Assembly (NCBI GenBank): GCA_944327245.1
Contig: CALVHD010000006.1
Span: forward strand, 1 to 64,000
Length of the DNA stretch: 64,000 nt
Reading direction: 5' to 3'
From: Candidatus Gastranaerophilales bacterium
GTDB taxonomy: Bacteria; Cyanobacteriota; Vampirovibrionia; Gastranaerophilales; Gastranaerophilaceae
Below, in pieces: positions 1-64,000 of the stretch. Within the stretch, counting starts at the first letter, position 1. Every line of letters starts with the position of its first letter. Both the position numbers and the translations under genes were made by a program. The notes under the pieces are model-generated. The model ran no database searches, was not told where the DNA came from, and saw only the letters and a program-made list of their open reading frames with translations.

Positions 1-1500
1 TATTTAGATGAAAATCAAAACTGTAAACCTTGTACAGATAAATTTTCTAATTGTTCAAGTTGTACTCTTTATCAATGTAATGGTTGTAAAGATGGATATA
101 TTTTGACAGATCCCACATCAACTACCCCATGCAGTAGTTTTACTTGTTCAAGTCCTGATTTTATGCAGATTGGAAACCTTTGTATAACAAAGAAAAACAT
201 GGGGGATAGCACAGCACTAACTATACCAAGTGGAGTTAATGTGGTTGGCGAAAAAACAAACTGCAGTCCAAGCAGTTCAAATTTATGTTGCTGGAAAAAA
301 GTAACATCATCCCCTTGTAACAATGAAAACGGAGGAAGTTATTCTGGTTGCAATAGAACAGTTTGCGATTGGTGGGCTGCAGACTACACATGTAAAAATT
401 TCAACGTAGGTGGTTATACTTGGAGGTTGGCAACTAAAGATGAGATGAGTAATTGGGCACTAAATTCTCAAAATAAGGGTACAAGTGGTCTTCAGCTTTG
501 TGGATATTATGCCGGCTATGGTTCAGCACAATGTGGAAGAACAGCGTATTGTTATGGAGCAATAGACAACGAATGTCACTTTCATCATGTCTGGAGTGGC
601 GATAAATCAAGTGCAATTAATGCTTATATATATGACATTTATGATACAAGATGGACACTTAACGGATTTCAGATAAATCATGCTGCATCAACACGCTGTG
701 TAGCTACAATGCCCCAAAGTTGTGCTCAAAGAATTTCCGAAGGATGTTTATCTTGCGAAGGGAATAATTGTTTATCTTGTGAAGATGGATATATTTTAGA
801 AGATGGAAAATGTAAAATAGATTGCGCAACGAAATTTGGTACAAACTGCACAGAATGTACATTATCAAAATGTACAGCTTGCGCTGATAAATATAAATTA
901 AGTTCAGACCCAAGTGCCAATCCGGCATGCACAGGAGATGTTTTTATGGAAATCGATAATTTATTAGTTACTCGATTTAATATTGGTGACCATCCCGAAT
1001 TAGTAATTCCATCTGGAGTTATAATTGTAGATATCAACAGTTCATGTAGTTCTAACAGTTCAAACAGATGTTGTTGGAAAGGAAACACGTCAGGCACAAT
1101 ATGTGATAATGAAAATGGTGGTGAATACTCTGGATGTAATAGAACTGTATGTGATTTTTATGCTGCAGAATATATATGTAAAAATTTAAATTATATGGGA
1201 AAAACTTGGAGATTACCGACAAAAGCAGAATTGAGCCAATTTAGCATGTATTCAATTGGACAAGGAGTAAGCGGGCTTCAATTATGTGATACATATTCTG
1301 GTTATTCATCAGCTAGATGTGGCGGTTCAATTATTTGTAAAGGTGCATATGCAGATACTTGTAACCCAATGACCGTATGGTCCGGACAATGGTATGATTA
1401 CGGTTCAATTAATAATTACTACTTACTAAAAGGTACATGGTATTACAATATGCACTATCCTACAATAAGCGCTTCTGTTCGTTGTGTCACTAGTATATAG
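1..1500 (+). CDS. Cysteine-rich surface-type protein, 3' part (5' end outside window)
   Basis: The open frame enters from the left edge, so the true start is not in the window. The visible 499 residues alternate two kinds of sequence: short Cys-rich stretches with CxxC spacing, resembling furin-like repeats, and two copies of a domain of about 190 residues (roughly bases 150-715 and 940-1497). Each copy carries a CCWK motif, a GCNRTVCD motif, a WRLxTKxE motif, a GLQLC motif and ends in RCV. The WRLPT part resembles the DUF1566 / FISUMP class of extracellular domains. A related Cys-rich domain occurs in the pilin-like protein at 39823-42327, so this gene may also begin with a prepilin signal; that is inference. 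A surface or secreted role is likely from the cysteine content. No enzymatic function is visible. A terminator follows. Confidence 0.75.
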   Translation, partial: YLDENQNCKPCTDKFSNCSSCTLYQCNGCKDGYILTDPTSTTPCSSFTCSSPDFMQIGNLCITKKNMGDSTALTIPSGVNVVGEKTNCSPSSSNLCCWKKVTSSPCNNENGGSYSGCNRTVCDWWAADYTCKNFNVGGYTWRLATKDEMSNWALNSQNKGTSGLQLCGYYAGYGSAQCGRTAYCYGAIDNECHFHHVWSGDKSSAINAYIYDIYDTRWTLNGFQINHAASTRCVATMPQSCAQRISEGCLSCEGNNCLSCEDGYILEDGKCKIDCATKFGTNCTECTLSKCTACADKYKLSSDPSANPACTGDVFMEIDNLLVTRFNIGDHPELVIPSGVIIVDINSSCSSNSSNRCCWKGNTSGTICDNENGGEYSGCNRTVCDFYAAEYICKNLNYMGKTWRLPTKAELSQFSMYSIGQGVSGLQLCDTYSGYSSARCGGSIICKGAYADTCNPMTVWSGQWYDYGSINNYYLLKGTWYYNMHYPTISASVRCVTSI

Positions 1501-1535
1501 ATAAATTTATGTTATTTTTTGTGTTTTGATATCGT

Positions 1536-1562
1536 GGGAGTAAATTTTACTCCCTTTTTTTA
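1536..1562 (+). terminator. Rho-independent terminator of the Cys-rich protein gene
   Basis: A perfect inverted repeat (GGGAGTA...TACTCCC, 5-base loop) begins 35 bases after the stop codon and is followed by eight T residues. Confidence 0.85.
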
Positions 1563-1735
1563 AATGCGCGAAGCCAGTGTGTGAAAATAAAGACAAGCGT
1601 TGAGCTTGGCGCAAAGCACGAAGTGCTTACTACAGCGACGTTTCAAATTTTTGCCGTAAGGTGAATATGACAGGCGGAAAAATACGTAAAGCCTGAGTGA
1701 AAGCCAAAATTATAAACCGCTCAAAAATAGTAAAA
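1563..1735. other. GC-richer structured intergenic element
   Basis: This non-coding stretch is visibly richer in G+C than its surroundings. It holds several small hairpins: CAAGC/GCTTG at 1594-1608, AAGCAC-GAA-GTGCTT at 1614-1628 and CAGGC/GCCTG at 1671-1695. It sits after a strong terminator and before the next gene. It does not match tmRNA, SRP RNA or RNase P RNA as far as I can recognise. It could be a dispersed repeat unit or a small RNA. Only one copy is seen in this window. Confidence 0.35.
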
Positions 1736-1755
1736 AAAATATGTCCGTGTTAAAC

Positions 1756-1761
1756 TATAAT
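1756..1761 (+). promoter_or_regulatory. -10 box for the 1786 gene
   Basis: A perfect TATAAT lies 24 bases before the ATG at 1786 and downstream of the more distal ATG at 1741. Together with an AAAGGA ribosome site at 1773-1778, this favours 1786 as the start. No convincing -35 box is seen. Confidence 0.45.
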
Positions 1762-1785
1762 TACACTTTAGAAAAGGAATTCGCA

Positions 1786-2502
1786 ATGCAAATTAGCAAA
1801 ATTAACAACACTACGTATTTTACTTCAAAATTTTTTAATACATATTCAAAAAAAGAAACAGACTACTACAAAAAACCACCTATTGATGATTCAGAAAAAA
1901 CAACACAATATTTTTACGACATAGACCGAAAAATGGGCTCAATTCCGATTGGTTGGGGACACATTTTCAACTTTAGCACACAACAAAAAAAAGATTTTGC
2001 CAATCTTATCAGCTTAACATTCAAAACAACAGATGATGAACACCCTTATTTACCAAAAGAAGACATACAAACCGCAGAATATGCAATGTCTGATTTTGAA
2101 GCACTACTTAATACAAAAGGAATATTATCAAAAGATGAAAAACAAAAAATTTCAGACAAATGTTTAGGAAGTTTTGAACTTGACGAACTCGACAAAATTC
2201 ATTCAAGATTCAAACAAAAAGAAGAAAATGCAACTAATAATTTAACATTTTTAAAAGTTTTGACTCAAAAAGAAAATCAAAGCATTTTTAATGCAATGAG
2301 CCCCAAAACAATAACGGCAATATTATCAGAAGAATATTTAGACTTTGATTACTATATGAATGCTCTTTCAAATCTAAAAAATGACAAAGTTCTTGAATAT
2401 CCTGAAGAAGAAAGAAGAAATACAATCCATATTTACTTAACCGGAAAATCTCTCAATAACAACGATAGCGTTGAAACATATGATAAAAATACAATAGATT
2501 AA
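1786..2502 (+). CDS. Hypothetical protein with MQISKINN N-terminus
   Basis: The frame is open from 1741, but ATG 1786 is preferred: it has an AAAGGA ribosome site seven bases upstream, a TATAAT between the two ATGs, and gives the N-terminus MQISKINN, which resembles MQISPINN of the protein at 38708. The 238-residue product is hydrophilic, rich in Lys, Asp, Glu and Asn, and predicted largely helical in its second half. There is no signal peptide, membrane segment or recognised domain. It ends directly against the stop codon of lepA on the other strand, with no terminator between them. I do not recognise a function. The shared N-terminal motif suggests membership of a lineage-specific set of proteins. 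Confidence 0.7.
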   Translation: MQISKINNTTYFTSKFFNTYSKKETDYYKKPPIDDSEKTTQYFYDIDRKMGSIPIGWGHIFNFSTQQKKDFANLISLTFKTTDDEHPYLPKEDIQTAEYAMSDFEALLNTKGILSKDEKQKISDKCLGSFELDELDKIHSRFKQKEENATNNLTFLKVLTQKENQSIFNAMSPKTITAILSEEYLDFDYYMNALSNLKNDKVLEYPEEERRNTIHIYLTGKSLNNNDSVETYDKNTID

Positions 2503-4305
2503 CTACTCTTCATTCAAGGACAAAACCGCCATAAACGCTTCTTGCGGAATTTCAACTCTTCCGACTGATTTCATACGTTTTTTGCCTCGTTTTTGTTTTT
2601 CCAAAAGTTTTCTTTTTCTTGAAATATCGCCGCCATAACATTTATCTAAAACAGATTTTCTTAAAGCCTTTATGTTTGTTCTGGCAATAACCCTGCCGCC
2701 GATGGCAGCTTGAATTGCCACTTCAAACATTTGTCTTGGGATAATCTCTTTTAGTTTATTTGTTAATTTTTGACCAATATTATAAGCACTATCCTTATGA
2801 CAAATTACAGAAAGCGCGTCTACTATTTCATTGGCTAACAAAATATCCATTTTAACAAGGTCAGATTTTTTATAATCACAAAATTCATAATCAAGTGAAG
2901 CATAGCCTCTTGAGCGAGATTTCAATTGATCATAAAAATCAGTTATGACCTCAGATAATGGTAATTGATATTCTAAATTTACCCTAATATCATCAATATA
3001 TTGCATATTAATAAATATGCCTCTTTTATCTTGACACAATTCCATCAAAGTACCTACATAATCATTAGGAGTAAAAATATTTACTCTAACATATGGTTCT
3101 TCAATATATTCACGATACTGCGGAGCAGGAAGTTCGGCAGGGTTGTCAATTTCAACCATTGACCCGTCAGTTTTATAAACTCTATAAATAACAGATGGCG
3201 CTGTTGTAATTAACGATAGATCGTATTCACGCTCAAGCCGTTCTTGAGCGATTTCCATATGAAGCATACCCAAAAAACCGCACCTAAAACCAAAACCAAG
3301 GGCATTCGATGTTTCAGGTTCATATGTTATAGAGCTATCTGACAACTTTAATTTTTCAAGCGCTTCTTTTAATTCTTGATAATCTTCATTATTTACAGGA
3401 TACAATCCGGAAAAAACCATGGGTTTAGCTTCTTTATAGCCCTCTAAAGGCTCCTTAGCAGGGTTTTCAACATGGGTTATGGTGTCACCTACAAAGCGGG
3501 TTATTTCTTTTATAGAACCTGCAAAATATCCAACTTCACCTGTTTTTAATTCATTAACTTGGTTTCTGTGCGGATTTAAAAATCCAAGTTCAATAACTTC
3601 AAATTCACGGCCCGTTGCCATAAATTTAATTTTATCGCCAAGTTTTATTGATCCGTCTACAACCTTAAAAAAGCAAATTGTACCCAAGTAAGCATCATAC
3701 GCACTATCAAAAACCAATGCCCTTAAAGGTTTATCAGAGGTATCAATTGGCGCGGGAATATATTCAATTATTGCTTCCAAGACATTTTCAATGCCTTGTC
3801 CTGTTTTTGCGCTCACAGGAATTGCCATTGAAGCGTCAATGCCTAATACATCTTCAATTTCTTTTTTAACTCTTTCAACATCGGCTGAAGGTAAATCTAT
3901 CTTATTGATAACAGGAATTATTTCAAGATTTTGTTCCATTGCAAGATAAACATTAGCCAAAGTTTGAGCTTCAACACCTTGTGTGGCATCAACAATCAAC
4001 AACGCACCCTCACATGCAGCAAGAGAGCGAGAAACTTCATAAGAAAAATCAACGTGCCCCGGAGTATCAATTAAATTCAATATATATTCTTTGCCATTTT
4101 TTGCTTTATAGTTCATTTTTGCGGCATTTAATTTAATTGTAATGCCTCTTTCACGCTCAATATCCATGGTATCGAGCAATTGATCCTGCATTTCTCTTTT
4201 TGAAATTGTATTAGTTGCTTCTAAAAGTCTATCAGCCAAAGTAGACTTTCCATGGTCAATGTGTGCTATTATGCTAAAATTTCTAATATTATCAAGTTTT
4301 TTCAT
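2503..4305 (-). CDS. lepA: Elongation factor 4 (LepA) GTPase
   Basis: LepA/EF4 is a ribosome-associated translational GTPase that back-translocates or remodels stalled ribosomes. The 600-residue length is normal. The P-loop AHIDHGKST is at residues 14-22, the switch II DTPGH near residue 80, and the NKID guanine-specificity motif near residue 134. The C-terminus has the Lys/Arg-rich [16 protein letters not shown] region typical of the LepA C-terminal domain. There is no Shine-Dalgarno sequence before the ATG; a TATAAT lies only 7 bases upstream, so the message may be leaderless. It is divergent from rpmE and convergent with the hypothetical gene at 1786. Confidence 0.97.
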
Positions 4306-4312
4306 AAGATTT

Positions 4313-4318
4313 ATTATA
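4313..4318 (-). promoter_or_regulatory. lepA -10 box close to the start codon
   Basis: On the minus strand a perfect TATAAT ends 7 bases before the lepA ATG. Transcription would start at or next to the ATG. The -35 region is poor (TTTTTA at a 17-base spacing). Confidence 0.4.
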
Positions 4319-4367
4319 CAATAAACATAAGTTAATAAAAATATTTTTTCATGCTTGAAAATTATTT

Positions 4368-4395
4368 TTGAGCAACGTAAAATAATTACTATAAG
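4368..4395 (+). promoter_or_regulatory. Probable rpmE promoter
   Basis: TTGAGC at 4368-4373 and TATAAG at 4390-4395 are separated by 16 bases. A GGGAAG ribosome site follows at 4411 before the rpmE ATG at 4421. Confidence 0.45.
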
Positions 4396-4420
4396 ATATT
4401 ATCACTAAAAGGGAAGAACA

Positions 4421-4621
4421 ATGAAAAAAGGTATTCACCCAGATTACAAAAAAACAACTATAAAATGTGTATGTGGAAATGAAATTGAAACAGGTTCTGT
4501 TGAAGAAAACATCACAGTTGAAATTTGTAACGCTTGCCATCCTTTCTATACAGGAAACCAAAAAATTCTTGACTCTGAAGGTAGAGTTGAAAGATTTAAA
4601 AAACGTTACGAAAAAAAATAG
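4421..4621 (+). CDS. rpmE: 50S ribosomal protein L31
   Basis: L31 bridges the large and small ribosomal subunits. The 66-residue protein begins MKKGIHPDY, as usual for this family, and has four cysteines (C16, C18, C36, C39), so it is the zinc-binding C+ form. An upstream GGGAAG ribosome site supports the start. It is followed by thyX and prfA on the same strand; rpmE close to prfA is a common bacterial arrangement. Confidence 0.96.
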
Positions 4622-4633
4622 TTGCAAATTAAA

Positions 4634-4658
4634 TTTGGCTGGCTTAATACCAGCCAAA
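4634..4658 (+). terminator. Hairpin after rpmE (terminator or attenuator)
   Basis: A nine-base perfect stem (TTTGGCTGG / CCAGCCAAA) with a seven-base loop starts 13 bases after the rpmE stop. The downstream tract is only moderately T-rich, so it may allow read-through into thyX. Confidence 0.5.
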
Positions 4659-4702
4659 AATTTATATAAACTTTTGTTTGAATTAGCTTGTGGGAGTAAA
4701 TT

Positions 4703-5398
4703 ATGCCAAAAAAAGAACTTGATGTTACATTAATTTCAATACCTGAAAATCTTTTGGATGTAATTTATACCGCATGCAGAACTTGTTATAGCCCTGATGG
4801 CGCTGTTGACATTTATAAAAACATCACAGATGACAAAGAAAAAAAATTAAATCTAATTAAAAAAGTAATCTCATCAGGACACTATTCTACAATTGAACAT
4901 ATACAAGTTACTTTTGCTATAAACAATATTTCAAGAGCAGCAACGCATCAACTTGTTCGCCACAGACATATGAGCTTTTCGCAAAAATCTCAAAGATATG
5001 TCAAAGAAAAAGGCGAATTCGATTTTATTGTTCCACCAGCAATTGAAGCAAAGAAAGATTTATATCAAAAATTTTTAAATCATATGGATTTAACTGCAAA
5101 ACTTTATCAGGAATTTCTTGAAAACGGAATTAAAAGCGAAGATGCAAGAGCAATTTTGCCCAATGCAACAACAAGTTCGATGGTTGTAAGTCTTAATTTA
5201 AGAGAATTAATCCATCTTGCAAATTTAAGACTATGTACAAGAGCACAATTAGAAATCAGATTAGCTGTTAAAAAAATGTGTGCACTTGTTGAAGAAAAAG
5301 AGCCATGGCTTAAAGAACACCTTGTTCCAAAATGCGAAAGACTTGGCTATTGCGACGAAGACAAATCATGTGGAAGGATGCAAACCAAAAATGGATAA
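4703..5398 (+). CDS. thyX: FAD-dependent thymidylate synthase ThyX
   Basis: ThyX makes dTMP from dUMP using methylene-tetrahydrofolate, FAD and NAD(P)H; it is unrelated to ThyA. The signature RHRxxSxxxxSxRY is present at residues 86-99 ([14 protein letters not shown]), and the upstream ST-EH motif is at residues 62-65. The length of 231 residues is normal. A GGGAG ribosome site at 4692 supports the start. Its stop codon overlaps the proposed prfA start (ATGGATAA), suggesting translational coupling. Confidence 0.96.
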
Positions 5399-6482
5399 TT
5401 CAATGTTCGAAAAAGTTGAAAAAATCGAAAAAAAATACCAAGAACTTGGCGTTACTTTATCAAAGCCTGAAGTTATCCAAGACTATGAAAAATTCCGTGA
5501 TTTGTCAAAACAAAGAAAAACCATGGAAGAAACTGTTAATATATATTACCAATACAAAGAAGCTGTTGAAGCAATTAAAGAAGCAAAAGAAATGCTCCAT
5601 GGCGAAAAAGATACATCAATGAGAGAATTTCTTAACAATGAAATAACTTCAAACGAAAATAAAATTTCAGAATATGAACACAGACTAAAAGTTCTTTTGC
5701 TGCCAAAAGACCCGATGGACGAAAAAGATATTATGCTCGAAATCAGAGGGTCAGCAGGCGGTGATGAAGCAAACATTTTCGCTGGCGACCTTATGAGAAT
5801 GTATTTAAGATATGCCCAAGCAAAAGGCTGGCAAACAAAAATTTTATCAATAAACGAATGTGAAGCAGGCGGCGTATCTGAAGTTGTTATTTCTATTAAA
5901 GGCGGGGATGATATTTATTCAAGATTAAAATATGAATCCGGCGTTCACAGAGTACAAAGAGTTCCACAAACGGAATCTCAAGGAAGAGTTCATACATCAA
6001 CAGCAACGGTTGCAGTTATGCCTGAAGTTGATGATGTTGAAATTGAACTTAATATGAATGATATTGAAATAACCACGGCTCGTTCAGGCGGTGCGGGCGG
6101 TCAAAACGTTAATAAAGTTGAAACAGCAGCAAGGGTTTTTCATAAACCAACAGGAATTATGATATTCTGCACTGAAGAACGTTCTCAACTGCAAAATAAA
6201 GAAAGAGCTTTGCAAATTTTAAAAGCAAAACTTTACGATATGGAAGTACAAAAACAAATGCAAGAAGTTACCGACTTAAGACGTTCTCAAGTAGGCACAG
6301 GTGACAGAAGCGAAAGAATTAGAACATACAACTTCCCTCAAGGCAGACTAACAGACCACAGAATAGGTCAAAACTTTGATGTTAGAGAGGTTATTGAAGG
6401 CAATTTAGATAAATTAATTGATATGCTTACTGAATATGACCAAAAATTAAAGCTTGAAAAACTAGCTGAAGTTGATGAGTAA
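5391..6482 (+). CDS. prfA: Peptide chain release factor 1
   Basis: RF1 reads UAA and UAG stop codons and triggers peptide release. The catalytic GGQ loop is at about residues 236-238, within [13 protein letters not shown], and the RF1-type [16 protein letters not shown] region follows. The frame is open further upstream inside thyX, but family length (about 360 residues) and position favour ATG 5391, which overlaps the thyX stop; ATG 5403 is the alternative. It ends 25 bases from the convergent helicase gene. Confidence 0.95.
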
Positions 6483-6506
6483 TAATCAAGCAATTTTTTA
6501 ATTTTT

Positions 6507-9500
6507 TTATATTGAGAATATATCCTTAATATCTTGATAAGTTAGCGATTTAACAATATTTCTGTCTATTGAAATTACGCTGTCAACCAATGAGCGTTTT
6601 TTAGATTTTAATGCTTGAATTTTTTCTTCGACTGTGTTTTTAGTGATTAAGCGATAAACAAAGACTTTTTTCGTTTGACCGATACGATAGGCTCTATCTG
6701 TTGCTTGATCTTCAACTGCAGGGTTCCACCAAGGGTCATAATGAATAACATAATCAGCTCCGGTAAGATTCAAACCTGTACCGCCGGCTTTTAAAGATAC
6801 CAATAATATTGGAATAGTTGAATCATTATTAAATCTTTCAACTACAGCCTGACGGTCTTTTGTTTTACCTGATAAATATTCATGCTTAATGCCTTTTTGA
6901 ATAAGCCAATCTTGAATTATATCAAGCATTCCAACAAACTGAGAGAATAAAAGTATTCTGTGTTTTTCTGAAATTATTTCTTCAAGCATAGATTGCAGCT
7001 GTTCAAATTTTCCTGATTCATTAATTCCAAGCTTTCCTTCTTTATCATATAAGCGAGGATGACAACAAATTTGTCTTAAGCGCAATAGTGCAGAAAAGAT
7101 TGACATTCTTGATTTTTCAAGTCCAACTGTCTCAATAGATTTAAACAGTTCTTCTTTTGTTGAATCAAGAACTTGTAAGTATAAATCTTTTTGATCGGGA
7201 GTAAGCTCGCAATATGCAACAGATTCAACCTTATCAGGCAAATCTTTTGCAACATCTCTTTTCATACGTCTTAAAATAAACGGATAAATTTGTGATTTTA
7301 AGCGTTTTTGAACTTCTGTATCTTCATTTTCAACTATCGGAGTAACAAATCTATGTCCAAATTCATTCAAATCGAACAAAAAGCCGGGCATTAGAAAATC
7401 AAAAACAGACCATAGTTCTTCTAACTTATTTTCAATCGGAGTACCTGAAAGAGCTAATCTGTGTTTAGAATTTAACATCTTACAAGCTTTTGATGTCTGG
7501 CTTTGAGAATTTTTAATATTTTGAGATTCATCCAAAATTACATATCTGAATTGTTCTTTTTTCAACTCCTCAATATCACGTCTTACCAAAGCATAACTTG
7601 TAATTACAACGTCATATTTAGAAATTTCAGAGAATTTTTTCTTCCTTTCAACACCTGACAAAGTTAAAAATTTTAAATTAGGAGCAAATTTTTCAATTTC
7701 TTTTTCCCAGTTAAAGACTACGCTCGTAGGACAAACAACAAGGCTGGGCTCTTTCTGGTCTTTTTCTTTTGCCTTTTGAAGCAAAGCTAAAGTTTGAACA
7801 GTTTTACCAAGACCCATATCGTCTGCTAAAACACCATTTAAGCCGTATTTATACAAAAACCAAAGCCAACTGAAACCTTTTAATTGATATTCACGTAAAT
7901 CTGCTTTTAAAGCCTTAGGCAAAGGTGTTGTATCAAGAGTAGAAAATGTTGAAATTTCTTTCCAAAACTTAGAAAAAGTACGGCTCATTTTAAGGTTAAT
8001 ACCCATTTTCTCCATTTCAGAAATTACGCCGGCACGATACGTCTTAACAATATATTTATCTTCATCATTTTTATAAACATCATAAGTATTAAAAGATTTC
8101 AATAAAGACAAAACATCATCAACAGGAATTGAAACTTGTCCTCCTTGAGGAATATTATAATATTTTGCACCTTCATAAGTTAAATCAATGATTTTTTCAA
8201 AATCTACTTCTTTGTCATCAGCTAAACCTTTAAGCTTAATTTCAAATTTTTCTGTTCCTTCTTGAGAAAAATCAATATCAGCAATTAACTTTAACCCTTT
8301 TTTGTTTAACTTATAAAACGATAAATCATCTTTTTCAATAAATTCCCAACCATCGCCCGCTTTTGAAATATAATAATTATAAAAATCAATAGCAAATTCT
8401 TTATCTAGTGCGAGGTTGTTTGATTGAACAGGAGCAAACCTGCATGCTAAAAGCATTTGATACGCAGCCTGTTCAAATTGCATATCTCTTTTTATCCAAT
8501 ATAAAAGGTCTTTTTGAGGGTCTTTAATAGTAACATAAGGGCTTTTATATTGCTTTTGATAAGGAACTCTTACACCGTCATATTCAAATTCTAATGATGC
8601 TTTTAAAGACTGGTCGTAATCGACACCTAATTCTACAATGCATTTAGGAGGGCGTTTCTCAAAAGTCAGTTTTTCCATTTCTTCTGACATGTTAACCGTC
8701 ATAACTTCTTTTAATTTAGGAAGTTCTTCATAAACAAACTTTCCGCCATCAGCATCTTTAATATCAGAAAAACTTGCTTTTGTTAAATTTTGAGGAACAA
8801 CACTCACAGGCGTGTCACATTGGAAAATTACATCCTTATATCTTCCCCATTTTAACTGGCGTGAAAAATATCTCACCTCTTCAAAAGGATAAATTTCATC
8901 AATGTCATTTCTTTTCCAATAAAGACTTAATAATACATTTCCAACATAAGAAACATTGACGTCTAAACACAAATTCCAAATTGAATCACTGAAACGAATT
9001 TTTTTATGAGTTTTTGCATCAATTACATCATCCATTTTAGAAAGCATTCGGAAAAATTCATCAAATTTATTTATTTGAACATCATACCAACCTGATTTTT
9101 TATCTAATCTGGATTGACTCAAAAGCATTTTAAACATAACAACTTCAAGCTTTTGAGAATTGTTTAGTTCAAAATTTTCTTCTTCTCTTTGTCTTTGAAT
9201 AATTTGCTTAAATACGGCTTCTAAATCTCTAATAACTTTTTTTGTGTGCCTGTTCATAACAAGAATTGAAAAGAAATTCTGCCTTCTTTTCGGATTAAAA
9301 TGAAAAATAAAATCACCCATAGGATTTTCATTCATAGGCAGTTCTTCATCAATTAAATTGGGTTCAATATCGAATTTTTCATACAGATATTCATCCCAAA
9401 AATGATTTTTTAAAGAAGCAAAACCAAGCGCAATTGCATGCTTACACCATGGTTCATCTAATGGACAGTTACATGTCGGCTTTGCGCCGGCTTTTGTAAA

Positions 9501-9674
9501 CTTAATTCCTGTCTCATAGTATGGCTTGAAATTTCCTTTAATCTTTGCCCTGACGATATTTTCGTTGAACTTTAAATCATCAACCAGACCTTTTTGGAAA
9601 GTCTCATAGCCGCGCCTGTATGAGCCGGGTTTTGAATTGTCTTTTAAATATTTGTTATTAAACGTATATTTCAC
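6507..9674 (-). CDS. SWIM zinc-finger SNF2-family helicase
   Basis: A 1055-residue Swi2/Snf2-type DNA translocase. The N-terminus has a SWIM zinc motif (CNC at 68-70, CKH at 77-79). The helicase core starts near residue 590, with Walker A in DDMGLGKT near 615, a DESQ motif II near 714, SGTPIEN (motif III), and C-terminal motifs ending in QATDRAYRIGQ. This architecture is common in bacterial RapA/HepA-like proteins thought to remodel nucleic acid-protein complexes; substrates are usually unknown. The start codon is GTG with a weak CGGA site upstream. It stands alone between convergent prfA and the ligA operon. Confidence 0.92.
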   Translation of the reverse strand: MKYTFNNKYLKDNSKPGSYRRGYETFQKGLVDDLKFNENIVRAKIKGNFKPYYETGIKFTKAGAKPTCNCPLDEPWCKHAIALGFASLKNHFWDEYLYEKFDIEPNLIDEELPMNENPMGDFIFHFNPKRRQNFFSILVMNRHTKKVIRDLEAVFKQIIQRQREEENFELNNSQKLEVVMFKMLLSQSRLDKKSGWYDVQINKFDEFFRMLSKMDDVIDAKTHKKIRFSDSIWNLCLDVNVSYVGNVLLSLYWKRNDIDEIYPFEEVRYFSRQLKWGRYKDVIFQCDTPVSVVPQNLTKASFSDIKDADGGKFVYEELPKLKEVMTVNMSEEMEKLTFEKRPPKCIVELGVDYDQSLKASLEFEYDGVRVPYQKQYKSPYVTIKDPQKDLLYWIKRDMQFEQAAYQMLLACRFAPVQSNNLALDKEFAIDFYNYYISKAGDGWEFIEKDDLSFYKLNKKGLKLIADIDFSQEGTEKFEIKLKGLADDKEVDFEKIIDLTYEGAKYYNIPQGGQVSIPVDDVLSLLKSFNTYDVYKNDEDKYIVKTYRAGVISEMEKMGINLKMSRTFSKFWKEISTFSTLDTTPLPKALKADLREYQLKGFSWLWFLYKYGLNGVLADDMGLGKTVQTLALLQKAKEKDQKEPSLVVCPTSVVFNWEKEIEKFAPNLKFLTLSGVERKKKFSEISKYDVVITSYALVRRDIEELKKEQFRYVILDESQNIKNSQSQTSKACKMLNSKHRLALSGTPIENKLEELWSVFDFLMPGFLFDLNEFGHRFVTPIVENEDTEVQKRLKSQIYPFILRRMKRDVAKDLPDKVESVAYCELTPDQKDLYLQVLDSTKEELFKSIETVGLEKSRMSIFSALLRLRQICCHPRLYDKEGKLGINESGKFEQLQSMLEEIISEKHRILLFSQFVGMLDIIQDWLIQKGIKHEYLSGKTKDRQAVVERFNNDSTIPILLVSLKAGGTGLNLTGADYVIHYDPWWNPAVEDQATDRAYRIGQTKKVFVYRLITKNTVEEKIQALKSKKRSLVDSVISIDRNIVKSLTYQDIKDIFSI

Positions 9675-9798
9675 AAATTATCCGTGATAAACTACTTGCA
9701 ATATATAAATAAGCACTTAAAACTTAAAACCATACCAGAATATTCCATCCAGTGCCGGTAATTATAAAATAACACTAATATACATAAAATGCAAGCAA

Positions 9799-12556
<2,758 letters not shown>

Positions 12557-12558
12557 CT

Positions 12559-13884
12559 ATGAGTATAATCAAATTATTAACAAAAAAGTTTGAAAGAACA
12601 ATTTTTACTACGCCATCACACAATCAAAAACCAATATTTTCAAAAGAATATAATGGGCTTTATAAGCATGATTTTTCCGAAATTGAAGGATTTGACAATC
12701 TCTCAAATCCTGTTAATTCGATATTGATGGCGCAAGGAAAAGCTTCCGATATACTAAAAACAAAACAAACATTTTTTGTAACTCAAGGTTCTACAACGGC
12801 AATTCTGGCTGCTATGAAGACATTAATAAACCCTATAGATAAAGTTTTAGTTGCAAGAAATTGTCATAAATCTGTGTATAACGGTTTAATTTTAACAGCA
12901 GGCATGGTCGATTGGTTTATGCCTGAAAAGGATGAAAAATGGGGAATTTATACAACTATTGACCCTAAAAAACTGGAATCAACTCTTGAATTAAATCAAT
13001 ACAAAGTCTTTATAATGACATCACCCACTTATGAGGGTATTAACTCTAATATTGCTGAAATATCCAATGTTTGTAAAAAGCATGATGTATATTTAATTGT
13101 TGATGAAGCCCATGGAGCACTGTACAATTTTTCAGAAAAACTACCCAAAACAGCTATAGAGCAAGGGGCAGATGTGAGCGTTAATTCACTTCATAAAACA
13201 GCAGGTGCTCTTAATCAAACAGCAGTATTGAACATTTCAGCAAATATTAAAAATTTTTCAAGCACATCTTTTCAAAATTCTCTTAATCTTTTTCAAACAA
13301 GCTCTCCATCATATCCTTTATTGGCAAATATTGAAGCATGTTTTAATTATCTAACTTCAAAAGAAGCAAAAAAAGAAATTGATGGTTTAATTGATGAAAT
13401 TGAAAAAATGAAATCAGAATTAAAAAGATTTGGCGTTGAATTTTATGACGAAGAAAACCATGACCCCACAAAAATTCTTTTAAGAAAAAACGGTATTTCA
13501 GGTTTTGATTTATCAGATACATTATTTAGCGAATTCAATATTGAAGATGAATTAAATAATCAAAATTCTTGCCTTTATTTAACAGGTATCGGAACAACAA
13601 AGCAAAAACTGGAAAAATTAAAAAATGCCTTAAAAAAAATCCAAACAAATCCATCTTTTGAATTTGAAAACATTGACTTTCAACCGTATCCTATAGTTAA
13701 ATTACAACCTGTGAATGCCTACAATAGAGATTTTATTTATGTAAATAAAAATGATTCACTTTTGAAAATTTCAAATAAAATGATTTTGCCATATCCACCG
13801 GGAATTGGTCTTTTATATCCGGGTGAAGCAATACAAAAATGGCATTTAAATTATTTAAATAATGATGTTGAAATAATAGCATGA
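12559..13884 (+). CDS. PLP-dependent Orn/Lys/Arg decarboxylase-family protein
   Basis: The fold-type I PLP enzyme is recognisable from VDEAH (D182, H185; cofactor ring contacts) and SLHKT with the Schiff-base lysine K213. The layout fits the short group of the Orn/Lys/Arg decarboxylase major-domain family (SpeA/Cad-like, about 440-490 residues) found in Firmicutes and cyanobacteria. The likely reaction is decarboxylation of arginine or lysine to a polyamine precursor, but the substrate cannot be read from sequence. It is followed after 7 bases by deoB, probably in one transcript. There is no ribosome site. Confidence 0.85.
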   Translation: MSIIKLLTKKFERTIFTTPSHNQKPIFSKEYNGLYKHDFSEIEGFDNLSNPVNSILMAQGKASDILKTKQTFFVTQGSTTAILAAMKTLINPIDKVLVARNCHKSVYNGLILTAGMVDWFMPEKDEKWGIYTTIDPKKLESTLELNQYKVFIMTSPTYEGINSNIAEISNVCKKHDVYLIVDEAHGALYNFSEKLPKTAIEQGADVSVNSLHKTAGALNQTAVLNISANIKNFSSTSFQNSLNLFQTSSPSYPLLANIEACFNYLTSKEAKKEIDGLIDEIEKMKSELKRFGVEFYDEENHDPTKILLRKNGISGFDLSDTLFSEFNIEDELNNQNSCLYLTGIGTTKQKLEKLKNALKKIQTNPSFEFENIDFQPYPIVKLQPVNAYNRDFIYVNKNDSLLKISNKMILPYPPGIGLLYPGEAIQKWHLNYLNNDVEIIA

Positions 13885-13891
13885 GGTAAAT

Positions 13892-15025
13892 ATGAAAAAA
13901 AGAGCAATAGTTATAGTAATTGATTCAATGGGCTGTGGAGCTATGCCTGATGCAAATGAATATAACGACGATTTAACCTGTAATACTTTAGCAAATATTG
14001 CAAATAAAGAAAATGGTTTAAATGTTCCGAATTTTGAAAAATGGGGGCTTGGAAATATAATCGAAATTAAAGGTGTTAAAAAAAATCCTGATTATATTGC
14101 TTCATATGCTAAATTAATGCTCAAATCTAAAGGAAAAGATACAACTACGGGACACTGGGAAATGATGGGTCTTGTTTTAGATAATCCTTTTAAAACATAT
14201 TTGAAATTTGACGATGAAATAATTAAAGAATTTATCAATCAAACAAATTGCAAAGGAATTTTAGGTAACTATCCTGCTTCAGGAACTAAAATTATCGAAG
14301 AATTAAATGATGAACATCAAAAAACCCATTTCCCCATTATCTATACATCAGCAGACAGTGTGTTTCAAATTGCATTGGATATTGATTTAATTCCGGTTGA
14401 AACTCTATACAAATGGTGTAAAATTGCAAGAAAAATTCTTGACGATAAAAACTATGGTATTTCAAGAGTTATAGCTCGCCCATATAGGATAATTGATGGA
14501 AAACCAACAAGAATCGGCTCTTTAAGACACGATTATTCTGTTGTACCTCCTTGTGATACTCTTTTAAATATTTTAGAAAAAAACCATAAAAAAGTCCTTG
14601 GAATAGGCAAAATCTATGATATTTTTGTTGGTTCAGGCGTTAGTGAAAAAATACTTACAAAAGGAAACACTGATGGATTAAATAAAACTCTTGAAGCAAT
14701 AAAAAATTCTGACGCTGATTTGATTTTTACAAATTTAGTTGATACCGATATGTTATATGGTCACAGACGAGATTCAAAAGGCTATAAAAAAGCAATTGAA
14801 GAAATAGATTCGTATCTTGATAAATTTATTAATTTAATGTCAGATGAAGATATGATAATAATTACAGCAGACCATGGCTGTGACCCAACTTTTAAAGGTA
14901 CGGATCATACACGCGAAATGGTTCCATATTTAATGTATTCAAAAAATATCAAACCTCAAAGCATTGGATTAAAAGACTCGCTATCCTATGTCAGTGAAGT
15001 TGTTTTTAATTACCTTTTAAAATAA
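13892..15025 (+). CDS. deoB: Phosphopentomutase
   Basis: DeoB interconverts ribose or deoxyribose 1- and 5-phosphates in nucleoside salvage. It belongs to the alkaline phosphatase superfamily. Metal-binding and catalytic features are visible: IDSMGCGAMPDA at the N-terminus (D11), KDTTTGHWE with the phosphorylated Thr near residue 90, and TADHGCDPT near the C-terminus. At 377 residues the length is slightly short but normal. An AGGT site lies just before the ATG. Confidence 0.95.
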   Translation: MKKRAIVIVIDSMGCGAMPDANEYNDDLTCNTLANIANKENGLNVPNFEKWGLGNIIEIKGVKKNPDYIASYAKLMLKSKGKDTTTGHWEMMGLVLDNPFKTYLKFDDEIIKEFINQTNCKGILGNYPASGTKIIEELNDEHQKTHFPIIYTSADSVFQIALDIDLIPVETLYKWCKIARKILDDKNYGISRVIARPYRIIDGKPTRIGSLRHDYSVVPPCDTLLNILEKNHKKVLGIGKIYDIFVGSGVSEKILTKGNTDGLNKTLEAIKNSDADLIFTNLVDTDMLYGHRRDSKGYKKAIEEIDSYLDKFINLMSDEDMIIITADHGCDPTFKGTDHTREMVPYLMYSKNIKPQSIGLKDSLSYVSEVVFNYLLK

Positions 15026-15035
15026 ACTTTTAAAA

Positions 15036-15060
15036 AAGGAGCCTAATGGCTCCTTAATTA
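15036..15060 (-). terminator. Terminator between deoB and leuS
   Basis: A perfect 8-base stem (AAGGAGCC / GGCTCCTT) with a TAAT loop sits between the convergent genes. Read on the minus strand it is followed by a run of T residues, so it best serves the hom-thrC-leuS operon; it may also slow deoB transcription. Confidence 0.75.
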
Positions 15061-17523
15061 TTTAACAACTATGTTAACCAATTTATTAGGTACAACAATC
15101 GTTTTGACAATTGTTTTTCCTTCAATGGACTCTATAACTTTGGCTGAAGTTTTCGCTAATTTTTCAAGCTCGTCATTCTCTAAACCTTCATCAGCCTCAA
15201 TTTTATCTTTAATTTTGCCGTTAACTTGAACAATCAAAGTAATTGATGATGATTTAGCTAAATTATCATCATATTTTGGCCACAAAAGATTATGAATTGA
15301 CTCTTTTGCACCCAATGAAGAATAAATTTCTTCACTCATAAATACACAAACAGGTGAAATCAATTTTAATAATGTTAGTAGTGCAAAACTTAATACATCA
15401 TAATTAATCGAATTTTCATCTTTTGTATATTCATAAATTGCATTTGTAAATTCACGATATCTTGATATTACAGTGTTAAATTGGAATTCATTTTCAATAT
15501 CATTTGTAATTTTTTTAATTGAAATATGAACTTCTCTAACCATGTTTTCATCTTTTTTAGATAGAGAATTTACATCAAAATGATAATCAAGCTTAATTTT
15601 ATCTTGGAATTTTGAATACAATCGATAAACTCTTGAAATAAATTTATAACAACCTTCAACGCCTGCATCAGTCCAGTCAAAATCACGTGCCGGAGGTGAA
15701 TCCGATAAAATAAATAATCTTGCCGTATCAGCTCCATAGTTTTTGTAAATATCATCAGGATCAACTGTATTACCTTTTGACTTAGACATTTTTGAACCGT
15801 CTTTTAAAACCATACCTTGAGTTAAAAGATTTGAAAATGGCTCGTCAAAGTCTAACAATCCGCAATCCCTTAAAGCTTTTGTGAAAAATCTTGAATATAG
15901 TAAATGCAAAATAGCATGTTCAATTCCGCCTATATATTGATCAACAGGCAGCCATTTATTCACCTTTTCGCGATTGAAACATTCTTTATCATTTCTTGCA
16001 TCCGAATATCTCATATAATACCAGCTTGAACACATAAATGTATCCATGGTATCTGTGTCTCTTAGGGCTTGCGCTCCACACTTTGGACAAGTTGTGTATT
16101 TAAAAGTCGGACTTGTTTCTATCGGAGATTTTCCTTGAACAGAAAAATCAACATCTTGCGGCAATAATACAGGTAAATCTTTTTCATCTACTGCAACTTC
16201 ACCGCAATTTGGACAATACACGATAGGAATTGGCGCTCCCCAATATCTTTGACGAGAAATTAACCAGTCGCGAAGCCTGTATTGAGTTTTGAAATCACCA
16301 AAACCTTGTTCTTTTGCAAATTGAGTTATTTTATCTCTGGCTTCCGCTGCATTCATTCCGTCAAACTGCGCACTATTTATAAGGGTTCCTTTTTCAATAT
16401 AGCATTTTCCATCTTCAAAATCTTCTCCGGTGATAACTTGAATCATTGGAAGATTGTATTTCTTTGCAAAATCAAAATCACGCTCATCATGATATGGAAC
16501 TGCCATAACAGCACCTGTACCATAATCAACTAAAGCATAATCAGCAACCCAGATTGGGCAAACTCTGCCGGTAAATGGGTTGATGATATGGGTTCCTAAA
16601 GGAACACCTGTTTTTACTCTTTCAGTGGACAATCTTTCTATTTCAGAAAGTTTTTTAGCATTTTCTCTATAAGCTTTAACCGCTTCTAAATTTTCCGCAG
16701 TTGTTAATTTATCAATATCTTTATATTCAGGAGCAACAACAAGATATGTTATACCATAAACTGTATCAGCTCTTGTCGTATAAACAGGAATTTCAAGACC
16801 TTCAATTTCTTTTACTTTAAATTTTAAAATAGCACCTGTGGATTTGCCAATCCAATTTGCTTGCATTGTTTTAACGTTATCACCCCAGCCTTTTAAAAGA
16901 TCTAAATCTTTTAATAATTCCTCAGAATAATCTGTTATTTTTAAAAACCATTGAGATAAATTTTTCTTAGTTACCTCACTGTCGCATCTCCAGCATTTAC
17001 CGTCTATTACTTGTTCATTCGCTAATACCGTATGACATTTTTCACACCAATTAACAGGAGCTGTTTTTTTATATGCCAAGCCTTTTTTATATAATTGCAA
17101 AAACAACCACTGAGTCCACTTATAATAATCAGGCAGGCATGTTGTAACTTCTCTTGACCAATCAACAGATAAACCAAGCATTTTAAGCTGTTTTTTCATA
17201 TAAGCTATGTTATCAAGAGTCCATTTTTGCGGATTTGCCCCGTGTTGAATTGCAGCATTTTCAGCAGGCAGACCAAAACTATCCCAGCCCATTGGATGTA
17301 ATACATTATAGCCTTGAGCTTTTTTAAATCTTGCAACAACATCAGTAATGGTATAATTTCTCACATGTCCCATATGTAGTTTACCGGATGGATATGGAAA
17401 CATTGAAAGCGCATAATATTTAGGTTTATCCGAATTATCATCAACTTTATACGGGTTAGTTTCTTCCCATATATCAAACCATTTCTTTTCTATTTTTGGA
17501 GCAAAATATTCTTTTTCCAACAT
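15058..17523 (-). CDS. leuS: Leucyl-tRNA synthetase
   Basis: Class I synthetase charging tRNA-Leu. The HIGH-type motif HMGH is at residues 50-53 and KMSKS near residue 576-580. The inserted CP1 editing domain (about 220-400) contains the T-rich TTRADT motif, and two Cys pairs of zinc-ribbon type are seen (CEKC/CWRC and CPNC/CPKC). At 821 residues the length is normal. It follows thrC by 9 bases and is the last gene of the hom-thrC-leuS operon. Confidence 0.97.
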   Translation of the reverse strand: MLEKEYFAPKIEKKWFDIWEETNPYKVDDNSDKPKYYALSMFPYPSGKLHMGHVRNYTITDVVARFKKAQGYNVLHPMGWDSFGLPAENAAIQHGANPQKWTLDNIAYMKKQLKMLGLSVDWSREVTTCLPDYYKWTQWLFLQLYKKGLAYKKTAPVNWCEKCHTVLANEQVIDGKCWRCDSEVTKKNLSQWFLKITDYSEELLKDLDLLKGWGDNVKTMQANWIGKSTGAILKFKVKEIEGLEIPVYTTRADTVYGITYLVVAPEYKDIDKLTTAENLEAVKAYRENAKKLSEIERLSTERVKTGVPLGTHIINPFTGRVCPIWVADYALVDYGTGAVMAVPYHDERDFDFAKKYNLPMIQVITGEDFEDGKCYIEKGTLINSAQFDGMNAAEARDKITQFAKEQGFGDFKTQYRLRDWLISRQRYWGAPIPIVYCPNCGEVAVDEKDLPVLLPQDVDFSVQGKSPIETSPTFKYTTCPKCGAQALRDTDTMDTFMCSSWYYMRYSDARNDKECFNREKVNKWLPVDQYIGGIEHAILHLLYSRFFTKALRDCGLLDFDEPFSNLLTQGMVLKDGSKMSKSKGNTVDPDDIYKNYGADTARLFILSDSPPARDFDWTDAGVEGCYKFISRVYRLYSKFQDKIKLDYHFDVNSLSKKDENMVREVHISIKKITNDIENEFQFNTVISRYREFTNAIYEYTKDENSINYDVLSFALLTLLKLISPVCVFMSEEIYSSLGAKESIHNLLWPKYDDNLAKSSSITLIVQVNGKIKDKIEADEGLENDELEKLAKTSAKVIESIEGKTIVKTIVVPNKLVNIVVK

Positions 17524-17532
17524 TTTATATAC

Positions 17533-18585
17533 CTATTCCTTTATAACTTTAATAATATCATCTATTGAGCTTGTAGTTTTATGAACAACTGCATTTGAAT
17601 GTTCAATTGCGGTTGTAGGGTCTTTTAAACCGTTACCTGTTAAAATACAAACAATTTTTGACCCCGCTTTAATAGTATTCTTAAATTTGATTAAACCTGC
17701 AATTGATGCAATTGACCCAGGTTCAGCAAACACACCTTCTGTTCTTGCTAATAATCTATATGCTTGAAGAATTTCTTCATCAGTAACCATATCTATAATT
17801 CCGTGAGATTCTTCTTTTGCTTTTAGCGCATATTCCCAGCTGGCAGGGTTTCCAATCCTTATCGCAGTAGCAATAGTTTCAGGATTTTCAACCTTGTGTC
17901 CTAAAACTATAGGAGCAGCACCACATGCCTGTATTCCCATCATTTTAGGAAGTTTAGAACATTTATTGTTTTTATAATATTCTTTATAGCCTTTCCAATA
18001 TGCTGTTATATTACCTGCATTTCCAACAGGAATAAAATGATAATCAGGAGCATCTTCAAGAGCGTCCACGATTTCAAAGGCACCGGTCTTTTGACCTTCA
18101 ATTCTATAAGGATTAACTGAATTTACCAGTGTTATTGGATATTTAGATGAAATTTCCCGAACCGCGTCCAATGCATCATCAAAATTACCGTTAATTGCAA
18201 TAACTTTAGCGCCATACATCATCGCTTGAGATAGTTTGCCCATGGCAATATGTCCGTCGGGAATTAAAACATAACATTTTATTTTTGCTCTTGCTGCATA
18301 AGCAGCAGCAGAAGCTGAAGTATTACCTGTTGAAGCACAAATTATCGCATTTGAGCCATCTTCAACAGCCTTTGTAACAGCCATTGTCATGCCTCTGTCT
18401 TTAAAGCTTCCCGTTGGGTTTAGACCTTCATATTTAAAATAAATTTCTGCATCCAAACCAATTTCAGAAGGTAGATTTTTAGCATTTATCAAAGGAGTAT
18501 TTCCTTCGCAAAGACTGATAATTTGAGTATTATCATTTACAGGTAAATATTTACGATATTTTTCAATTAAACCACAATATCTCAT
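17533..18585 (-). CDS. thrC: Threonine synthase
   Basis: ThrC converts O-phosphohomoserine to threonine. It is a fold-type II PLP enzyme; the Schiff-base lysine is K62 in [10 protein letters not shown], and the phosphate-binding GNAGN motif lies near residue 185-190. At 350 residues it is the short form found in Gram-positive bacteria and cyanobacteria. Its ATG directly follows the hom stop codon, so the two enzymes for successive steps are translationally coupled. Confidence 0.96.
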
Positions 18586-19845
18586 CTACATAACCCTTAT
18601 TTTATTTTCAACTCTAATATTGTTATCTTTTGAAATCTTTTCAATCATAGAATTGATATCTTTTTCATAACAACATTCCGTTATAACAATAATTGAAGCA
18701 TTTGGATTATCTAAAACACCTTTTTGTATTATACAAGAAAGATTTATTTTAAATTCTCCGCATGCTGACCCGATTTTGCCAATTACCCCCGGTTCATTAT
18801 TTGCTGTTATTCTTAAATAATAACAATTCTTCGTATCGTCAATTTTTATAATATTTGCATATTCAAAATGATTACACATCGTCATAGGTAAAACATTGGA
18901 ATTTTGACCAAGCTCTGCTTTAATTGCCAAAATATCACCAACAACAGAGCTTGCAGTCGGAAACTGACCTGCTCCGGGGCCGACAAACATAACCTTATCT
19001 ACAGGAAAACCATCCAATAAAACAGCATTTGTAGCATTCTTAATTTCTGATATCTGTCTGTTTTTATCTACAAGCATAGGATGAACTCTTATATCAAGCA
19101 TATCAGAATTTTCAACTTTTTTTGCCAGTGCAATAAGTTTTATTTTATATCCTAACTCATCAGCAATCTTAATATCACCTGCTGAAATTTTTGTTATACC
19201 TTCTCTATATATCTTAGTGCAATCTATGCGCTTATTAAAAACAATATTCGCAAGTATCGCAATTTTATACATTGCATCATACCCTTCAACATCACCTGTT
19301 GGATCAGTTTCGGCATAACCAAGCTTTTGAGCTTTTAACAAACACTCTTCATATGAAAGATTTTCTTCTTCCATCTTGGTTAAAATATAATTTGTTGTAC
19401 CATTTAAAATACCTGCAACAGAATTAAAATCATTAGCCTTTAAGCTGGTTTTAATCGGAAAAATTATTGGAATACCACCTGCAACAGCAGCTTCATACAT
19501 AATAACCACATTATTTTCACGAGCTAAGTCAAATAATTCGGCGCCATGTTTAGCTAAAAGTTCTTTGTTAGCGGTTACAATGTGCTTTTTATTTTTAATT
19601 GCCTCAACCAAAACATCTTTAACATGGGTAGTCCCTGCGACTTCAACCACAATATCAATTTCAGGATCAGTCGCGATTTCAAAAGCATTTGTAGTAATTT
19701 GTTTTACATCGACCTCACGTTTTTTATCAACATTTTTTACAGCTGCAGACTTGATTATAATATCATCAAATTTGGATAAAACTTTAACAACTCCGCTGCC
19801 AACGGTTCCAAGACCGATTATTCCTATTTTAATCTTTTTTTCCAT
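18586..19845 (-). CDS. hom: Homoserine dehydrogenase
   Basis: Reduces aspartate semialdehyde to homoserine. An NAD(P)-binding GLGTVGSGV motif is at residues 11-19, the substrate domain includes GGIPII and GILNGTTNYI, and a C-terminal ACT domain (about 345-419) suggests feedback control by threonine. It is monofunctional, with no aspartokinase part. No ribosome site is seen; TATTAT ends 6 bases before the ATG, so a leaderless message is possible. First gene of hom-thrC-leuS. Confidence 0.96.
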   Translation of the reverse strand: MEKKIKIGIIGLGTVGSGVVKVLSKFDDIIIKSAAVKNVDKKREVDVKQITTNAFEIATDPEIDIVVEVAGTTHVKDVLVEAIKNKKHIVTANKELLAKHGAELFDLARENNVVIMYEAAVAGGIPIIFPIKTSLKANDFNSVAGILNGTTNYILTKMEEENLSYEECLLKAQKLGYAETDPTGDVEGYDAMYKIAILANIVFNKRIDCTKIYREGITKISAGDIKIADELGYKIKLIALAKKVENSDMLDIRVHPMLVDKNRQISEIKNATNAVLLDGFPVDKVMFVGPGAGQFPTASSVVGDILAIKAELGQNSNVLPMTMCNHFEYANIIKIDDTKNCYYLRITANNEPGVIGKIGSACGEFKINLSCIIQKGVLDNPNASIIVITECCYEKDINSMIEKISKDNNIRVENKIRVM

Positions 19846-19851
19846 ATGAAA

Positions 19852-19857
19852 ATAATA
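19852..19857 (-). promoter_or_regulatory. hom -10 box close to the start codon
   Basis: On the minus strand TATTAT ends 6 bases before the hom ATG. A TTACAA at a 17-base spacing (19875-19880) is a plausible -35. Confidence 0.45.
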
Positions 19858-19916
19858 ACATAAATTTATTTTTGTTGTAATATTATTGCATAAAGATATT
19901 TTAAGAGGGATAAGAA

Positions 19917-21356
19917 ATGAGTGAAGAAAAAGTCAGAGTTAGGATTGCACCTTCTCCATCAGGAAATTTACACATAGGAACAGCAAGAACTGCTCTTTTC
20001 AATTATTTATTTGCCAAAAAAACAGGCGGCGAATATGTACTAAGAATTGAAGATACAGATTTAGACAGATCCTCTGAAGCATATAAACAAAATATTTTTG
20101 ATTCGCTAAAAGCACTTGGTCTTAATTGGGATGAAGGACCCGATGTAGGAGGTCCATATGGTCCATATAAACAGTCAGAAAGATTTGACATTTATCCAAA
20201 ATACGCTCAAATGCTTATTGATAAAGGCTATGCATATGAATGTTTTTGCTCTAATGAAGATTTAGAAGAAGAACACAGAATAGCTGAGGAAAAGAAAATT
20301 CCTTATAAATACTCAAGAAAATGTTTAAATTTGACAAAAGAACAAAAAGACGAATTAAAAGCAAAAGGAATAAAACCTTCTATCAGATTTAAAGTTGAAG
20401 CTAAAGAATTAATTTTTAATGACTTAGTTAAAGGCGAACTAAAATTTGATACAGGTTTAATCGGCGATTTTGCCATTATGAAATCAAACGGAACGCCTAC
20501 ATACAACTTTGCTGTTGTAATTGATGATATGTTAATGAAAATAACTCACGTAATCAGAGGCGAAGACCATATTTCAAATACACCAAAACAAATTTTAATA
20601 TATGAAGCTCTGGGCGCACCTGTTCCAAAATTTGGACATTTGGGTATGATTTTAGCTCCGGACAGAAGCAAATTATCAAAAAGACACGGTGCTACAGCAG
20701 TTTCCGATTTCATTAAAGAGGGATATTTAACAGAAGCTTTATTAAATTTCGTTGCTTTATTAGGCTGGGCACCTTCAGATGGAGTTGAAATTAAAAATGT
20801 TGATGAAATTGCGGCTGATTTTAGAATAAACGAAGTTTCAAGCTCAAACTCCATTTTTGAATATGAAAAATTAAATTGGATGAACGGTCAATATATTAAA
20901 CATATGGATATTTCAAAACTAACAGATTTAGCAATTCCATTTTTAAATATGTATGACCTATCTAAATACTCAAGAAAACAATTAGAACATATAATTGAAG
21001 TAACAAGAGAACCAATAACTCTATTGAAAGATTTGGTTAATGATACATTCTATTTCTTTGAAGAACCAAAATATGACGAAGTAGAAGAAATATTAAAAGG
21101 CGATGTTGCCAAAATTGTTCTGCCTAAATTCAGGAAAGATATTGAAACATATGATTTCAACAACGAAGAAGATATCCATGATAAATTAGGTGAATTAAGA
21201 ACATACTTTAAAGAAAATCATGGTTTTAAACCAAAAGAAACAATGTGGGCCATAAGAAGCGCTCTAACAGGAAGAACAAGAGGGGCTGATATGGTTGCAA
21301 CAATTCAAATACTCGGCAAAAACGAAGTAATAAAAAGATTAGAAAAATTAATATAA
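19917..21356 (+). CDS. gltX: Glutamyl-tRNA synthetase
   Basis: Class I synthetase. The HIGH-type motif is HIGT at residues 19-22, within PSPSGNLHIGTAR, and the KMSKS-type motif is KLSKR at 252-256. RIEDTD is also present. The 479-residue length is normal. If GatCAB is encoded elsewhere, the enzyme may also mischarge tRNA-Gln; this cannot be told from here. A GAGGG ribosome site precedes the ATG. The gene is divergent from hom and ends at a strong terminator. Confidence 0.97.
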   Translation: MSEEKVRVRIAPSPSGNLHIGTARTALFNYLFAKKTGGEYVLRIEDTDLDRSSEAYKQNIFDSLKALGLNWDEGPDVGGPYGPYKQSERFDIYPKYAQMLIDKGYAYECFCSNEDLEEEHRIAEEKKIPYKYSRKCLNLTKEQKDELKAKGIKPSIRFKVEAKELIFNDLVKGELKFDTGLIGDFAIMKSNGTPTYNFAVVIDDMLMKITHVIRGEDHISNTPKQILIYEALGAPVPKFGHLGMILAPDRSKLSKRHGATAVSDFIKEGYLTEALLNFVALLGWAPSDGVEIKNVDEIAADFRINEVSSSNSIFEYEKLNWMNGQYIKHMDISKLTDLAIPFLNMYDLSKYSRKQLEHIIEVTREPITLLKDLVNDTFYFFEEPKYDEVEEILKGDVAKIVLPKFRKDIETYDFNNEEDIHDKLGELRTYFKENHGFKPKETMWAIRSALTGRTRGADMVATIQILGKNEVIKRLEKLI

Positions 21357-21360
21357 ATTA

Positions 21361-21388
21361 AAATGAGCCTTTACGGCTCATTTTTTTT
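21361..21388 (+). terminator. gltX terminator
   Basis: AAATGAGCC / GGCTCATTT perfect stem with a short loop, followed by T residues, starts 4 bases after the stop codon. Confidence 0.9.
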
Positions 21389-21805
21389 AAAAAAAATCCT
21401 CGCTAAAAGGCGAGGCATTTCTACTTGGTACATAGAAAGGAAGGAAAGGTTAGGAAAAATGTAGGTGTGTGTAAACTTAATCCAAAATACAAAATATTTT
21501 ATTTAATATTTTGTATCAGTTGTTAAATACTCCCAAAAAATAATAATCTCATATAATATAAATTCCAATAATAAAAAATTTATAACCAAAAAAGTTTTCA
21601 TTTTTACCATTTTTACATTTCTTAATGATAAAAAATACACTTATTCTAGGCTTTTTAAATACTTTTAACAATTAGCGCATATTTTCAAAATGGTATTTTA
21701 TACACTAATAAAATACGCTAAAAACCTCATTATTAAAGAGTTTTAGGCAAATTTATTTTGTGGAATTAAATATATAGAGCATACTAGATAAGCTAAGGTG
21801 TAAAG
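21389..21805. other. Long AT-rich intergenic region with several inverted repeats
   Basis: No gene is seen. Directly after the gltX terminator is a GC-rich hairpin (CCTCGC / GCGAGG, 21398-21415). Then a purine-rich stretch (21431-21460), a 10-base inverted repeat ACAAAATATT / AATATTTTGT (21489-21514), and two overlapping inverted repeats at 21672-21722 that cannot form at once (TTAGCG..TATTTT with AAAATACGCTAA, or GTATTTTAT with ATAAAATAC). A TTGTGG at 21758 and TACTAG at 21782 could be the promoter of the next gene, and AAGGTG at 21795-21800 is its ribosome site. Confidence 0.5.
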
Positions 21806-23134
21806 ATGATAAACTCAGGAACAGACGACTATTATCGAGGCTATTTAGGCTCCTATTTTTCAGAATATTTAGCGAACAAAGAAAAACAGGACGCCAAAAT
21901 AAACTGTGTCATCTTTTTATTTATTCTAACCTTGCTAATTGCAGTTATCGGACTATCAAAGCCAATTTTTGCCAATACGCAGCACATTGAAGATATAAAA
22001 TTAGCACAAGATACTGAAAAAATATATCTGCAGAAAAATTTTGAAAACAATATTAAAAATAAATATGCAGGCTCCTATGTATCATTCCCTATAAAAGGAG
22101 TTGCCCATATTAAAAAAATCAAATATATTAACTCAAAACCAATCAAAATAAACATTGTGGAACTAAACACAAATGTAAATCCATATTTAAAAATTCAGCC
22201 GCAAATTGCCAGTACAAAACTAAATTCTAAATCAAGTGTTAGGAAAATAGCTCAAAAACAAGGAGCAACTATAGCCATCAATGGAGGATTTTTTAAACCG
22301 CAAACAGGTGTACCCTTAGGTGCACTAATGATTAACGGGGAAGTTTTAACAGGCCCAATCTATAATAGAGTCGGAATTGCAATATTTGAAGAAAATAATA
22401 AAACAACATTCAAAATGGATAATATAGCTTTTGATATAAAAGCTTATACAAAAAATGAAACAGTGAACATCGATAATATTAACCAACCAAGAATGTTGTC
22501 AACACATACTCTTTTGTATACACCGATTTGGGGTGCAAAATCACCTTATGCACCAAAAAACGGATACAATGTTTTGGTTAGCGGAAATACAATTAAAAAA
22601 ATTTCCGCTAATCCAATCGAAATGGCAGAAAATGACTTCGTAATTTCAGCACCAAAAGAAATTGTTACCAAGCTTGCCAAAAACAATAATTATGTTTCAG
22701 TAGAAATAAATATTCCGCCAAACCTAAAAGGTGCAAAACATATAATCGGAGCAGGACCATATTTAGTAAAAAATTCACAAATATACGTAGATGTTAAAAC
22801 ACAAAAATTACAAGCAATATCAGGAAAAAACCCAAGAAGTGCAGTAGGTTATAAAAATGACGGTACATTTATTATAGTTACGATTGACGGAAGGGAAAAA
22901 GCGTCTGTAGGCATGACATTATATGAACTGGCTAAATTAATGAAATACATAGGTTGTGAATATGCAATGAATTTTGACGGTGGTTCATCCAGCGCAATGT
23001 ATGTCAAAGGAAAAATTGTAAACTCAGCACTAAACAACGAAGGCATAGCTGTTTCAAACGCACTGACAGTTATGGAGATATATCCGGATGAATATCAAAT
23101 ATCAAGCCTTAATTCGGATTTAACAGCGCTTTAA
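21806..23134 (+). CDS. Membrane-anchored phosphodiester glycosidase-family (NAGPA-like) protein
   Basis: One transmembrane segment near residues 33-56 is followed by an extracytoplasmic domain of the NAGPA / phosphodiester glycosidase family. Family hallmarks are visible: AINGGFF near residue 160, a TIDGRE motif, and NFDGGSSSAMY near the C-terminus. Relatives cleave sugar phosphodiesters, for example in uncovering enzyme and in polymer or exopolysaccharide metabolism. The substrate here is unknown. The location beside lipid A and glycan genes suggests an envelope role. The last 26 bases overlap the end of nnrD on the opposite strand. Confidence 0.85.
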   Translation: MINSGTDDYYRGYLGSYFSEYLANKEKQDAKINCVIFLFILTLLIAVIGLSKPIFANTQHIEDIKLAQDTEKIYLQKNFENNIKNKYAGSYVSFPIKGVAHIKKIKYINSKPIKINIVELNTNVNPYLKIQPQIASTKLNSKSSVRKIAQKQGATIAINGGFFKPQTGVPLGALMINGEVLTGPIYNRVGIAIFEENNKTTFKMDNIAFDIKAYTKNETVNIDNINQPRMLSTHTLLYTPIWGAKSPYAPKNGYNVLVSGNTIKKISANPIEMAENDFVISAPKEIVTKLAKNNNYVSVEINIPPNLKGAKHIIGAGPYLVKNSQIYVDVKTQKLQAISGKNPRSAVGYKNDGTFIIVTIDGREKASVGMTLYELAKLMKYIGCEYAMNFDGGSSSAMYVKGKIVNSALNNEGIAVSNALTVMEIYPDEYQISSLNSDLTAL

Positions 23135-24008
23135 AAGCATATGGGATATATTTAATTAAATCACTTGCAAACACACAATATTCGCTCATTACCTTTGAAG
23201 CAATTTCACTTGTCAAACCATGAATAAAAACAGCGCAACAAGCTGCAGACTCCAATGAAAGCCCTTGAGCGCAAAAACCTGCTATCATACCGGTTAAAAC
23301 ATCGCCGCTTCCTGCTTTAGATAGAGCGGAATTTCCGGTATGATTGATAAATATTTTACCGTTAGGAACAGCAATAACTGTTTCATGACCTTTTAACAAA
23401 ACAATGCAATCAAACTCATTACTTGCCTCCCATGCCCATTTTGCACGATTTTGTTGAATTTCCTTAACGTCCACACCTAAAAGTCTTGATAATTCCAATG
23501 GGTGCGGTGTAATTATTGAATTTAAAGGAAATGAAAAATTATTAGCATAAGAAAGAGCATTAATAGCATCAGCATCAATAATTATCGGAACATAAGAATT
23601 GGAATTCTTTTTTATGAAATTCAAAATAAAATTATCAACTCCGCCCACCAAATTCAATCCGCAGCCAATTGAAATAACATCATAATTTGCAATAGCTGAA
23701 ATGTATTTTAAAGCATCTTTAGGAATAGTTCCATAACCGGACTGACCCAAATCCAAAAAAGTAATATCAGGACACATAGACGCAATAGTATTGACCACAT
23801 CAGAGCAGCTTGCAAGCATGGTATAACCTGCTCCAACCCTTAATGATGAAATAGAGCTAAGATAAGCAGCGCCGCAAAATTGTGATGAACCTGCAATATT
23901 CAGTACATGTCCATATGTGCCTTTATGTGAATTTTGAATTCTTTTTGGCAATAAATTCAATATAATATCTTTTCCTAAAACTTGAATATCAGCGTTTTGT
24001 TGTGACAT
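23109..24008 (-). CDS. nnrD: ADP-dependent NAD(P)H-hydrate dehydratase
   Basis: Repairs hydrated NAD(P)H. The ribokinase-like fold is shown by the TPHPLELSRLLG motif and by AGSGDVLTGMIAG (anion hole and catalytic Asp) near residues 228-242. At 299 residues it has only the dehydratase domain; the epimerase (NnrE) part often fused to it is missing and may be elsewhere. It is the last gene of the lptC...nnrD operon and directly follows trmL. Confidence 0.93.
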   Translation of the reverse strand: MSQQNADIQVLGKDIILNLLPKRIQNSHKGTYGHVLNIAGSSQFCGAAYLSSISSLRVGAGYTMLASCSDVVNTIASMCPDITFLDLGQSGYGTIPKDALKYISAIANYDVISIGCGLNLVGGVDNFILNFIKKNSNSYVPIIIDADAINALSYANNFSFPLNSIITPHPLELSRLLGVDVKEIQQNRAKWAWEASNEFDCIVLLKGHETVIAVPNGKIFINHTGNSALSKAGSGDVLTGMIAGFCAQGLSLESAACCAVFIHGLTSEIASKVMSEYCVFASDLIKYIPYAFKALLNPN

Positions 24009-24497
24009 TTATTTCTCTCCAATATTACCGGCATCGCCGACTTCAAACTGCCTAAATGCTTCATATGCAGCTATAGCGACAGAATTAGATAAATTTAAAC
24101 TTCTGGTGTTGCTCTTCATGGGAATTGTAACACAAAATTCGGAATTTTTGCGCAATATGTCCTCAGGAATTCCTCTGGTTTCAGGCCCGAAAACCAAAAA
24201 ATCACCCTTTGAATATGAAATTGAAGTATATTTTCTTTTTGTCTTTGTAGTGAAATAATAAAAAACAGAATCTTTATTTTGCGCAATCAATTCTTCCAAA
24301 GTATCGATATGTTCAATTTCAAGCTTATCCCAATAATCAAGCCCTGCCCTTTTTAAATATTTATCCGACAATACAAACCCAAGCCTGCCGACAAGATAAA
24401 GCTTTGCGCCCAAACAAGCGCACAAACGAGCAATATTACCCGTATTTTGCGGAATTTCAGGTTCATATAAAACAATATTTAAAAAATCAGATTTCAT
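24009..24497 (-). CDS. trmL: tRNA (cytidine/uridine-34-2'-O)-methyltransferase TrmL
   Basis: A SPOUT methyltransferase that modifies the wobble base of tRNA-Leu. At 162 residues it has the standard YEPEIPQNTGNIAR N-terminus, the FGPETRGIP motif and a C-terminal IPM..RSLNLSNSVAIAAYEA knot region that binds AdoMet. It overlaps the upstream CDP-alcohol transferase gene by one base. Confidence 0.95.
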   Translation of the reverse strand: MKSDFLNIVLYEPEIPQNTGNIARLCACLGAKLYLVGRLGFVLSDKYLKRAGLDYWDKLEIEHIDTLEELIAQNKDSVFYYFTTKTKRKYTSISYSKGDFLVFGPETRGIPEDILRKNSEFCVTIPMKSNTRSLNLSNSVAIAAYEAFRQFEVGDAGNIGEK

Positions 24498-25111
24498 TAT
24501 TTATCGCTGCTTTCAACAAAAAACCTTTTTGATTCGAATACAACAGGCAAACCTCTTAACACACAAAAAACAACTGAAACATATGCGCAAATCAAACCTA
24601 TATTAAGGATTAAATCCTTATTTTGATATTCAATTGGCATATTACCGGCAATCAAAAGGAAAAATGCAACTGCCTTACATACAGCATATGTAAATCTTGA
24701 AAAATTTGAAGCCACAATAAATTTTGCAATTTTACCTTGCATCATTGTAGTTTTACCAAAAGCGGTATAGCCTTTTTCAAATGCCAGTGTTCTTAATGAG
24801 TCTGTTATAATGCCTCTTGATAAAACTATAATAGGAATTGCAACATTTATCCAACCCAATGCGCAAAATGTTATCCAAAATACATTTTCAACAATTCTGT
24901 CGCCCATAATATCCAATAACGCGCCAAAGCGAGAAGAAATATTAAATTTACGCGCAACATAACCGTCCAATCCGTCAAACCACATTAAAACCGCAGTCAA
25001 GCCAAGCGCGGTATAATACGAATACGGACATTGTCTGCAAAATAATAATGCTGCCACAATAAATACAAAAAATATTCTTGATAAAGTAATAATGTTTGCC
25101 AAATTTTTCAT
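24497..25111 (-). CDS. CDP-alcohol phosphatidyltransferase family membrane protein
   Basis: The CDP-alcohol motif DG-x2-AR-x8-G-x3-D-x3-D is complete (D49, G50, A53, R54, G63, D67, D71), and the rest is a set of hydrophobic helices. The family makes phospholipids from CDP-diacylglycerol and an alcohol. The best guess is a phosphatidylglycerophosphate synthase (PgsA-like), but the alcohol cannot be fixed from sequence. It lies between lpxB and trmL in the envelope operon. Confidence 0.88.
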   Translation of the reverse strand: MKNLANIITLSRIFFVFIVAALLFCRQCPYSYYTALGLTAVLMWFDGLDGYVARKFNISSRFGALLDIMGDRIVENVFWITFCALGWINVAIPIIVLSRGIITDSLRTLAFEKGYTAFGKTTMMQGKIAKFIVASNFSRFTYAVCKAVAFFLLIAGNMPIEYQNKDLILNIGLICAYVSVVFCVLRGLPVVFESKRFFVESSDK

Positions 25112-25112
25112 C

Positions 25113-26225
25113 TTATGCCTCCTCGAGCTCTTTTTTTATACTTTGCGCAACCTTTAAAACACAATGCGAATCAGTCAACAACTCTTTTGTCTTTTTACAA
25201 CCGTCAATAATGTATTCTCTTTTTTTATTATCATCAAGAATTTGAATAATACAATTTGCAATATTTTTAGGTGTAGCTTTATACATTAAAAACTCATCAA
25301 TGTAATCATTTTTTGTAATAATATTAACTAAACATGCCCTTTTAATATTTCTTACAATTAAATATATTAAATAGAAAAATAAAGGTCCTCTATATGCAAT
25401 CAGCATAGGTGTTTCATACATTGCAGCTTCAAGAGCAACAGTACCTGAAGCTAAAATTAGAGCATCAGAATATGCAAGCAATTGATGATTTTCATCTTTT
25501 AATTCTTTATAAGGAACAGAAAAAATATTATCAGAAAGACTTTTCGCATGAGAAAAAACAAACTGAACATCCCCTCTTGATTTTTCAATTAATTTTGCAG
25601 CTTTGACAAATATCTTTAATAAAAAATGAATCTCAAAGACTCTCGAACCCGGAAAAACTCCAATTAATTTTTTGTTCATATCTAAATTGTGTTTTTTAAA
25701 AAACTCAACTCGATTGTCGCATTTTGGAAGCTCGGCAACCAAAGGATGACCTACAAATTCGCAATTTATGCCCTCGCTGTCATAAAATTCTTTTTCAAAA
25801 GGAAATATTGTAAAGACCTTATCGATATTTTTTTTGATAGTTTTTAGCCTGTGCTTTCGAGAAGCCCATATTTGAGGAGGGATAAAGTAAAAAGTTTTAA
25901 TTCCTGCTTTTTTTAAATGCTTTGAAATCTGGAGGTTGAACGCACCATAATCAACCAATAAAACCAAATCAGGCTTAAATTCCTCTTTCAGATATTTTAC
26001 TATCTTAAGACCTAAAGACAAATGATTTAAAATTGTAGTCAAAGACAGCCCGACTTTTCCCATTTTTTTATGATTACAGAATAATTTTACGCCCTCATTT
26101 TCAAGATTAGATTCGCCAACCCCTTCAATCACAACATCAGGACATAGTTTTTTTAATTCCCTTACTACTCCTGAAGCATGTTTATCGCCTGAATATTCTC
26201 CTGTTATTATAAAAACTTTTTTCAT
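25113..26225 (-). CDS. lpxB: Lipid-A-disaccharide synthase
   Basis: LpxB joins UDP-diacylglucosamine and lipid X to form the lipid A disaccharide, at the inner face of the cytoplasmic membrane. The GT19 family is recognised from the TGEYSGDKHASGVV start, DYGAFN, PPQIWASR, FPFEKEFY and FVGHPL motifs and the ASGTVALEAA motif near residue 262. At 370 residues the length is normal. It follows lpxI, which supplies its substrate step, by two bases. Confidence 0.96.
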   Translation of the reverse strand: MKKVFIITGEYSGDKHASGVVRELKKLCPDVVIEGVGESNLENEGVKLFCNHKKMGKVGLSLTTILNHLSLGLKIVKYLKEEFKPDLVLLVDYGAFNLQISKHLKKAGIKTFYFIPPQIWASRKHRLKTIKKNIDKVFTIFPFEKEFYDSEGINCEFVGHPLVAELPKCDNRVEFFKKHNLDMNKKLIGVFPGSRVFEIHFLLKIFVKAAKLIEKSRGDVQFVFSHAKSLSDNIFSVPYKELKDENHQLLAYSDALILASGTVALEAAMYETPMLIAYRGPLFFYLIYLIVRNIKRACLVNIITKNDYIDEFLMYKATPKNIANCIIQILDDNKKREYIIDGCKKTKELLTDSHCVLKVAQSIKKELEEA

Positions 26226-26227
26226 TA

Positions 26228-27049
26228 CTATAATGCCACAATCACCATTTTATGCTTATTTGCATAATCGACCATTTTTTCCTGATCTACAATAATTGTT
26301 TCACCGCTTTCAAGCGCTAAGACATTTGCACCGTATTTTTTCATAGTTTTAATCGTTCTTAAACCAACCGCAGGAATATCAAAACGCTTATCTTGAGCCG
26401 GTTTTGAAACTTTAACAACAATTGCATTCTTTCTCTTTGCAAGTCGTGCACCTCGTTTTATACATCTGTCCGTGCCTTCGATTGCTTCTATCGCCATAAT
26501 CATTCTATCTTTCATAACAACGGATTGACCAATATCAAGACCGCCCATTTGTTTTGCAATTTTAAACCCGTATTCTATATCGGCACTTTGTTCTTTTGTC
26601 GGCGCTAATAAAGTCAATACACCTTTTTGAATCATTAAATTTTTAATAAATATTGTTTGATCTAAAATTGTTATGCCGATATTTTCAAGCTGTTCAACAA
26701 TTTTAAGCATTATTGCATCATCATTTAATTTCTTCATTTCTTTTAATAAAGCTATAGCTGTTTTTTCAAGTCTTGGGCGTTTTACCAGCATAGTTTTTGA
26801 AACCTTACCCAAAAAAGTAAGCTGTTTTATGCCTTCATTTTTAAGAAATTTCTTAATTGAATCAACCTGCCCCGGTCCATATGAAACAACTTTTGAACAA
26901 TATTTTTTTAAATCTTTGCAGTTATCGGACGACAAAGAAATGCATATCACTTCAAAACCATTTTGTTTTGCACTTTTTGCCATATTTACCGGTAATTGAC
27001 CATCGCCTGCAATTAAACACTGTTTATGTTCAAGTATTATATTTGACAT
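26228..27049 (-). CDS. lpxI: UDP-2,3-diacylglucosamine pyrophosphatase LpxI
   Basis: LpxI (DUF1009) cleaves UDP-2,3-diacylglucosamine to lipid X, replacing LpxH in many bacteria. The 273-residue protein has the family features IAGDGQLP near the N-terminus, LGKVSK, a GTDRCIKRGA motif and the KPAQDKRFDIPAVG region with the conserved acidic residue. Its place directly upstream of lpxB strongly supports the call. Confidence 0.95.
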   Translation of the reverse strand: MSNIILEHKQCLIAGDGQLPVNMAKSAKQNGFEVICISLSSDNCKDLKKYCSKVVSYGPGQVDSIKKFLKNEGIKQLTFLGKVSKTMLVKRPRLEKTAIALLKEMKKLNDDAIMLKIVEQLENIGITILDQTIFIKNLMIQKGVLTLLAPTKEQSADIEYGFKIAKQMGGLDIGQSVVMKDRMIMAIEAIEGTDRCIKRGARLAKRKNAIVVKVSKPAQDKRFDIPAVGLRTIKTMKKYGANVLALESGETIIVDQEKMVDYANKHKMVIVAL

Positions 27050-27051
27050 TT

Positions 27052-28041
27052 TTATAAACTAAACTCCATTTTATTGTCTTTTTCATTCGCTGAATTTTGT
27101 TCTATATTTGTTTTAACATTGCCGATTGCCTCAAAGGTTCTAGGCTGCATTGTTATTGTTATCTTATCTGCCTCAACGGAATTTGTGCCCTTTTCAACAA
27201 TTTTTGATCGGCCGATAAATATAATTTTCTCGGGCTTATTAGTCTTTGAATTAATATGCATTATTGCTTTTGGTCCGTCTGCAATATAATCACCGTAATC
27301 GACATGAACAGCACCTGCTGCCATCATTGTATTACCTTTTCTGTCGTATTGTTGGCTTCTTGCCTTAATTATTACCCTATCGCCATTATCAAATGTAACA
27401 TCCGATAATGTATTTCCGCTCACAATAATATCTTGACGAAGTTTTGAATATCTGATGTCATCACCCTTGATTATACTTTTATCTTGTTTAACCACAGCTC
27501 TTGAGGACAACTTTAGATTATGAACATCACCCTTCTTATCCATCAAAGCATAAGCATTATCAGAAGTTGCAACCATATCTTCATAATTAATTACAACATT
27601 TCCTATTGCTTTCATCAAACTGGTATTTGTATCATATTCCTGCATATCTGCGCTAATAATAATCGTAGGCTTCTTATTTTCTAAAACATTTGTTTGTGCA
27701 TTTCCTTGCGCAGTTATTATTTTTTTTATTAATGAAACTTTTATGATATCTGCTTTGACTTCATGCTTTTTATTATCTTTTATCTGATAAGCATAAGGTT
27801 TATCAAAAAATGTTGCTAATGAAGGTTTTTTTGTTTGCGGTTCAAGGTCCAAATCTGCTCTTGGAGATTGAACCACAACATCCCCAACCTGAACCTTAAC
27901 ATCTCCGCTAAAATATCCTTTGTTTTTATCTACATGCATTTCCTGTTTTTTAGATTCAATCGTTATTGCAAAAACACTGCTTGCAAAAAGAAGAACAAAA
28001 AATACTATTAAAAATTTTAAATTAATCTTTTTCATATTCAA
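27052..28041 (-). CDS. LptA/OstA-like periplasmic LPS transport protein
   Basis: The protein starts with a signal peptide (about 25 residues, ending in SVFA) and consists of OstA-N type beta repeats (YFSGDVKVQ, VVINYEDMVATSDNA, AAGAVHVDYGDYIADGPKA). LptA forms the periplasmic bridge that carries LPS from the inner to the outer membrane. At 329 residues it is about twice the E. coli length, so it may hold more repeats or cover a wider periplasm. Its neighbours lptC and lpxI-lpxB support the role. Confidence 0.88.
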   Translation of the reverse strand: MNMKKINLKFLIVFFVLLFASSVFAITIESKKQEMHVDKNKGYFSGDVKVQVGDVVVQSPRADLDLEPQTKKPSLATFFDKPYAYQIKDNKKHEVKADIIKVSLIKKIITAQGNAQTNVLENKKPTIIISADMQEYDTNTSLMKAIGNVVINYEDMVATSDNAYALMDKKGDVHNLKLSSRAVVKQDKSIIKGDDIRYSKLRQDIIVSGNTLSDVTFDNGDRVIIKARSQQYDRKGNTMMAAGAVHVDYGDYIADGPKAIMHINSKTNKPEKIIFIGRSKIVEKGTNSVEADKITITMQPRTFEAIGNVKTNIEQNSANEKDNKMEFSL

Positions 28042-28056
28042 TAATCTAACATAAAA

Positions 28057-28647
28057 TCACAACTGTGTATATTTTTTCTTGGACTCATCATCGGCATATA
28101 TTTTTGTTTTTGTATTTTCCATAATCTTAAAATTGGTTAAAGTAGAATTAAAAACCGCTTTTTTTGATTTTGCAACCAATTTATCGTCATGGATAAATTG
28201 AACATTTCCGTTTGCCAAAATATCCTTATCTTCCCCTTGCCATATTAATTCATCAGCATATAACTGCGAACCGTCTTTTCCAACAAAAAGATTATCTCCG
28301 TTTAAAACAACTTTTTTTGTTTTTTCATCATAAGTACCCTTATTGGACCTAAAGCTTACAACGACATTTCCGTCTTTATCGTAAAAATTACCTATAACAT
28401 CATTCAACAGCACACTATTATATTCGGAATTATATTCACCTGATTTAGCATAAAATTCCCAATATTTTTTCTGATCTTGAGTTTCGGTTACAATTATATT
28501 TTTGACTATAGCATGCTGATTTTTCATCGACTCATCGCCGGAGTTTTTCCTGACAGTTCTTGTTATAAACCAAGACCAAACTACTCCCCATCCGATTAGT
28601 AAAATCATAGCAAGCACAAAAAACTTAACTATTTTTTTTCTTTTCAT
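28057..28647 (-). CDS. lptC: LptC-like LPS export protein
   Basis: LptC is a single-pass inner-membrane protein that passes LPS from LptBFG to LptA. Residues 8-28 form the membrane anchor, followed by a beta-rich LptC domain (VSFRSNKGTYDEKTKKVVL and ILANGNVQFIHDDKLVAKSKKAVF). The length of 196 residues is normal. It is probably the first gene of the operon. There is no ribosome site and TATTAT ends 6 bases before the ATG. Confidence 0.88.
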   Translation of the reverse strand: MKRKKIVKFFVLAMILLIGWGVVWSWFITRTVRKNSGDESMKNQHAIVKNIIVTETQDQKKYWEFYAKSGEYNSEYNSVLLNDVIGNFYDKDGNVVVSFRSNKGTYDEKTKKVVLNGDNLFVGKDGSQLYADELIWQGEDKDILANGNVQFIHDDKLVAKSKKAVFNSTLTNFKIMENTKTKIYADDESKKKYTQL

Positions 28648-28653
28648 AGAAAA

Positions 28654-28659
28654 ATAATA
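28654..28659 (-). promoter_or_regulatory. lptC -10 box close to the start codon
   Basis: TATTAT on the minus strand ends 6 bases before the lptC ATG, the same arrangement as at hom. A second TATAAT further upstream (28679-28684) is an alternative that would give a leader of about 25 bases. Confidence 0.35.
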
Positions 28660-28717
28660 GCATAAATATTGATAAAATATTATAAGGTTAAGTGTCTTTT
28701 ACAATATTTTTGCAATT

Positions 28718-29149
28718 TTAATCTTGTTTAAAATCTTGTTCTTGTTCTATTTGAACCTCACGAGGCGAATTGAGGTGTGTATAAAGGCTTCCAAGAGTAA
28801 TTTTGCTGATTTCATCATCGCTTTCACCGTTTGAATCTGAACCAAACATAACCATTAATTTATTCAATTCGTCTTCGTCGATAATATCAGCAGAATCTCC
28901 TTCTGAATCAATATTTAAGACTTCCCAGCATGCATTTGCAATATCTTCATCAAGACCGATTTCGCTGATTCTTTGCAAAAAATCATCCTTTGTTGCGCCC
29001 GCTTGAAGCCCTTCATCACCAAAAATTGATTCGCTTCTTTTGCTTTCTTTTCCAAAATGAACCGCATCATTTTGACCCATAGCCTCTTTTAGTTCTGCTA
29101 CAGAATTAAAACTACCCACTCCGCTTATATTTGAAATGTTGTCACTCAT
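28718..29149 (-). CDS. Hypothetical acidic protein with an EF-hand-like segment
   Basis: The start is set at ATG 29149 (MSDNISNISGVG) because GAAGG lies eight bases upstream; an ATG at 29164 is in frame. The 143-residue product is very acidic and has no signal peptide. A helix-loop-helix around residues 78-106 contains an Asp/Glu-rich loop (NIDSEGDSADIIDEDEL) that resembles a calcium-binding EF-hand with a slightly long loop. Function unknown. It lies 70 bases upstream of lptC and could be co-transcribed or separate. Confidence 0.65.
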   Translation of the reverse strand: MSDNISNISGVGSFNSVAELKEAMGQNDAVHFGKESKRSESIFGDEGLQAGATKDDFLQRISEIGLDEDIANACWEVLNIDSEGDSADIIDEDELNKLMVMFGSDSNGESDDEISKITLGSLYTHLNSPREVQIEQEQDFKQD

Positions 29150-29245
29150 ACCATATACCTTCATTCATATCTACAGTATGGAATACGACATAAAACATCA
29201 AAAACTTAAAATTTAAAATAAATAAATTTACATAAATTAACAAAA

Positions 29246-30055
29246 TTAACCGACAGATTTAACCAAAATTTTAGCTAACGTATTTGAACACGAAATAAAT
29301 TCATCTTTACTCATTCTTTTAATATTCAACGGGGTCCAAGAATTATGCAGCAAAATTAAACCATTGCTATTTTTAAAAACAAAATCCGAAAAATCATTTT
29401 CAAAATAAAATTCCAAATATCTTTTCAACTGATTTTCCTGCCTAGATTGAACTAATAATTCAGGCATGCAAAAATTTTCATCACGTTTTATTGGTAAAAA
29501 ATCATTGGTATTGTTTACTTTATCAATAATAGGATTTAAAATATCATTTCCTAAATACGCCCAAGAGCTTAGTTTTTTATAAAGACTACTTTTGAAAAAT
29601 CTCAAAAAAAACTTTGAAAATTTACCATATTTAAACGCCTTTTTATGAAAATATACGCGTTTTTTTATTCTTTTAAACCACATATCCAAGATTTTTGATT
29701 CTTTCTTGGCTTTAATAAAGCATATATGCGGAAAAATAATAGAAAAATCTGCTTCAAGGTTAAAAAATTTGTTTGCTTCAAAAGAAGTTAATATCGTATC
29801 TGTATCCATCCAAATACCGCCAAATTTTTTCAAAACAGCACACCTGATTGCATCAGATTGAATAGTCAGCGAAAAATTCTTGAAAAAATAATCATCAAAA
29901 AAATCTTTATCCAGATAATCAAAAAGGTTTGAATAATTTAAAACAACAATTTGATAATTCGGAAGATATTTTTTCCAAGTTTCAAAGCATAATTCTAAAT
30001 ATTGCGGAACGCTGTTTTTTGGCTCCCAAAATGTATAAATTTTATTTTTTTGCAT
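29246..30055 (-). CDS. GT32-like sugar transferase (DxD glycosyltransferase)
   Basis: The GGIWMDTDTIL motif (D84-x-D86), the QSDAIRCAVLKKFGG segment and a C-terminal HNSW motif are typical of the Gly_transf_sug / capsular polysaccharide synthesis family (GT32-like). These enzymes transfer a sugar from a nucleotide sugar using a metal bound by DxD. There is no membrane segment. It is the last gene of the nine-gene operon and overlaps the GT2 gene upstream by 14 bases. Confidence 0.85.
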   Translation of the reverse strand: MQKNKIYTFWEPKNSVPQYLELCFETWKKYLPNYQIVVLNYSNLFDYLDKDFFDDYFFKNFSLTIQSDAIRCAVLKKFGGIWMDTDTILTSFEANKFFNLEADFSIIFPHICFIKAKKESKILDMWFKRIKKRVYFHKKAFKYGKFSKFFLRFFKSSLYKKLSSWAYLGNDILNPIIDKVNNTNDFLPIKRDENFCMPELLVQSRQENQLKRYLEFYFENDFSDFVFKNSNGLILLHNSWTPLNIKRMSKDEFISCSNTLAKILVKSVG

Positions 30056-30728
30056 TTTTACCTTTTATATTTTTTTTTGACAATTTTATCCGCAAAAGCT
30101 TTGCATAATCCTTAAATTCTTTTGTTCTGTTTGTTTTGCTGTAATTGTTATCATGAATTCTGCGATTACTTGAAATAAAATTAATTTTTTTGGTTTTAAT
30201 ATTTTGTTTGTTTAACTTATCTGTCAGAGATATAATTTCGCCTGCAGTTATATTTTCATCAAAAAATCCAATTTTATTAAAAACCTCTCTTTTAAATAGC
30301 ATTGCCCCTGCCAAACAACCATAATAAGACTCTTTTTTAATTGATTGATTTTGATTTTTAATATCGGGAGAAATAAAATCTTTAATTTTTGCAATCACAA
30401 CTTCAATTGTATCGTCCTTTTCAAATTCATTAATCATTGTTTTTAGAGCATTTGAAGTTAAAACATCATCATGGTCACAAAAAATTATATAATCGCCGCA
30501 AGCCGCTTTAAGCCCCGTATTTTTAGCTGCAACTTGTCCTATTGAAACTGAATGGACAACCACATTACAACCGAAACTTTTTGCAATCATTTTTGTATTA
30601 TCAATCGAACCATCATCAACAACAATAATTTCAGTATTCATTTTTTGATTAATTATACTCAAAATAGCTTCTTTAATGTAATTTTCTCCATTTTTAACAG
30701 GCATTACTACAGAGATTTTATTATCCAT
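30042..30728 (-). CDS. GT2 family glycosyltransferase
   Basis: A short GT-A glycosyltransferase of 228 residues. It shows VVDDGSIDNT at 37-46 and the metal-binding DHDD at 85-88. The C-terminus is Lys/Asn-rich with no membrane segment. Donor and acceptor are unknown. The gene overlaps both neighbours by a few bases (8 with the aldo/keto reductase upstream, 14 with the GT32-like gene downstream). Confidence 0.88.
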   Translation of the reverse strand: MDNKISVVMPVKNGENYIKEAILSIINQKMNTEIIVVDDGSIDNTKMIAKSFGCNVVVHSVSIGQVAAKNTGLKAACGDYIIFCDHDDVLTSNALKTMINEFEKDDTIEVVIAKIKDFISPDIKNQNQSIKKESYYGCLAGAMLFKREVFNKIGFFDENITAGEIISLTDKLNKQNIKTKKINFISSNRRIHDNNYSKTNRTKEFKDYAKLLRIKLSKKNIKGKNAKK

Positions 30729-31776
30729 TTTCGCTCCATATTGCTTGGTTATAGTATTTTATCTTTGCCTTGCAAATTGGAATATTAAATAAATAATATA
30801 CAACTTCATTGGCATTTTTTCTGATTATTTTAAAAAAAGGAATTACCCCAAAAAGTTTAAAGTTCTTACTATAAGTTCTGTTAATATAATTTTCCAATAT
30901 TGAAAAATATCTTGATTTTGATAAATCACCAACCAAAACAGCCTCATCAAGACGAATACCGTTATAACAAGGTTTAATGCTGTTTAATTTTTTCATATCT
31001 TCATCAGACAATTCAAAATTCCAAATTTGATAATTTGAATTAATTCTATCTATATTACAAGATTTAACAACAAGCGCATTTCCACTTTGAATATTCCACC
31101 TCAACGCAATCTGAGCAGGTGTTTTAGAATATTTTAAAGCTAACGATTTAACAGTCTTGTCTTCAAGGACTTTGCCCTTGTTTAAGGGCGACCACGCCAT
31201 GATTTTTATATTTCTTTCAAGACAAGGCTCAACTGCTTCTTTATTTTTATATTGAGGATGTAATTCAACCTGATGAACCATAGGAAGTATTTTACCTGAA
31301 TTAAAAACAACATCAAAATATGGCCATCTAAAATTAGAAATTCCAATTGCTCTTGTTTTTTTATTATTATAAAGTTCTTCCATTGCACGCCAAGAATATG
31401 CTATATCTTTTCTCCATGAAGGCCATTCACAAAAAGGATGATGCAGTAAAAATAAATCAATGTAATCAAGTCCCAGTTTTTTTAAACTTTGTTCAAAACT
31501 ATTCAACGTTTCTTCATACCCCGGAAAAAACCAATGGGATTTAGTAATTATAAACAATTCTTCTCTTTTTACAATTCCATCATCAATACATTTTTTAATT
31601 GCACGTCCAATATCATTTTCATTTTTATAAATTGCAGCAGTATCAATAGCTCTATACCCTGCCTTAATGGCACTAATAACGGCTTCATATGCCATATCGC
31701 CGCTAAGATAATCAGTACCAAAACCCAAAATAGGCATTTTAACACCGTTGTATAATTTTACAAATTTATCAAACAT
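30721..31776 (-). CDS. Aldo/keto reductase with a glycan-cluster-type C-terminal tail
   Basis: Residues 1-285 are an aldo/keto reductase with the full catalytic tetrad D45, Y50, K79 and H112. It would reduce a sugar or other carbonyl with NAD(P)H. The last 65 residues are not part of the fold; they contain a hydrophobic LFGVIPFFKII...LFNIPICKAK pattern like the tails seen on glycosyltransferases of surface polysaccharide loci. The tail suggests membrane or complex association with the neighbouring glycosyltransferases. This last point is inference. Confidence 0.85.
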   Translation of the reverse strand: MFDKFVKLYNGVKMPILGFGTDYLSGDMAYEAVISAIKAGYRAIDTAAIYKNENDIGRAIKKCIDDGIVKREELFIITKSHWFFPGYEETLNSFEQSLKKLGLDYIDLFLLHHPFCEWPSWRKDIAYSWRAMEELYNNKKTRAIGISNFRWPYFDVVFNSGKILPMVHQVELHPQYKNKEAVEPCLERNIKIMAWSPLNKGKVLEDKTVKSLALKYSKTPAQIALRWNIQSGNALVVKSCNIDRINSNYQIWNFELSDEDMKKLNSIKPCYNGIRLDEAVLVGDLSKSRYFSILENYINRTYSKNFKLFGVIPFFKIIRKNANEVVYYLFNIPICKAKIKYYNQAIWSENG

Positions 31777-31780
31777 AATT

Positions 31781-33490
31781 TTACTTTGTCCTCATTTTTT
31801 TAATTATCATACATTGATAAAGTTTGTTCAATTTTTTAATCCAAACTTCGCAATTTTTTTCTATTTTATATTTTTTTATTATATCAATTTGTTTGATTAA
31901 TCGAGAGTAAATTATTTTTTTGTCATCAGGCAAAATTATATTATTTTCTATAAAATCAACCGTAAAATCGACGTATTTGAAAAAATCTTGAAGCTTTTTT
32001 TCGTCATAAAAAGAATTCAGCTCTTCTTTTTTCTTATTATAAAAATAGCAACCATCATTGCAAATTTTGATATCATTACAATAAAACACTGCTTTAAAAA
32101 TAAAAATAATATCTTCACAAATACTCAAATCTTCGGGAAAAAATATTTCATTTTTCAATAAAAAATCTTTTCTGTAAATTGCAGTTGTAAACTGAGCCCA
32201 AAAATTGTATTTATTTTCTAAAATTAATTCATTTTGCATCCATATATCGGTATTTAAATCATCATACATAACTCTAAGATCGGCACCTTTTAATATGTCC
32301 TTTTTGTCTTGATTGTACAATTTTTCAAAAAAATCTAAATCAACAAAATCATCTGAATCAACAAAACCGATATATTCCCCTTTAGCTTCTTTTATTGCAG
32401 TATTTCTTGAAAATGCAGCTCCTTTGTTTTTTTTAAAATTAATTATTTTAATTCTTTTATCAAAAGAAGAATACTCATTTAAAATTTCAGAAGAATTATC
32501 AACTGAACCATCGTTTACACAAATAATTTCAATATCGGATAATGTTTGGTTAATTAAAGAATCTAAACATCTTCTCAGTGCAAACTCGGCATTATATATC
32601 GGTACAACAACAGAAACTTTTGGATTATTTACAATTATTTTAGATTTATTTTCATATAATTTTAAAACCTGAAGCTGATGTTTAGTTTTATATTTGCAAT
32701 CAATTTTATCTTTTAAACCGACTTTTTTAGCATAATACCAAAATAAATTATAATCTCGATATTCATTAATACAAAGATTTTGAGCTAAATGCCAAGGTTT
32801 TATCGGGTTATAATAATGACGAACGATTTCACAATCATGAGGTATCATAGAATTAAAACAAACAGGCAATTTCATATAATTATTTTCAAAAAATTTATTA
32901 AAAACATCTTGGTCATTACAAGGCAAATTTCCACGATATTTTTTTTCAATTTCAAATAATTTTTCAGTGATATTTTCCTTGCGCCATTTTTCTAAATTAA
33001 TTAACAAAACGCCGCAATTAAAATAATCAGAAAAAATATCCATATTTAAATTTTTCTTTAATTTTGAAATATAGAGCTTATTTCCCTGATCAACAACAGC
33101 ACCTATAATAAAATCTTTTAAATCTATATTAAAGAGCCTTGAAATATCACCTTTTAAAATAATATCTATGTCTAAATAAATAGCTTTATCAATATTTAAA
33201 AATAAATCCGCGATAATAAACCTAAAATAAGTTGCTTTAGTAATGTAACTTTCAACAACAAAATCGCCAAAAAATTTATCATAATCTATTTTTACAAATT
33301 CACAAGAAAAATTATTAAATATTTTCTTTAATTTTAATATCTCTTCTTTATTTTGCTTTTCTATTCCGCCATCTAAAATATAAAATTCACAGAAATTATC
33401 AGTATTATCACAAATGCTGGCAATTAAAACAGGAATATAAAAAGCATAATTGTTATCTGAAGATAAAAATATCGGAATTCTATTTTTCAT
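31781..33490 (-). CDS. Two-domain glycosyltransferase, GT8 fused to GT2
   Basis: Residues 1-270 are a GT8 domain: SSDNNYAFYIPVLIASI at the start, DID at 107-109 for metal, and a late RHYYNPIKPWH motif. From about residue 289 a GT2 domain follows (PKVSVVVPIYNAE, VNDGSVDNS, VDSDD). Each half resembles one of the two separate genes just upstream (GT8 at 33480-34385, GT2 at 34378-35361). A 231-base stretch of the GT2 part is nearly identical to the upstream GT2 gene. The protein probably adds two sugars in sequence. Confidence 0.88.
   Translation of the reverse strand: MKNRIPIFLSSDNNYAFYIPVLIASICDNTDNFCEFYILDGGIEKQNKEEILKLKKIFNNFSCEFVKIDYDKFFGDFVVESYITKATYFRFIIADLFLNIDKAIYLDIDIILKGDISRLFNIDLKDFIIGAVVDQGNKLYISKLKKNLNMDIFSDYFNCGVLLINLEKWRKENITEKLFEIEKKYRGNLPCNDQDVFNKFFENNYMKLPVCFNSMIPHDCEIVRHYYNPIKPWHLAQNLCINEYRDYNLFWYYAKKVGLKDKIDCKYKTKHQLQVLKLYENKSKIIVNNPKVSVVVPIYNAEFALRRCLDSLINQTLSDIEIICVNDGSVDNSSEILNEYSSFDKRIKIINFKKNKGAAFSRNTAIKEAKGEYIGFVDSDDFVDLDFFEKLYNQDKKDILKGADLRVMYDDLNTDIWMQNELILENKYNFWAQFTTAIYRKDFLLKNEIFFPEDLSICEDIIFIFKAVFYCNDIKICNDGCYFYNKKKEELNSFYDEKKLQDFFKYVDFTVDFIENNIILPDDKKIIYSRLIKQIDIIKKYKIEKNCEVWIKKLNKLYQCMIIKKMRTK
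32319..32549 (-). repeat. 231-base direct repeat, copy A
   Basis: Matches copy B (35054-35284) with three mismatches by eye. It encodes the core of the GT2 fold from the VNDGS region to just after the VDSDD motif. Flanks on both sides diverge sharply. Confidence 0.9.
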
Positions 33491-34385
33491 ATACTATATT
33501 ATCCATTTTATTTACCATAGCATTAAATCTTTTATAAATAAATTTTTGAGAAAGAAATTCTTCTCGTTTATTTAATAAATCAAAGTAATATGGTGTCATT
33601 TTTGCATATTTCCAAAACAATTCACGATTATATATCGGCTTTGGAAATCGGTTATCTAAGTAAAAATCCGCAAGCCATGGTTTTGGATATTCGCTAAAAT
33701 GTCTGATAACTTGAGAATTTGATTTTTCATAACAAGATAAATAACAATATTTTTTGTCAAGGAGTTTATAATTATTTTGGAAACATATATTAAGTACATC
33801 TTGATCGGGATGTTTTAAATCTAAATTTTGATTTTTTAAAATATCCGATAATTTTTCTAAAATTTTTTCTTGACGCCATTTTTTACAATCAATTAATAAA
33901 TTTCCTGAAGAAAAATATTTATGATTTTTATTAAGATTTAATCTTTTTTTTCTTTCAATATTTAAACTATTCTCACCAAACTCTTCCCATACCGCCCCAA
34001 GAGAATGTCCGTTCAAATCTTCATTATACATTTTTGAAATATCACCCATAGCTATAATATCAGGGTCAGTATAAATTGCTTTGTTGACTTTTGTTTTTAT
34101 ATCAGGAAATAAAAATCTTGAATACATAATTAAAGATGGAAAAGTTTTTGTTATTTTCAGATTTTTAAAATAATCATTCAAATTAACTTTTACAAATTCA
34201 ATTGAAAAATTTTTAAATCTTTCGCTTAATTTAGTAATTTTATCTATATTAAGTTGATTTATATCATTATTTAGAACATAAAAATCACAAAATTTATCTG
34301 TATTAGAACATATTGAAGCTATTGCAATCGCAACCTGTGGAGCATATTCATTATCTGAAGCAAAAAATATTGAAATATTATCCAC
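33480..34385 (-). CDS. GT8 family glycosyltransferase
   Basis: 301 residues with the GT8 pattern: FFASDNEYAPQVAIAIASI at the start, DPD at 107-109 in place of the usual DxD, and a C-terminal VIRHFSEYPKPW. It resembles the N-terminal half of the fused protein downstream, and overlaps both neighbours by 8-11 bases. Likely a galactosyl- or glucosyl-transferase of a surface or secreted glycan; the sugar is not known. Confidence 0.88.
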   Translation of the reverse strand: MDNISIFFASDNEYAPQVAIAIASICSNTDKFCDFYVLNNDINQLNIDKITKLSERFKNFSIEFVKVNLNDYFKNLKITKTFPSLIMYSRFLFPDIKTKVNKAIYTDPDIIAMGDISKMYNEDLNGHSLGAVWEEFGENSLNIERKKRLNLNKNHKYFSSGNLLIDCKKWRQEKILEKLSDILKNQNLDLKHPDQDVLNICFQNNYKLLDKKYCYLSCYEKSNSQVIRHFSEYPKPWLADFYLDNRFPKPIYNRELFWKYAKMTPYYFDLLNKREEFLSQKFIYKRFNAMVNKMDNIVYEK

Positions 34386-35361
34386 AACAAACCTCTTTAT
34401 TTTTAATATTTTTAATCAGTTCAATTTGAGAAGACTTTTGGACTATTTTTGAAAAATTATCTTTTAATGATAAAAAATCTTCGCTATAAATATAATCAAA
34501 AATAGTCTTAACAAAATAATTCATATCAGAAAGCTTATATTTTTTTAATATAAACTTTAGCGCACAAATATTTTTTTCATCAAAGATATTATTTTTAACC
34601 ATTAAAAAAACAATATCTTTTAAAAATTCGTTGTAAATTAAATTATAATCATTTGAATTAAAAGTATAGTTTGAAATAAAATCAACAATATAATTTGCCG
34701 ATTTTAAAACACTATCCATTTTTTCACTATTAAATTCAGAAAATGTTATAGAGTTTGTTCTTCTTTTGTAATAATAATTTGCATTATCAACTAATTCAAT
34801 AAAATCAGCATAATAAGCAACCTTTAAAGGAAATAATCTGTCTTCTCCCCAAATACAATCATCCAGAAAAGAAATATTATTTTTAACAATAAATTCCTTT
34901 TTATAAATTGCAGATGTAAAACAAGAGTTGAAATAATACTTATTTATTTTGATTTTGGAATTTAATTTCAACGGTATTTTATTATTGTTTAAATCAATAT
35001 CAACAATATCGCCTTTAGCACAAACCGCATTTGACTTTATTGCGCTAAAATATAATTTTTCAAAAAAATCTAAATCAATAAAATCATCTGAATCAACAAA
35101 ACCGATATATTCCCCTTTGGCTTCTTTTATTGCAGTATTTCTTGAAAATGCAGCTCCTTTGTTTTTTTTAAAATTAATTATTTTAATTCTTTTATCAAAA
35201 GAAGAATACTCATTTAAAATTTCAAAAGAATTATCAACTGAACCATCGTTTACACAAATAATTTCAATATCGGATAATGTTTGGCTACAAATGCTATCTA
35301 GACATCTTTTAATATCATTTTCAGTATTATATATAGGAGTAACAACAGATACTTTTGGCAT
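34378..35361 (-). CDS. GT2 family glycosyltransferase
   Basis: 327 residues. The N-terminal GT-A domain has VVTPIYNTEND, VNDGSVDNS and VDSDD; a helical C-terminal part follows. The middle of the GT2 domain is nearly identical in DNA to the fused GT8-GT2 gene, pointing to recent copying. It starts 2 bases after the PqqD-like gene ends, so the glycosyltransferases and the PqqD module share one transcript. Confidence 0.88.
   Translation of the reverse strand: MPKVSVVTPIYNTENDIKRCLDSICSQTLSDIEIICVNDGSVDNSFEILNEYSSFDKRIKIINFKKNKGAAFSRNTAIKEAKGEYIGFVDSDDFIDLDFFEKLYFSAIKSNAVCAKGDIVDIDLNNNKIPLKLNSKIKINKYYFNSCFTSAIYKKEFIVKNNISFLDDCIWGEDRLFPLKVAYYADFIELVDNANYYYKRRTNSITFSEFNSEKMDSVLKSANYIVDFISNYTFNSNDYNLIYNEFLKDIVFLMVKNNIFDEKNICALKFILKKYKLSDMNYFVKTIFDYIYSEDFLSLKDNFSKIVQKSSQIELIKNIKNKEVCCG
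35054..35284 (-). repeat. 231-base direct repeat, copy B
   Basis: Matches copy A (32319-32549) at an offset of 2735 bases with three mismatches by eye, far closer than the rest of the two genes. Suggests gene conversion or a recent duplication. Confidence 0.9.
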
Positions 35362-35363
35362 TG

Positions 35364-35834
35364 TTATTGTTCCATTTTCTTTTCTCGTTCACGAGTTTCT
35401 TCTTTAGTATAGCCTATGGAATTCTTTTCGGGAGTCCAGCCGGTATCTTCTTTAACTTCATGAATAGGATCAGCAAGCAATAATTCCTGAGCATCGTCAT
35501 AAGCTTTAACATCAAGTTCGAATTTTGCTTCAATAGCCACATTTATATCCAGCTTAACTTCACTTTTATTTTCAACATCATTAATAATCAGTTCAAAATC
35601 AAGCATTGACTTAATGAAATTATTCAATCTGTTTTCAATATCTAAAGGGCATTGAGGGATATTTTTCAAATAATTTAAAATATCCTCCAAAGCTGCGCCA
35701 TTTACGAGATTTTCATAAACAGATGTAGCAAACTCATTTAATCCATAATATATACCCGTTTCAGAATTGATTATAATTGCAGTACCATCTGTAATATCAA
35801 CAAACATTTTTTCTTCATTTAATTTATAATTCAT
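35364..35834 (-). CDS. PqqD-like (RRE-type) protein with C-terminal extension
   Basis: Residues 1-90 follow the PqqD pattern: a strand with FVDITDGTAIIINSETGIYYGLNEFATSVYENL, then helices ending in FIKSMLDFELI. PqqD folds bind leader peptides of ribosomal peptide natural products. The last 65 residues are an extension, acidic then charged, with LLLADPIHEVKEDTGW near the middle. The extension could be a linker, a second binding part or a fused substrate. No PQQ genes are near. It is placed between the HprK-PqqD fusion and GT2. Confidence 0.82.
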   Translation of the reverse strand: MNYKLNEEKMFVDITDGTAIIINSETGIYYGLNEFATSVYENLVNGAALEDILNYLKNIPQCPLDIENRLNNFIKSMLDFELIINDVENKSEVKLDINVAIEAKFELDVKAYDDAQELLLADPIHEVKEDTGWTPEKNSIGYTKEETREREKKMEQ

Positions 35835-35835
35835 C

Positions 35836-37335
35836 TCATTTTTTCCTTATCAATTCATTATCTTTTTCATTTAAATGTTCAATTAAAGATAATTTAAAAT
35901 TATCTTCTTTTATAAACTCGATATTAATTTTTGGCATTTTTGACGACATCGGAACATCCGTTAAAATTCTTTTTTTTAATAAAACATCAACAAAAAGATT
36001 TACGTCATTTTCTATATTATCAGGCATGCCTGAAATATTTTTCAACTTTAAAATTATTTTATCAATCGAAATGCCATTAAGCATATTTTCATAAAGGTTT
36101 GTTGCAAATTTATTCATAGAATAAATAATTCCTGTTTTAGAATTTAAAATATTTGCAATATTAAATGTAATATCAACGCAAATCTCGTCAAGACCTATTA
36201 TTGGCATAGCACTATAATCAATATTATTCATAAAATTAAAAAGAAATTCGGTATTTTTTTCAATATCAGAGCAAAGATTAAATTTAAAAAACGGAAGATT
36301 TTTGAACATGTTAATCATTTTTTTAACTGTATAACTTTCAGACAAATCTCCGACTTGAGATAAAGTTGATTGAATTATTTGGACTAAGGCTCGATTTTTT
36401 TCAACTTGCGAACAAGGACATATCATTGGTGTATCACCAACAACAATTTCAGGAAAAATACAAAATTTAATCGGATAATTTATTTTGAACTTATCATGAT
36501 AATTCGAAATATTAAAAACATATTTGTCTTTTCTGGCATTATTTGAAACATATTGAAACGTATTAAAAAATTTATATAATTTATTGTACATATATGCCGA
36601 AAGAGTGATTATAGAATAGATTGGACTTGCCAGAAGTTCATTATTGCTGTTTTGATAAATTATAAAATAATCATCAGCAACATACTCAAAACCTTTTACC
36701 AGAGAAAAAACAGATAAAGTTGATTTTCCTCTTTGACCTCGGGCACAAATACAAGCACCGTTATTATTTAAACCAATAACTGCACCATGAGCTAAATTTG
36801 AAGTTTTGGTTTTTAAAATATTATTAAAAAACTGAATAAATAAATGTCCTTCTTTTATTAACTCCTCGGCATCAAGATTTTGAACACCATAATAATAATT
36901 ATGATTTTTATAATCATTAGCAATAAAAATGCCTTTTTTTATATTTATATCAATAATTGGTTTAATATATGAAAAGTCGTTATCCAGTAATTGAATATTA
37001 TTTAAAACTTTTTCTTTAAAATAAAGAGTTTCTAATCTAAGTCTTATATTTTTTTTAGGATTAAAATCATCGCAAATACAATTTGCTAAATTCTGAAAAT
37101 CGTTTTCTTTCCATAATATAAGAGTATCATCGTAATTTGTTGAATAATCTTTTAAACAAAAGTTTAACTGATTTTCAATATGAAACAAAAAACTATCATT
37201 CAAGCCGATTAATCGAACAATTTTAAAACCTAAATCGAGATATTTAACCCATAGTTTAGGAAATTTTGACAAATAATCATCAAGATTTTTAAAACATGCT
37301 ATAATTTTTTCTTTTGTAAAATTCTTAAATTGCAC
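35836..37335 (-). CDS. HPr-kinase-like protein fused to a PqqD-like domain
   Basis: The centre (about 180-330) looks like an HPr kinase/phosphorylase core: a conserved LAHGAVI strand, the P-loop GQRGKST at 200-206 and VADD at 219-222. The C-terminal part (385-460) repeats the PqqD pattern (DITFNIANILNSKTGIIYSMNKFATNLYENML). HPr-kinase homologues in lasso peptide clusters phosphorylate the peptide. The N-terminal 170 residues resemble the extra domain seen on such kinases. Start codon is GTG with an AGGTG site. It directly follows the nucleotidyltransferase gene. Confidence 0.85.
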   Translation of the reverse strand: MQFKNFTKEKIIACFKNLDDYLSKFPKLWVKYLDLGFKIVRLIGLNDSFLFHIENQLNFCLKDYSTNYDDTLILWKENDFQNLANCICDDFNPKKNIRLRLETLYFKEKVLNNIQLLDNDFSYIKPIIDINIKKGIFIANDYKNHNYYYGVQNLDAEELIKEGHLFIQFFNNILKTKTSNLAHGAVIGLNNNGACICARGQRGKSTLSVFSLVKGFEYVADDYFIIYQNSNNELLASPIYSIITLSAYMYNKLYKFFNTFQYVSNNARKDKYVFNISNYHDKFKINYPIKFCIFPEIVVGDTPMICPCSQVEKNRALVQIIQSTLSQVGDLSESYTVKKMINMFKNLPFFKFNLCSDIEKNTEFLFNFMNNIDYSAMPIIGLDEICVDITFNIANILNSKTGIIYSMNKFATNLYENMLNGISIDKIILKLKNISGMPDNIENDVNLFVDVLLKKRILTDVPMSSKMPKINIEFIKEDNFKLSLIEHLNEKDNELIRKK

Positions 37336-37343
37336 ACAAACAC

Positions 37344-38546
37344 CTAACTTTTACATCTGTATATCTTTGTTTTTAAATCTTTGATTAATAAATCAATTAA
37401 AAAAGGGCTGTTTTTGATTGATTTTAAAAGATAATACTTGGGTTTTATTTTAAAATAGTTAATAAAATTATTAAAACTTAAAAACATCTTTTTAATTGGC
37501 AGTTCTTTACATTTAATTCTTAAATCTTCAAGATAAAACCTATTATAAAGAACTATTGTAGAATATTTTTTTGTTTCGTTTTCAAAAAGTTTTTTTTCTG
37601 TAATTTCATTAGGCAAAATGTCAGATGAAATTTTTTCGATGAATTTAGCCGCAAAATTAATTTGCACTTGCGTTTTTGTTATTTTTGCAGAATTTTTAAC
37701 TATATTCCAATCAAAATCTCTTTTTTGCTCAATCAAAAACTTAGAATCAAACAAAGTAAAGAGCAAACCTGCCTGGCTTGTTCTATTTCTCAGATTTTTT
37801 GATAAATTTATTAAAGATATAAATAACATATCTTCATAAGATGGAATTAAACACTTAACGCCAAACGCCTTAGCTTCAGTAGAACGATAAAAAAGTTCAG
37901 GAAGGTATTTTTTTTCAAAAGAAGAATCCATATCAAAATATTTATGAATATCAACTGCACCATCGTTTGAATTTTCAGGATGGAGGTCAATAGAATGGTT
38001 TGCAATTTTTTCCCACCAATAACCCATAAATTTAGTCAATTTTTCACACTTTAAAAAATCATCTTCTGAAACTAAAATATCGCAATCATTCATCACTCTA
38101 GGCAATTGAGGACGAATATATTTCATAGCTACTCCTTTTATTAGCATGGGAGTGATATTATTTTGATTTAAAATTCTGCCAATTTTACTAAAGTGAGCAA
38201 TAACTTTCAAGTTATAAAAACGATAATAATTTAATAAACCCTTTAAGCGCGGCTCAATAGAAGAGCTGAATTTTAAATGAGGATGATTTTTAAGCATGTA
38301 TGAAAGCAATAAAGATTTTTCACTTCCTTTAACATCAATATCCCACTTCGTCATAAGATTATCTAGTCTGTCTTGAGTCGGATTAATACTAAAACAAAAC
38401 CTTAAGAGCTCTTTTTCGTCATTTTTCAATATTTCATTATAAAAATTTTCAATCAAAACATCAGTTACGGAAAATTTATCTTTAAAATAACTGCTATTTT
38501 TAATATCATTTATTTCATTGTTGCTTAATAATTGCAAAAAGCTCAA
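37344..38546 (-). CDS. PF14907-type nucleotidyltransferase family protein
   Basis: The 400-residue protein has the pattern of the uncharacterised nucleotidyltransferase family PF14907: LIKGVAMKY (137-143), a PRVMNDCDILV strand with D154-x-D156, and later HP and VDIHKYF elements (H189, D199, H201). In lasso peptide clusters a member works after the HPr-like kinase and is linked to sugar addition. The start is uncertain: the TTG at 38546 lies only two bases from GGGGG, and a second TTG nine bases on is better spaced. It is the first gene of the operon. Confidence 0.8.
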   Translation of the reverse strand: MSFLQLLSNNEINDIKNSSYFKDKFSVTDVLIENFYNEILKNDEKELLRFCFSINPTQDRLDNLMTKWDIDVKGSEKSLLLSYMLKNHPHLKFSSSIEPRLKGLLNYYRFYNLKVIAHFSKIGRILNQNNITPMLIKGVAMKYIRPQLPRVMNDCDILVSEDDFLKCEKLTKFMGYWWEKIANHSIDLHPENSNDGAVDIHKYFDMDSSFEKKYLPELFYRSTEAKAFGVKCLIPSYEDMLFISLINLSKNLRNRTSQAGLLFTLFDSKFLIEQKRDFDWNIVKNSAKITKTQVQINFAAKFIEKISSDILPNEITEKKLFENETKKYSTIVLYNRFYLEDLRIKCKELPIKKMFLSFNNFINYFKIKPKYYLLKSIKNSPFLIDLLIKDLKTKIYRCKS

Positions 38547-38707
38547 ATCCCCCTTTAATGAAGTTTATTGCTTAAATTCTTTAAATAAATATAAGACAAT
38601 TTAAAAAAGTAGTCAAATAAAGAAATACATTAGATAAGATTATCATAGCAAAATTTTTTATTTAGTTGTTTTTAAGAAAATGCCCATTAAAATCAAAGGA
38701 AAAAACC

Positions 38708-39667
38708 ATGCAAATATCACCAATTAATAATTTCAATGTACAAAATTTAAATTTCAAAGGAACACAAACAAAAAAACCTGAAATATCAAACCCTGTCATC
38801 AAGCAGGATAAAACCATGGAAGCGCTTAACATTCAAGGCAAAACAAATATGCAACAAGTAAAGAGATTAAGCCCAAAAGCTGAAATCGAACAAGCGATAA
38901 AAGAAGCTGACGATTTAGCAAAAAAAGTTCAAGATGAAGCAAAAAATATTGAATTTATGACTGATGAAGCAATATATAAAATGTTTAAAAAACATCAAGA
39001 ATTGGGCTATTACACAAAAAGCTGCGAAGAACTTTCACCAAACGGAGAAGTCTTAAGAAAAATAACAATGAATGATAACGGTACAACGCTTCTTGAAGAA
39101 TTTAACCCAAAAGAAGGTACATCAGATATTACATTTTTTGAAAACGGTAAGCCGTATTTTCGTCTTGAAGGATATGCGAAAAATGCTGAGGATGAAATAA
39201 AATTTTCAAAATATTGTCTTTTTGAAAACGGTGAAATTACGTTATATCAACAAGGATACGAAAAAAAAGCAGACGGATCAATGAAATGTGATATTAGCAT
39301 TGAATATAAAGACGGTGAAGCAGTGTACTGTCAACAAGGCACTCAAGAACTTCCTGACGGCACGGAAAAATGCGATAAAATACTTGTTTTAGGGGAAAAT
39401 AATTCATATTGGTATCAGGAAAATTTCAACAAATCCGCAAAAGGCACAATAAGAATAGGTGAAAACATATCAATTGAAAATGGTCAAATTAATTGGTATG
39501 AAAAAAATTCACAAGAAAGTGAAGACTCAAAATCATACAAAGTTGAAAAAGGTATTGATTATATAGATGGAAAACCAATAAGAATAGAAATAAACACTTC
39601 AAAAAACAGAAGATCTAATAGAATATATTCAGCATGCGAAAACGGCTGGAAAAGGACATCCAAATAA
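38708..39667 (+). CDS. Hypothetical repeat protein with NFKG N-terminus
   Basis: The frame is open from 38666, but ATG 38708 has an AAAGGA site and starts MQISPINNFNVQNLNFKG, so it is chosen (319 residues). A helical charged stretch (about 55-90) precedes four or more repeats of about 40-45 residues that alternate strands with the pattern xENGxxxxYxQGYxxxxDGxxKxD. These resemble MORN-like or WG-like beta repeats. No signal peptide or catalytic motif. A binding role is the best guess. Confidence 0.75.
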   Translation: MQISPINNFNVQNLNFKGTQTKKPEISNPVIKQDKTMEALNIQGKTNMQQVKRLSPKAEIEQAIKEADDLAKKVQDEAKNIEFMTDEAIYKMFKKHQELGYYTKSCEELSPNGEVLRKITMNDNGTTLLEEFNPKEGTSDITFFENGKPYFRLEGYAKNAEDEIKFSKYCLFENGEITLYQQGYEKKADGSMKCDISIEYKDGEAVYCQQGTQELPDGTEKCDKILVLGENNSYWYQENFNKSAKGTIRIGENISIENGQINWYEKNSQESEDSKSYKVEKGIDYIDGKPIRIEINTSKNRRSNRIYSACENGWKRTSK

Positions 39668-39822
39668 TTTTATAAAATTATAAAATTCCATCATATTTGC
39701 TGCAATTCTTATACTATAATTAATTGAAAACGCAAAATAACAATTTGCCATGTTTAGAATTTAATGCTATCGTATTTACAGTATCTAAACACAAAAAATA
39801 TTAATTATGGAGTAAATTCAGT

Positions 39823-42327
39823 ATGAGAATTGCCGGCGCAAAAGCTTGCAGAGGTTTTTCCGTTGCAGAGCTTATTATTTCTATTCTTGTTATTTCAATT
39901 ATTTTGGCAGCATTCACGCCTTTAATCACACAAAAAGCAAGAAATTCATTGACCGTCAGAACAAACGTCACAAAAGGCTTAGAAATTTACACAAACCCCG
40001 GAACATATGCCTTTGATGTACCTTTAGGGATTAATACTCTATTTATCCAAGGCGCGGGCGGAGGCGGCGGTGGAGCCGGCGCAACATCTGCAGAAAAAGA
40101 AGTGTCAATAACAACAAGTACTAACTGGATAGTTCCATCAGGAGTCAGTCAAGTCACGTTTACAATTCAGGGCGCAGGTGGCGGCGGTGGTGGCGCAAAT
40201 GGAAACAGTACAGGAAATACTCACTGCCCATATCCATCTGAAGAATTTCTTGCCATAAGAGGCACAGAAGATGAAAGTGACCTATGCTACATGAGAAGTT
40301 TTAAAACAATTGATGGATCCGATGCATGTGTAGTAAACACAACAACACTATATCCTGGAGATGCATGTACATCTAGTTATTGCGCTTGGGTATACAGAAA
40401 CCCAACAAATGGAGTAGTAGCGTACTGGGGACAAGACTATCAAACATCTAATGGCGGATTAAAAAGTACGGGTTACAGCATATTTACAAGAAAAGCAGCC
40501 AGCATGGCATGCACGGTACATAAAGCAACACCATGTGACTATAATGCATATATTCAAGGAACTATGGTAAATAAAAACAGATACAGACTTCCAAGTATTG
40601 ATGAATTAAATAAAGTAAAAAAATACAGAGAAGAATGGTCATTTAGTCAAGGAGCAGCAGGCTTAAATTTATGTACAAGGGACTTTCCAAACTACAATAA
40701 CAATGCAGATAAAAGAGTTGCTTATTGCACCGATGCAGGTAATTGCTTAGGTATAGACCTTAATGGCTGCACACCATTTCAAGTTTTAGGCTCCGATAAT
40801 AGTAGATTTTACTTTAACAGCTTTAGCGACATTATTGTAGACGATACTGTAACAAATGTATCAGGCGTAGTTAAATGTGTTACCCCTTTAAAATACTACA
40901 ACGGATATTCTGCCGCAGGTGGCGCATCAGGTGCTATATTAGAAAAAACAATTAATGTATTACCTAAAGATGTATTAGAAATCACAATAGGTAACGGAGG
41001 TAACGGCGGAGCTGCAAAAACAAAAGGTTCTCAAGGTGAAACTACAACAATTGTCCATAAAAGAAATAATATAGAACTTGGAACATATTATGTTAAAGGA
41101 GGATTAGGGGGTAATGCTGCAACAACAACAGCATACGGCACTGCCTATAAAAATGGAACAGCAAACAACGAAACAACTCCAACGGGAACATGTTACGCCA
41201 GAAACAGAAATACAACAACTGGCACATTTAATGGCGGTAATATAAATTGCAGCAAAATATCAAAAAGCGGTGAAAGCGGGACATCAACACAAGGCGGTAA
41301 TGGCGGAACTGTTGATAATACAATCACAATCGAAAAAGGAGATGCTAGCTCAGGAGGTTATTTATATATTGACAGCGCTAGAACTGCTTTTCAAAGAGCA
41401 ACAGATAAAGAAATTAGTTTAGCAAAAGGACAAAATGCAACAGAATATGGTTTTGGAGGTGGAGGAGGGTATACTCCTGCTTGGGCAAATTCAACAAATA
41501 ATTTTTATCAAGGAGGAAAAGGAGCTCAAGGTAAAGTTACAATTAAATATAACATAGGATTTCCCGGTGGTGGCGGGGGTTCAGGCTCAAGAATAGGAGG
41601 CGTAAACGATGATAATAATATGTATGAAATAAAATATAAAGTAGATGAAGGTTCAAGAATTGTATTTATAGTTGGTACAGGAGGTGCTGGCGGCGATGCA
41701 CGCAAAGACGGAACAAACGGCACAGCTACAATTATTGGCAATAACGATATAATTTTTTTAGCAGGTGAAGGCGGAAAAACAGCCACAGAAACAGATATAA
41801 CAGCTTCTCAGGGAGGAAAAGGAGGAAATGCTGGATACATCGACCAAAATGGTAATACCGAGATTGTATTATCTGGTATAAAAACAAAAACACCCACTTC
41901 AATAGAATACACATATACACCAACAGATGGAAGTTTCAAAGGTCAAAACGGAAAAAGAGGCGGAGTTCCGGCAACATCAGACATACAAGATGGATATAGC
42001 ATATTAGGTACTATATTTGAATACGGTTTTTCAGGCGGTATTGGAGGAAGCCCCTTTGGCGTTGCAGAAAATAAACTCAATAGCGCAATCACATGTGGAG
42101 GCGGAACATTAGGAACATTAGGTGAGACAACAAATATCAATTATTTATGTACATCCGGAAGCGGTTCAGGAAATACAGCAAAAAGCCACGACCCTGTAAA
42201 TAACGAATATGGCGGCTCCGGCGGTGGCGGCGGGGGTATAATAGAAAATTCATCACAGCTAGGCAAAGGTGGAAATGGCTCAAGCGGATATTTGAGAGTC
42301 AGATGGGATGTAACCCAGCAACACTAA
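39823..42327 (+). CDS. Giant pilin-like protein with glycine-rich and Cys-rich domains
   Basis: The N-terminus carries a type IV prepilin / pseudopilin signal: a short basic leader, then G|FSVAELIISILVISIILAAF with the conserved Glu five residues after the cleavage site, and a hydrophobic helix. The 834-residue length is far above normal pilins (about 150-200). Two short GAGGGGGGA stretches flank a strand; a Cys-rich domain with an RLPSIDEL motif (about 150-365) is related to the domain in the gene at the left edge. The rest is glycine-rich repeats. Probably a surface fibre tip or adhesin. GGAG precedes the ATG. Confidence 0.85.
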   Translation: MRIAGAKACRGFSVAELIISILVISIILAAFTPLITQKARNSLTVRTNVTKGLEIYTNPGTYAFDVPLGINTLFIQGAGGGGGGAGATSAEKEVSITTSTNWIVPSGVSQVTFTIQGAGGGGGGANGNSTGNTHCPYPSEEFLAIRGTEDESDLCYMRSFKTIDGSDACVVNTTTLYPGDACTSSYCAWVYRNPTNGVVAYWGQDYQTSNGGLKSTGYSIFTRKAASMACTVHKATPCDYNAYIQGTMVNKNRYRLPSIDELNKVKKYREEWSFSQGAAGLNLCTRDFPNYNNNADKRVAYCTDAGNCLGIDLNGCTPFQVLGSDNSRFYFNSFSDIIVDDTVTNVSGVVKCVTPLKYYNGYSAAGGASGAILEKTINVLPKDVLEITIGNGGNGGAAKTKGSQGETTTIVHKRNNIELGTYYVKGGLGGNAATTTAYGTAYKNGTANNETTPTGTCYARNRNTTTGTFNGGNINCSKISKSGESGTSTQGGNGGTVDNTITIEKGDASSGGYLYIDSARTAFQRATDKEISLAKGQNATEYGFGGGGGYTPAWANSTNNFYQGGKGAQGKVTIKYNIGFPGGGGGSGSRIGGVNDDNNMYEIKYKVDEGSRIVFIVGTGGAGGDARKDGTNGTATIIGNNDIIFLAGEGGKTATETDITASQGGKGGNAGYIDQNGNTEIVLSGIKTKTPTSIEYTYTPTDGSFKGQNGKRGGVPATSDIQDGYSILGTIFEYGFSGGIGGSPFGVAENKLNSAITCGGGTLGTLGETTNINYLCTSGSGSGNTAKSHDPVNNEYGGSGGGGGGIIENSSQLGKGGNGSSGYLRVRWDVTQQH

Positions 42328-42348
42328 CAAATTTCAGCTTTCTATCAC

Positions 42349-42374
42349 AAGGCGTATTTAAATACGCCTTTTTT
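42349..42374 (+). terminator. Terminator of the pilin-like gene
   Basis: AAGGCGTA / TACGCCTT perfect stem with a TTTAAA loop and a T run, 22 bases after the stop. It reaches the stop codon of the convergent glf gene. Confidence 0.85.
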
Positions 42375-43491
42375 ATATATCTAAACTATCAAAAACTTCA
42401 ATAGCGCGCAAAATTGCTTTATCCATATCATAATACATATAATCACCCAAACGCCCCAAAAAACAAAGATTATTTTTTGCTTTTGCTTCATTTAAATATT
42501 TTTCATACAAAATAAAGTTATCTTTTTTTAAAATTGGATAGCACCTGTTATTTTTACCCAGAACAAAGGCTTCAGGATATTCCTTTGCAATTACTGTTTT
42601 GTTTATTTTGATATTAGAAAAATATTTATATTCGTGTATTCTTGTAAACTTTTGAGCACAAGGATAATTAATAACTGAATTAAACTGGTAAAATTCCTGA
42701 TTATATTCTTCTAATTCTAATCTGACACTGCGATATGGAAGTTGACCAAATTTATAACCAAAATATTCATCAATAGCACCGGTATAAAAAATCATATCGT
42801 AGTCTTTTAGAGAATTTCTAACTGTTTTAAAGTCACAATTCAAAGAAACTTTTATATTAGGATAATTTAACATTTTTGAAATTAAATTTGTATAACCGTC
42901 TTTAGGAATTCCTTGATACTTATCTTGAAAATATCTGTCATCCTTACTTATAAATATCGGAACTCTTGCACAAACATCACAGTTTAACTCATCAGGTTTA
43001 AATCCCCATTGTTTTAGCGAATAAGGCAAAAAAATTTTTTCATATACATATCTTGCCAATTTTTTTAAATCTTCATCATCTTGATTTAAAAAATCCAAAA
43101 CAGAAATTTTTTTATTGTATTCATACTTTTTGTACAATTTTTCTTCAATAATCTGCGCTTTTTGTTTATTAAAAACTTGATATATTGAATTTAAATTAAA
43201 AGGCAAACTGCAATATTTTCCATCAATAAACACAAGAACTTTATGAATATACTGATTAAAATCACAAAATTGAGAAATAAAATTCCAGACTTTTTCATTA
43301 GATGTATGAAAAATATGAGAACCATATTTATGAATTACAATACCGTTATTATCCGTATAATCATAAGAAATTCCCGCAATATGACCTTTTTTATCAATTA
43401 TATGAACATCATAATTTAATTTTGTTGCAAACAAATTTGCAATTGTTGCACCTGAAAACCCTGCTCCAACAACTAATATTTTTTTATTCAT
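42373..43491 (-). CDS. glf: UDP-galactopyranose mutase
   Basis: Glf converts UDP-galactopyranose to UDP-galactofuranose, the donor for galactofuranose-containing glycans. The FAD-binding GAGFSGAT motif is at 9-16, with an Ile-Asp at the end of the next strand (HIIDK), and family motifs YGSHIFHTSNEKVW, LPYSLKQWG and YTGAIDEYFGY. At 372 residues the length is normal. The presence of glf implies galactofuranose in an envelope polymer. An AAGGA site precedes the ATG, and the GT8 gene is 50 bases upstream. Confidence 0.97.
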   Translation of the reverse strand: MNKKILVVGAGFSGATIANLFATKLNYDVHIIDKKGHIAGISYDYTDNNGIVIHKYGSHIFHTSNEKVWNFISQFCDFNQYIHKVLVFIDGKYCSLPFNLNSIYQVFNKQKAQIIEEKLYKKYEYNKKISVLDFLNQDDEDLKKLARYVYEKIFLPYSLKQWGFKPDELNCDVCARVPIFISKDDRYFQDKYQGIPKDGYTNLISKMLNYPNIKVSLNCDFKTVRNSLKDYDMIFYTGAIDEYFGYKFGQLPYRSVRLELEEYNQEFYQFNSVINYPCAQKFTRIHEYKYFSNIKINKTVIAKEYPEAFVLGKNNRCYPILKKDNFILYEKYLNEAKAKNNLCFLGRLGDYMYYDMDKAILRAIEVFDSLDI

Positions 43492-43541
43492 AATAAATCC
43501 TTTTTATTGCAGGCATAAGTTAATTTTATTATAATTTAAAA

Positions 43542-44447
43542 TTAATTATCTTTTTTAAATAAATATGTTTTAAACAAAGCCGCGTAAAATCTTGGTCTGA
43601 TAAAAAACAAAGGCCTGTATTTTAAATATTCAATCAAAGAAGCCTTTTGATTTTCTTTTGTCCAATATTTATAATCTTGTTCAGATAATTTCCAAGGAGT
43701 TAATTGTAAATATTTAAAATATAAATCCCTATGATACGAAAAACTTGCCCAATGCCAAGGTTTCTTTTTTGAAACAAAGTGAACAACGCAAGGCTTTGAA
43801 ATATAACTTGAGCGGTTTGTAAAATTAGAAGATTGAACATTCCATTTATCATCGACGATTTTAATTTTATTTCTGCATACCTCATTAATAATTGTCTGAT
43901 CGCCTACTTTGATGTACTCTGAATTTTTTATCGTCCAAGATAAAAATTCATCCTCGGTTTTATCGATTCTCATTTGTTTTAAATTAAAAACTAAAACGCC
44001 AGCATTAACATAAGTCGGATTTTTTCTTAAAACTTTTTTATTTATATCCTTGACACCCGCAACAAGATTATCGCCTAAATCAATACTAAAAAGTTCACTT
44101 AGACTTGAATTAACAACTACGTCACAATCAAAATATATTATTTTATCAACACAAGGCAGCAAAGAGGGCAATTTTAAACGATAATAAGTTGCAATAGTTA
44201 CGTATGAATGAGTTTTTATTTTTGAATACTCATTAAACAAAGCCTCATCTATATTTATAAAATTAATATTACAATTTTTAATAGACACAAGAGAATTGAT
44301 TTCATCCTTATGCTTATCAGAAATTCCTCCGTCAAGAATATAAAAATTTAATTCATCATCAAAATTTGCATTTTTCAATATAGAAGCTATTACAACACCT
44401 GCATATTTTGAATAATTATCATCAGATGCAACACAAACATTTATCAT
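43542..44447 (-). CDS. GT8 family glycosyltransferase
   Basis: Starts MINVCVASDDNYSKYAGVVIASIL, a typical GT8 opening; an in-frame ATG eight codons earlier (44471) has no better ribosome site. The metal-binding motif is FDCD and the C-terminal motif VVHFVSKKKPWH. It is related to the GT8 domains in the operon at 31.8-34.4 kb but in a separate unit with glf. It likely adds a sugar to a surface glycan. Confidence 0.88.
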   Translation of the reverse strand: MINVCVASDDNYSKYAGVVIASILKNANFDDELNFYILDGGISDKHKDEINSLVSIKNCNINFINIDEALFNEYSKIKTHSYVTIATYYRLKLPSLLPCVDKIIYFDCDVVVNSSLSELFSIDLGDNLVAGVKDINKKVLRKNPTYVNAGVLVFNLKQMRIDKTEDEFLSWTIKNSEYIKVGDQTIINEVCRNKIKIVDDKWNVQSSNFTNRSSYISKPCVVHFVSKKKPWHWASFSYHRDLYFKYLQLTPWKLSEQDYKYWTKENQKASLIEYLKYRPLFFIRPRFYAALFKTYLFKKDN

Positions 44448-44620
44448 ATTACTTTTCAAAATAACCCCCATCTAATCTAAAACAAAAAAGAACTATAGCC
44501 AATATTTTAATACAAAAAAGCAATTTTGTAATGAAATTCACATAAACTATACAACAATAAAATTTTACCCAGATGAACAGATTGGATATAATCTAAATAA
44601 GAGCAACGGAAGGTATTAAA

Positions 44621-47326
44621 ATGAACAACTTTGACACACCAAAAGAGAGTATAAAAGAAGATGAATTAGGATATTCGTATCTGGCATATTATATAGCCAA
44701 AATCATTAAAGATATAAATCCGATTAATAACGCCTATGTAATAGGCATTTGCGGAAAATGGGGAGATGGCAAAACTACTTTAATTAACTACATAAAAGAA
44801 ATTCTGCAATATAGTTACAAGAATAACTATAAACTTGATATAGACAATTACAAAAATATATTAAATAAAATTAAAAACGACAATACAATATATGATGAAA
44901 ATCAAAATAAAAAAAGTATAGATACTTTTGCTTTAATAAAAGCAATACTTATATTGTTCTTAATTACAACAACATTAATAATTAAATTTAGTCCGAAAAT
45001 ATCAACTCTCAATTTAACTGATTATATGTTGATTGGTTTATTTATCATACTGCTTTTAAACATTCCGCCCACAAAAAAACAATTATTAAATTCATCTAAA
45101 GAACTCTTTTTTAACTTTTTATCACTTTTTCATAAATTCGAGAACCCTGCGCAAAATATTATAAAAATAATTGACTTCAATCCTTGGTATTATCAAAGAA
45201 ATGAAAAAGAAATAACACAAAATTTCTTCAAACTACTAGGCCAAGAAATTCAAATCAAAGAACAAAACAGCAATATAAATTTAATACTACAATATGCCTC
45301 GTGCCTTTTAAATATCAAATTTCCAAATATAAAATGTGATGACAAAAATATTACAAATATAAAAAGAACTATAACCAAAATTTTAAAAAAAGAAAATAAA
45401 AAATATCTGATTATAATTGATGACCTTGATAGAATTCCGCCTCAAGATGTTGCGCTTGTTTTTAAAACGGTTAAATTACTTGCAGACTTTCCAAATATTA
45501 TATATTTACTGTCTTATGATAAAAATTATTTAACAAATCAATACCCTTTTCAAAACTCAGACTACATACAAAAAATAGTACAGCTCGAAAAAACACTCCC
45601 GATTATTCCGCCGGCAAAACTAAAAGAAATCTGCATAAAAAGACTGGACAATATAATTAACAAAAATTCAAACTTCAATTTAAATGAATTTATAAACATT
45701 TATGACTTTGCAATAAACAAATTAATTAAAAACATAAGAGATATAAACAGATTTGAAAATTCATTCCATCTTTCATATATTGCAAATCAAAATACCGATA
45801 AAACAGATTTAACCGATTATATTTTAATCTCAATTTTAGAAGAATTCGATAAAACAACTTACAGTTTAATACAACAAAATAAACATCTGCTGTTTGAAAC
45901 AATATCTTCTCTTGATTTAAAAAAGCACACAGATTTTATCCAACTTCTGAGTAAACAAAACGGTTTTTATATTTTTATAGTCTTATTTGCAAATTACTTA
46001 AGCAAAATTGAAGATGCTATAACACCCCTATTAAAAACAACATCAGTAAACAATCCTATTATCTCGGATGCTCCAAAACATATATTTACTGAAATTTTAA
46101 ACTCCTTTCAATTTAAATATAAATCATTTTTGTACAAAGATAACTATAAAAAAATTTCAAATAAAATATTTTTTGACAACTATTTTTTAACCAACACGAT
46201 CACATCAACGCTTACAGATGATGAATATATTTCCTTAACAAAAACAAATGAAAATATAGAAGAATTTCAAGAAATCTTCACAGATATCTTTTTAAAAAAC
46301 GAAGATAAATTTAAAGATTTTCGCGAACGACTTTCAAGAGACAAAGCATTTATAAATAAAACAAATAATATTTGCAATCTAATCGAAGGGCTGCTTAATG
46401 TAAAAGACAGCATAATATTAAAATTATTTAACTTAAGATTTTTTTGCGAAGATATACTGTCAATTTTAAAAATCAACAGAACCATAACAAAACACAAAAT
46501 GCTCGATATACTCTTAAAATCTTTTAATTCCGATAATATAATACAGCAAATTTATTGGTGTAATGAATTAGAAATGTCAAATATAGACGAGTATTTTAAA
46601 ACCGAAAAATTTAAAGCATTTAACATAGGAATGCTGAAAAATAAAATCAACAGCTCAAATATTTATCCTCCTGAAGATATTAATATACTTATTGACGTTC
46701 TTATAACATGCCAAAGATGTAACTTAAAACCCAACAATTTCAAGGACTTAACAAATAAAATTTTAACCAGCAAAAATCATACTATCCAATTATTAAAAAA
46801 ATGCAATACATTGAAAAATTGCTACTATTTCTTTGAATTTAAAGAAATGCAAGACATATTAATTGAATATTATTTTGAAACAAAAAACGATTATTTAAAT
46901 GACAGGCTGTTCAAAACAAATATTGTCCAAAAAAGCTTAAATGAAAACTTAACCTCAAAAAAAGATTTTTTTATAAACGATTTTTTAAAACTCACACCCA
47001 TCAATTTAAATATAAATTCAACAATTGACAAAATTAAAAACTCAAAGAATTCACAGCTTACAATAATCGACAAAAATAATATAAATAATTTTATACAAAA
47101 AAACATATTTATGATTTTTGATAAAATATCCGAAAATCAATTAGTAGTTAAATATGTGCTAGATAGCTGCTTTATGAATAATGATACAAAAAATAAGCTT
47201 GAAAACACGATCAAAAACACAATTGAAATTATAAACAAATTACAAAAATTAAATCTCGATTTAAGCCTGGAACAAACAAATATATTAAAAAATAAATATT
47301 TAGAACTTTACAACAGTTTATTATAA
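44621..47326 (+). CDS. KAP-family membrane P-loop NTPase
   Basis: The 901-residue protein fits the KAP NTPase family: Walker A GKWGDGKTT at 45-53 close to the N-terminus, a two-helix membrane hairpin inserted between Walker A and B (about 106-125 and 135-151), IDFNPWYYQRN, and Walker B with IIIDDLDRI (D267, D268, D270). The C-terminal 550 residues are helical without a known domain. Some KAP NTPases act in phage exclusion (PifA) or membrane signalling. Role here unknown. GGAAGG precedes the ATG. Very low GC. Confidence 0.88.
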   Translation: MNNFDTPKESIKEDELGYSYLAYYIAKIIKDINPINNAYVIGICGKWGDGKTTLINYIKEILQYSYKNNYKLDIDNYKNILNKIKNDNTIYDENQNKKSIDTFALIKAILILFLITTTLIIKFSPKISTLNLTDYMLIGLFIILLLNIPPTKKQLLNSSKELFFNFLSLFHKFENPAQNIIKIIDFNPWYYQRNEKEITQNFFKLLGQEIQIKEQNSNINLILQYASCLLNIKFPNIKCDDKNITNIKRTITKILKKENKKYLIIIDDLDRIPPQDVALVFKTVKLLADFPNIIYLLSYDKNYLTNQYPFQNSDYIQKIVQLEKTLPIIPPAKLKEICIKRLDNIINKNSNFNLNEFINIYDFAINKLIKNIRDINRFENSFHLSYIANQNTDKTDLTDYILISILEEFDKTTYSLIQQNKHLLFETISSLDLKKHTDFIQLLSKQNGFYIFIVLFANYLSKIEDAITPLLKTTSVNNPIISDAPKHIFTEILNSFQFKYKSFLYKDNYKKISNKIFFDNYFLTNTITSTLTDDEYISLTKTNENIEEFQEIFTDIFLKNEDKFKDFRERLSRDKAFINKTNNICNLIEGLLNVKDSIILKLFNLRFFCEDILSILKINRTITKHKMLDILLKSFNSDNIIQQIYWCNELEMSNIDEYFKTEKFKAFNIGMLKNKINSSNIYPPEDINILIDVLITCQRCNLKPNNFKDLTNKILTSKNHTIQLLKKCNTLKNCYYFFEFKEMQDILIEYYFETKNDYLNDRLFKTNIVQKSLNENLTSKKDFFINDFLKLTPINLNINSTIDKIKNSKNSQLTIIDKNNINNFIQKNIFMIFDKISENQLVVKYVLDSCFMNNDTKNKLENTIKNTIEIINKLQKLNLDLSLEQTNILKNKYLELYNSLL

Positions 47327-47378
47327 CCTAAAATATTTTTATAGAAATAATTTAGGTGTTAAAATACAATACTCAACA

Positions 47379-47972
47379 ATGAGAATAGCGCTAAACAATT
47401 TTAATATAACAAAAGCAAGGTTAAAATTAGACCCCATAAACAAAACTGCGCATAAAAATACCTCATGCAAAACTCAACTAAAAGATATTAATTTTAAAGG
47501 TTTTTTAGATATTTTCAACAGAAAAAACAAACTATATACAAAAGATGAAGATGGAAAAACTCCTGTTCACAAAGCAGCCGCGCAAGAATTTATACAAATA
47601 GCACAAAAAGACATTGACGGGTTAAAAAGAGCAATGTTTATTAAAGACAACTTAGGCAATATACCCGCCCACTACGCAAATAACAAAACAATAAAAGCAA
47701 TGGCAGAATATACACCCGAAGAACTTAGAATTTCATCTCTTATCCAAAACAACAACGGGGACACACCATTAAATTTTATGGACGCAGAATCTTTAAGCAT
47801 AATGACCAAAATTGCCCCTAAAGAGCTTGAAGCGGCAATATTTATAAAAAACAAAAACGGCAAAACAATATTAGACAATGCATCTGAAGATAAAATTTCA
47901 ATATTAAAAAACTTTATACCAAAAGAACTAAATTGGTATATGCTTGAAATTAGCAAAAAACAGCATGCCTAA
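47379..47972 (+). CDS. Ankyrin-like repeat protein with NFKG motif
   Basis: 197 residues. The start MRIALNNFN...INFKGFLDIF matches the N-terminal motif of the protein at 38708. The rest is four units of about 35 residues with the pattern ...FIKDxxGxxPxHxA..., like degenerate ankyrin repeats (DGKTPVHKAA, LGNIPAHYA, NGDTPLNFM, NGKTILDNA). A protein-binding role is likely. No ribosome site is seen; TACAAT lies 8 bases before the ATG. It follows the KAP NTPase gene by 52 bases. Confidence 0.75.
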   Translation: MRIALNNFNITKARLKLDPINKTAHKNTSCKTQLKDINFKGFLDIFNRKNKLYTKDEDGKTPVHKAAAQEFIQIAQKDIDGLKRAMFIKDNLGNIPAHYANNKTIKAMAEYTPEELRISSLIQNNNGDTPLNFMDAESLSIMTKIAPKELEAAIFIKNKNGKTILDNASEDKISILKNFIPKELNWYMLEISKKQHA

Positions 47973-48003
47973 AACAGTATTAATTATTACATACTAAAGC
48001 TGA

Positions 48004-48270
48004 CTACTTTTTATCCCACCACCACTTATGACGTTTAGGTCCTTTTTTGTGAGGATGATGCGTTGGACCCTTAGGAGGATGATGTTTTGGAGCTTTTTTA
48101 GGATGATGATCAAACCACAAAAAACGATGCGGCTCATCAGTTGAATTAACCATAACCTCCGTATTATCGTTTCTAAATCCAAACCAAGTAAAAGCAGCAT
48201 TTGCACTTGGAATATTAAATAAAGTAAATACAAACAAGCAAATACTAATTCCAATAATTTTTTTCAACAT
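48004..48270 (-). CDS. Small secreted His/Pro/Lys-rich protein
   Basis: ATG 48270 is preferred over the upstream in-frame start at 48327, since GAGG lies nine bases before it and it begins a clean signal peptide (MLKKIIGISICLFVF..., cleavage after SANA). The mature part of about 63 residues ends in a tail of His, Pro and Lys (HH-P-KK repeats) and WWW. Such tails bind transition metals. It is divergent from a cation diffusion facilitator gene 112 bases away, so a metal-related role is plausible but unproven. Not assignable to a known family. Confidence 0.65.
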   Translation of the reverse strand: MLKKIIGISICLFVFTLFNIPSANAAFTWFGFRNDNTEVMVNSTDEPHRFLWFDHHPKKAPKHHPPKGPTHHPHKKGPKRHKWWWDKK

Positions 48271-48382
48271 CAATACAATCCTCATAAGACTTTTTTCAAT
48301 TATTTTATTTATTTTCCATAGTGTCAAGCTAAACTAAAAAATTATATCTATAAGTTTTTGATGTGATAAAATAACTTTTGTA

Positions 48383-49255
48383 ATGGATATAATAAAACAA
48401 AAAAAATTAGCAGCAGGGCTTTCTATAAGCTCAAATGCAGTAATAATTGCCTTAAAACTTATAGCAGGGATAATATCGGGCTCTATAAGTATAATTTCTG
48501 AAGCAATTCATTCATTAAGTGATTTTTTGGCTTCAGTTTTAACATTTTTTTCTGTAATGAAATCTTCTGAACCCGCAGACAAAAATCATCCTTTTGGTCA
48601 TGGAAAATACGAAGATATGTCAGGGTTTATCGAAGGAGGATTAATAATTTTTGCCTCAATATTTATTATTTACGAAGCATTAAATAAATTATTTATACAC
48701 AACGCAAATGACATAAACACAAACCTTGGCATTTTAGTAATGTTTTTTGCAAGTGTAGCAAATCTTATTGTAAGTACAATATTATTTAAAGTTGCCAAAA
48801 AATCAAATTCAATTTCTCTTTTTGCAGACGGAGAACATTTAAGAACAGACGTATATTCTTCATTGGGCGTTATGGCGGGTTTAATATTAATTAAAATAAC
48901 AGGCTTGCAAATTCTTGACCCAATAATTGCAATTTTTGTTGCAATTTTTATATTTAAGGCAGGTTTTTCAATATCAAAAGAAACCCTAAATAACCTTTTA
49001 GACGGCTCACTTCCTCAATCAGATATAGAAGCAATTAAAAAAGTAATTGATTCATACAAAAACGATTGCCCGACTACATATAAAGATTTAAAAGCAAGAC
49101 GTTGCGGCCCTTCGATAGACATAGAGCTAACAATCTTATTTCCGCCTGAAACATCAATTCTAAAATGTCATAGCATTTGTGATGACATAGAAAATCTAAT
49201 AAGTCAAAAACTTAACAATACAACCATAATGATACATTTAGAGCCAAAATGTTAA
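48383..49255 (+). CDS. Cation diffusion facilitator (CDF) transporter
   Basis: Exports divalent metals such as Zn, Fe, Mn or Co in exchange for protons. About six membrane helices and a C-terminal cytosolic domain are seen. The first metal site SEAIHSLSD has H43 and D47; the second is GEHLRTD (HxxxD). HPFGHGKYE in the loop is typical of the FieF/YiiP-like group. At 290 residues the length is normal. No ribosome site was found. Confidence 0.94.
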   Translation: MDIIKQKKLAAGLSISSNAVIIALKLIAGIISGSISIISEAIHSLSDFLASVLTFFSVMKSSEPADKNHPFGHGKYEDMSGFIEGGLIIFASIFIIYEALNKLFIHNANDINTNLGILVMFFASVANLIVSTILFKVAKKSNSISLFADGEHLRTDVYSSLGVMAGLILIKITGLQILDPIIAIFVAIFIFKAGFSISKETLNNLLDGSLPQSDIEAIKKVIDSYKNDCPTTYKDLKARRCGPSIDIELTILFPPETSILKCHSICDDIENLISQKLNNTTIMIHLEPKC

Positions 49256-49442
49256 TATCAACAAAATAAAAAAATGTTAAGTTTTTGCAATAGACGTTTA
49301 AAAGCTATAAAATTTATCTTGTTGTTAGTATTGCAATATAAAAATATTACATAGAATAGAAACTGTTAAGGAATTATAAAATTATTTAAAATACAGTCAA
49401 TTATACATATTCATCTGTTTTATTTTTGATGGTGTTGCAATT

Positions 49443-51845
49443 ATGTCAGATGGTGAAGGTATGAGAATAAATTCAATTAACGGCTTATCAAACAATAAAA
49501 ATGTTCTAATAGACAAAAAACAAACAAGTTTACAGACAAAAAACGAAATAAATAAACATAATAACGCAACTAAAATCAATAATCATTTTTACCCTCTGCA
49601 CTTTGCAAGAAAATGGAAAGAACATACAAGCTGGGGGACAGTTGTAAATCCTGACACCAAAGATGTAACATTTAAACTTTTTACTTTTCCTGACACAAGA
49701 AAAGTAAACGCTGTAGTAGAAAACAAAGATAGCGGAAACATTTACACATTTACACTTGAAAATAAAGGAAACGGGGTTTTTCAAACGCAAACACCTATAC
49801 CGTCATCTTTGGCAAAAGAAAATGACACATACCACTTTGAAATCACAAAAGCTGACGGCTCAACAATCAAAGCAAATGACCCATATTCATTTATGATTGA
49901 TTCTAACAGTGGCAAATCAGTTATATATGACCAATCAAAATACCAATGGCATGATGAAAATTGGTTCAAAAGCAACCCCAAAAGAATTTCAAGACTTGCA
50001 AATTCAACGAACAACCTTACAAAAGTAGGGGAAGCAAGAATATATGAACTAAATATTTCTACTTTGACAGAAAAGGGAGATTTTTCATCTGCAATCAAAA
50101 AACTTAATGAAATTGCAAAAAAAGGCTTTAACACGATACACGTTATGCCTGTAGAAGAAACACTGGATTATTTTAATTGGGGGTACGACGGCAGATACAA
50201 AACTGCAGTAGCTCAAAACCTCGGCGGAGCAGAAAACTTTAAAAAATTTGTTGATGCTGCTCACAATAAAAACTTAAATGTAATTATTGATATGGTGCCG
50301 AACCATCTGGGACCAACAAGGCAAAACTTAAGAGAAACAGGCCCGTATATAAAAGGGGGGAATGCCTTTGGAGATTCATGGAATTTTGAAGGCAAAAATT
50401 CATCATATGTCAGAGATTATATAGTAAATTCAGCACTGTACTGGCTAAAAAATTATCATTGTGACGGCATTCGATTTGATATGACCAAATTTATGGACTC
50501 TGATATCACAATGAAACAAATTGCAGCAGAAATTAACTATCATTTTCCGGACGCTTTTTTAATTGCAGAAGACGCAAGAGATTCAATTGCTTCAAACGGG
50601 GAAAAATATTGGCAAGATTACACTAAAAGACACGACGAAAGAGTTTTGTGCAAATTAAATCCTGAAGAAAATACACCATTTGCAAATGAAGATATACATA
50701 ATGAAGCAATTGAAAGAATGAATCCCGAAAAAGGAATGACAAATCTTGCCCGTTTAGGATTTAATTCGGAATGGGATTTTAATTACTTCCATGTGCTAAA
50801 AGACAATCTCTATGGAAATTGTGATTTATTCAAGTTGTATGATGCTTGCATTCAAGGTCAAACAAGGCTTAAATATGTAATGAGCCACGACGAAATAGGT
50901 AATTACGAAGGTACAAGGCTTATTCCCAAATTAATGGTACCAATGTTACACCTAAATGAAAACATATTTTTAAATCAACAAGACAAAAAAAGAGCATCCG
51001 AACTTTCAAATTTAAAAAATATAAGTTTAGCCCAAGCCCTAAATTACGTTACATTGCAAAAAGCTCAAATGACAAGCGAAGAACTTGTTAACCTTTTCAC
51101 AGAGGGCAAACTTGATGAATATAGCGATTATGATTACACAAGATTTTACCATAATCTTCTTGAACCACTCGGGATTAAAAAAGAATCATATATAATTCCA
51201 AGAAGAATCAAAGCAATGTATAAAAAAGCATTCGATTCGCAAAAAATGGCTCAAGCCTTTACTTATTCTCAAATCGGACCAAAAATGACATTTCAGGGCG
51301 ATGACGAGGCTACAAATGTGCCTTTCAGATTTTTCAGGCAATCCAAAACAAACCAATACGAGCCAAATTTGTACACAGAAAAAGGATACAATTCAAACCA
51401 TGAAGCCTTTAGTGCTTCAAAGATGACCAACAATAAAGCCAAAGGCAGTTCTTTTGAATACAAATGCGGTGCTATTAGATTAACAAAAGATTTAAATAAA
51501 ACAGCAAACGAAAATCCGGCCTTAGCAAACGGAACAATTGTTGAAGAAAACACTGTTATACATCCAAGTTCACAGGTAATCGGACTTAATATGCGCGATA
51601 GCGAAACAAACAATGAAATTTTTACTATCGCCAATTTTTCAGATATGAAATACCCAAGAGAAGATGCTGACAGGTACTACATTTTATTTCCGAAAGGAAC
51701 ATGGCAAGAAATAATAAACACTGATGATGTTAAATATAAAGGCTCAGGCTACACAAACAAACAACTTATTGTATCTGACGGAAACAATCCTGCACCAATA
51801 AACCTTTCAAGCAGAAGCACTTTGATATTTAAAAAAATTGACTAA
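49443..51845 (+). CDS. GH13 family alpha-glucan enzyme
   Basis: Residues about 40-150 form an E-set-like beta domain, followed by the GH13 barrel. The catalytic set is visible: nucleophile D346 (GIRFDMTKF), acid/base E376 (LIAEDARD), and D483 (SHDE). MVPNH is the first conserved region. The layout matches branching enzymes or maltooligosyltrehalose trehalohydrolases, and the product cannot be fixed. There is no signal peptide. ATG 49461 is an alternative start giving MRINSINGLSNN, like the NFKG-type proteins. A cytosolic role in glycogen-type metabolism is likely. Confidence 0.85.
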   Translation: MSDGEGMRINSINGLSNNKNVLIDKKQTSLQTKNEINKHNNATKINNHFYPLHFARKWKEHTSWGTVVNPDTKDVTFKLFTFPDTRKVNAVVENKDSGNIYTFTLENKGNGVFQTQTPIPSSLAKENDTYHFEITKADGSTIKANDPYSFMIDSNSGKSVIYDQSKYQWHDENWFKSNPKRISRLANSTNNLTKVGEARIYELNISTLTEKGDFSSAIKKLNEIAKKGFNTIHVMPVEETLDYFNWGYDGRYKTAVAQNLGGAENFKKFVDAAHNKNLNVIIDMVPNHLGPTRQNLRETGPYIKGGNAFGDSWNFEGKNSSYVRDYIVNSALYWLKNYHCDGIRFDMTKFMDSDITMKQIAAEINYHFPDAFLIAEDARDSIASNGEKYWQDYTKRHDERVLCKLNPEENTPFANEDIHNEAIERMNPEKGMTNLARLGFNSEWDFNYFHVLKDNLYGNCDLFKLYDACIQGQTRLKYVMSHDEIGNYEGTRLIPKLMVPMLHLNENIFLNQQDKKRASELSNLKNISLAQALNYVTLQKAQMTSEELVNLFTEGKLDEYSDYDYTRFYHNLLEPLGIKKESYIIPRRIKAMYKKAFDSQKMAQAFTYSQIGPKMTFQGDDEATNVPFRFFRQSKTNQYEPNLYTEKGYNSNHEAFSASKMTNNKAKGSSFEYKCGAIRLTKDLNKTANENPALANGTIVEENTVIHPSSQVIGLNMRDSETNNEIFTIANFSDMKYPREDADRYYILFPKGTWQEIINTDDVKYKGSGYTNKQLIVSDGNNPAPINLSSRSTLIFKKID

Positions 51846-51881
51846 TTTATCATATTTGTAAAATTATAGCTCATCACAAAA

Positions 51882-51895
51882 TATAATGATATAAT
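51882..51895 (+). promoter_or_regulatory. gdhA -10 region
   Basis: Two TATAAT boxes (51882-51887 and 51890-51895) lie 26-39 bases before the gdhA ATG, which has a strong AGGAGG at 51911-51916. The -35 region is weak (TTGTAA at 51856). Confidence 0.5.
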
Positions 51896-51920
51896 TAACC
51901 TGACAAGTTCAGGAGGATTT

Positions 51921-53273
51921 ATGCAAAATTACGTTGATGAAATTTTAGTCACACTAAAACAAAAAGATTCTAATGAAAAAGAATTTATTCAAGCAGTATC
52001 AGAAGTTTTAGATACAATAAAACCTTTTATAGACAAAAACCCGACACTAAAAAAAGAAGGTTTACTTGAACGAATTGTAGAACCGGAAAGAATAATAACA
52101 TTCAGAGTTCCATGGATAGATGACAATAACACAGTAAGAGTTAATAGAGGTTACAGAGTTCAATTTAATGGCGCTATTGGTCCATATAAAGGGGGTTTAA
52201 GGTTTCATCCTACGGTAAATCAAAGTATAATGAAATTTTTGGCATTTGAACAAACATTTAAAAATGCCCTGACTGGACTGCCTATTGGAGGAGGAAAGGG
52301 CGGCTCTGATTTTGACCCCAAGGGCAAATCTGATAGAGAAATAATGCATTTTTGCCAAAGCTTTATGAATGAACTATATAGACACATAGGACACAATATT
52401 GACGTGCCTGCCGGCGATATTGGCGTTGGAGCAAGAGAAATAGGATATTTATTTGGTCAATACAGAAAAATCAAAAATCAATATGAAGCAGGCGTCCTAA
52501 CAGGAAAAGGTCTTGAATACGGCGGTTCTTTAGCAAGAAAAGAAGCTACAGGCTTTGGTTTAATATATTTTATGAGAGAAATGCTAAAAGCAAATAATCT
52601 TGAACTAAAAGGTAAAATAGTAACAATATCAGGTTCGGGTAATGTTGCAATATATGCAGCACAAAAAGCTATGGATTATGGCGCAAAAGTTGTTGCAATG
52701 TCAGACTCTAACGGATGCATATATGACGAAAGAGGAATTGACTTAGATGAAATAAAAAGAATAAAAGAAACAGAACGTTTGAGAATAAAAGAATACATTA
52801 AAAAATTCCCTTGCGCGGTATATATTGAAAATCAAAAAGACAAAGTTCCTGCCGTATATAAAATTAAAGCAGACATTGTGCTTCCATGTGCTACACAAAA
52901 TGATATAAACCTTGAAACAGCCAAAATACTGGTAAACAACGGGGTAATTGCCATAGGTGAGGGTGCAAATATGCCTACAACTATTGATGCTATTGAATAT
53001 TTGATTAAAAACAATGTTCTTTTAGCACCAGCTAAAGCTGCAAATGCAGGCGGAGTTGCAACATCAGCTTTAGAAATGAGTCAAAATTCTATCAGATATT
53101 TCTGGACTTTTGATGAAGTTGACAAAAAACTGGATACAATTATGACAAACATATTTAACACTTGCAAAGAAACAGCAAAAGAATATAATTTAGGCATTAA
53201 TTATGTTGCAGGTGCAAATATTGCAGCGTTTAAAAAAGTAAGCTCTGCAGTTATAGCTCAAGGAATAATATAA
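51921..53273 (+). CDS. gdhA: Glutamate dehydrogenase
   Basis: Forms glutamate from 2-oxoglutarate and ammonia. The conserved GGGKGG motif has the catalytic K126; PAGDIGVGAREIGYL and the Rossmann-type GSGNVA follow. At 450 residues it is the hexameric bacterial form, probably NADP-linked by similarity to assimilatory enzymes. A perfect AGGAGG site precedes the ATG, suggesting high expression, and a strong terminator follows. Confidence 0.97.
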   Translation: MQNYVDEILVTLKQKDSNEKEFIQAVSEVLDTIKPFIDKNPTLKKEGLLERIVEPERIITFRVPWIDDNNTVRVNRGYRVQFNGAIGPYKGGLRFHPTVNQSIMKFLAFEQTFKNALTGLPIGGGKGGSDFDPKGKSDREIMHFCQSFMNELYRHIGHNIDVPAGDIGVGAREIGYLFGQYRKIKNQYEAGVLTGKGLEYGGSLARKEATGFGLIYFMREMLKANNLELKGKIVTISGSGNVAIYAAQKAMDYGAKVVAMSDSNGCIYDERGIDLDEIKRIKETERLRIKEYIKKFPCAVYIENQKDKVPAVYKIKADIVLPCATQNDINLETAKILVNNGVIAIGEGANMPTTIDAIEYLIKNNVLLAPAKAANAGGVATSALEMSQNSIRYFWTFDEVDKKLDTIMTNIFNTCKETAKEYNLGINYVAGANIAAFKKVSSAVIAQGII

Positions 53274-53287
53274 GCTTAATTCACCAT

Positions 53288-53321
53288 AAAAAACCCTCTT
53301 TAATTATAAAGAGGGTTTTTT
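53288..53321. terminator. Bidirectional terminator between gdhA and the M48-like gene
   Basis: AAAAAACCCTCTTT / AAAGAGGGTTTTTT is a perfect 14-base stem with a 6-base loop and A/T tracts on both sides, so it serves the converging genes in both directions. Confidence 0.92.
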
Positions 53322-53341
53322 ATTTTAAAAACTTATGTGTA

Positions 53342-54151
53342 TTAATTTTCGCCGCCATTTACAAAATTATTCAAAACAGCATAAGTAGCATCCCAACCGC
53401 TAACACCACCTGTTGCTTTATATTGAGCTATATTTTTTGCTCTTTCTTTTTTAGCTTTTTCTTGTTCTTTATTAAACTTTTCCAATTTTTTCTTATCAGA
53501 AGTTCTTTCAGTTGCAATTGGCTCAGCATAAACTAAGAAAGCTCTATATTCTTGACAGGCATATCCGGCTTTAACTTTAGATGGATAATTATAGCTTAAA
53601 TAATCAAATATATTCACAGCACGTTCAGAATTTGCAGGTTTGCCGCTCAAAATTTCCAAAGTACTTGTAGATGGCTGTTTAGTTAAAACAACTATCATAG
53701 CTAAAGGGTTATATTCCGCCTTTATCATTAAATCTACACCGGTAATATCAGCATCTTTATTATCTTTCATTTGCGTTTTTGAATTAATGAAGTTTGCTGC
53801 AACGGTACCTGTAGTTCCAGTAGTGTTTTGAACAATAGATCTTAATTTTTGTTTTGAAGATTTACCGTTAATAATGCTTCCGATTTGGTGAGCAACTACT
53901 GCCGCTACTTCGTTGTCATTTCCAGCATATTCAAGTTGATCCTTAGGAATATAAATAACACCCGTAGTTGATACATTAGAGTTATCAACCGTTCCTGATA
54001 TCACTTTGAATGTTGTTTTGCTTGGCAAATCATTCTTTGTTAAAAGAGTTTTGCCTACTGTAGGCACCCTATCAGCAGCATTATATGTTGCAGCATTAGC
54101 CCCTAGTGCAAACAAAACAAAGGACAAAACCGAAATAATAACCTTTTTCAT
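53342..54151 (-). CDS. Secreted M48-like protein with degenerate zinc motif
   Basis: Residues 1-21 are a signal peptide. The body resembles M48 (Oma1/BepA-like) peptidases: NDNEVAAVVAHQIGSIING aligns with the HExxH helix, and KDADITGVDLMIKAEYNP aligns with the second metal helix (usually ExxAD..G). The metal motif is changed to H88-Q-I-G-S92, so the Glu and the second His are missing. It is probably a non-catalytic relative. AAGGAGAA precedes the ATG. Confidence 0.75.
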   Translation of the reverse strand: MKKVIISVLSFVLFALGANAATYNAADRVPTVGKTLLTKNDLPSKTTFKVISGTVDNSNVSTTGVIYIPKDQLEYAGNDNEVAAVVAHQIGSIINGKSSKQKLRSIVQNTTGTTGTVAANFINSKTQMKDNKDADITGVDLMIKAEYNPLAMIVVLTKQPSTSTLEILSGKPANSERAVNIFDYLSYNYPSKVKAGYACQEYRAFLVYAEPIATERTSDKKKLEKFNKEQEKAKKERAKNIAQYKATGGVSGWDATYAVLNNFVNGGEN

Positions 54152-54176
54152 TAATTATTCTCCTTCTATTCTAATT

Positions 54177-54560
54177 CTATGCATAATAATTTAGTTTAAC
54201 CCCGTTGGTCTGAGTTTCATTTTTACTTTTAATATCTTGAGCTTCAGACAAAATTGCCTTTGCTTGAGCTGCCACTTTTAAATCTTGATTAGATGGATCA
54301 CTAGGCGCAAGCGCAGAAGATATAACGGTTTTTGCATCTTTTATTGTATTTTCGGGATTTATCCTATCTAATACCGGCATTTTTATATCAACATGACCGG
54401 CTACAGCTACGCCGTTAGCATCTTTTTCAACAACAATTGGACCTGCCAAAGAACCGCCTTTTGTTTTATGTTGAGCTTCATGCGCATAAATTTTATTATA
54501 CTGACGTTTTTTTAAGTCATTAAATTGAGATTGACCGAAAAAATTTAGACCAGATAACAT
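54177..54560 (-). CDS. SprA-related small metalloprotease-like protein
   Basis: 127 residues. An intact HEAQH metal motif at 27-31 (YAHEAQHKTKGG), an ..AGHVDIKMP.. segment and the ..ALAPSDPSNQDLKVAAQA.. motif match the SprA-related family (PF12118). It lacks a signal peptide and its function is unknown. It lies 26 bases upstream of the degenerate M48-like gene on the same strand, suggesting co-transcription. Confidence 0.75.
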   Translation of the reverse strand: MLSGLNFFGQSQFNDLKKRQYNKIYAHEAQHKTKGGSLAGPIVVEKDANGVAVAGHVDIKMPVLDRINPENTIKDAKTVISSALAPSDPSNQDLKVAAQAKAILSEAQDIKSKNETQTNGVKLNYYA

Positions 54561-54627
54561 AGCAACACCCCCTTTATATATAACAATTATAATAATTTTA
54601 TTAGCTTATTGCAAGCAAATAAAAACA

Positions 54628-55548
54628 CTATTTTGTTTTTAAAAGCAGCATTTTTTCGATACACTCTTTTGCTTTTATAGCGACATTTGAATCAATTGTT
54701 ATTTCAAATTTTTCATCTTTAAGGGTTCTATATATATCCTCAAGAGTATTTAACTTCATACTGGGGCAAATTATATTTTCATTAATAAGAATAAATTCTT
54801 TATTCCAATTTTCAATTTTAGAATCACGATTTAATCTGTCTGCAACACCTTTTTCAGTAGCAATTACAAACCTTTTATTGTCGGTTTTTTTTGCAAACAC
54901 CATTATTTCTTTTGTTGAGCCGACAAAATCCGCCAATTTTGCAACATCTTGATGACATTCCGGATGTGCTAATATCAAAGCGTCCGGATAAGTTTCTCTG
55001 GCTTCAGTAATATCTTGGGGTCTAATTCTTAAATGTGTCGGACAAAAACCATTGAAAGTTATTACTTCAACATCATTTAATTTACTTTGAACAAACTTGC
55101 CAAGATAATTATCAGGCACAAACAAAACCTTATTTGTATTAAGGTGTCTGACAACTTCAATAGCATTAGAACTTGTACAGCATATATCACAATTTGCTTT
55201 AATTTCAGCAGTTGAGTTAATATAACAAACCACAGGAATATTAGGATATTTTGCCTTAAAACGCTTTAAATTTTCAACATCTACCATATCTGCCATCTGG
55301 CAACCTGAATTTAAATTTGGCAGCAAGACTTTTTTATTTGGAGATAACAGTTTTGCACTTTGCGCCATAAAATATACACCTGCAAATACAATTATATCAG
55401 CATTTGTATTAGCAGCCATTTTACTTAAATATAAAGAGTCGCCAACAAAATCAGACACTTCATCTATTTCAATGTTTTGATAACAATGCGTCAAAATTAT
55501 AGCATTTTTTTCTTTTTTTAAATTGTTAATCTCTTCTATAAAATTCAT
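54628..55548 (-). CDS. nadA: Quinolinate synthase A
   Basis: NadA condenses iminoaspartate with dihydroxyacetone phosphate to quinolinate using a 4Fe-4S cluster. The expected cysteines lie in NSGCQMADM, the CDICCTSSNA region and AHPECHQDV. Start MNFIEEI at 55548 is favoured by an AGGAT site; an ATG at 55572 is in frame. At 306 residues the length is normal. It stands apart from other NAD genes here; nnrD elsewhere in the window repairs the product cofactor. Confidence 0.95.
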   Translation of the reverse strand: MNFIEEINNLKKEKNAIILTHCYQNIEIDEVSDFVGDSLYLSKMAANTNADIIVFAGVYFMAQSAKLLSPNKKVLLPNLNSGCQMADMVDVENLKRFKAKYPNIPVVCYINSTAEIKANCDICCTSSNAIEVVRHLNTNKVLFVPDNYLGKFVQSKLNDVEVITFNGFCPTHLRIRPQDITEARETYPDALILAHPECHQDVAKLADFVGSTKEIMVFAKKTDNKRFVIATEKGVADRLNRDSKIENWNKEFILINENIICPSMKLNTLEDIYRTLKDEKFEITIDSNVAIKAKECIEKMLLLKTK

Positions 55549-55667
55549 ATTTATCCTATGGATTATATGCAAAGCCGGTATATTATTCTATTAAACTACA
55601 AGGATATTTCAAGGTCAATATAAAAATTAAGATAAAGACAGATTTAACAATCAAAATTTCAAAAATA

Positions 55668-56621
55668 CTAATTTAAAATTCCGTTAGTAAAATCTTTTGC
55701 GATATTTAAAGCCTCTTCAAATACTTTTCTATTTGACAGAAAATCATCTCTGTCAATGTATTTTTTAACTATTTTTCTGGCATAACTGCCGATTGAAATT
55801 CCGTTTACATCTATAGAAAACAATTTAAGCAGCTCTTTTGTTTTCGAATTTGTTCCTCCTGAAACATACAAAGGACACGAGATTTTTGATTTTCTAATTA
55901 AATCCGCAAAGGCAACGGCCTGAAGCGTTGTATTATAATCATTTATATTTCCGCTCATTGGCTTTCCGTCTGCTTGTATCATCGTATACGGATATTGAAC
56001 TATTAATTCATTTAACAAATCAATTGTATTTTTTTCACTAAAAACAGATCTATTTATGCATATAGAAATTAAACCGTTATAATTCGAAATTATCTTATTC
56101 CACTTTTGTTTTATTTCAACAACATCAGAACTTGAAATATGAAATTCAATACAATCAACCAAAGAAAATAAAGAAAATAATTCATCAAAATCGTTGTCTG
56201 TTTTATAAGGTTTAATTGCCCCTGTTGGACAATTTTCAAAACACAATAAACAACCTATGCATTTTTTTTCATCAATTTTAAAGTCATTTATCGCCTTTTG
56301 AGGACATATTTCTTTGCACTTAGCGCAATGAGTACAATTATTAAAATCAATTGCACATTTTTTAAAATGCATATCGTCATCTGTCCCGACACTTATACAA
56401 ATAAAATGTTCGCTATCGAAACAATTAGAATATTTTAAACCATTAATTGCCGCTTTATACGCGTCAAAAGAAGCATTTATATCAAAAAACTTGCAGCCCG
56501 CTTTTGAATAAAGTGCAACCAATTTCTCGATTTCAAAATAATTTTCATTATTAGCACCGCAAATTAACTTAAATCCGTTTTTTAACGTGAGATATTTTTT
56601 TAAATTGTGAACCTTGTTCAT
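55668..56621 (-). CDS. LdpA-like 4Fe-4S protein
   Basis: The N-terminus has KLICGANNENYFEIEKLVALYSKAGC, the middle two ferredoxin-type clusters (C96, C99, C102, C106 and C121, C124, C127, C131), and the C-terminal half DGKPMSGNI, SGGTNSKTKELL and GISIGSYARKIV. These match cyanobacterial LdpA, an iron-sulfur redox sensor that tunes the circadian clock. At 317 residues it is close in size. No kai genes are in the window. The start has no ribosome site; TAAAAT ends 6 bases before the ATG. Confidence 0.85.
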   Translation of the reverse strand: MNKVHNLKKYLTLKNGFKLICGANNENYFEIEKLVALYSKAGCKFFDINASFDAYKAAINGLKYSNCFDSEHFICISVGTDDDMHFKKCAIDFNNCTHCAKCKEICPQKAINDFKIDEKKCIGCLLCFENCPTGAIKPYKTDNDFDELFSLFSLVDCIEFHISSSDVVEIKQKWNKIISNYNGLISICINRSVFSEKNTIDLLNELIVQYPYTMIQADGKPMSGNINDYNTTLQAVAFADLIRKSKISCPLYVSGGTNSKTKELLKLFSIDVNGISIGSYARKIVKKYIDRDDFLSNRKVFEEALNIAKDFTNGILN

Positions 56622-56627
56622 AATTGT

Positions 56628-56638
56628 ATTTTATAATA
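56628..56638 (-). promoter_or_regulatory. -10 boxes upstream of the LdpA-like gene
   Basis: On the minus strand TAAAAT (56628-56633) ends 6 bases before the ATG. It overlaps TATTAT (56633-56638), which has TTGTGT at a 16-base spacing as a possible -35. Either would give a very short or absent leader. Confidence 0.35.
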
Positions 56639-56662
56639 TGAAAATAAAATATCTACACAAAA

Positions 56663-59566
56663 TTAACTGTCAGCCCTGACAACAGCTCCCTGCTTTTGTA
56701 AATAAGGCATTTGACTATTTATAGTATCTTCGCTTGCAAGGATTGAAATTGTAGGTTTATATGAAAAAATATACTGCGCAGCTTTTTGTATATCTTCTTT
56801 AGTAATTTTATCAATTACTTCAAAATATTTATCAATTCTTTCTATGCCAAATGGCTCTTTTGCATTCATTGCCAAAAGCTGAGTTTCTGATAAAGGATTT
56901 TGACATTGACCTATTAAATTTTGTTTTAATCTCATTTTTGCAGCCTGTAATTCTTCATCAGAAACTAATTCGCTGCACAATAAATCAGTATGTTTTTTAA
57001 ACCCTTCCAACGATTTTTCAACATTATCATAGCTGATTGCATTTTGCTCTTTGTTGTCAGTTGTTGTTTGAATAGATAATGTTAAAATTCCCGTATTTTC
57101 AAAAGATTGAATTGCTGATGAAACGCTGTATGCAAGATTTTGTTTTTCTCTTAAATCGCTGAATAATCTTGAACTTGGACTACCGCCTAAAATAGTATTA
57201 ACCAATTCAAATTTTGCTTCATCTTCAATATTTCCGCTCATTGGAAAAGTATATGACTTATATATTTGAGCTTGATTTAAATCATCCGTATCATACACAA
57301 TCGTTTCTTGTTCATTTTCTTTAAAAACAGGCGTAGGTTTAACAACTGTTTCTTTAAAATTAACAGGTGAAGTTTTTTGATATTCTATAGCAGTTGCTTT
57401 TAAAAACGGGTATCTATCCATTGGCATGGTTGCAACAAAAGATGATGAAGCTTGGCTTAATAATACATTCCAAAATTCTTTTATATCATCCAATTTTAAA
57501 TCATCAATGGTTCGTAATTTTGCAGCAACAGTCGGAAAATACCCCGGATAAACTTTATCTAATAAATTTGAACCTGCGTCTTTTTGGCTTGCTTTCAACA
57601 TATCTTTTACATATTTTTTAGCATCCTCAAAATCACTTTGAGTAAAATTAGGATTATACATTAATTCATTTAACAGCGCTAATGTTTTTGCAGATTCTTG
57701 CGGTAAGCAATTTGCATTAATTTCAATACTTTTTCCGTTAACATATACATCAGCATCAATTCCATTTAGCTCTTTATATCTTTCTAATTCTGTTTGATTT
57801 TTGTAATTTGTCCCCTTTTGAAACATATAAGATAAAACTGCCGGAATATTCGGATTTTTAGGTTTAACCGGAGGAGTATCCACGCTCCAATTAAAAACGC
57901 ACAAATTAGAATTTGTGTTATTCAATGTCAGCTGAGTATTATTATTGAGTTTATATTGCTCAACCTTATCAGTCGTTACTTTTTTATTGCCCTTAAATAC
58001 GACATTAGAAGAACTGTTTGCAAGGTTTAGTCTTCTTGCGTATTTAGAATTTTGATAATTGTTATTAATATCATCTTCACTCACACTTGTTGGATGAACC
58101 ACAACAATTGAAGCCTTATTCAAGTTATAATATTTTTTTGCAAAATTCATTATATCTTCTTTGGTTATGCTTTGAGCAATTTGTTTATAATTTGCAAACA
58201 AATCAACGGAATTATCCAATAAACATTTTCCTAAAAGATCGCAAATGCTTTCGCTATCACACATTTGCATTTCAATATCTTTCTGAATAAATTTTTGTAT
58301 TGAAGTTAGTTCATCATCAGTCAAAGGTGTAGACTGCAATTTTAGAATTGAATCATAGAATAAATCCAAAGTTTTTTGTTCATCATTAGGATTTGAAACA
58401 ATTACATTCATAACAGCATAAGGATCATCTTGATTTAATCCGACTTTTTGTAAACTTGAATCATACTCTGCATTCATTTTTTCTAAAGATGACTTCAGAT
58501 ATGAACTTGAACAACTCTTTAAGTAGTAATTTATCGCATTAAAAATCAAAAAATCTTTGCCGTCTTTTGGTGTCGGGCCGGCAAAAGCAATTATAGAGGT
58601 TGTATAATTAGTTTTTGACGATCTTATGTCAACTCTTTTTGAATTTTGAATAGGAGTTAATTTTTGTTTTACTTTTGCAAAATCATTTAGCATGCCGGCT
58701 TTTGGCAAAGTAAAATTATTACTAACTTGTTCTATTGTTTTATCAGCATCAACATCACCAACAATTACCGTAAATAAATCTTGCGGAGAATAATATGTTT
58801 TATGATGATTAATAATATCATTTTGAGTTAGATTAGAAACAGTTTCAATCGAACCTGCTACAAGATTATGAGAATTAGAATCAATTTGGAATAAATTTCT
58901 TATTGCTTTATCAAAAGCAACAGTTGTGGGAACATCGTTAATCATGGAAATTTCAGAACAAATTGGTCCTTTTTCTGATTCAATTGCATCTTTATTAAAT
59001 GCAGGATTGCATATCATATCCCCTTGTATTTCAATTGTTTTAGCAAGATTTTTTTCATCCATATAAGGAGCTTTTATATAATAATCAGTTTGCGCAAAAT
59101 CAGTTGAAGCATTAGTTGAAGCACCCATAAGACTCGTCAGTTTAAATACATCACCATCATTTAACTTTGATGAACCCTTAAAAAGACAATGTTCAATACA
59201 ATGGCTAATTCCTCTAATTGAATCAGTTTCATTCATTGACCCGCCGTTTAAAAATGTCTTAACTATTGTAGCTTCATTTTTTCTTGGAATAATAGCAACC
59301 TTTTGACCATTTTTTAATTGATACAAAAATAAATCTTCGCCATTAGGAGATTTACCCTGAGCAATTTTTGTATAATTACCGTTTACATTTGGTGTATATA
59401 AAGGGTTATAAGGATACAGAGTGTTTTGATTATAAAAGCTTGCGCCGATTGGATTTTGCGCTGCATTATTAACATATTGAGCTTGTGTCTGATATGGAAC
59501 CTGAAAAGATGAAACAGGCATCGGATAAATATATTGAACATACGGATTTATATATTGAAAAGACAT
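56663..59566 (-). CDS. M16 family zinc peptidase, two-domain
   Basis: 967 residues, about twice one M16 unit. The first half has the inverted zinc motif HCIEH at 122-126 and a downstream ..SEKGPICSEI.. segment; the second half is the non-catalytic partner domain. It begins with about 65 residues rich in Tyr, Pro, Gln and Asn instead of a signal peptide. In the middle lies NVVFKGNKKV, which recalls the NFKG motif of other proteins here. Relatives degrade small peptides or process precursors. AAGGGGA precedes the ATG. Confidence 0.9.
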   Translation of the reverse strand: MSFQYINPYVQYIYPMPVSSFQVPYQTQAQYVNNAAQNPIGASFYNQNTLYPYNPLYTPNVNGNYTKIAQGKSPNGEDLFLYQLKNGQKVAIIPRKNEATIVKTFLNGGSMNETDSIRGISHCIEHCLFKGSSKLNDGDVFKLTSLMGASTNASTDFAQTDYYIKAPYMDEKNLAKTIEIQGDMICNPAFNKDAIESEKGPICSEISMINDVPTTVAFDKAIRNLFQIDSNSHNLVAGSIETVSNLTQNDIINHHKTYYSPQDLFTVIVGDVDADKTIEQVSNNFTLPKAGMLNDFAKVKQKLTPIQNSKRVDIRSSKTNYTTSIIAFAGPTPKDGKDFLIFNAINYYLKSCSSSYLKSSLEKMNAEYDSSLQKVGLNQDDPYAVMNVIVSNPNDEQKTLDLFYDSILKLQSTPLTDDELTSIQKFIQKDIEMQMCDSESICDLLGKCLLDNSVDLFANYKQIAQSITKEDIMNFAKKYYNLNKASIVVVHPTSVSEDDINNNYQNSKYARRLNLANSSSNVVFKGNKKVTTDKVEQYKLNNNTQLTLNNTNSNLCVFNWSVDTPPVKPKNPNIPAVLSYMFQKGTNYKNQTELERYKELNGIDADVYVNGKSIEINANCLPQESAKTLALLNELMYNPNFTQSDFEDAKKYVKDMLKASQKDAGSNLLDKVYPGYFPTVAAKLRTIDDLKLDDIKEFWNVLLSQASSSFVATMPMDRYPFLKATAIEYQKTSPVNFKETVVKPTPVFKENEQETIVYDTDDLNQAQIYKSYTFPMSGNIEDEAKFELVNTILGGSPSSRLFSDLREKQNLAYSVSSAIQSFENTGILTLSIQTTTDNKEQNAISYDNVEKSLEGFKKHTDLLCSELVSDEELQAAKMRLKQNLIGQCQNPLSETQLLAMNAKEPFGIERIDKYFEVIDKITKEDIQKAAQYIFSYKPTISILASEDTINSQMPYLQKQGAVVRADS

Positions 59567-59706
59567 TAATTTCCCCTTATGTATTATATTAAAACCAAAA
59601 TTTTATAAAATTGACATAAATTTGTAAAAAAAGTAACAAATATTAAATTTTTATATTTATTTTGTTTAGTGTATTATTAAGCTATAGAAATATTTAGGAA
59701 AATTAT

Positions 59707-60744
59707 ATGAATAAAGAAAAAATTATCGGTATTCCAAAAGCTATGTCATACTACAATTATTTTCCTTTTTGGTATGGTTTTTTTACTAAACTCGGAATAG
59801 AAATAGTTTTATCTGATTCAACCACAAAAAAAACAATTTCTGATGGTGCATCATTAGTTGTAACAGAAACCTGTTTACCTATAAAAGTTTATGTTGGACA
59901 TGTTCTTAATTTAATCGACAAAGGTATAAAAAATATATTTGTACCATCTATTCAATCTATTGCACCTAAAATCTATAACTGCTCTAAAATAAGAGGACTT
60001 CCTGATTTAATAAGAAATGTTGTAAAGGGTGATTTTAATATTATCGAAGCAACACTTGATAAATCTGAAAAAAATAATAACCTTATTGATTTTGTAACAG
60101 AAATTGCACATCAATTTGGAATTAAAGACACTCAAACAATCAAAGAAGCTCAAAATAACGGCTTTATTGTACAAAACAACTTTAATGTTATGGTACAAAA
60201 CGGGCTTGATTTTGATGAAGCTATGAAATACGCTAAAAAAGGTCAAGTTATCATTCCGCCCAAAAAAGAGGATAAGCCAATCAGTATTGCATTAATTGGC
60301 CATGGCTACAATATATATGATAAAAGAACCTGCATGGATATCTTTAAAAAGCTTAAAAAAATGGATGTAAGGGTATATAACGCATATCAACTTACTCAAG
60401 AACAATTAAAAGGCGGTATGAATTTATTAAATTCAACGCTCTATTGGGCAAATCAACACGAAATGACAGGCTGTGCAGGTCATTATCTTCAAGACGATAA
60501 GATAGACGGCGTAATTACCCTGACTGCTTTTGGCTGCGGGCCTGACAGCTTGATGGTTGAAGATATTAAAAGAAAATCAAGAAACTTTAATAAACCGCTG
60601 TTGAATTTAACTATAGATGAACACACAGGCGAAGCCGGCTTTATAACAAGAATTGAAGCATTTTGCGATATGCTTTACAGAAATAAAAGAGCAAAAATTA
60701 TGAAAGAAAGAGAAAAAGAAGTAAAAATCACTTCTATGATATAA
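59707..60744 (+). CDS. Acyl-CoA dehydratase activase-related (DUF2229) protein
   Basis: 345 residues. The opening IGIPKAMSYYNYFPFWYGFF, then TETCLPIKVYVGHV with C56, NCSKIRGLPDLIRN and a C-terminal TAFGCGPDSLM match the DUF2229 / 2-hydroxyglutaryl-CoA dehydratase activase-related family, usually fused to an ATPase in larger activases. Conserved cysteines suggest a 4Fe-4S cluster. Here the module stands alone without its partner. The function in this setting is not known. AGGAAAA precedes the ATG. Confidence 0.8.
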   Translation: MNKEKIIGIPKAMSYYNYFPFWYGFFTKLGIEIVLSDSTTKKTISDGASLVVTETCLPIKVYVGHVLNLIDKGIKNIFVPSIQSIAPKIYNCSKIRGLPDLIRNVVKGDFNIIEATLDKSEKNNNLIDFVTEIAHQFGIKDTQTIKEAQNNGFIVQNNFNVMVQNGLDFDEAMKYAKKGQVIIPPKKEDKPISIALIGHGYNIYDKRTCMDIFKKLKKMDVRVYNAYQLTQEQLKGGMNLLNSTLYWANQHEMTGCAGHYLQDDKIDGVITLTAFGCGPDSLMVEDIKRKSRNFNKPLLNLTIDEHTGEAGFITRIEAFCDMLYRNKRAKIMKEREKEVKITSMI

Positions 60745-60768
60745 AAAGCCCCTTATTGAGGCTTTTTT
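60743..60768. terminator. Bidirectional terminator
   Basis: AAAAAGCC / GGCTTTTT stem with a nine-base loop and a T tract, between the convergent genes ending at 60744 and 60767. Usable in both directions. Confidence 0.8.
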
Positions 60769-61057
60769 ATTCTTCATCCATTTCATCGCCATCAGTGATA
60801 GCCTGAGCTACAGTATTAAACTCATCATCATCTTCAATTATTTCAAAAGTACATTCATCATCTGTTTTGTTCATGCGCATAATTACGATTTCATCTTCTT
60901 CATTATCGCTGTTTGGAAGTGTGTCTTCTTCAACTAAAGACAAAAGAGCATAATCTTTATCATCAACCGTGACAATTTCCAATAGCTTCATGTAAATTTC
61001 TTCGCCTTGTTCGCCGATTGTTTTGATAATTTGAGGTGCATTTTGTTCTTGTTGCAT
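60767..61057 (-). CDS. DUF1292 family protein
   Basis: A 96-residue acidic protein with the DUF1292 pattern EIVTVDDKDYALLSLVEED and a long Asp/Glu-rich C-terminus. The function of the family is not known. Genes of this family often sit beside ruvX/yqgF, as here (16 bases downstream of ruvX). An AAGGA site precedes the ATG. Last gene of its operon. Confidence 0.85.
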   Translation of the reverse strand: MQQEQNAPQIIKTIGEQGEEIYMKLLEIVTVDDKDYALLSLVEEDTLPNSDNEEDEIVIMRMNKTDDECTFEIIEDDDEFNTVAQAITDGDEMDEE

Positions 61058-61073
61058 ATTTTATTCCTTTTTT

Positions 61074-61487
61074 TTAATTACTGTCTAAATAATCCTGTAA
61101 TATAACACACGCAGCTGTTACATCAACCATTCCTTTGTTTTTTGTATATTTCTTACCTTTTAACTTCAATATATCTTCAGCGCTTTGAGAAGACAATCTC
61201 TCGTCTTGTTTAAGAATAATATAATCATTCTTTAAAGGTTCAACAAAGTCAAGGCAATTTTTAGCTTGAAAACCCAACGTACCATCCATATTATATGGAA
61301 CGCCAATTAAGATTGTATCTGTTTTATATTCATCGCATATTTTTTTAATTTCATCTAGAGCCGTTTTATCATTTTTTCTAACTATTAATTTCAAAGGAAC
61401 TGCGCCGAAACCAAGACCGTCTGAAACGGCAACTCCTATCCTCTTTGTTCCGATATCAAGTGCTACGATTCTTTTTTTTAGCTCCAT
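61074..61487 (-). CDS. ruvX: Putative Holliday junction resolvase RuvX/YqgF
   Basis: 137 residues with an RNase H-like fold: VALDIGTKRIGVAVSD (D11), IGVPYNMDGT, DERLSSQSAE and a final Asp in VDVTAACVIL. Thought to act in 16S rRNA 5' maturation and possibly recombination. Overlaps the upstream helical-protein gene by 10 bases, and is followed by the DUF1292 gene. Confidence 0.94.
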   Translation of the reverse strand: MELKKRIVALDIGTKRIGVAVSDGLGFGAVPLKLIVRKNDKTALDEIKKICDEYKTDTILIGVPYNMDGTLGFQAKNCLDFVEPLKNDYIILKQDERLSSQSAEDILKLKGKKYTKNKGMVDVTAACVILQDYLDSN

Positions 61488-63094
61488 TTTTCCTCAAGTT
61501 TATTCATAATGCTTTCAATTTCTTCTTGCGAAAAATTTGAATTCAAGCTTTTTTTAAATACATTTTCACTGCCGTTTTTCTTTTCATAAAGGCAATTACT
61601 CAAATGATAGTACAAACTTTTATCGATTATTGACTCAATCAGCATTTTAGTATAAGGGTTTTTAAAACACATACTATAAGCGCAAGCACTGCTTACTTTT
61701 AAATTTGCGCATTTTGCAACATAAGCCTGCAATAATAATTTAGTTTGTAATTCAGCAATAAATTCTTTATTATTAATAAAATTTTTTTCAATTTCTTGAG
61801 AAACAATTTCATTTATTTTATCAATATCGCTTATTTTATTATCATCTATGTAATCTAAAATCTCATCGACTTTTTTATTCTGACTTTTATAATAATACCA
61901 AGTTTCAAGCATTTTTGAAGAAATAAATTTTCTAACTTTTTTTTCGTTTAAATTTATTGTTTCAAGTTCAGAATTTATAAACTCAGATATATCAACCTTA
62001 GTTTTATCAATATCTAAAAACATTTTTTTCCATACAATGAATTCATAAGGAAGGTTTTGTTTAACCGTTTTATTTTTTAGATAATAAAATTCACACAACC
62101 CCCTGAAAACCAAAGGACTTATTTCAACAGGCAGTGTATTTGAAAACGTTCTTTGTATAATAGCTTTAAGATTTTTTATGTTAATGTTTCCAAATCCAAC
62201 GCATGCATTGATGCCTGAATTAATATTTATTGTCAAAAGCAAAGCATCAATCAAATTATTTTGCTTTGCTCTTGAAATAATCAAAGAAAAATTCGATTCG
62301 CCATCCACAAAGCTCATATAGCACTTTAGTACTTTAGAATTTTTACAAAAAGAATAATTTTGAAAATCTTGATATTTGAATTTTAATTTCTTCAGTGTCT
62401 GCACTATTGTTTTTTTTCTAAAATCATTACATTTGTAATTATCAAGAATATATTCCAATCCCTCTATAGCATACAAAGAATCAGTCTTAATTAATCCGCT
62501 TAGAACAATTTCTATCTCATCTTCGTCTAAATCAAGCTGCGACAACAAAGAAAAAGCATTTGCCAAATCATCGCCGCTAAACTCATCAGTAAGATTATTC
62601 AAAAGATAAATTTTTTCATCTTTAGAAATATTTAGATAAAAATCCAGTAAATCTATTTGAGCTTCAGGATCATATAAAGCATTTTCCAAAAAATCCTTAA
62701 CTCCTGATTGGGCTATTTCATCCGGATGAGAAACATAGCTTGCTATCTCATCATAATCAAATTGCATACCTTTTTGTTTTAAAACAGATATAAAGAAAAA
62801 TTTTCTCTCATCCGAAATATCTTTTCTTGATAAAAAATCACATGCGCACTCCTCAAGAGTCTTTTTATCAATAACCTCCAATATGAAAACTGCGCAAATA
62901 TTGCTAAATTCCGTTTTAACATCTACAATCTCATCTAAGAGAATTTTTAGTACAATTTCTTTGTTTTCAAAAGCCTTAAGAAGCTCAATATCCTCCTGCA
63001 AAAGCAAATTATCAGATGGTGCATCATTTCGGTATTTGTTCAATATCGCCATAATTTTTGTACGATATTCCATTTTCAAAGAAGCGTTGGACAT
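61478..63094 (-). CDS. Helical-repeat hypothetical protein
   Basis: 538 residues, soluble and almost wholly helical, with a regular pattern of paired hydrophobic helices like HEAT or TPR-type repeats but no clear motif. No signal peptide or catalytic residues. It lies between a ClpX-type zinc-finger gene (1-base overlap) and ruvX (10-base overlap), so all three are translated from one message. The role may be as a scaffold. I do not recognise the family. Confidence 0.7.
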   Translation of the reverse strand: MSNASLKMEYRTKIMAILNKYRNDAPSDNLLLQEDIELLKAFENKEIVLKILLDEIVDVKTEFSNICAVFILEVIDKKTLEECACDFLSRKDISDERKFFFISVLKQKGMQFDYDEIASYVSHPDEIAQSGVKDFLENALYDPEAQIDLLDFYLNISKDEKIYLLNNLTDEFSGDDLANAFSLLSQLDLDEDEIEIVLSGLIKTDSLYAIEGLEYILDNYKCNDFRKKTIVQTLKKLKFKYQDFQNYSFCKNSKVLKCYMSFVDGESNFSLIISRAKQNNLIDALLLTININSGINACVGFGNINIKNLKAIIQRTFSNTLPVEISPLVFRGLCEFYYLKNKTVKQNLPYEFIVWKKMFLDIDKTKVDISEFINSELETINLNEKKVRKFISSKMLETWYYYKSQNKKVDEILDYIDDNKISDIDKINEIVSQEIEKNFINNKEFIAELQTKLLLQAYVAKCANLKVSSACAYSMCFKNPYTKMLIESIIDKSLYYHLSNCLYEKKNGSENVFKKSLNSNFSQEEIESIMNKLEEKWS

Positions 63095-63345
63095 TATTTT
63101 TTAGACACACCCCACAGCAAATTTAAGATTTTTTGCGCCTCGGCACTCATTAAACCATCTTGCAAGATTAAATATTGAACCGCAATTAAGGTACACTCAG
63201 AACATATATTAACCCCCGGACCTTTTACCATTTTAGGAACCTGCGTATTAGGTCTTTTACAAAAACTGCAATACTCTAACTCCGGTGTTTTATCATTTAC
63301 TTTTGAATGTTTCTTTTCAAAAGATACTACTTTTTTATCTTCCAA
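63094..63345 (-). CDS. Stand-alone ClpX-type zinc finger protein
   Basis: 83 residues, start codon TTG with a strong AAGGAG site. The C-terminal half matches the ClpX N-terminal zinc-binding domain: CSFCKRPN (C26, C29) and ..ICSECTLIA.. (C48, C51). There is no AAA+ domain, and the frame ends at a stop within this short gene. In ClpX this domain dimerises and binds adaptors, so the small protein could act as an adaptor or decoy. First gene of the four-gene operon. Confidence 0.8.
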   Translation of the reverse strand: MEDKKVVSFEKKHSKVNDKTPELEYCSFCKRPNTQVPKMVKGPGVNICSECTLIAVQYLILQDGLMSAEAQKILNLLWGVSKK

Positions 63346-63532
63346 AATATCTCCTTGATGTTATTGAATAATTATATTTTATAAGATTTTTTAATTATGT
63401 ACAATATTTATTTTAAATTATAAAAAACAAATAAAAATATTAAGTTTTGTTAAGAGAAAAGAAAAATATAGTAAATTTTTAACTAAAAAAATACTTTATT
63501 ATAGTACGAGAGATATTTAGGAGCATTTAAAA

Positions 63533-63883
63533 ATGGCTGTTGGCGCAAAAGATAGATTAGATAAAGCATTAGTTAAAAAATATCAAAGTTTAAAAGTTGA
63601 TAATGCAATTATACAAAGTTCAATGGTTGATCCCAATAAAATGCTTGAAACAATGAATGATTATGCAAATGCACATATGGAAGCTTTTAGAATTCATCAG
63701 GCACTAAGAGATATCTGTACAAAAGCAATATCAATGAATATTCAATATACAAAAATGAAATCAGTAAAATCTAAGAAAGAAAGGATAGCTGAAGCCGCAA
63801 GAAAAGTTGTTGCAGCTCAAATGGCTAAAAAACATGCTTTAGCACAAAAATTAGCCAAAGAACCTCGCCCTGAAATGGCGTAA
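63533..63883 (+). CDS. Hypothetical small helical protein
   Basis: 116 residues, predicted all-helical with a Lys/Ala-rich C-terminus (KKERIAEAARKVVAAQMAKKHA). No signal peptide or known domain. An AGGAG site nine bases upstream and a TATTATAGT box at about 63497 support expression. A terminator follows. Function unknown. Confidence 0.7.
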   Translation: MAVGAKDRLDKALVKKYQSLKVDNAIIQSSMVDPNKMLETMNDYANAHMEAFRIHQALRDICTKAISMNIQYTKMKSVKSKKERIAEAARKVVAAQMAKKHALAQKLAKEPRPEMA

Positions 63884-63918
63884 AAAAGATATGAAATGGT
63901 TTTGTGTGTGTGTTAAAT

Positions 63919-63949
63919 TACCTCTTTTATTAAAAAGAGGTTTCTTTTT
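63919..63949 (+). terminator. Terminator of the 63533 gene
   Basis: ACCTCTTTT / AAAAGAGGT perfect 9-base stem (63920-63928 and 63933-63941) with an ATTA loop, followed by a T-rich tract. Confidence 0.85.
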
Positions 63950-64000
63950 GTGTTTACTTATTTTTTTATGTGTAGTTTAATATAAATGTAAGAGCGCTAC

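Follow-up and report, generated by a model that had tools for sequence, protein, structure and literature searches.

The operon at positions 29246-38546 on the minus strand of the window, the 64,000-nucleotide stretch of Gastranaerophilales DNA analysed here, contains a widely spread core of four genes, encoding a nucleotidyltransferase (NT), an HPr-kinase-like protein (HK), a PqqD-like protein (PQ) and a short GT2 glycosyltransferase (GT2b), whereas its other glycosyltransferases are variable cargo that differs from genome to genome. Our tentative reading, held with rather less than even confidence, is that the operon is a surface-glycan locus in which this core would phosphorylate an acceptor and load it with the first sugar of a strain-variable glycan.

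The nine tightly spaced ORFs have the strand and boundaries that an earlier note on this DNA had given them, and their spacing of -14 to +8 bases (from the first gene onward +8, +1, +2, -8, -11, +4, -8 and -14) argues for one operon. The gene families named in that note were recovered by Pfam search, HK scoring below the cut-off and being backed by its model; the conserved tail of PQ and the core membership of the GT2 gene at 30042-30728 are points that it did not contain.

37344..38546, minus strand: NT, PF14907-type nucleotidyltransferase, first gene of the operon (Pfam 71.2 bits)
35836..37335, minus strand: HK, predicted HPr-kinase/PEPCK-fold kinase with a C-terminal PqqD-like domain (model, conserved residues)
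35364..35834, minus strand: PQ, PqqD/RRE-like putative adaptor of 156 aa with a conserved tail (TbiB1 match)
35430..35501, minus strand: PQ tail motif, residues 112-135, YDDAQELLLADPIHEVKEDTGWTP, the most conserved 24-residue window of PQ
34378..35361, minus strand: GT2 glycosyltransferase, variable cargo (PF00535 123 bits)
33480..34385, minus strand: GT8 glycosyltransferase, variable cargo (PF01501 142 bits)
31781..33490, minus strand: GT8-GT2 fusion glycosyltransferase, variable cargo (PF01501 157 bits and PF00535 126 bits)
30721..31776, minus strand: DkgA-like aldo/keto reductase, recurrent accessory (PF00248 160 bits; C-terminal motif)
30042..30728, minus strand: GT2b, fourth gene of the core, from a short GT2 subfamily (invariant columns and co-occurrence with PQ)
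29246..30055, minus strand: GT32-like/Caps_synth glycosyltransferase, variable cargo (PF05704 49 bits, PF04488 44 bits)

Co-occurrence and glycan neighbourhood of the core

Among 241 genomes of the order, 26 with PQ and 215 without it, strong matches to NT were found in 27 and to HK, PQ and GT2b in 26 each, 25 genomes being common to all four. GT2b is strongly matched in 25 of the 26 PQ-positive genomes and in one of the 215 PQ-negative ones, and the co-occurrence of the four genes gives Fisher p values of about 1e-35 to 1e-31, which, the genomes being related, are descriptive rather than strict. Elusimicrobia (96 genomes) have a strong GT2b match in five of five PQ-positive genomes and in one PQ-negative genome. 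The GT2b subfamily is marked by 23 invariant columns, among them RRxHxxN...E...Y...LR. The earlier note had singled out the trio of NT, HK and PQ and proposed looking for a conserved order; of 49 testable loci, 47 keep NT-HK-PQ in sequence, and the record titles span about nine phyla. Relatives bearing the tail are also present in free-living cyanobacteria. One cyanobacterial locus spans less than 10 kb and holds NT, HK and PQ together with a GT2b-like gene and an exporter pair (Wzm-like/ABC) that lies between NT and HK. Plasmids and phages gave no match to PQ.

The linkage of the trio to glycosyltransferases extends across genomes, glycan genes lying regularly beside it. Glycosyltransferases predominate downstream of PQ, 159 of them falling into one GT2/GT8 similarity cluster, and are accompanied by radical SAM, DUF4422, aldo/keto reductase, Caps_synth and FkbM families and epimerases. 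The pair lptC-lptA adjoins the locus in the window and in three congeners (G111, G171, G202), and in another genome (G178) the locus lies near lpxB/lpxI; this lpt/lpx linkage is confined mostly to one genus. The aldo/keto reductase of the operon has a C-terminal extension formed by the tandem LFGVIPFFKI / LFNIPICKA; an LFGxIPxxKI tag common to the cargo enzymes was considered and discarded, the motif being confined to about half of the aldo/keto reductases.

Since the cargo glycosyltransferases differ between genomes, the trio might be regarded as a passenger in a glycosyltransferase-rich island, with no joint role with the sugar genes. This is highly improbable, because GT2b follows PQ almost perfectly, even on a separate contig; in one genome (G109) the core genes are divided among contigs, yet all are retained.

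The core proteins and the conserved tail of PQ

NT scores 71.2 bits against PF14907 (gathering cut-off 31.2), and among 45 relatives K137-G138, D154xD156 and D199xH201 are almost invariant, so that the catalytic G...DxD of this nucleotidyltransferase family (G138, D154, D156) is retained. Its translation probably starts at the TTG of codon 4, near 38537, rather than at the 38546 end, because homologues start there and the spacing from GGGGG fits. In HK, the Pfam scores are weak (HprK_C 17.3 bits against a cut-off of 33.3, and PqqD 22.7, just below 23.4), and the assignment is upheld by the predicted model (pLDDT 92), which matches PEPCK with Z up to 15.9 over 309 residues and HPr kinase with Z of 13-14. 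H183, G203-K204, T206 and D221-D222 are invariant in 51 relatives. By predicted fold, Walker A and DD motif, HK thus falls within the HPr kinase/PEPCK superfamily and appears to retain its catalytic residues. The kinase part spans approximately residues 1-378 and is followed by the PqqD-like domain, which shares 42% identity with PQ over about 98 residues, the tail of PQ lying outside the match.

PQ just exceeds the Pfam PqqD cut-off (23.5 bits against 23.4). Modelling of its fold, proposed in the earlier note, placed it closest to lasso B1 proteins: TbiB1 is the best match among solved structures by profile (E 2.5e-6) and by Foldseek (TMt 0.81), which puts PQ with B1-type RREs by sequence and by fold. 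PQ is accordingly modelled as a lasso-B1-type recognition domain with a C-terminal tail. The tail, of consensus D..ELL.LDPIHEV...GW, is predicted from a modest alignment to be disordered (pLDDT about 50 from residue 121 onward) though it is the most conserved stretch of the protein, with a mean of 3.58 bits for residues 112-135 against 2.49 for the RRE domain in 65 sequences, cyanobacteria included. No description of this motif was found in open-licence papers. Within it Y112 is sometimes Phe, the residue following GW is T, S, A, Q, K or P, and no Ser, Thr or Tyr is invariant in the alignment. Lacking an invariant Ser or Thr, the tail does not stand out as a target of the kinase; with all hydroxyl residues variable, that candidate role is weakened. 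A canonical RRE leader ([Y/W/L]xxP) was rejected, because the residue three places before the proline varies among L, A, M and T.

Tail-bearing PQ occurs in a single copy per genome nearly everywhere searched, two cyanobacteria carrying two, and a search of 386 genomes from the phylum found no tail on a protein lacking a PqqD-like domain; one odd match, a 150-aa frame in G402, proved to be another tail-bearing PqqD-like protein, whose neighbours are NT, HK and a GT2b-like gene. In locus L133 PQ, its tail and HK are fused into a single chain, which argues for joint action of PQ and HK. In locus L107, which has neither HK nor NT, the tail has lost its GW.

These features bear on the proposal that PQ is itself the acceptor or carrier, its tail being a fused RiPP-like substrate modified by HK, NT and GT2b that would prime a glycan as glycogenin does. 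The conservation, predicted disorder and near-constant single copy of the tail, its constant association with a PqqD-like protein in the 386 genomes and the lost GW in L107, where HK and NT are absent from the locus, are all favourable. We nevertheless regard the proposal as unlikely, as the tail has no invariant hydroxyl residue, the motif is internal to a longer chain in L133, and the disorder is predicted, from an alignment of modest size.

The acceptor

In the mechanism that we tentatively favour, HK would phosphorylate the acceptor, and NT would extend the new phosphate with either a sugar or a nucleotide, much as PsmN is reported to attach hexoses to the phosphorylated pseudomycoidin peptide (reviewed in PMC8498205). 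GT2b would then attach an early, constant sugar, and strain-variable glycosyltransferases, reductases, methyltransferases and radical SAM enzymes would extend and decorate the glycan. PQ would serve as an adaptor: its lasso-B1-type domain would bind either a partner chain or the acceptor itself, and the tail, nearly invariant and predicted to be disordered, would dock onto a core enzyme; the acceptor would be ribosomal. We infer the order of phosphorylation and sugar transfer as well as the steps themselves. Deletion of the NTP transferase from a cluster for Linear Polyphosphorylated Peptides (LPP), which caused no detectable change in the test host, weighs against this mechanism (PMC13381572).

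The earlier note had seen no lasso cyclase or leader peptidase, and this extends genome-wide: the source genome, 97% complete, has no match to the leader peptidase B2 (Transglut_core3, PF13471), and Asn_synthase (PF00733), absent from the cluster, has a sole, partial and unlinked match on contig C28, the window lying on C6. In about 60-68 related loci no conserved small precursor ORF (intergenic, 22-110 aa) was found, the search returning only antisense shadows, repeats and an unrelated HTH protein, and six frames of the window and the loci gave no match to the LPP leader motif YxxPxVLxHQxIxFETxxS, strict or loosened. Without a B2 peptidase, a linked cyclase match or a conserved precursor-like ORF, a lasso peptide product is rejected; of the proposed lasso-tailoring-like trio there remains a real unit, with PQ closest to lasso B1. 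As the loci hold neither a small ORF nor the LPP motif, a peptide acceptor would need to be encoded elsewhere. The phosphorylated and glycosylated peptide suggested earlier is thus not supported, whereas the suggestion that a glycan is primed in RiPP-like fashion survives.

A secreted lasso- or LPP-type peptide with its precursor elsewhere in the genome would explain why three families are shared with paeninodin and LPP clusters, which likewise occur in capsule loci (PMC13381572). It is nonetheless a distinctly doubtful reading, given the results above, the lack of an MsbA-like exporter in the nine genes (elsewhere, ABC_membrane accounts for two of 99 genes downstream of PQ) and scores far under the lasso and HprK_rel NCBIfam cut-offs (PQ 19.4 bits against 100 for ScmD, HK 11.6 against 200 for HPr-rel-A).

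A possible reading, to which we give a minor share of our confidence, is that the core acts on a glycan or lipid-linked intermediate, HK being a sugar kinase comparable to those of LPS core phosphorylation, NT attaching either a nucleotide or a phospho-sugar, and PQ and HK using their PqqD-like domains for protein-protein contacts alone, with peptide binding lost. The regular setting among glycan genes, the adjacency to lpt and closeness to lpxB/lpxI, the ABC-2 polysaccharide exporter alongside in the cyanobacterium and the lack of a precursor gene in the loci all point this way, as does the model of HK, whose entire PEPCK-like fold with its N-terminal domain could fit a small-molecule substrate and thus counts against a peptide acceptor. 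Conversely, the PQ domain is nearest to leader-bound lasso B1 proteins, the lpt/lpx linkage is mainly that of a single genus, and those described relatives of the trio whose substrates are known work on peptides (PMC8498205, PMC13381572).

Returning to the phosphorylated-acceptor mechanism, a four-gene set that travels together suggests that modified-peptide machinery has been redeployed for cell-surface sugars. The broader proposition, that a widespread class of surface glycans starts on a ribosomal acceptor with a RiPP-type phospho-sugar primer, extension by a dedicated GT2 and variable glycosyltransferases and a tail used for docking or as carrier, seems somewhat unlikely. Lasso and LPP peptides already provide examples of kinase, nucleotidyltransferase and RRE sets, and their frequent capsule-locus setting is unexplained. 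Here a set of this kind, joined by GT2b as a constant fourth gene and with no peptide gene found in the loci, occurs among glycan genes in gut, rumen and termite bacteria as well as free-living cyanobacteria. It raises the question of what the recognition domain targets and whether a ribosomal product primes a glycan. For pull-downs, the invariant tail of PQ offers a short handle, and the cyanobacterial relatives open the system to genetics, unlike the uncultured Gastranaerophilales.

Comparison with known systems

The HPr-rel-A and SCM cassettes (NCBIfam TIGR04352, TIGR04248), which pair an HprK-like kinase with a PqqD-like partner, differ from the present operon in that HK and PQ lie far below the curated cut-offs; TIGR04353 gave no match to PQ at E up to 1.

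The stand-alone B1 RRE is a feature shared with lasso systems, the PQ domain being nearest to TbiB1 and TfuB1. Paeninodin and pseudomycoidin tailoring (ThcoK-type kinase, PsmN) likewise joins an HPr-kinase homologue to a nucleotidyltransferase, yielding a phosphorylated, hexosylated peptide (PMC8498205), whereas the operon described here has many glycosyltransferases and no cyclase, B2 peptidase or precursor. Rumen Butyrivibrio has lasso clusters with a nucleotidyltransferase, an HPr kinase and a GT2, which equals the content of the trio with GT2, but the essential lasso genes are present there (PMC7533575).

Along with paeninodin-type tailoring, the closest likeness is to LPP (Nat Commun 2026), in which an HprK kinase, an NTP transferase and a discrete RRE occur in glycosyltransferase-rich capsule loci, often with no lasso cyclase (PMC13381572). 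Counterparts of all three proteins are present here. LPP clusters also have a separate precursor, along with a SipW-like signal peptidase and an exporter of the MsbA type; the nine genes include none of the three (for SipW, the tally in other loci covered the 25 commonest families). LPP clusters are described chiefly from Bacillota, in contrast to the Gastranaerophilales operon (PMC13381572). The invariant tail of PQ and its GT2b partner, which the accessible part of the LPP description does not mention, are the features that set the present operon apart.

Layout of the operon and its neighbourhood

The nine ORFs lie on the minus strand exactly where the earlier note had placed them, with spacing or overlaps between ORFs of at most 14 bases. 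In Pfam, the nucleotidyltransferase NT belongs to PF14907 (71.2 bits), the kinase-like HK combines a weak HprK_C match with PqqD, and PQ matches PqqD at 23.5 bits, barely above the cut-off; the six genes after PQ are, in order, GT2, GT8, GT8-GT2, aldo/keto reductase (AKR), a short GT2 (GT2b, 30042-30728) and Caps_synth/Gly_transf_sug. Because many NT homologues start at the fourth codon of the called ORF, the true NT start is probably near 38537. The AKR (30721-31776, minus strand) carries a C-terminal tandem, LFGVIPFFKI / LFNIPICKA, and in related loci roughly one AKR in two has a similar tag. The genes flanking the operon are:

23109-28647, minus strand: lptC, lptA-like, lpxI, lpxB, pgsA-like, trmL-like and nnrD-like genes, 3' of the operon and co-directional
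28718-29164, minus strand: 148-aa acidic EF-hand-like protein at the operon end
38666-39667, plus strand: protein without assigned family, N-terminal PINNFNVQNLNFKG, divergent from the operon
39823-42327, plus strand: 834-aa protein whose N-terminus (GFSVAELIISILVISIILAAFTPL) resembles that of a prepilin, with glycine-rich repeats (PF21722)
42373-44471, minus strand: UDP-galactopyranose mutase (glf) adjoining another GT8 gene

The EF-hand-like protein has relatives close to PQ in no genome other than the nearest (L075/L031).

A four-gene core across phyla

NT, HK, PQ and GT2b form a four-gene core. Within the order Gastranaerophilales, 26 of 241 genomes carry both HK and the PQ tail (residues 112-135) and no other carries either, apart from one further HK match that is a fragment with stops; strong NT is found in these 26 plus one more. 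GT2b, whose 23 invariant columns include RRxHxxN, has strong matches in 26 of the 241 genomes, 25 of them with PQ, and is at times located on a different contig. Five of 96 Elusimicrobia genomes encode full-length PQ, all five with strong GT2b, which also occurs in one PQ-less genome. Fisher values for co-occurrence are about 1e-31 or smaller, for related and hence non-independent genomes and with profiles derived from the same loci. In three loci (L079, L081, L088) the NT-HK-PQ set faces a second, divergent NT and GT2b pair in head-to-head orientation.

A species-genome scan returned 67 loci, mostly in metagenome bins from gut, rumen and termite, labelled Gastranaerophilales, Alphaproteobacteria, Rickettsiaceae, Desulfovibrio, Spirochaetes, Planctomycetota, Verrucomicrobia, Bacteroidales, Elusimicrobia and others. 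Single loci may reflect bin contamination, but several contigs are longer than 100 kb, NT and HK in those loci are divergent, and the PQ tree departs in part from the genome labels. NT-HK-PQ order is retained in 47 of the 49 loci with sufficient upstream sequence. Presumed free-living cyanobacteria, of the same phylum, encode a distantly related PQ in which this tail is retained, in most cases near HK, NT and GT2b-like genes; in one such genome a single chain comprises PQ, its tail, a further PqqD-like stretch and HK, and a second locus has NT, PQ, HK and GT2b-like as separate genes.

The kinase and the PQ tail

The AlphaFold2 model of HK (pLDDT 92) aligns with PEP carboxykinases (Z 15.9, rmsd 5.0, ~309 residues) and HPr kinases (Z ~14, rmsd 2.8, ~137 residues). 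H183, G203, K204, T206, D221 and D222 are unchanged across 51 relatives, and their counterparts in an HMM alignment are the His, P-loop and DD motifs of Coxiella HPr kinase. At its C-terminus HK has a PqqD-like domain that shares 42% identity with PQ across ~98 residues and ends short of the PQ tail; this domain is an add-on, since relatives in most other phyla (345-418 aa) lack it.

PQ residues 1-85, the PqqD-like recognition domain, are nearest to lasso B1 recognition elements (TbiB1, profile E 2.5e-6, fold TMt 0.81). Conservation peaks in the tail, with mean information of 3.58 bits versus 2.49 for that domain (65 sequences, cyanobacteria included), and in every lineage its weight is borne essentially wholly by D114, L119, D122, P123, H125, G132 and W133. 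Modelled pLDDT is near 50 from about residue 121 on, and the tail therefore looks more like a linear motif than part of a domain. At L107:9995-10411 a PQ lacking the GW of its tail, perhaps a decaying copy, accompanies GT2b and a radical SAM gene, with no HK or NT in the locus.

Glycan context and the acceptor

GT2/GT8 account for most genes 3' of PQ, one similarity cluster holding 159; others include radical SAM, DUF4422, aldo/keto reductase, Caps_synth, FkbM, epimerases and pyruvyl transferase. In one cyanobacterial locus a polysaccharide-type ABC exporter stands between NT and HK. The pair lptC-lptA adjoins the locus in the window and in three other genomes (G111, G171, G202), followed deeper in by lpxI-lpxB wherever coverage reaches that far; in G178 lpxB-lpxI lies close to the locus. 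The glycosyltransferase-rich cargo, the exporter and the lpt/lpx neighbours point to a surface glycan. Radical SAM genes of ~320 aa with CxxxCxxC recur 3' of PQ as variable cargo beside glycosyltransferases (e.g., L067:14199-15170, L065:16232-17215).

In known pairs the kinase phosphorylates and the nucleotidyltransferase puts hexoses onto the phosphate (PMC8498205), and Linear Polyphosphorylated Peptides (LPP) provide a further precedent (PMC13381572). Based on these, HK would phosphorylate an acceptor, NT load the first sugar, GT2b attach an early sugar that stays constant, and the variable enzymes complete the glycan, with PQ serving as adaptor. In the PQ tail neither a Ser nor a Thr is invariant; PQ itself seems an improbable acceptor. 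Neither a conserved small ORF nor an LPP leader motif was found in the loci. The reading tentatively preferred is that the acceptor is a ribosomal product encoded elsewhere; that the glycan or lipid intermediate itself is the acceptor is a possible reading, only somewhat less favoured.

The gene families of the core are already known; as far as the literature searched extends, what is new is that the PQ tail is invariant, that GT2b is a fixed partner, that the set is spread broadly across phyla and that it has no linked precursor. The earlier note had likened the trio to lasso tailoring; Transglut_core3 has no match in the genome, and the one Asn_synthase match is unlinked to the operon. LPP (PMC13381572) show that a comparable trio can exist without lasso enzymes.
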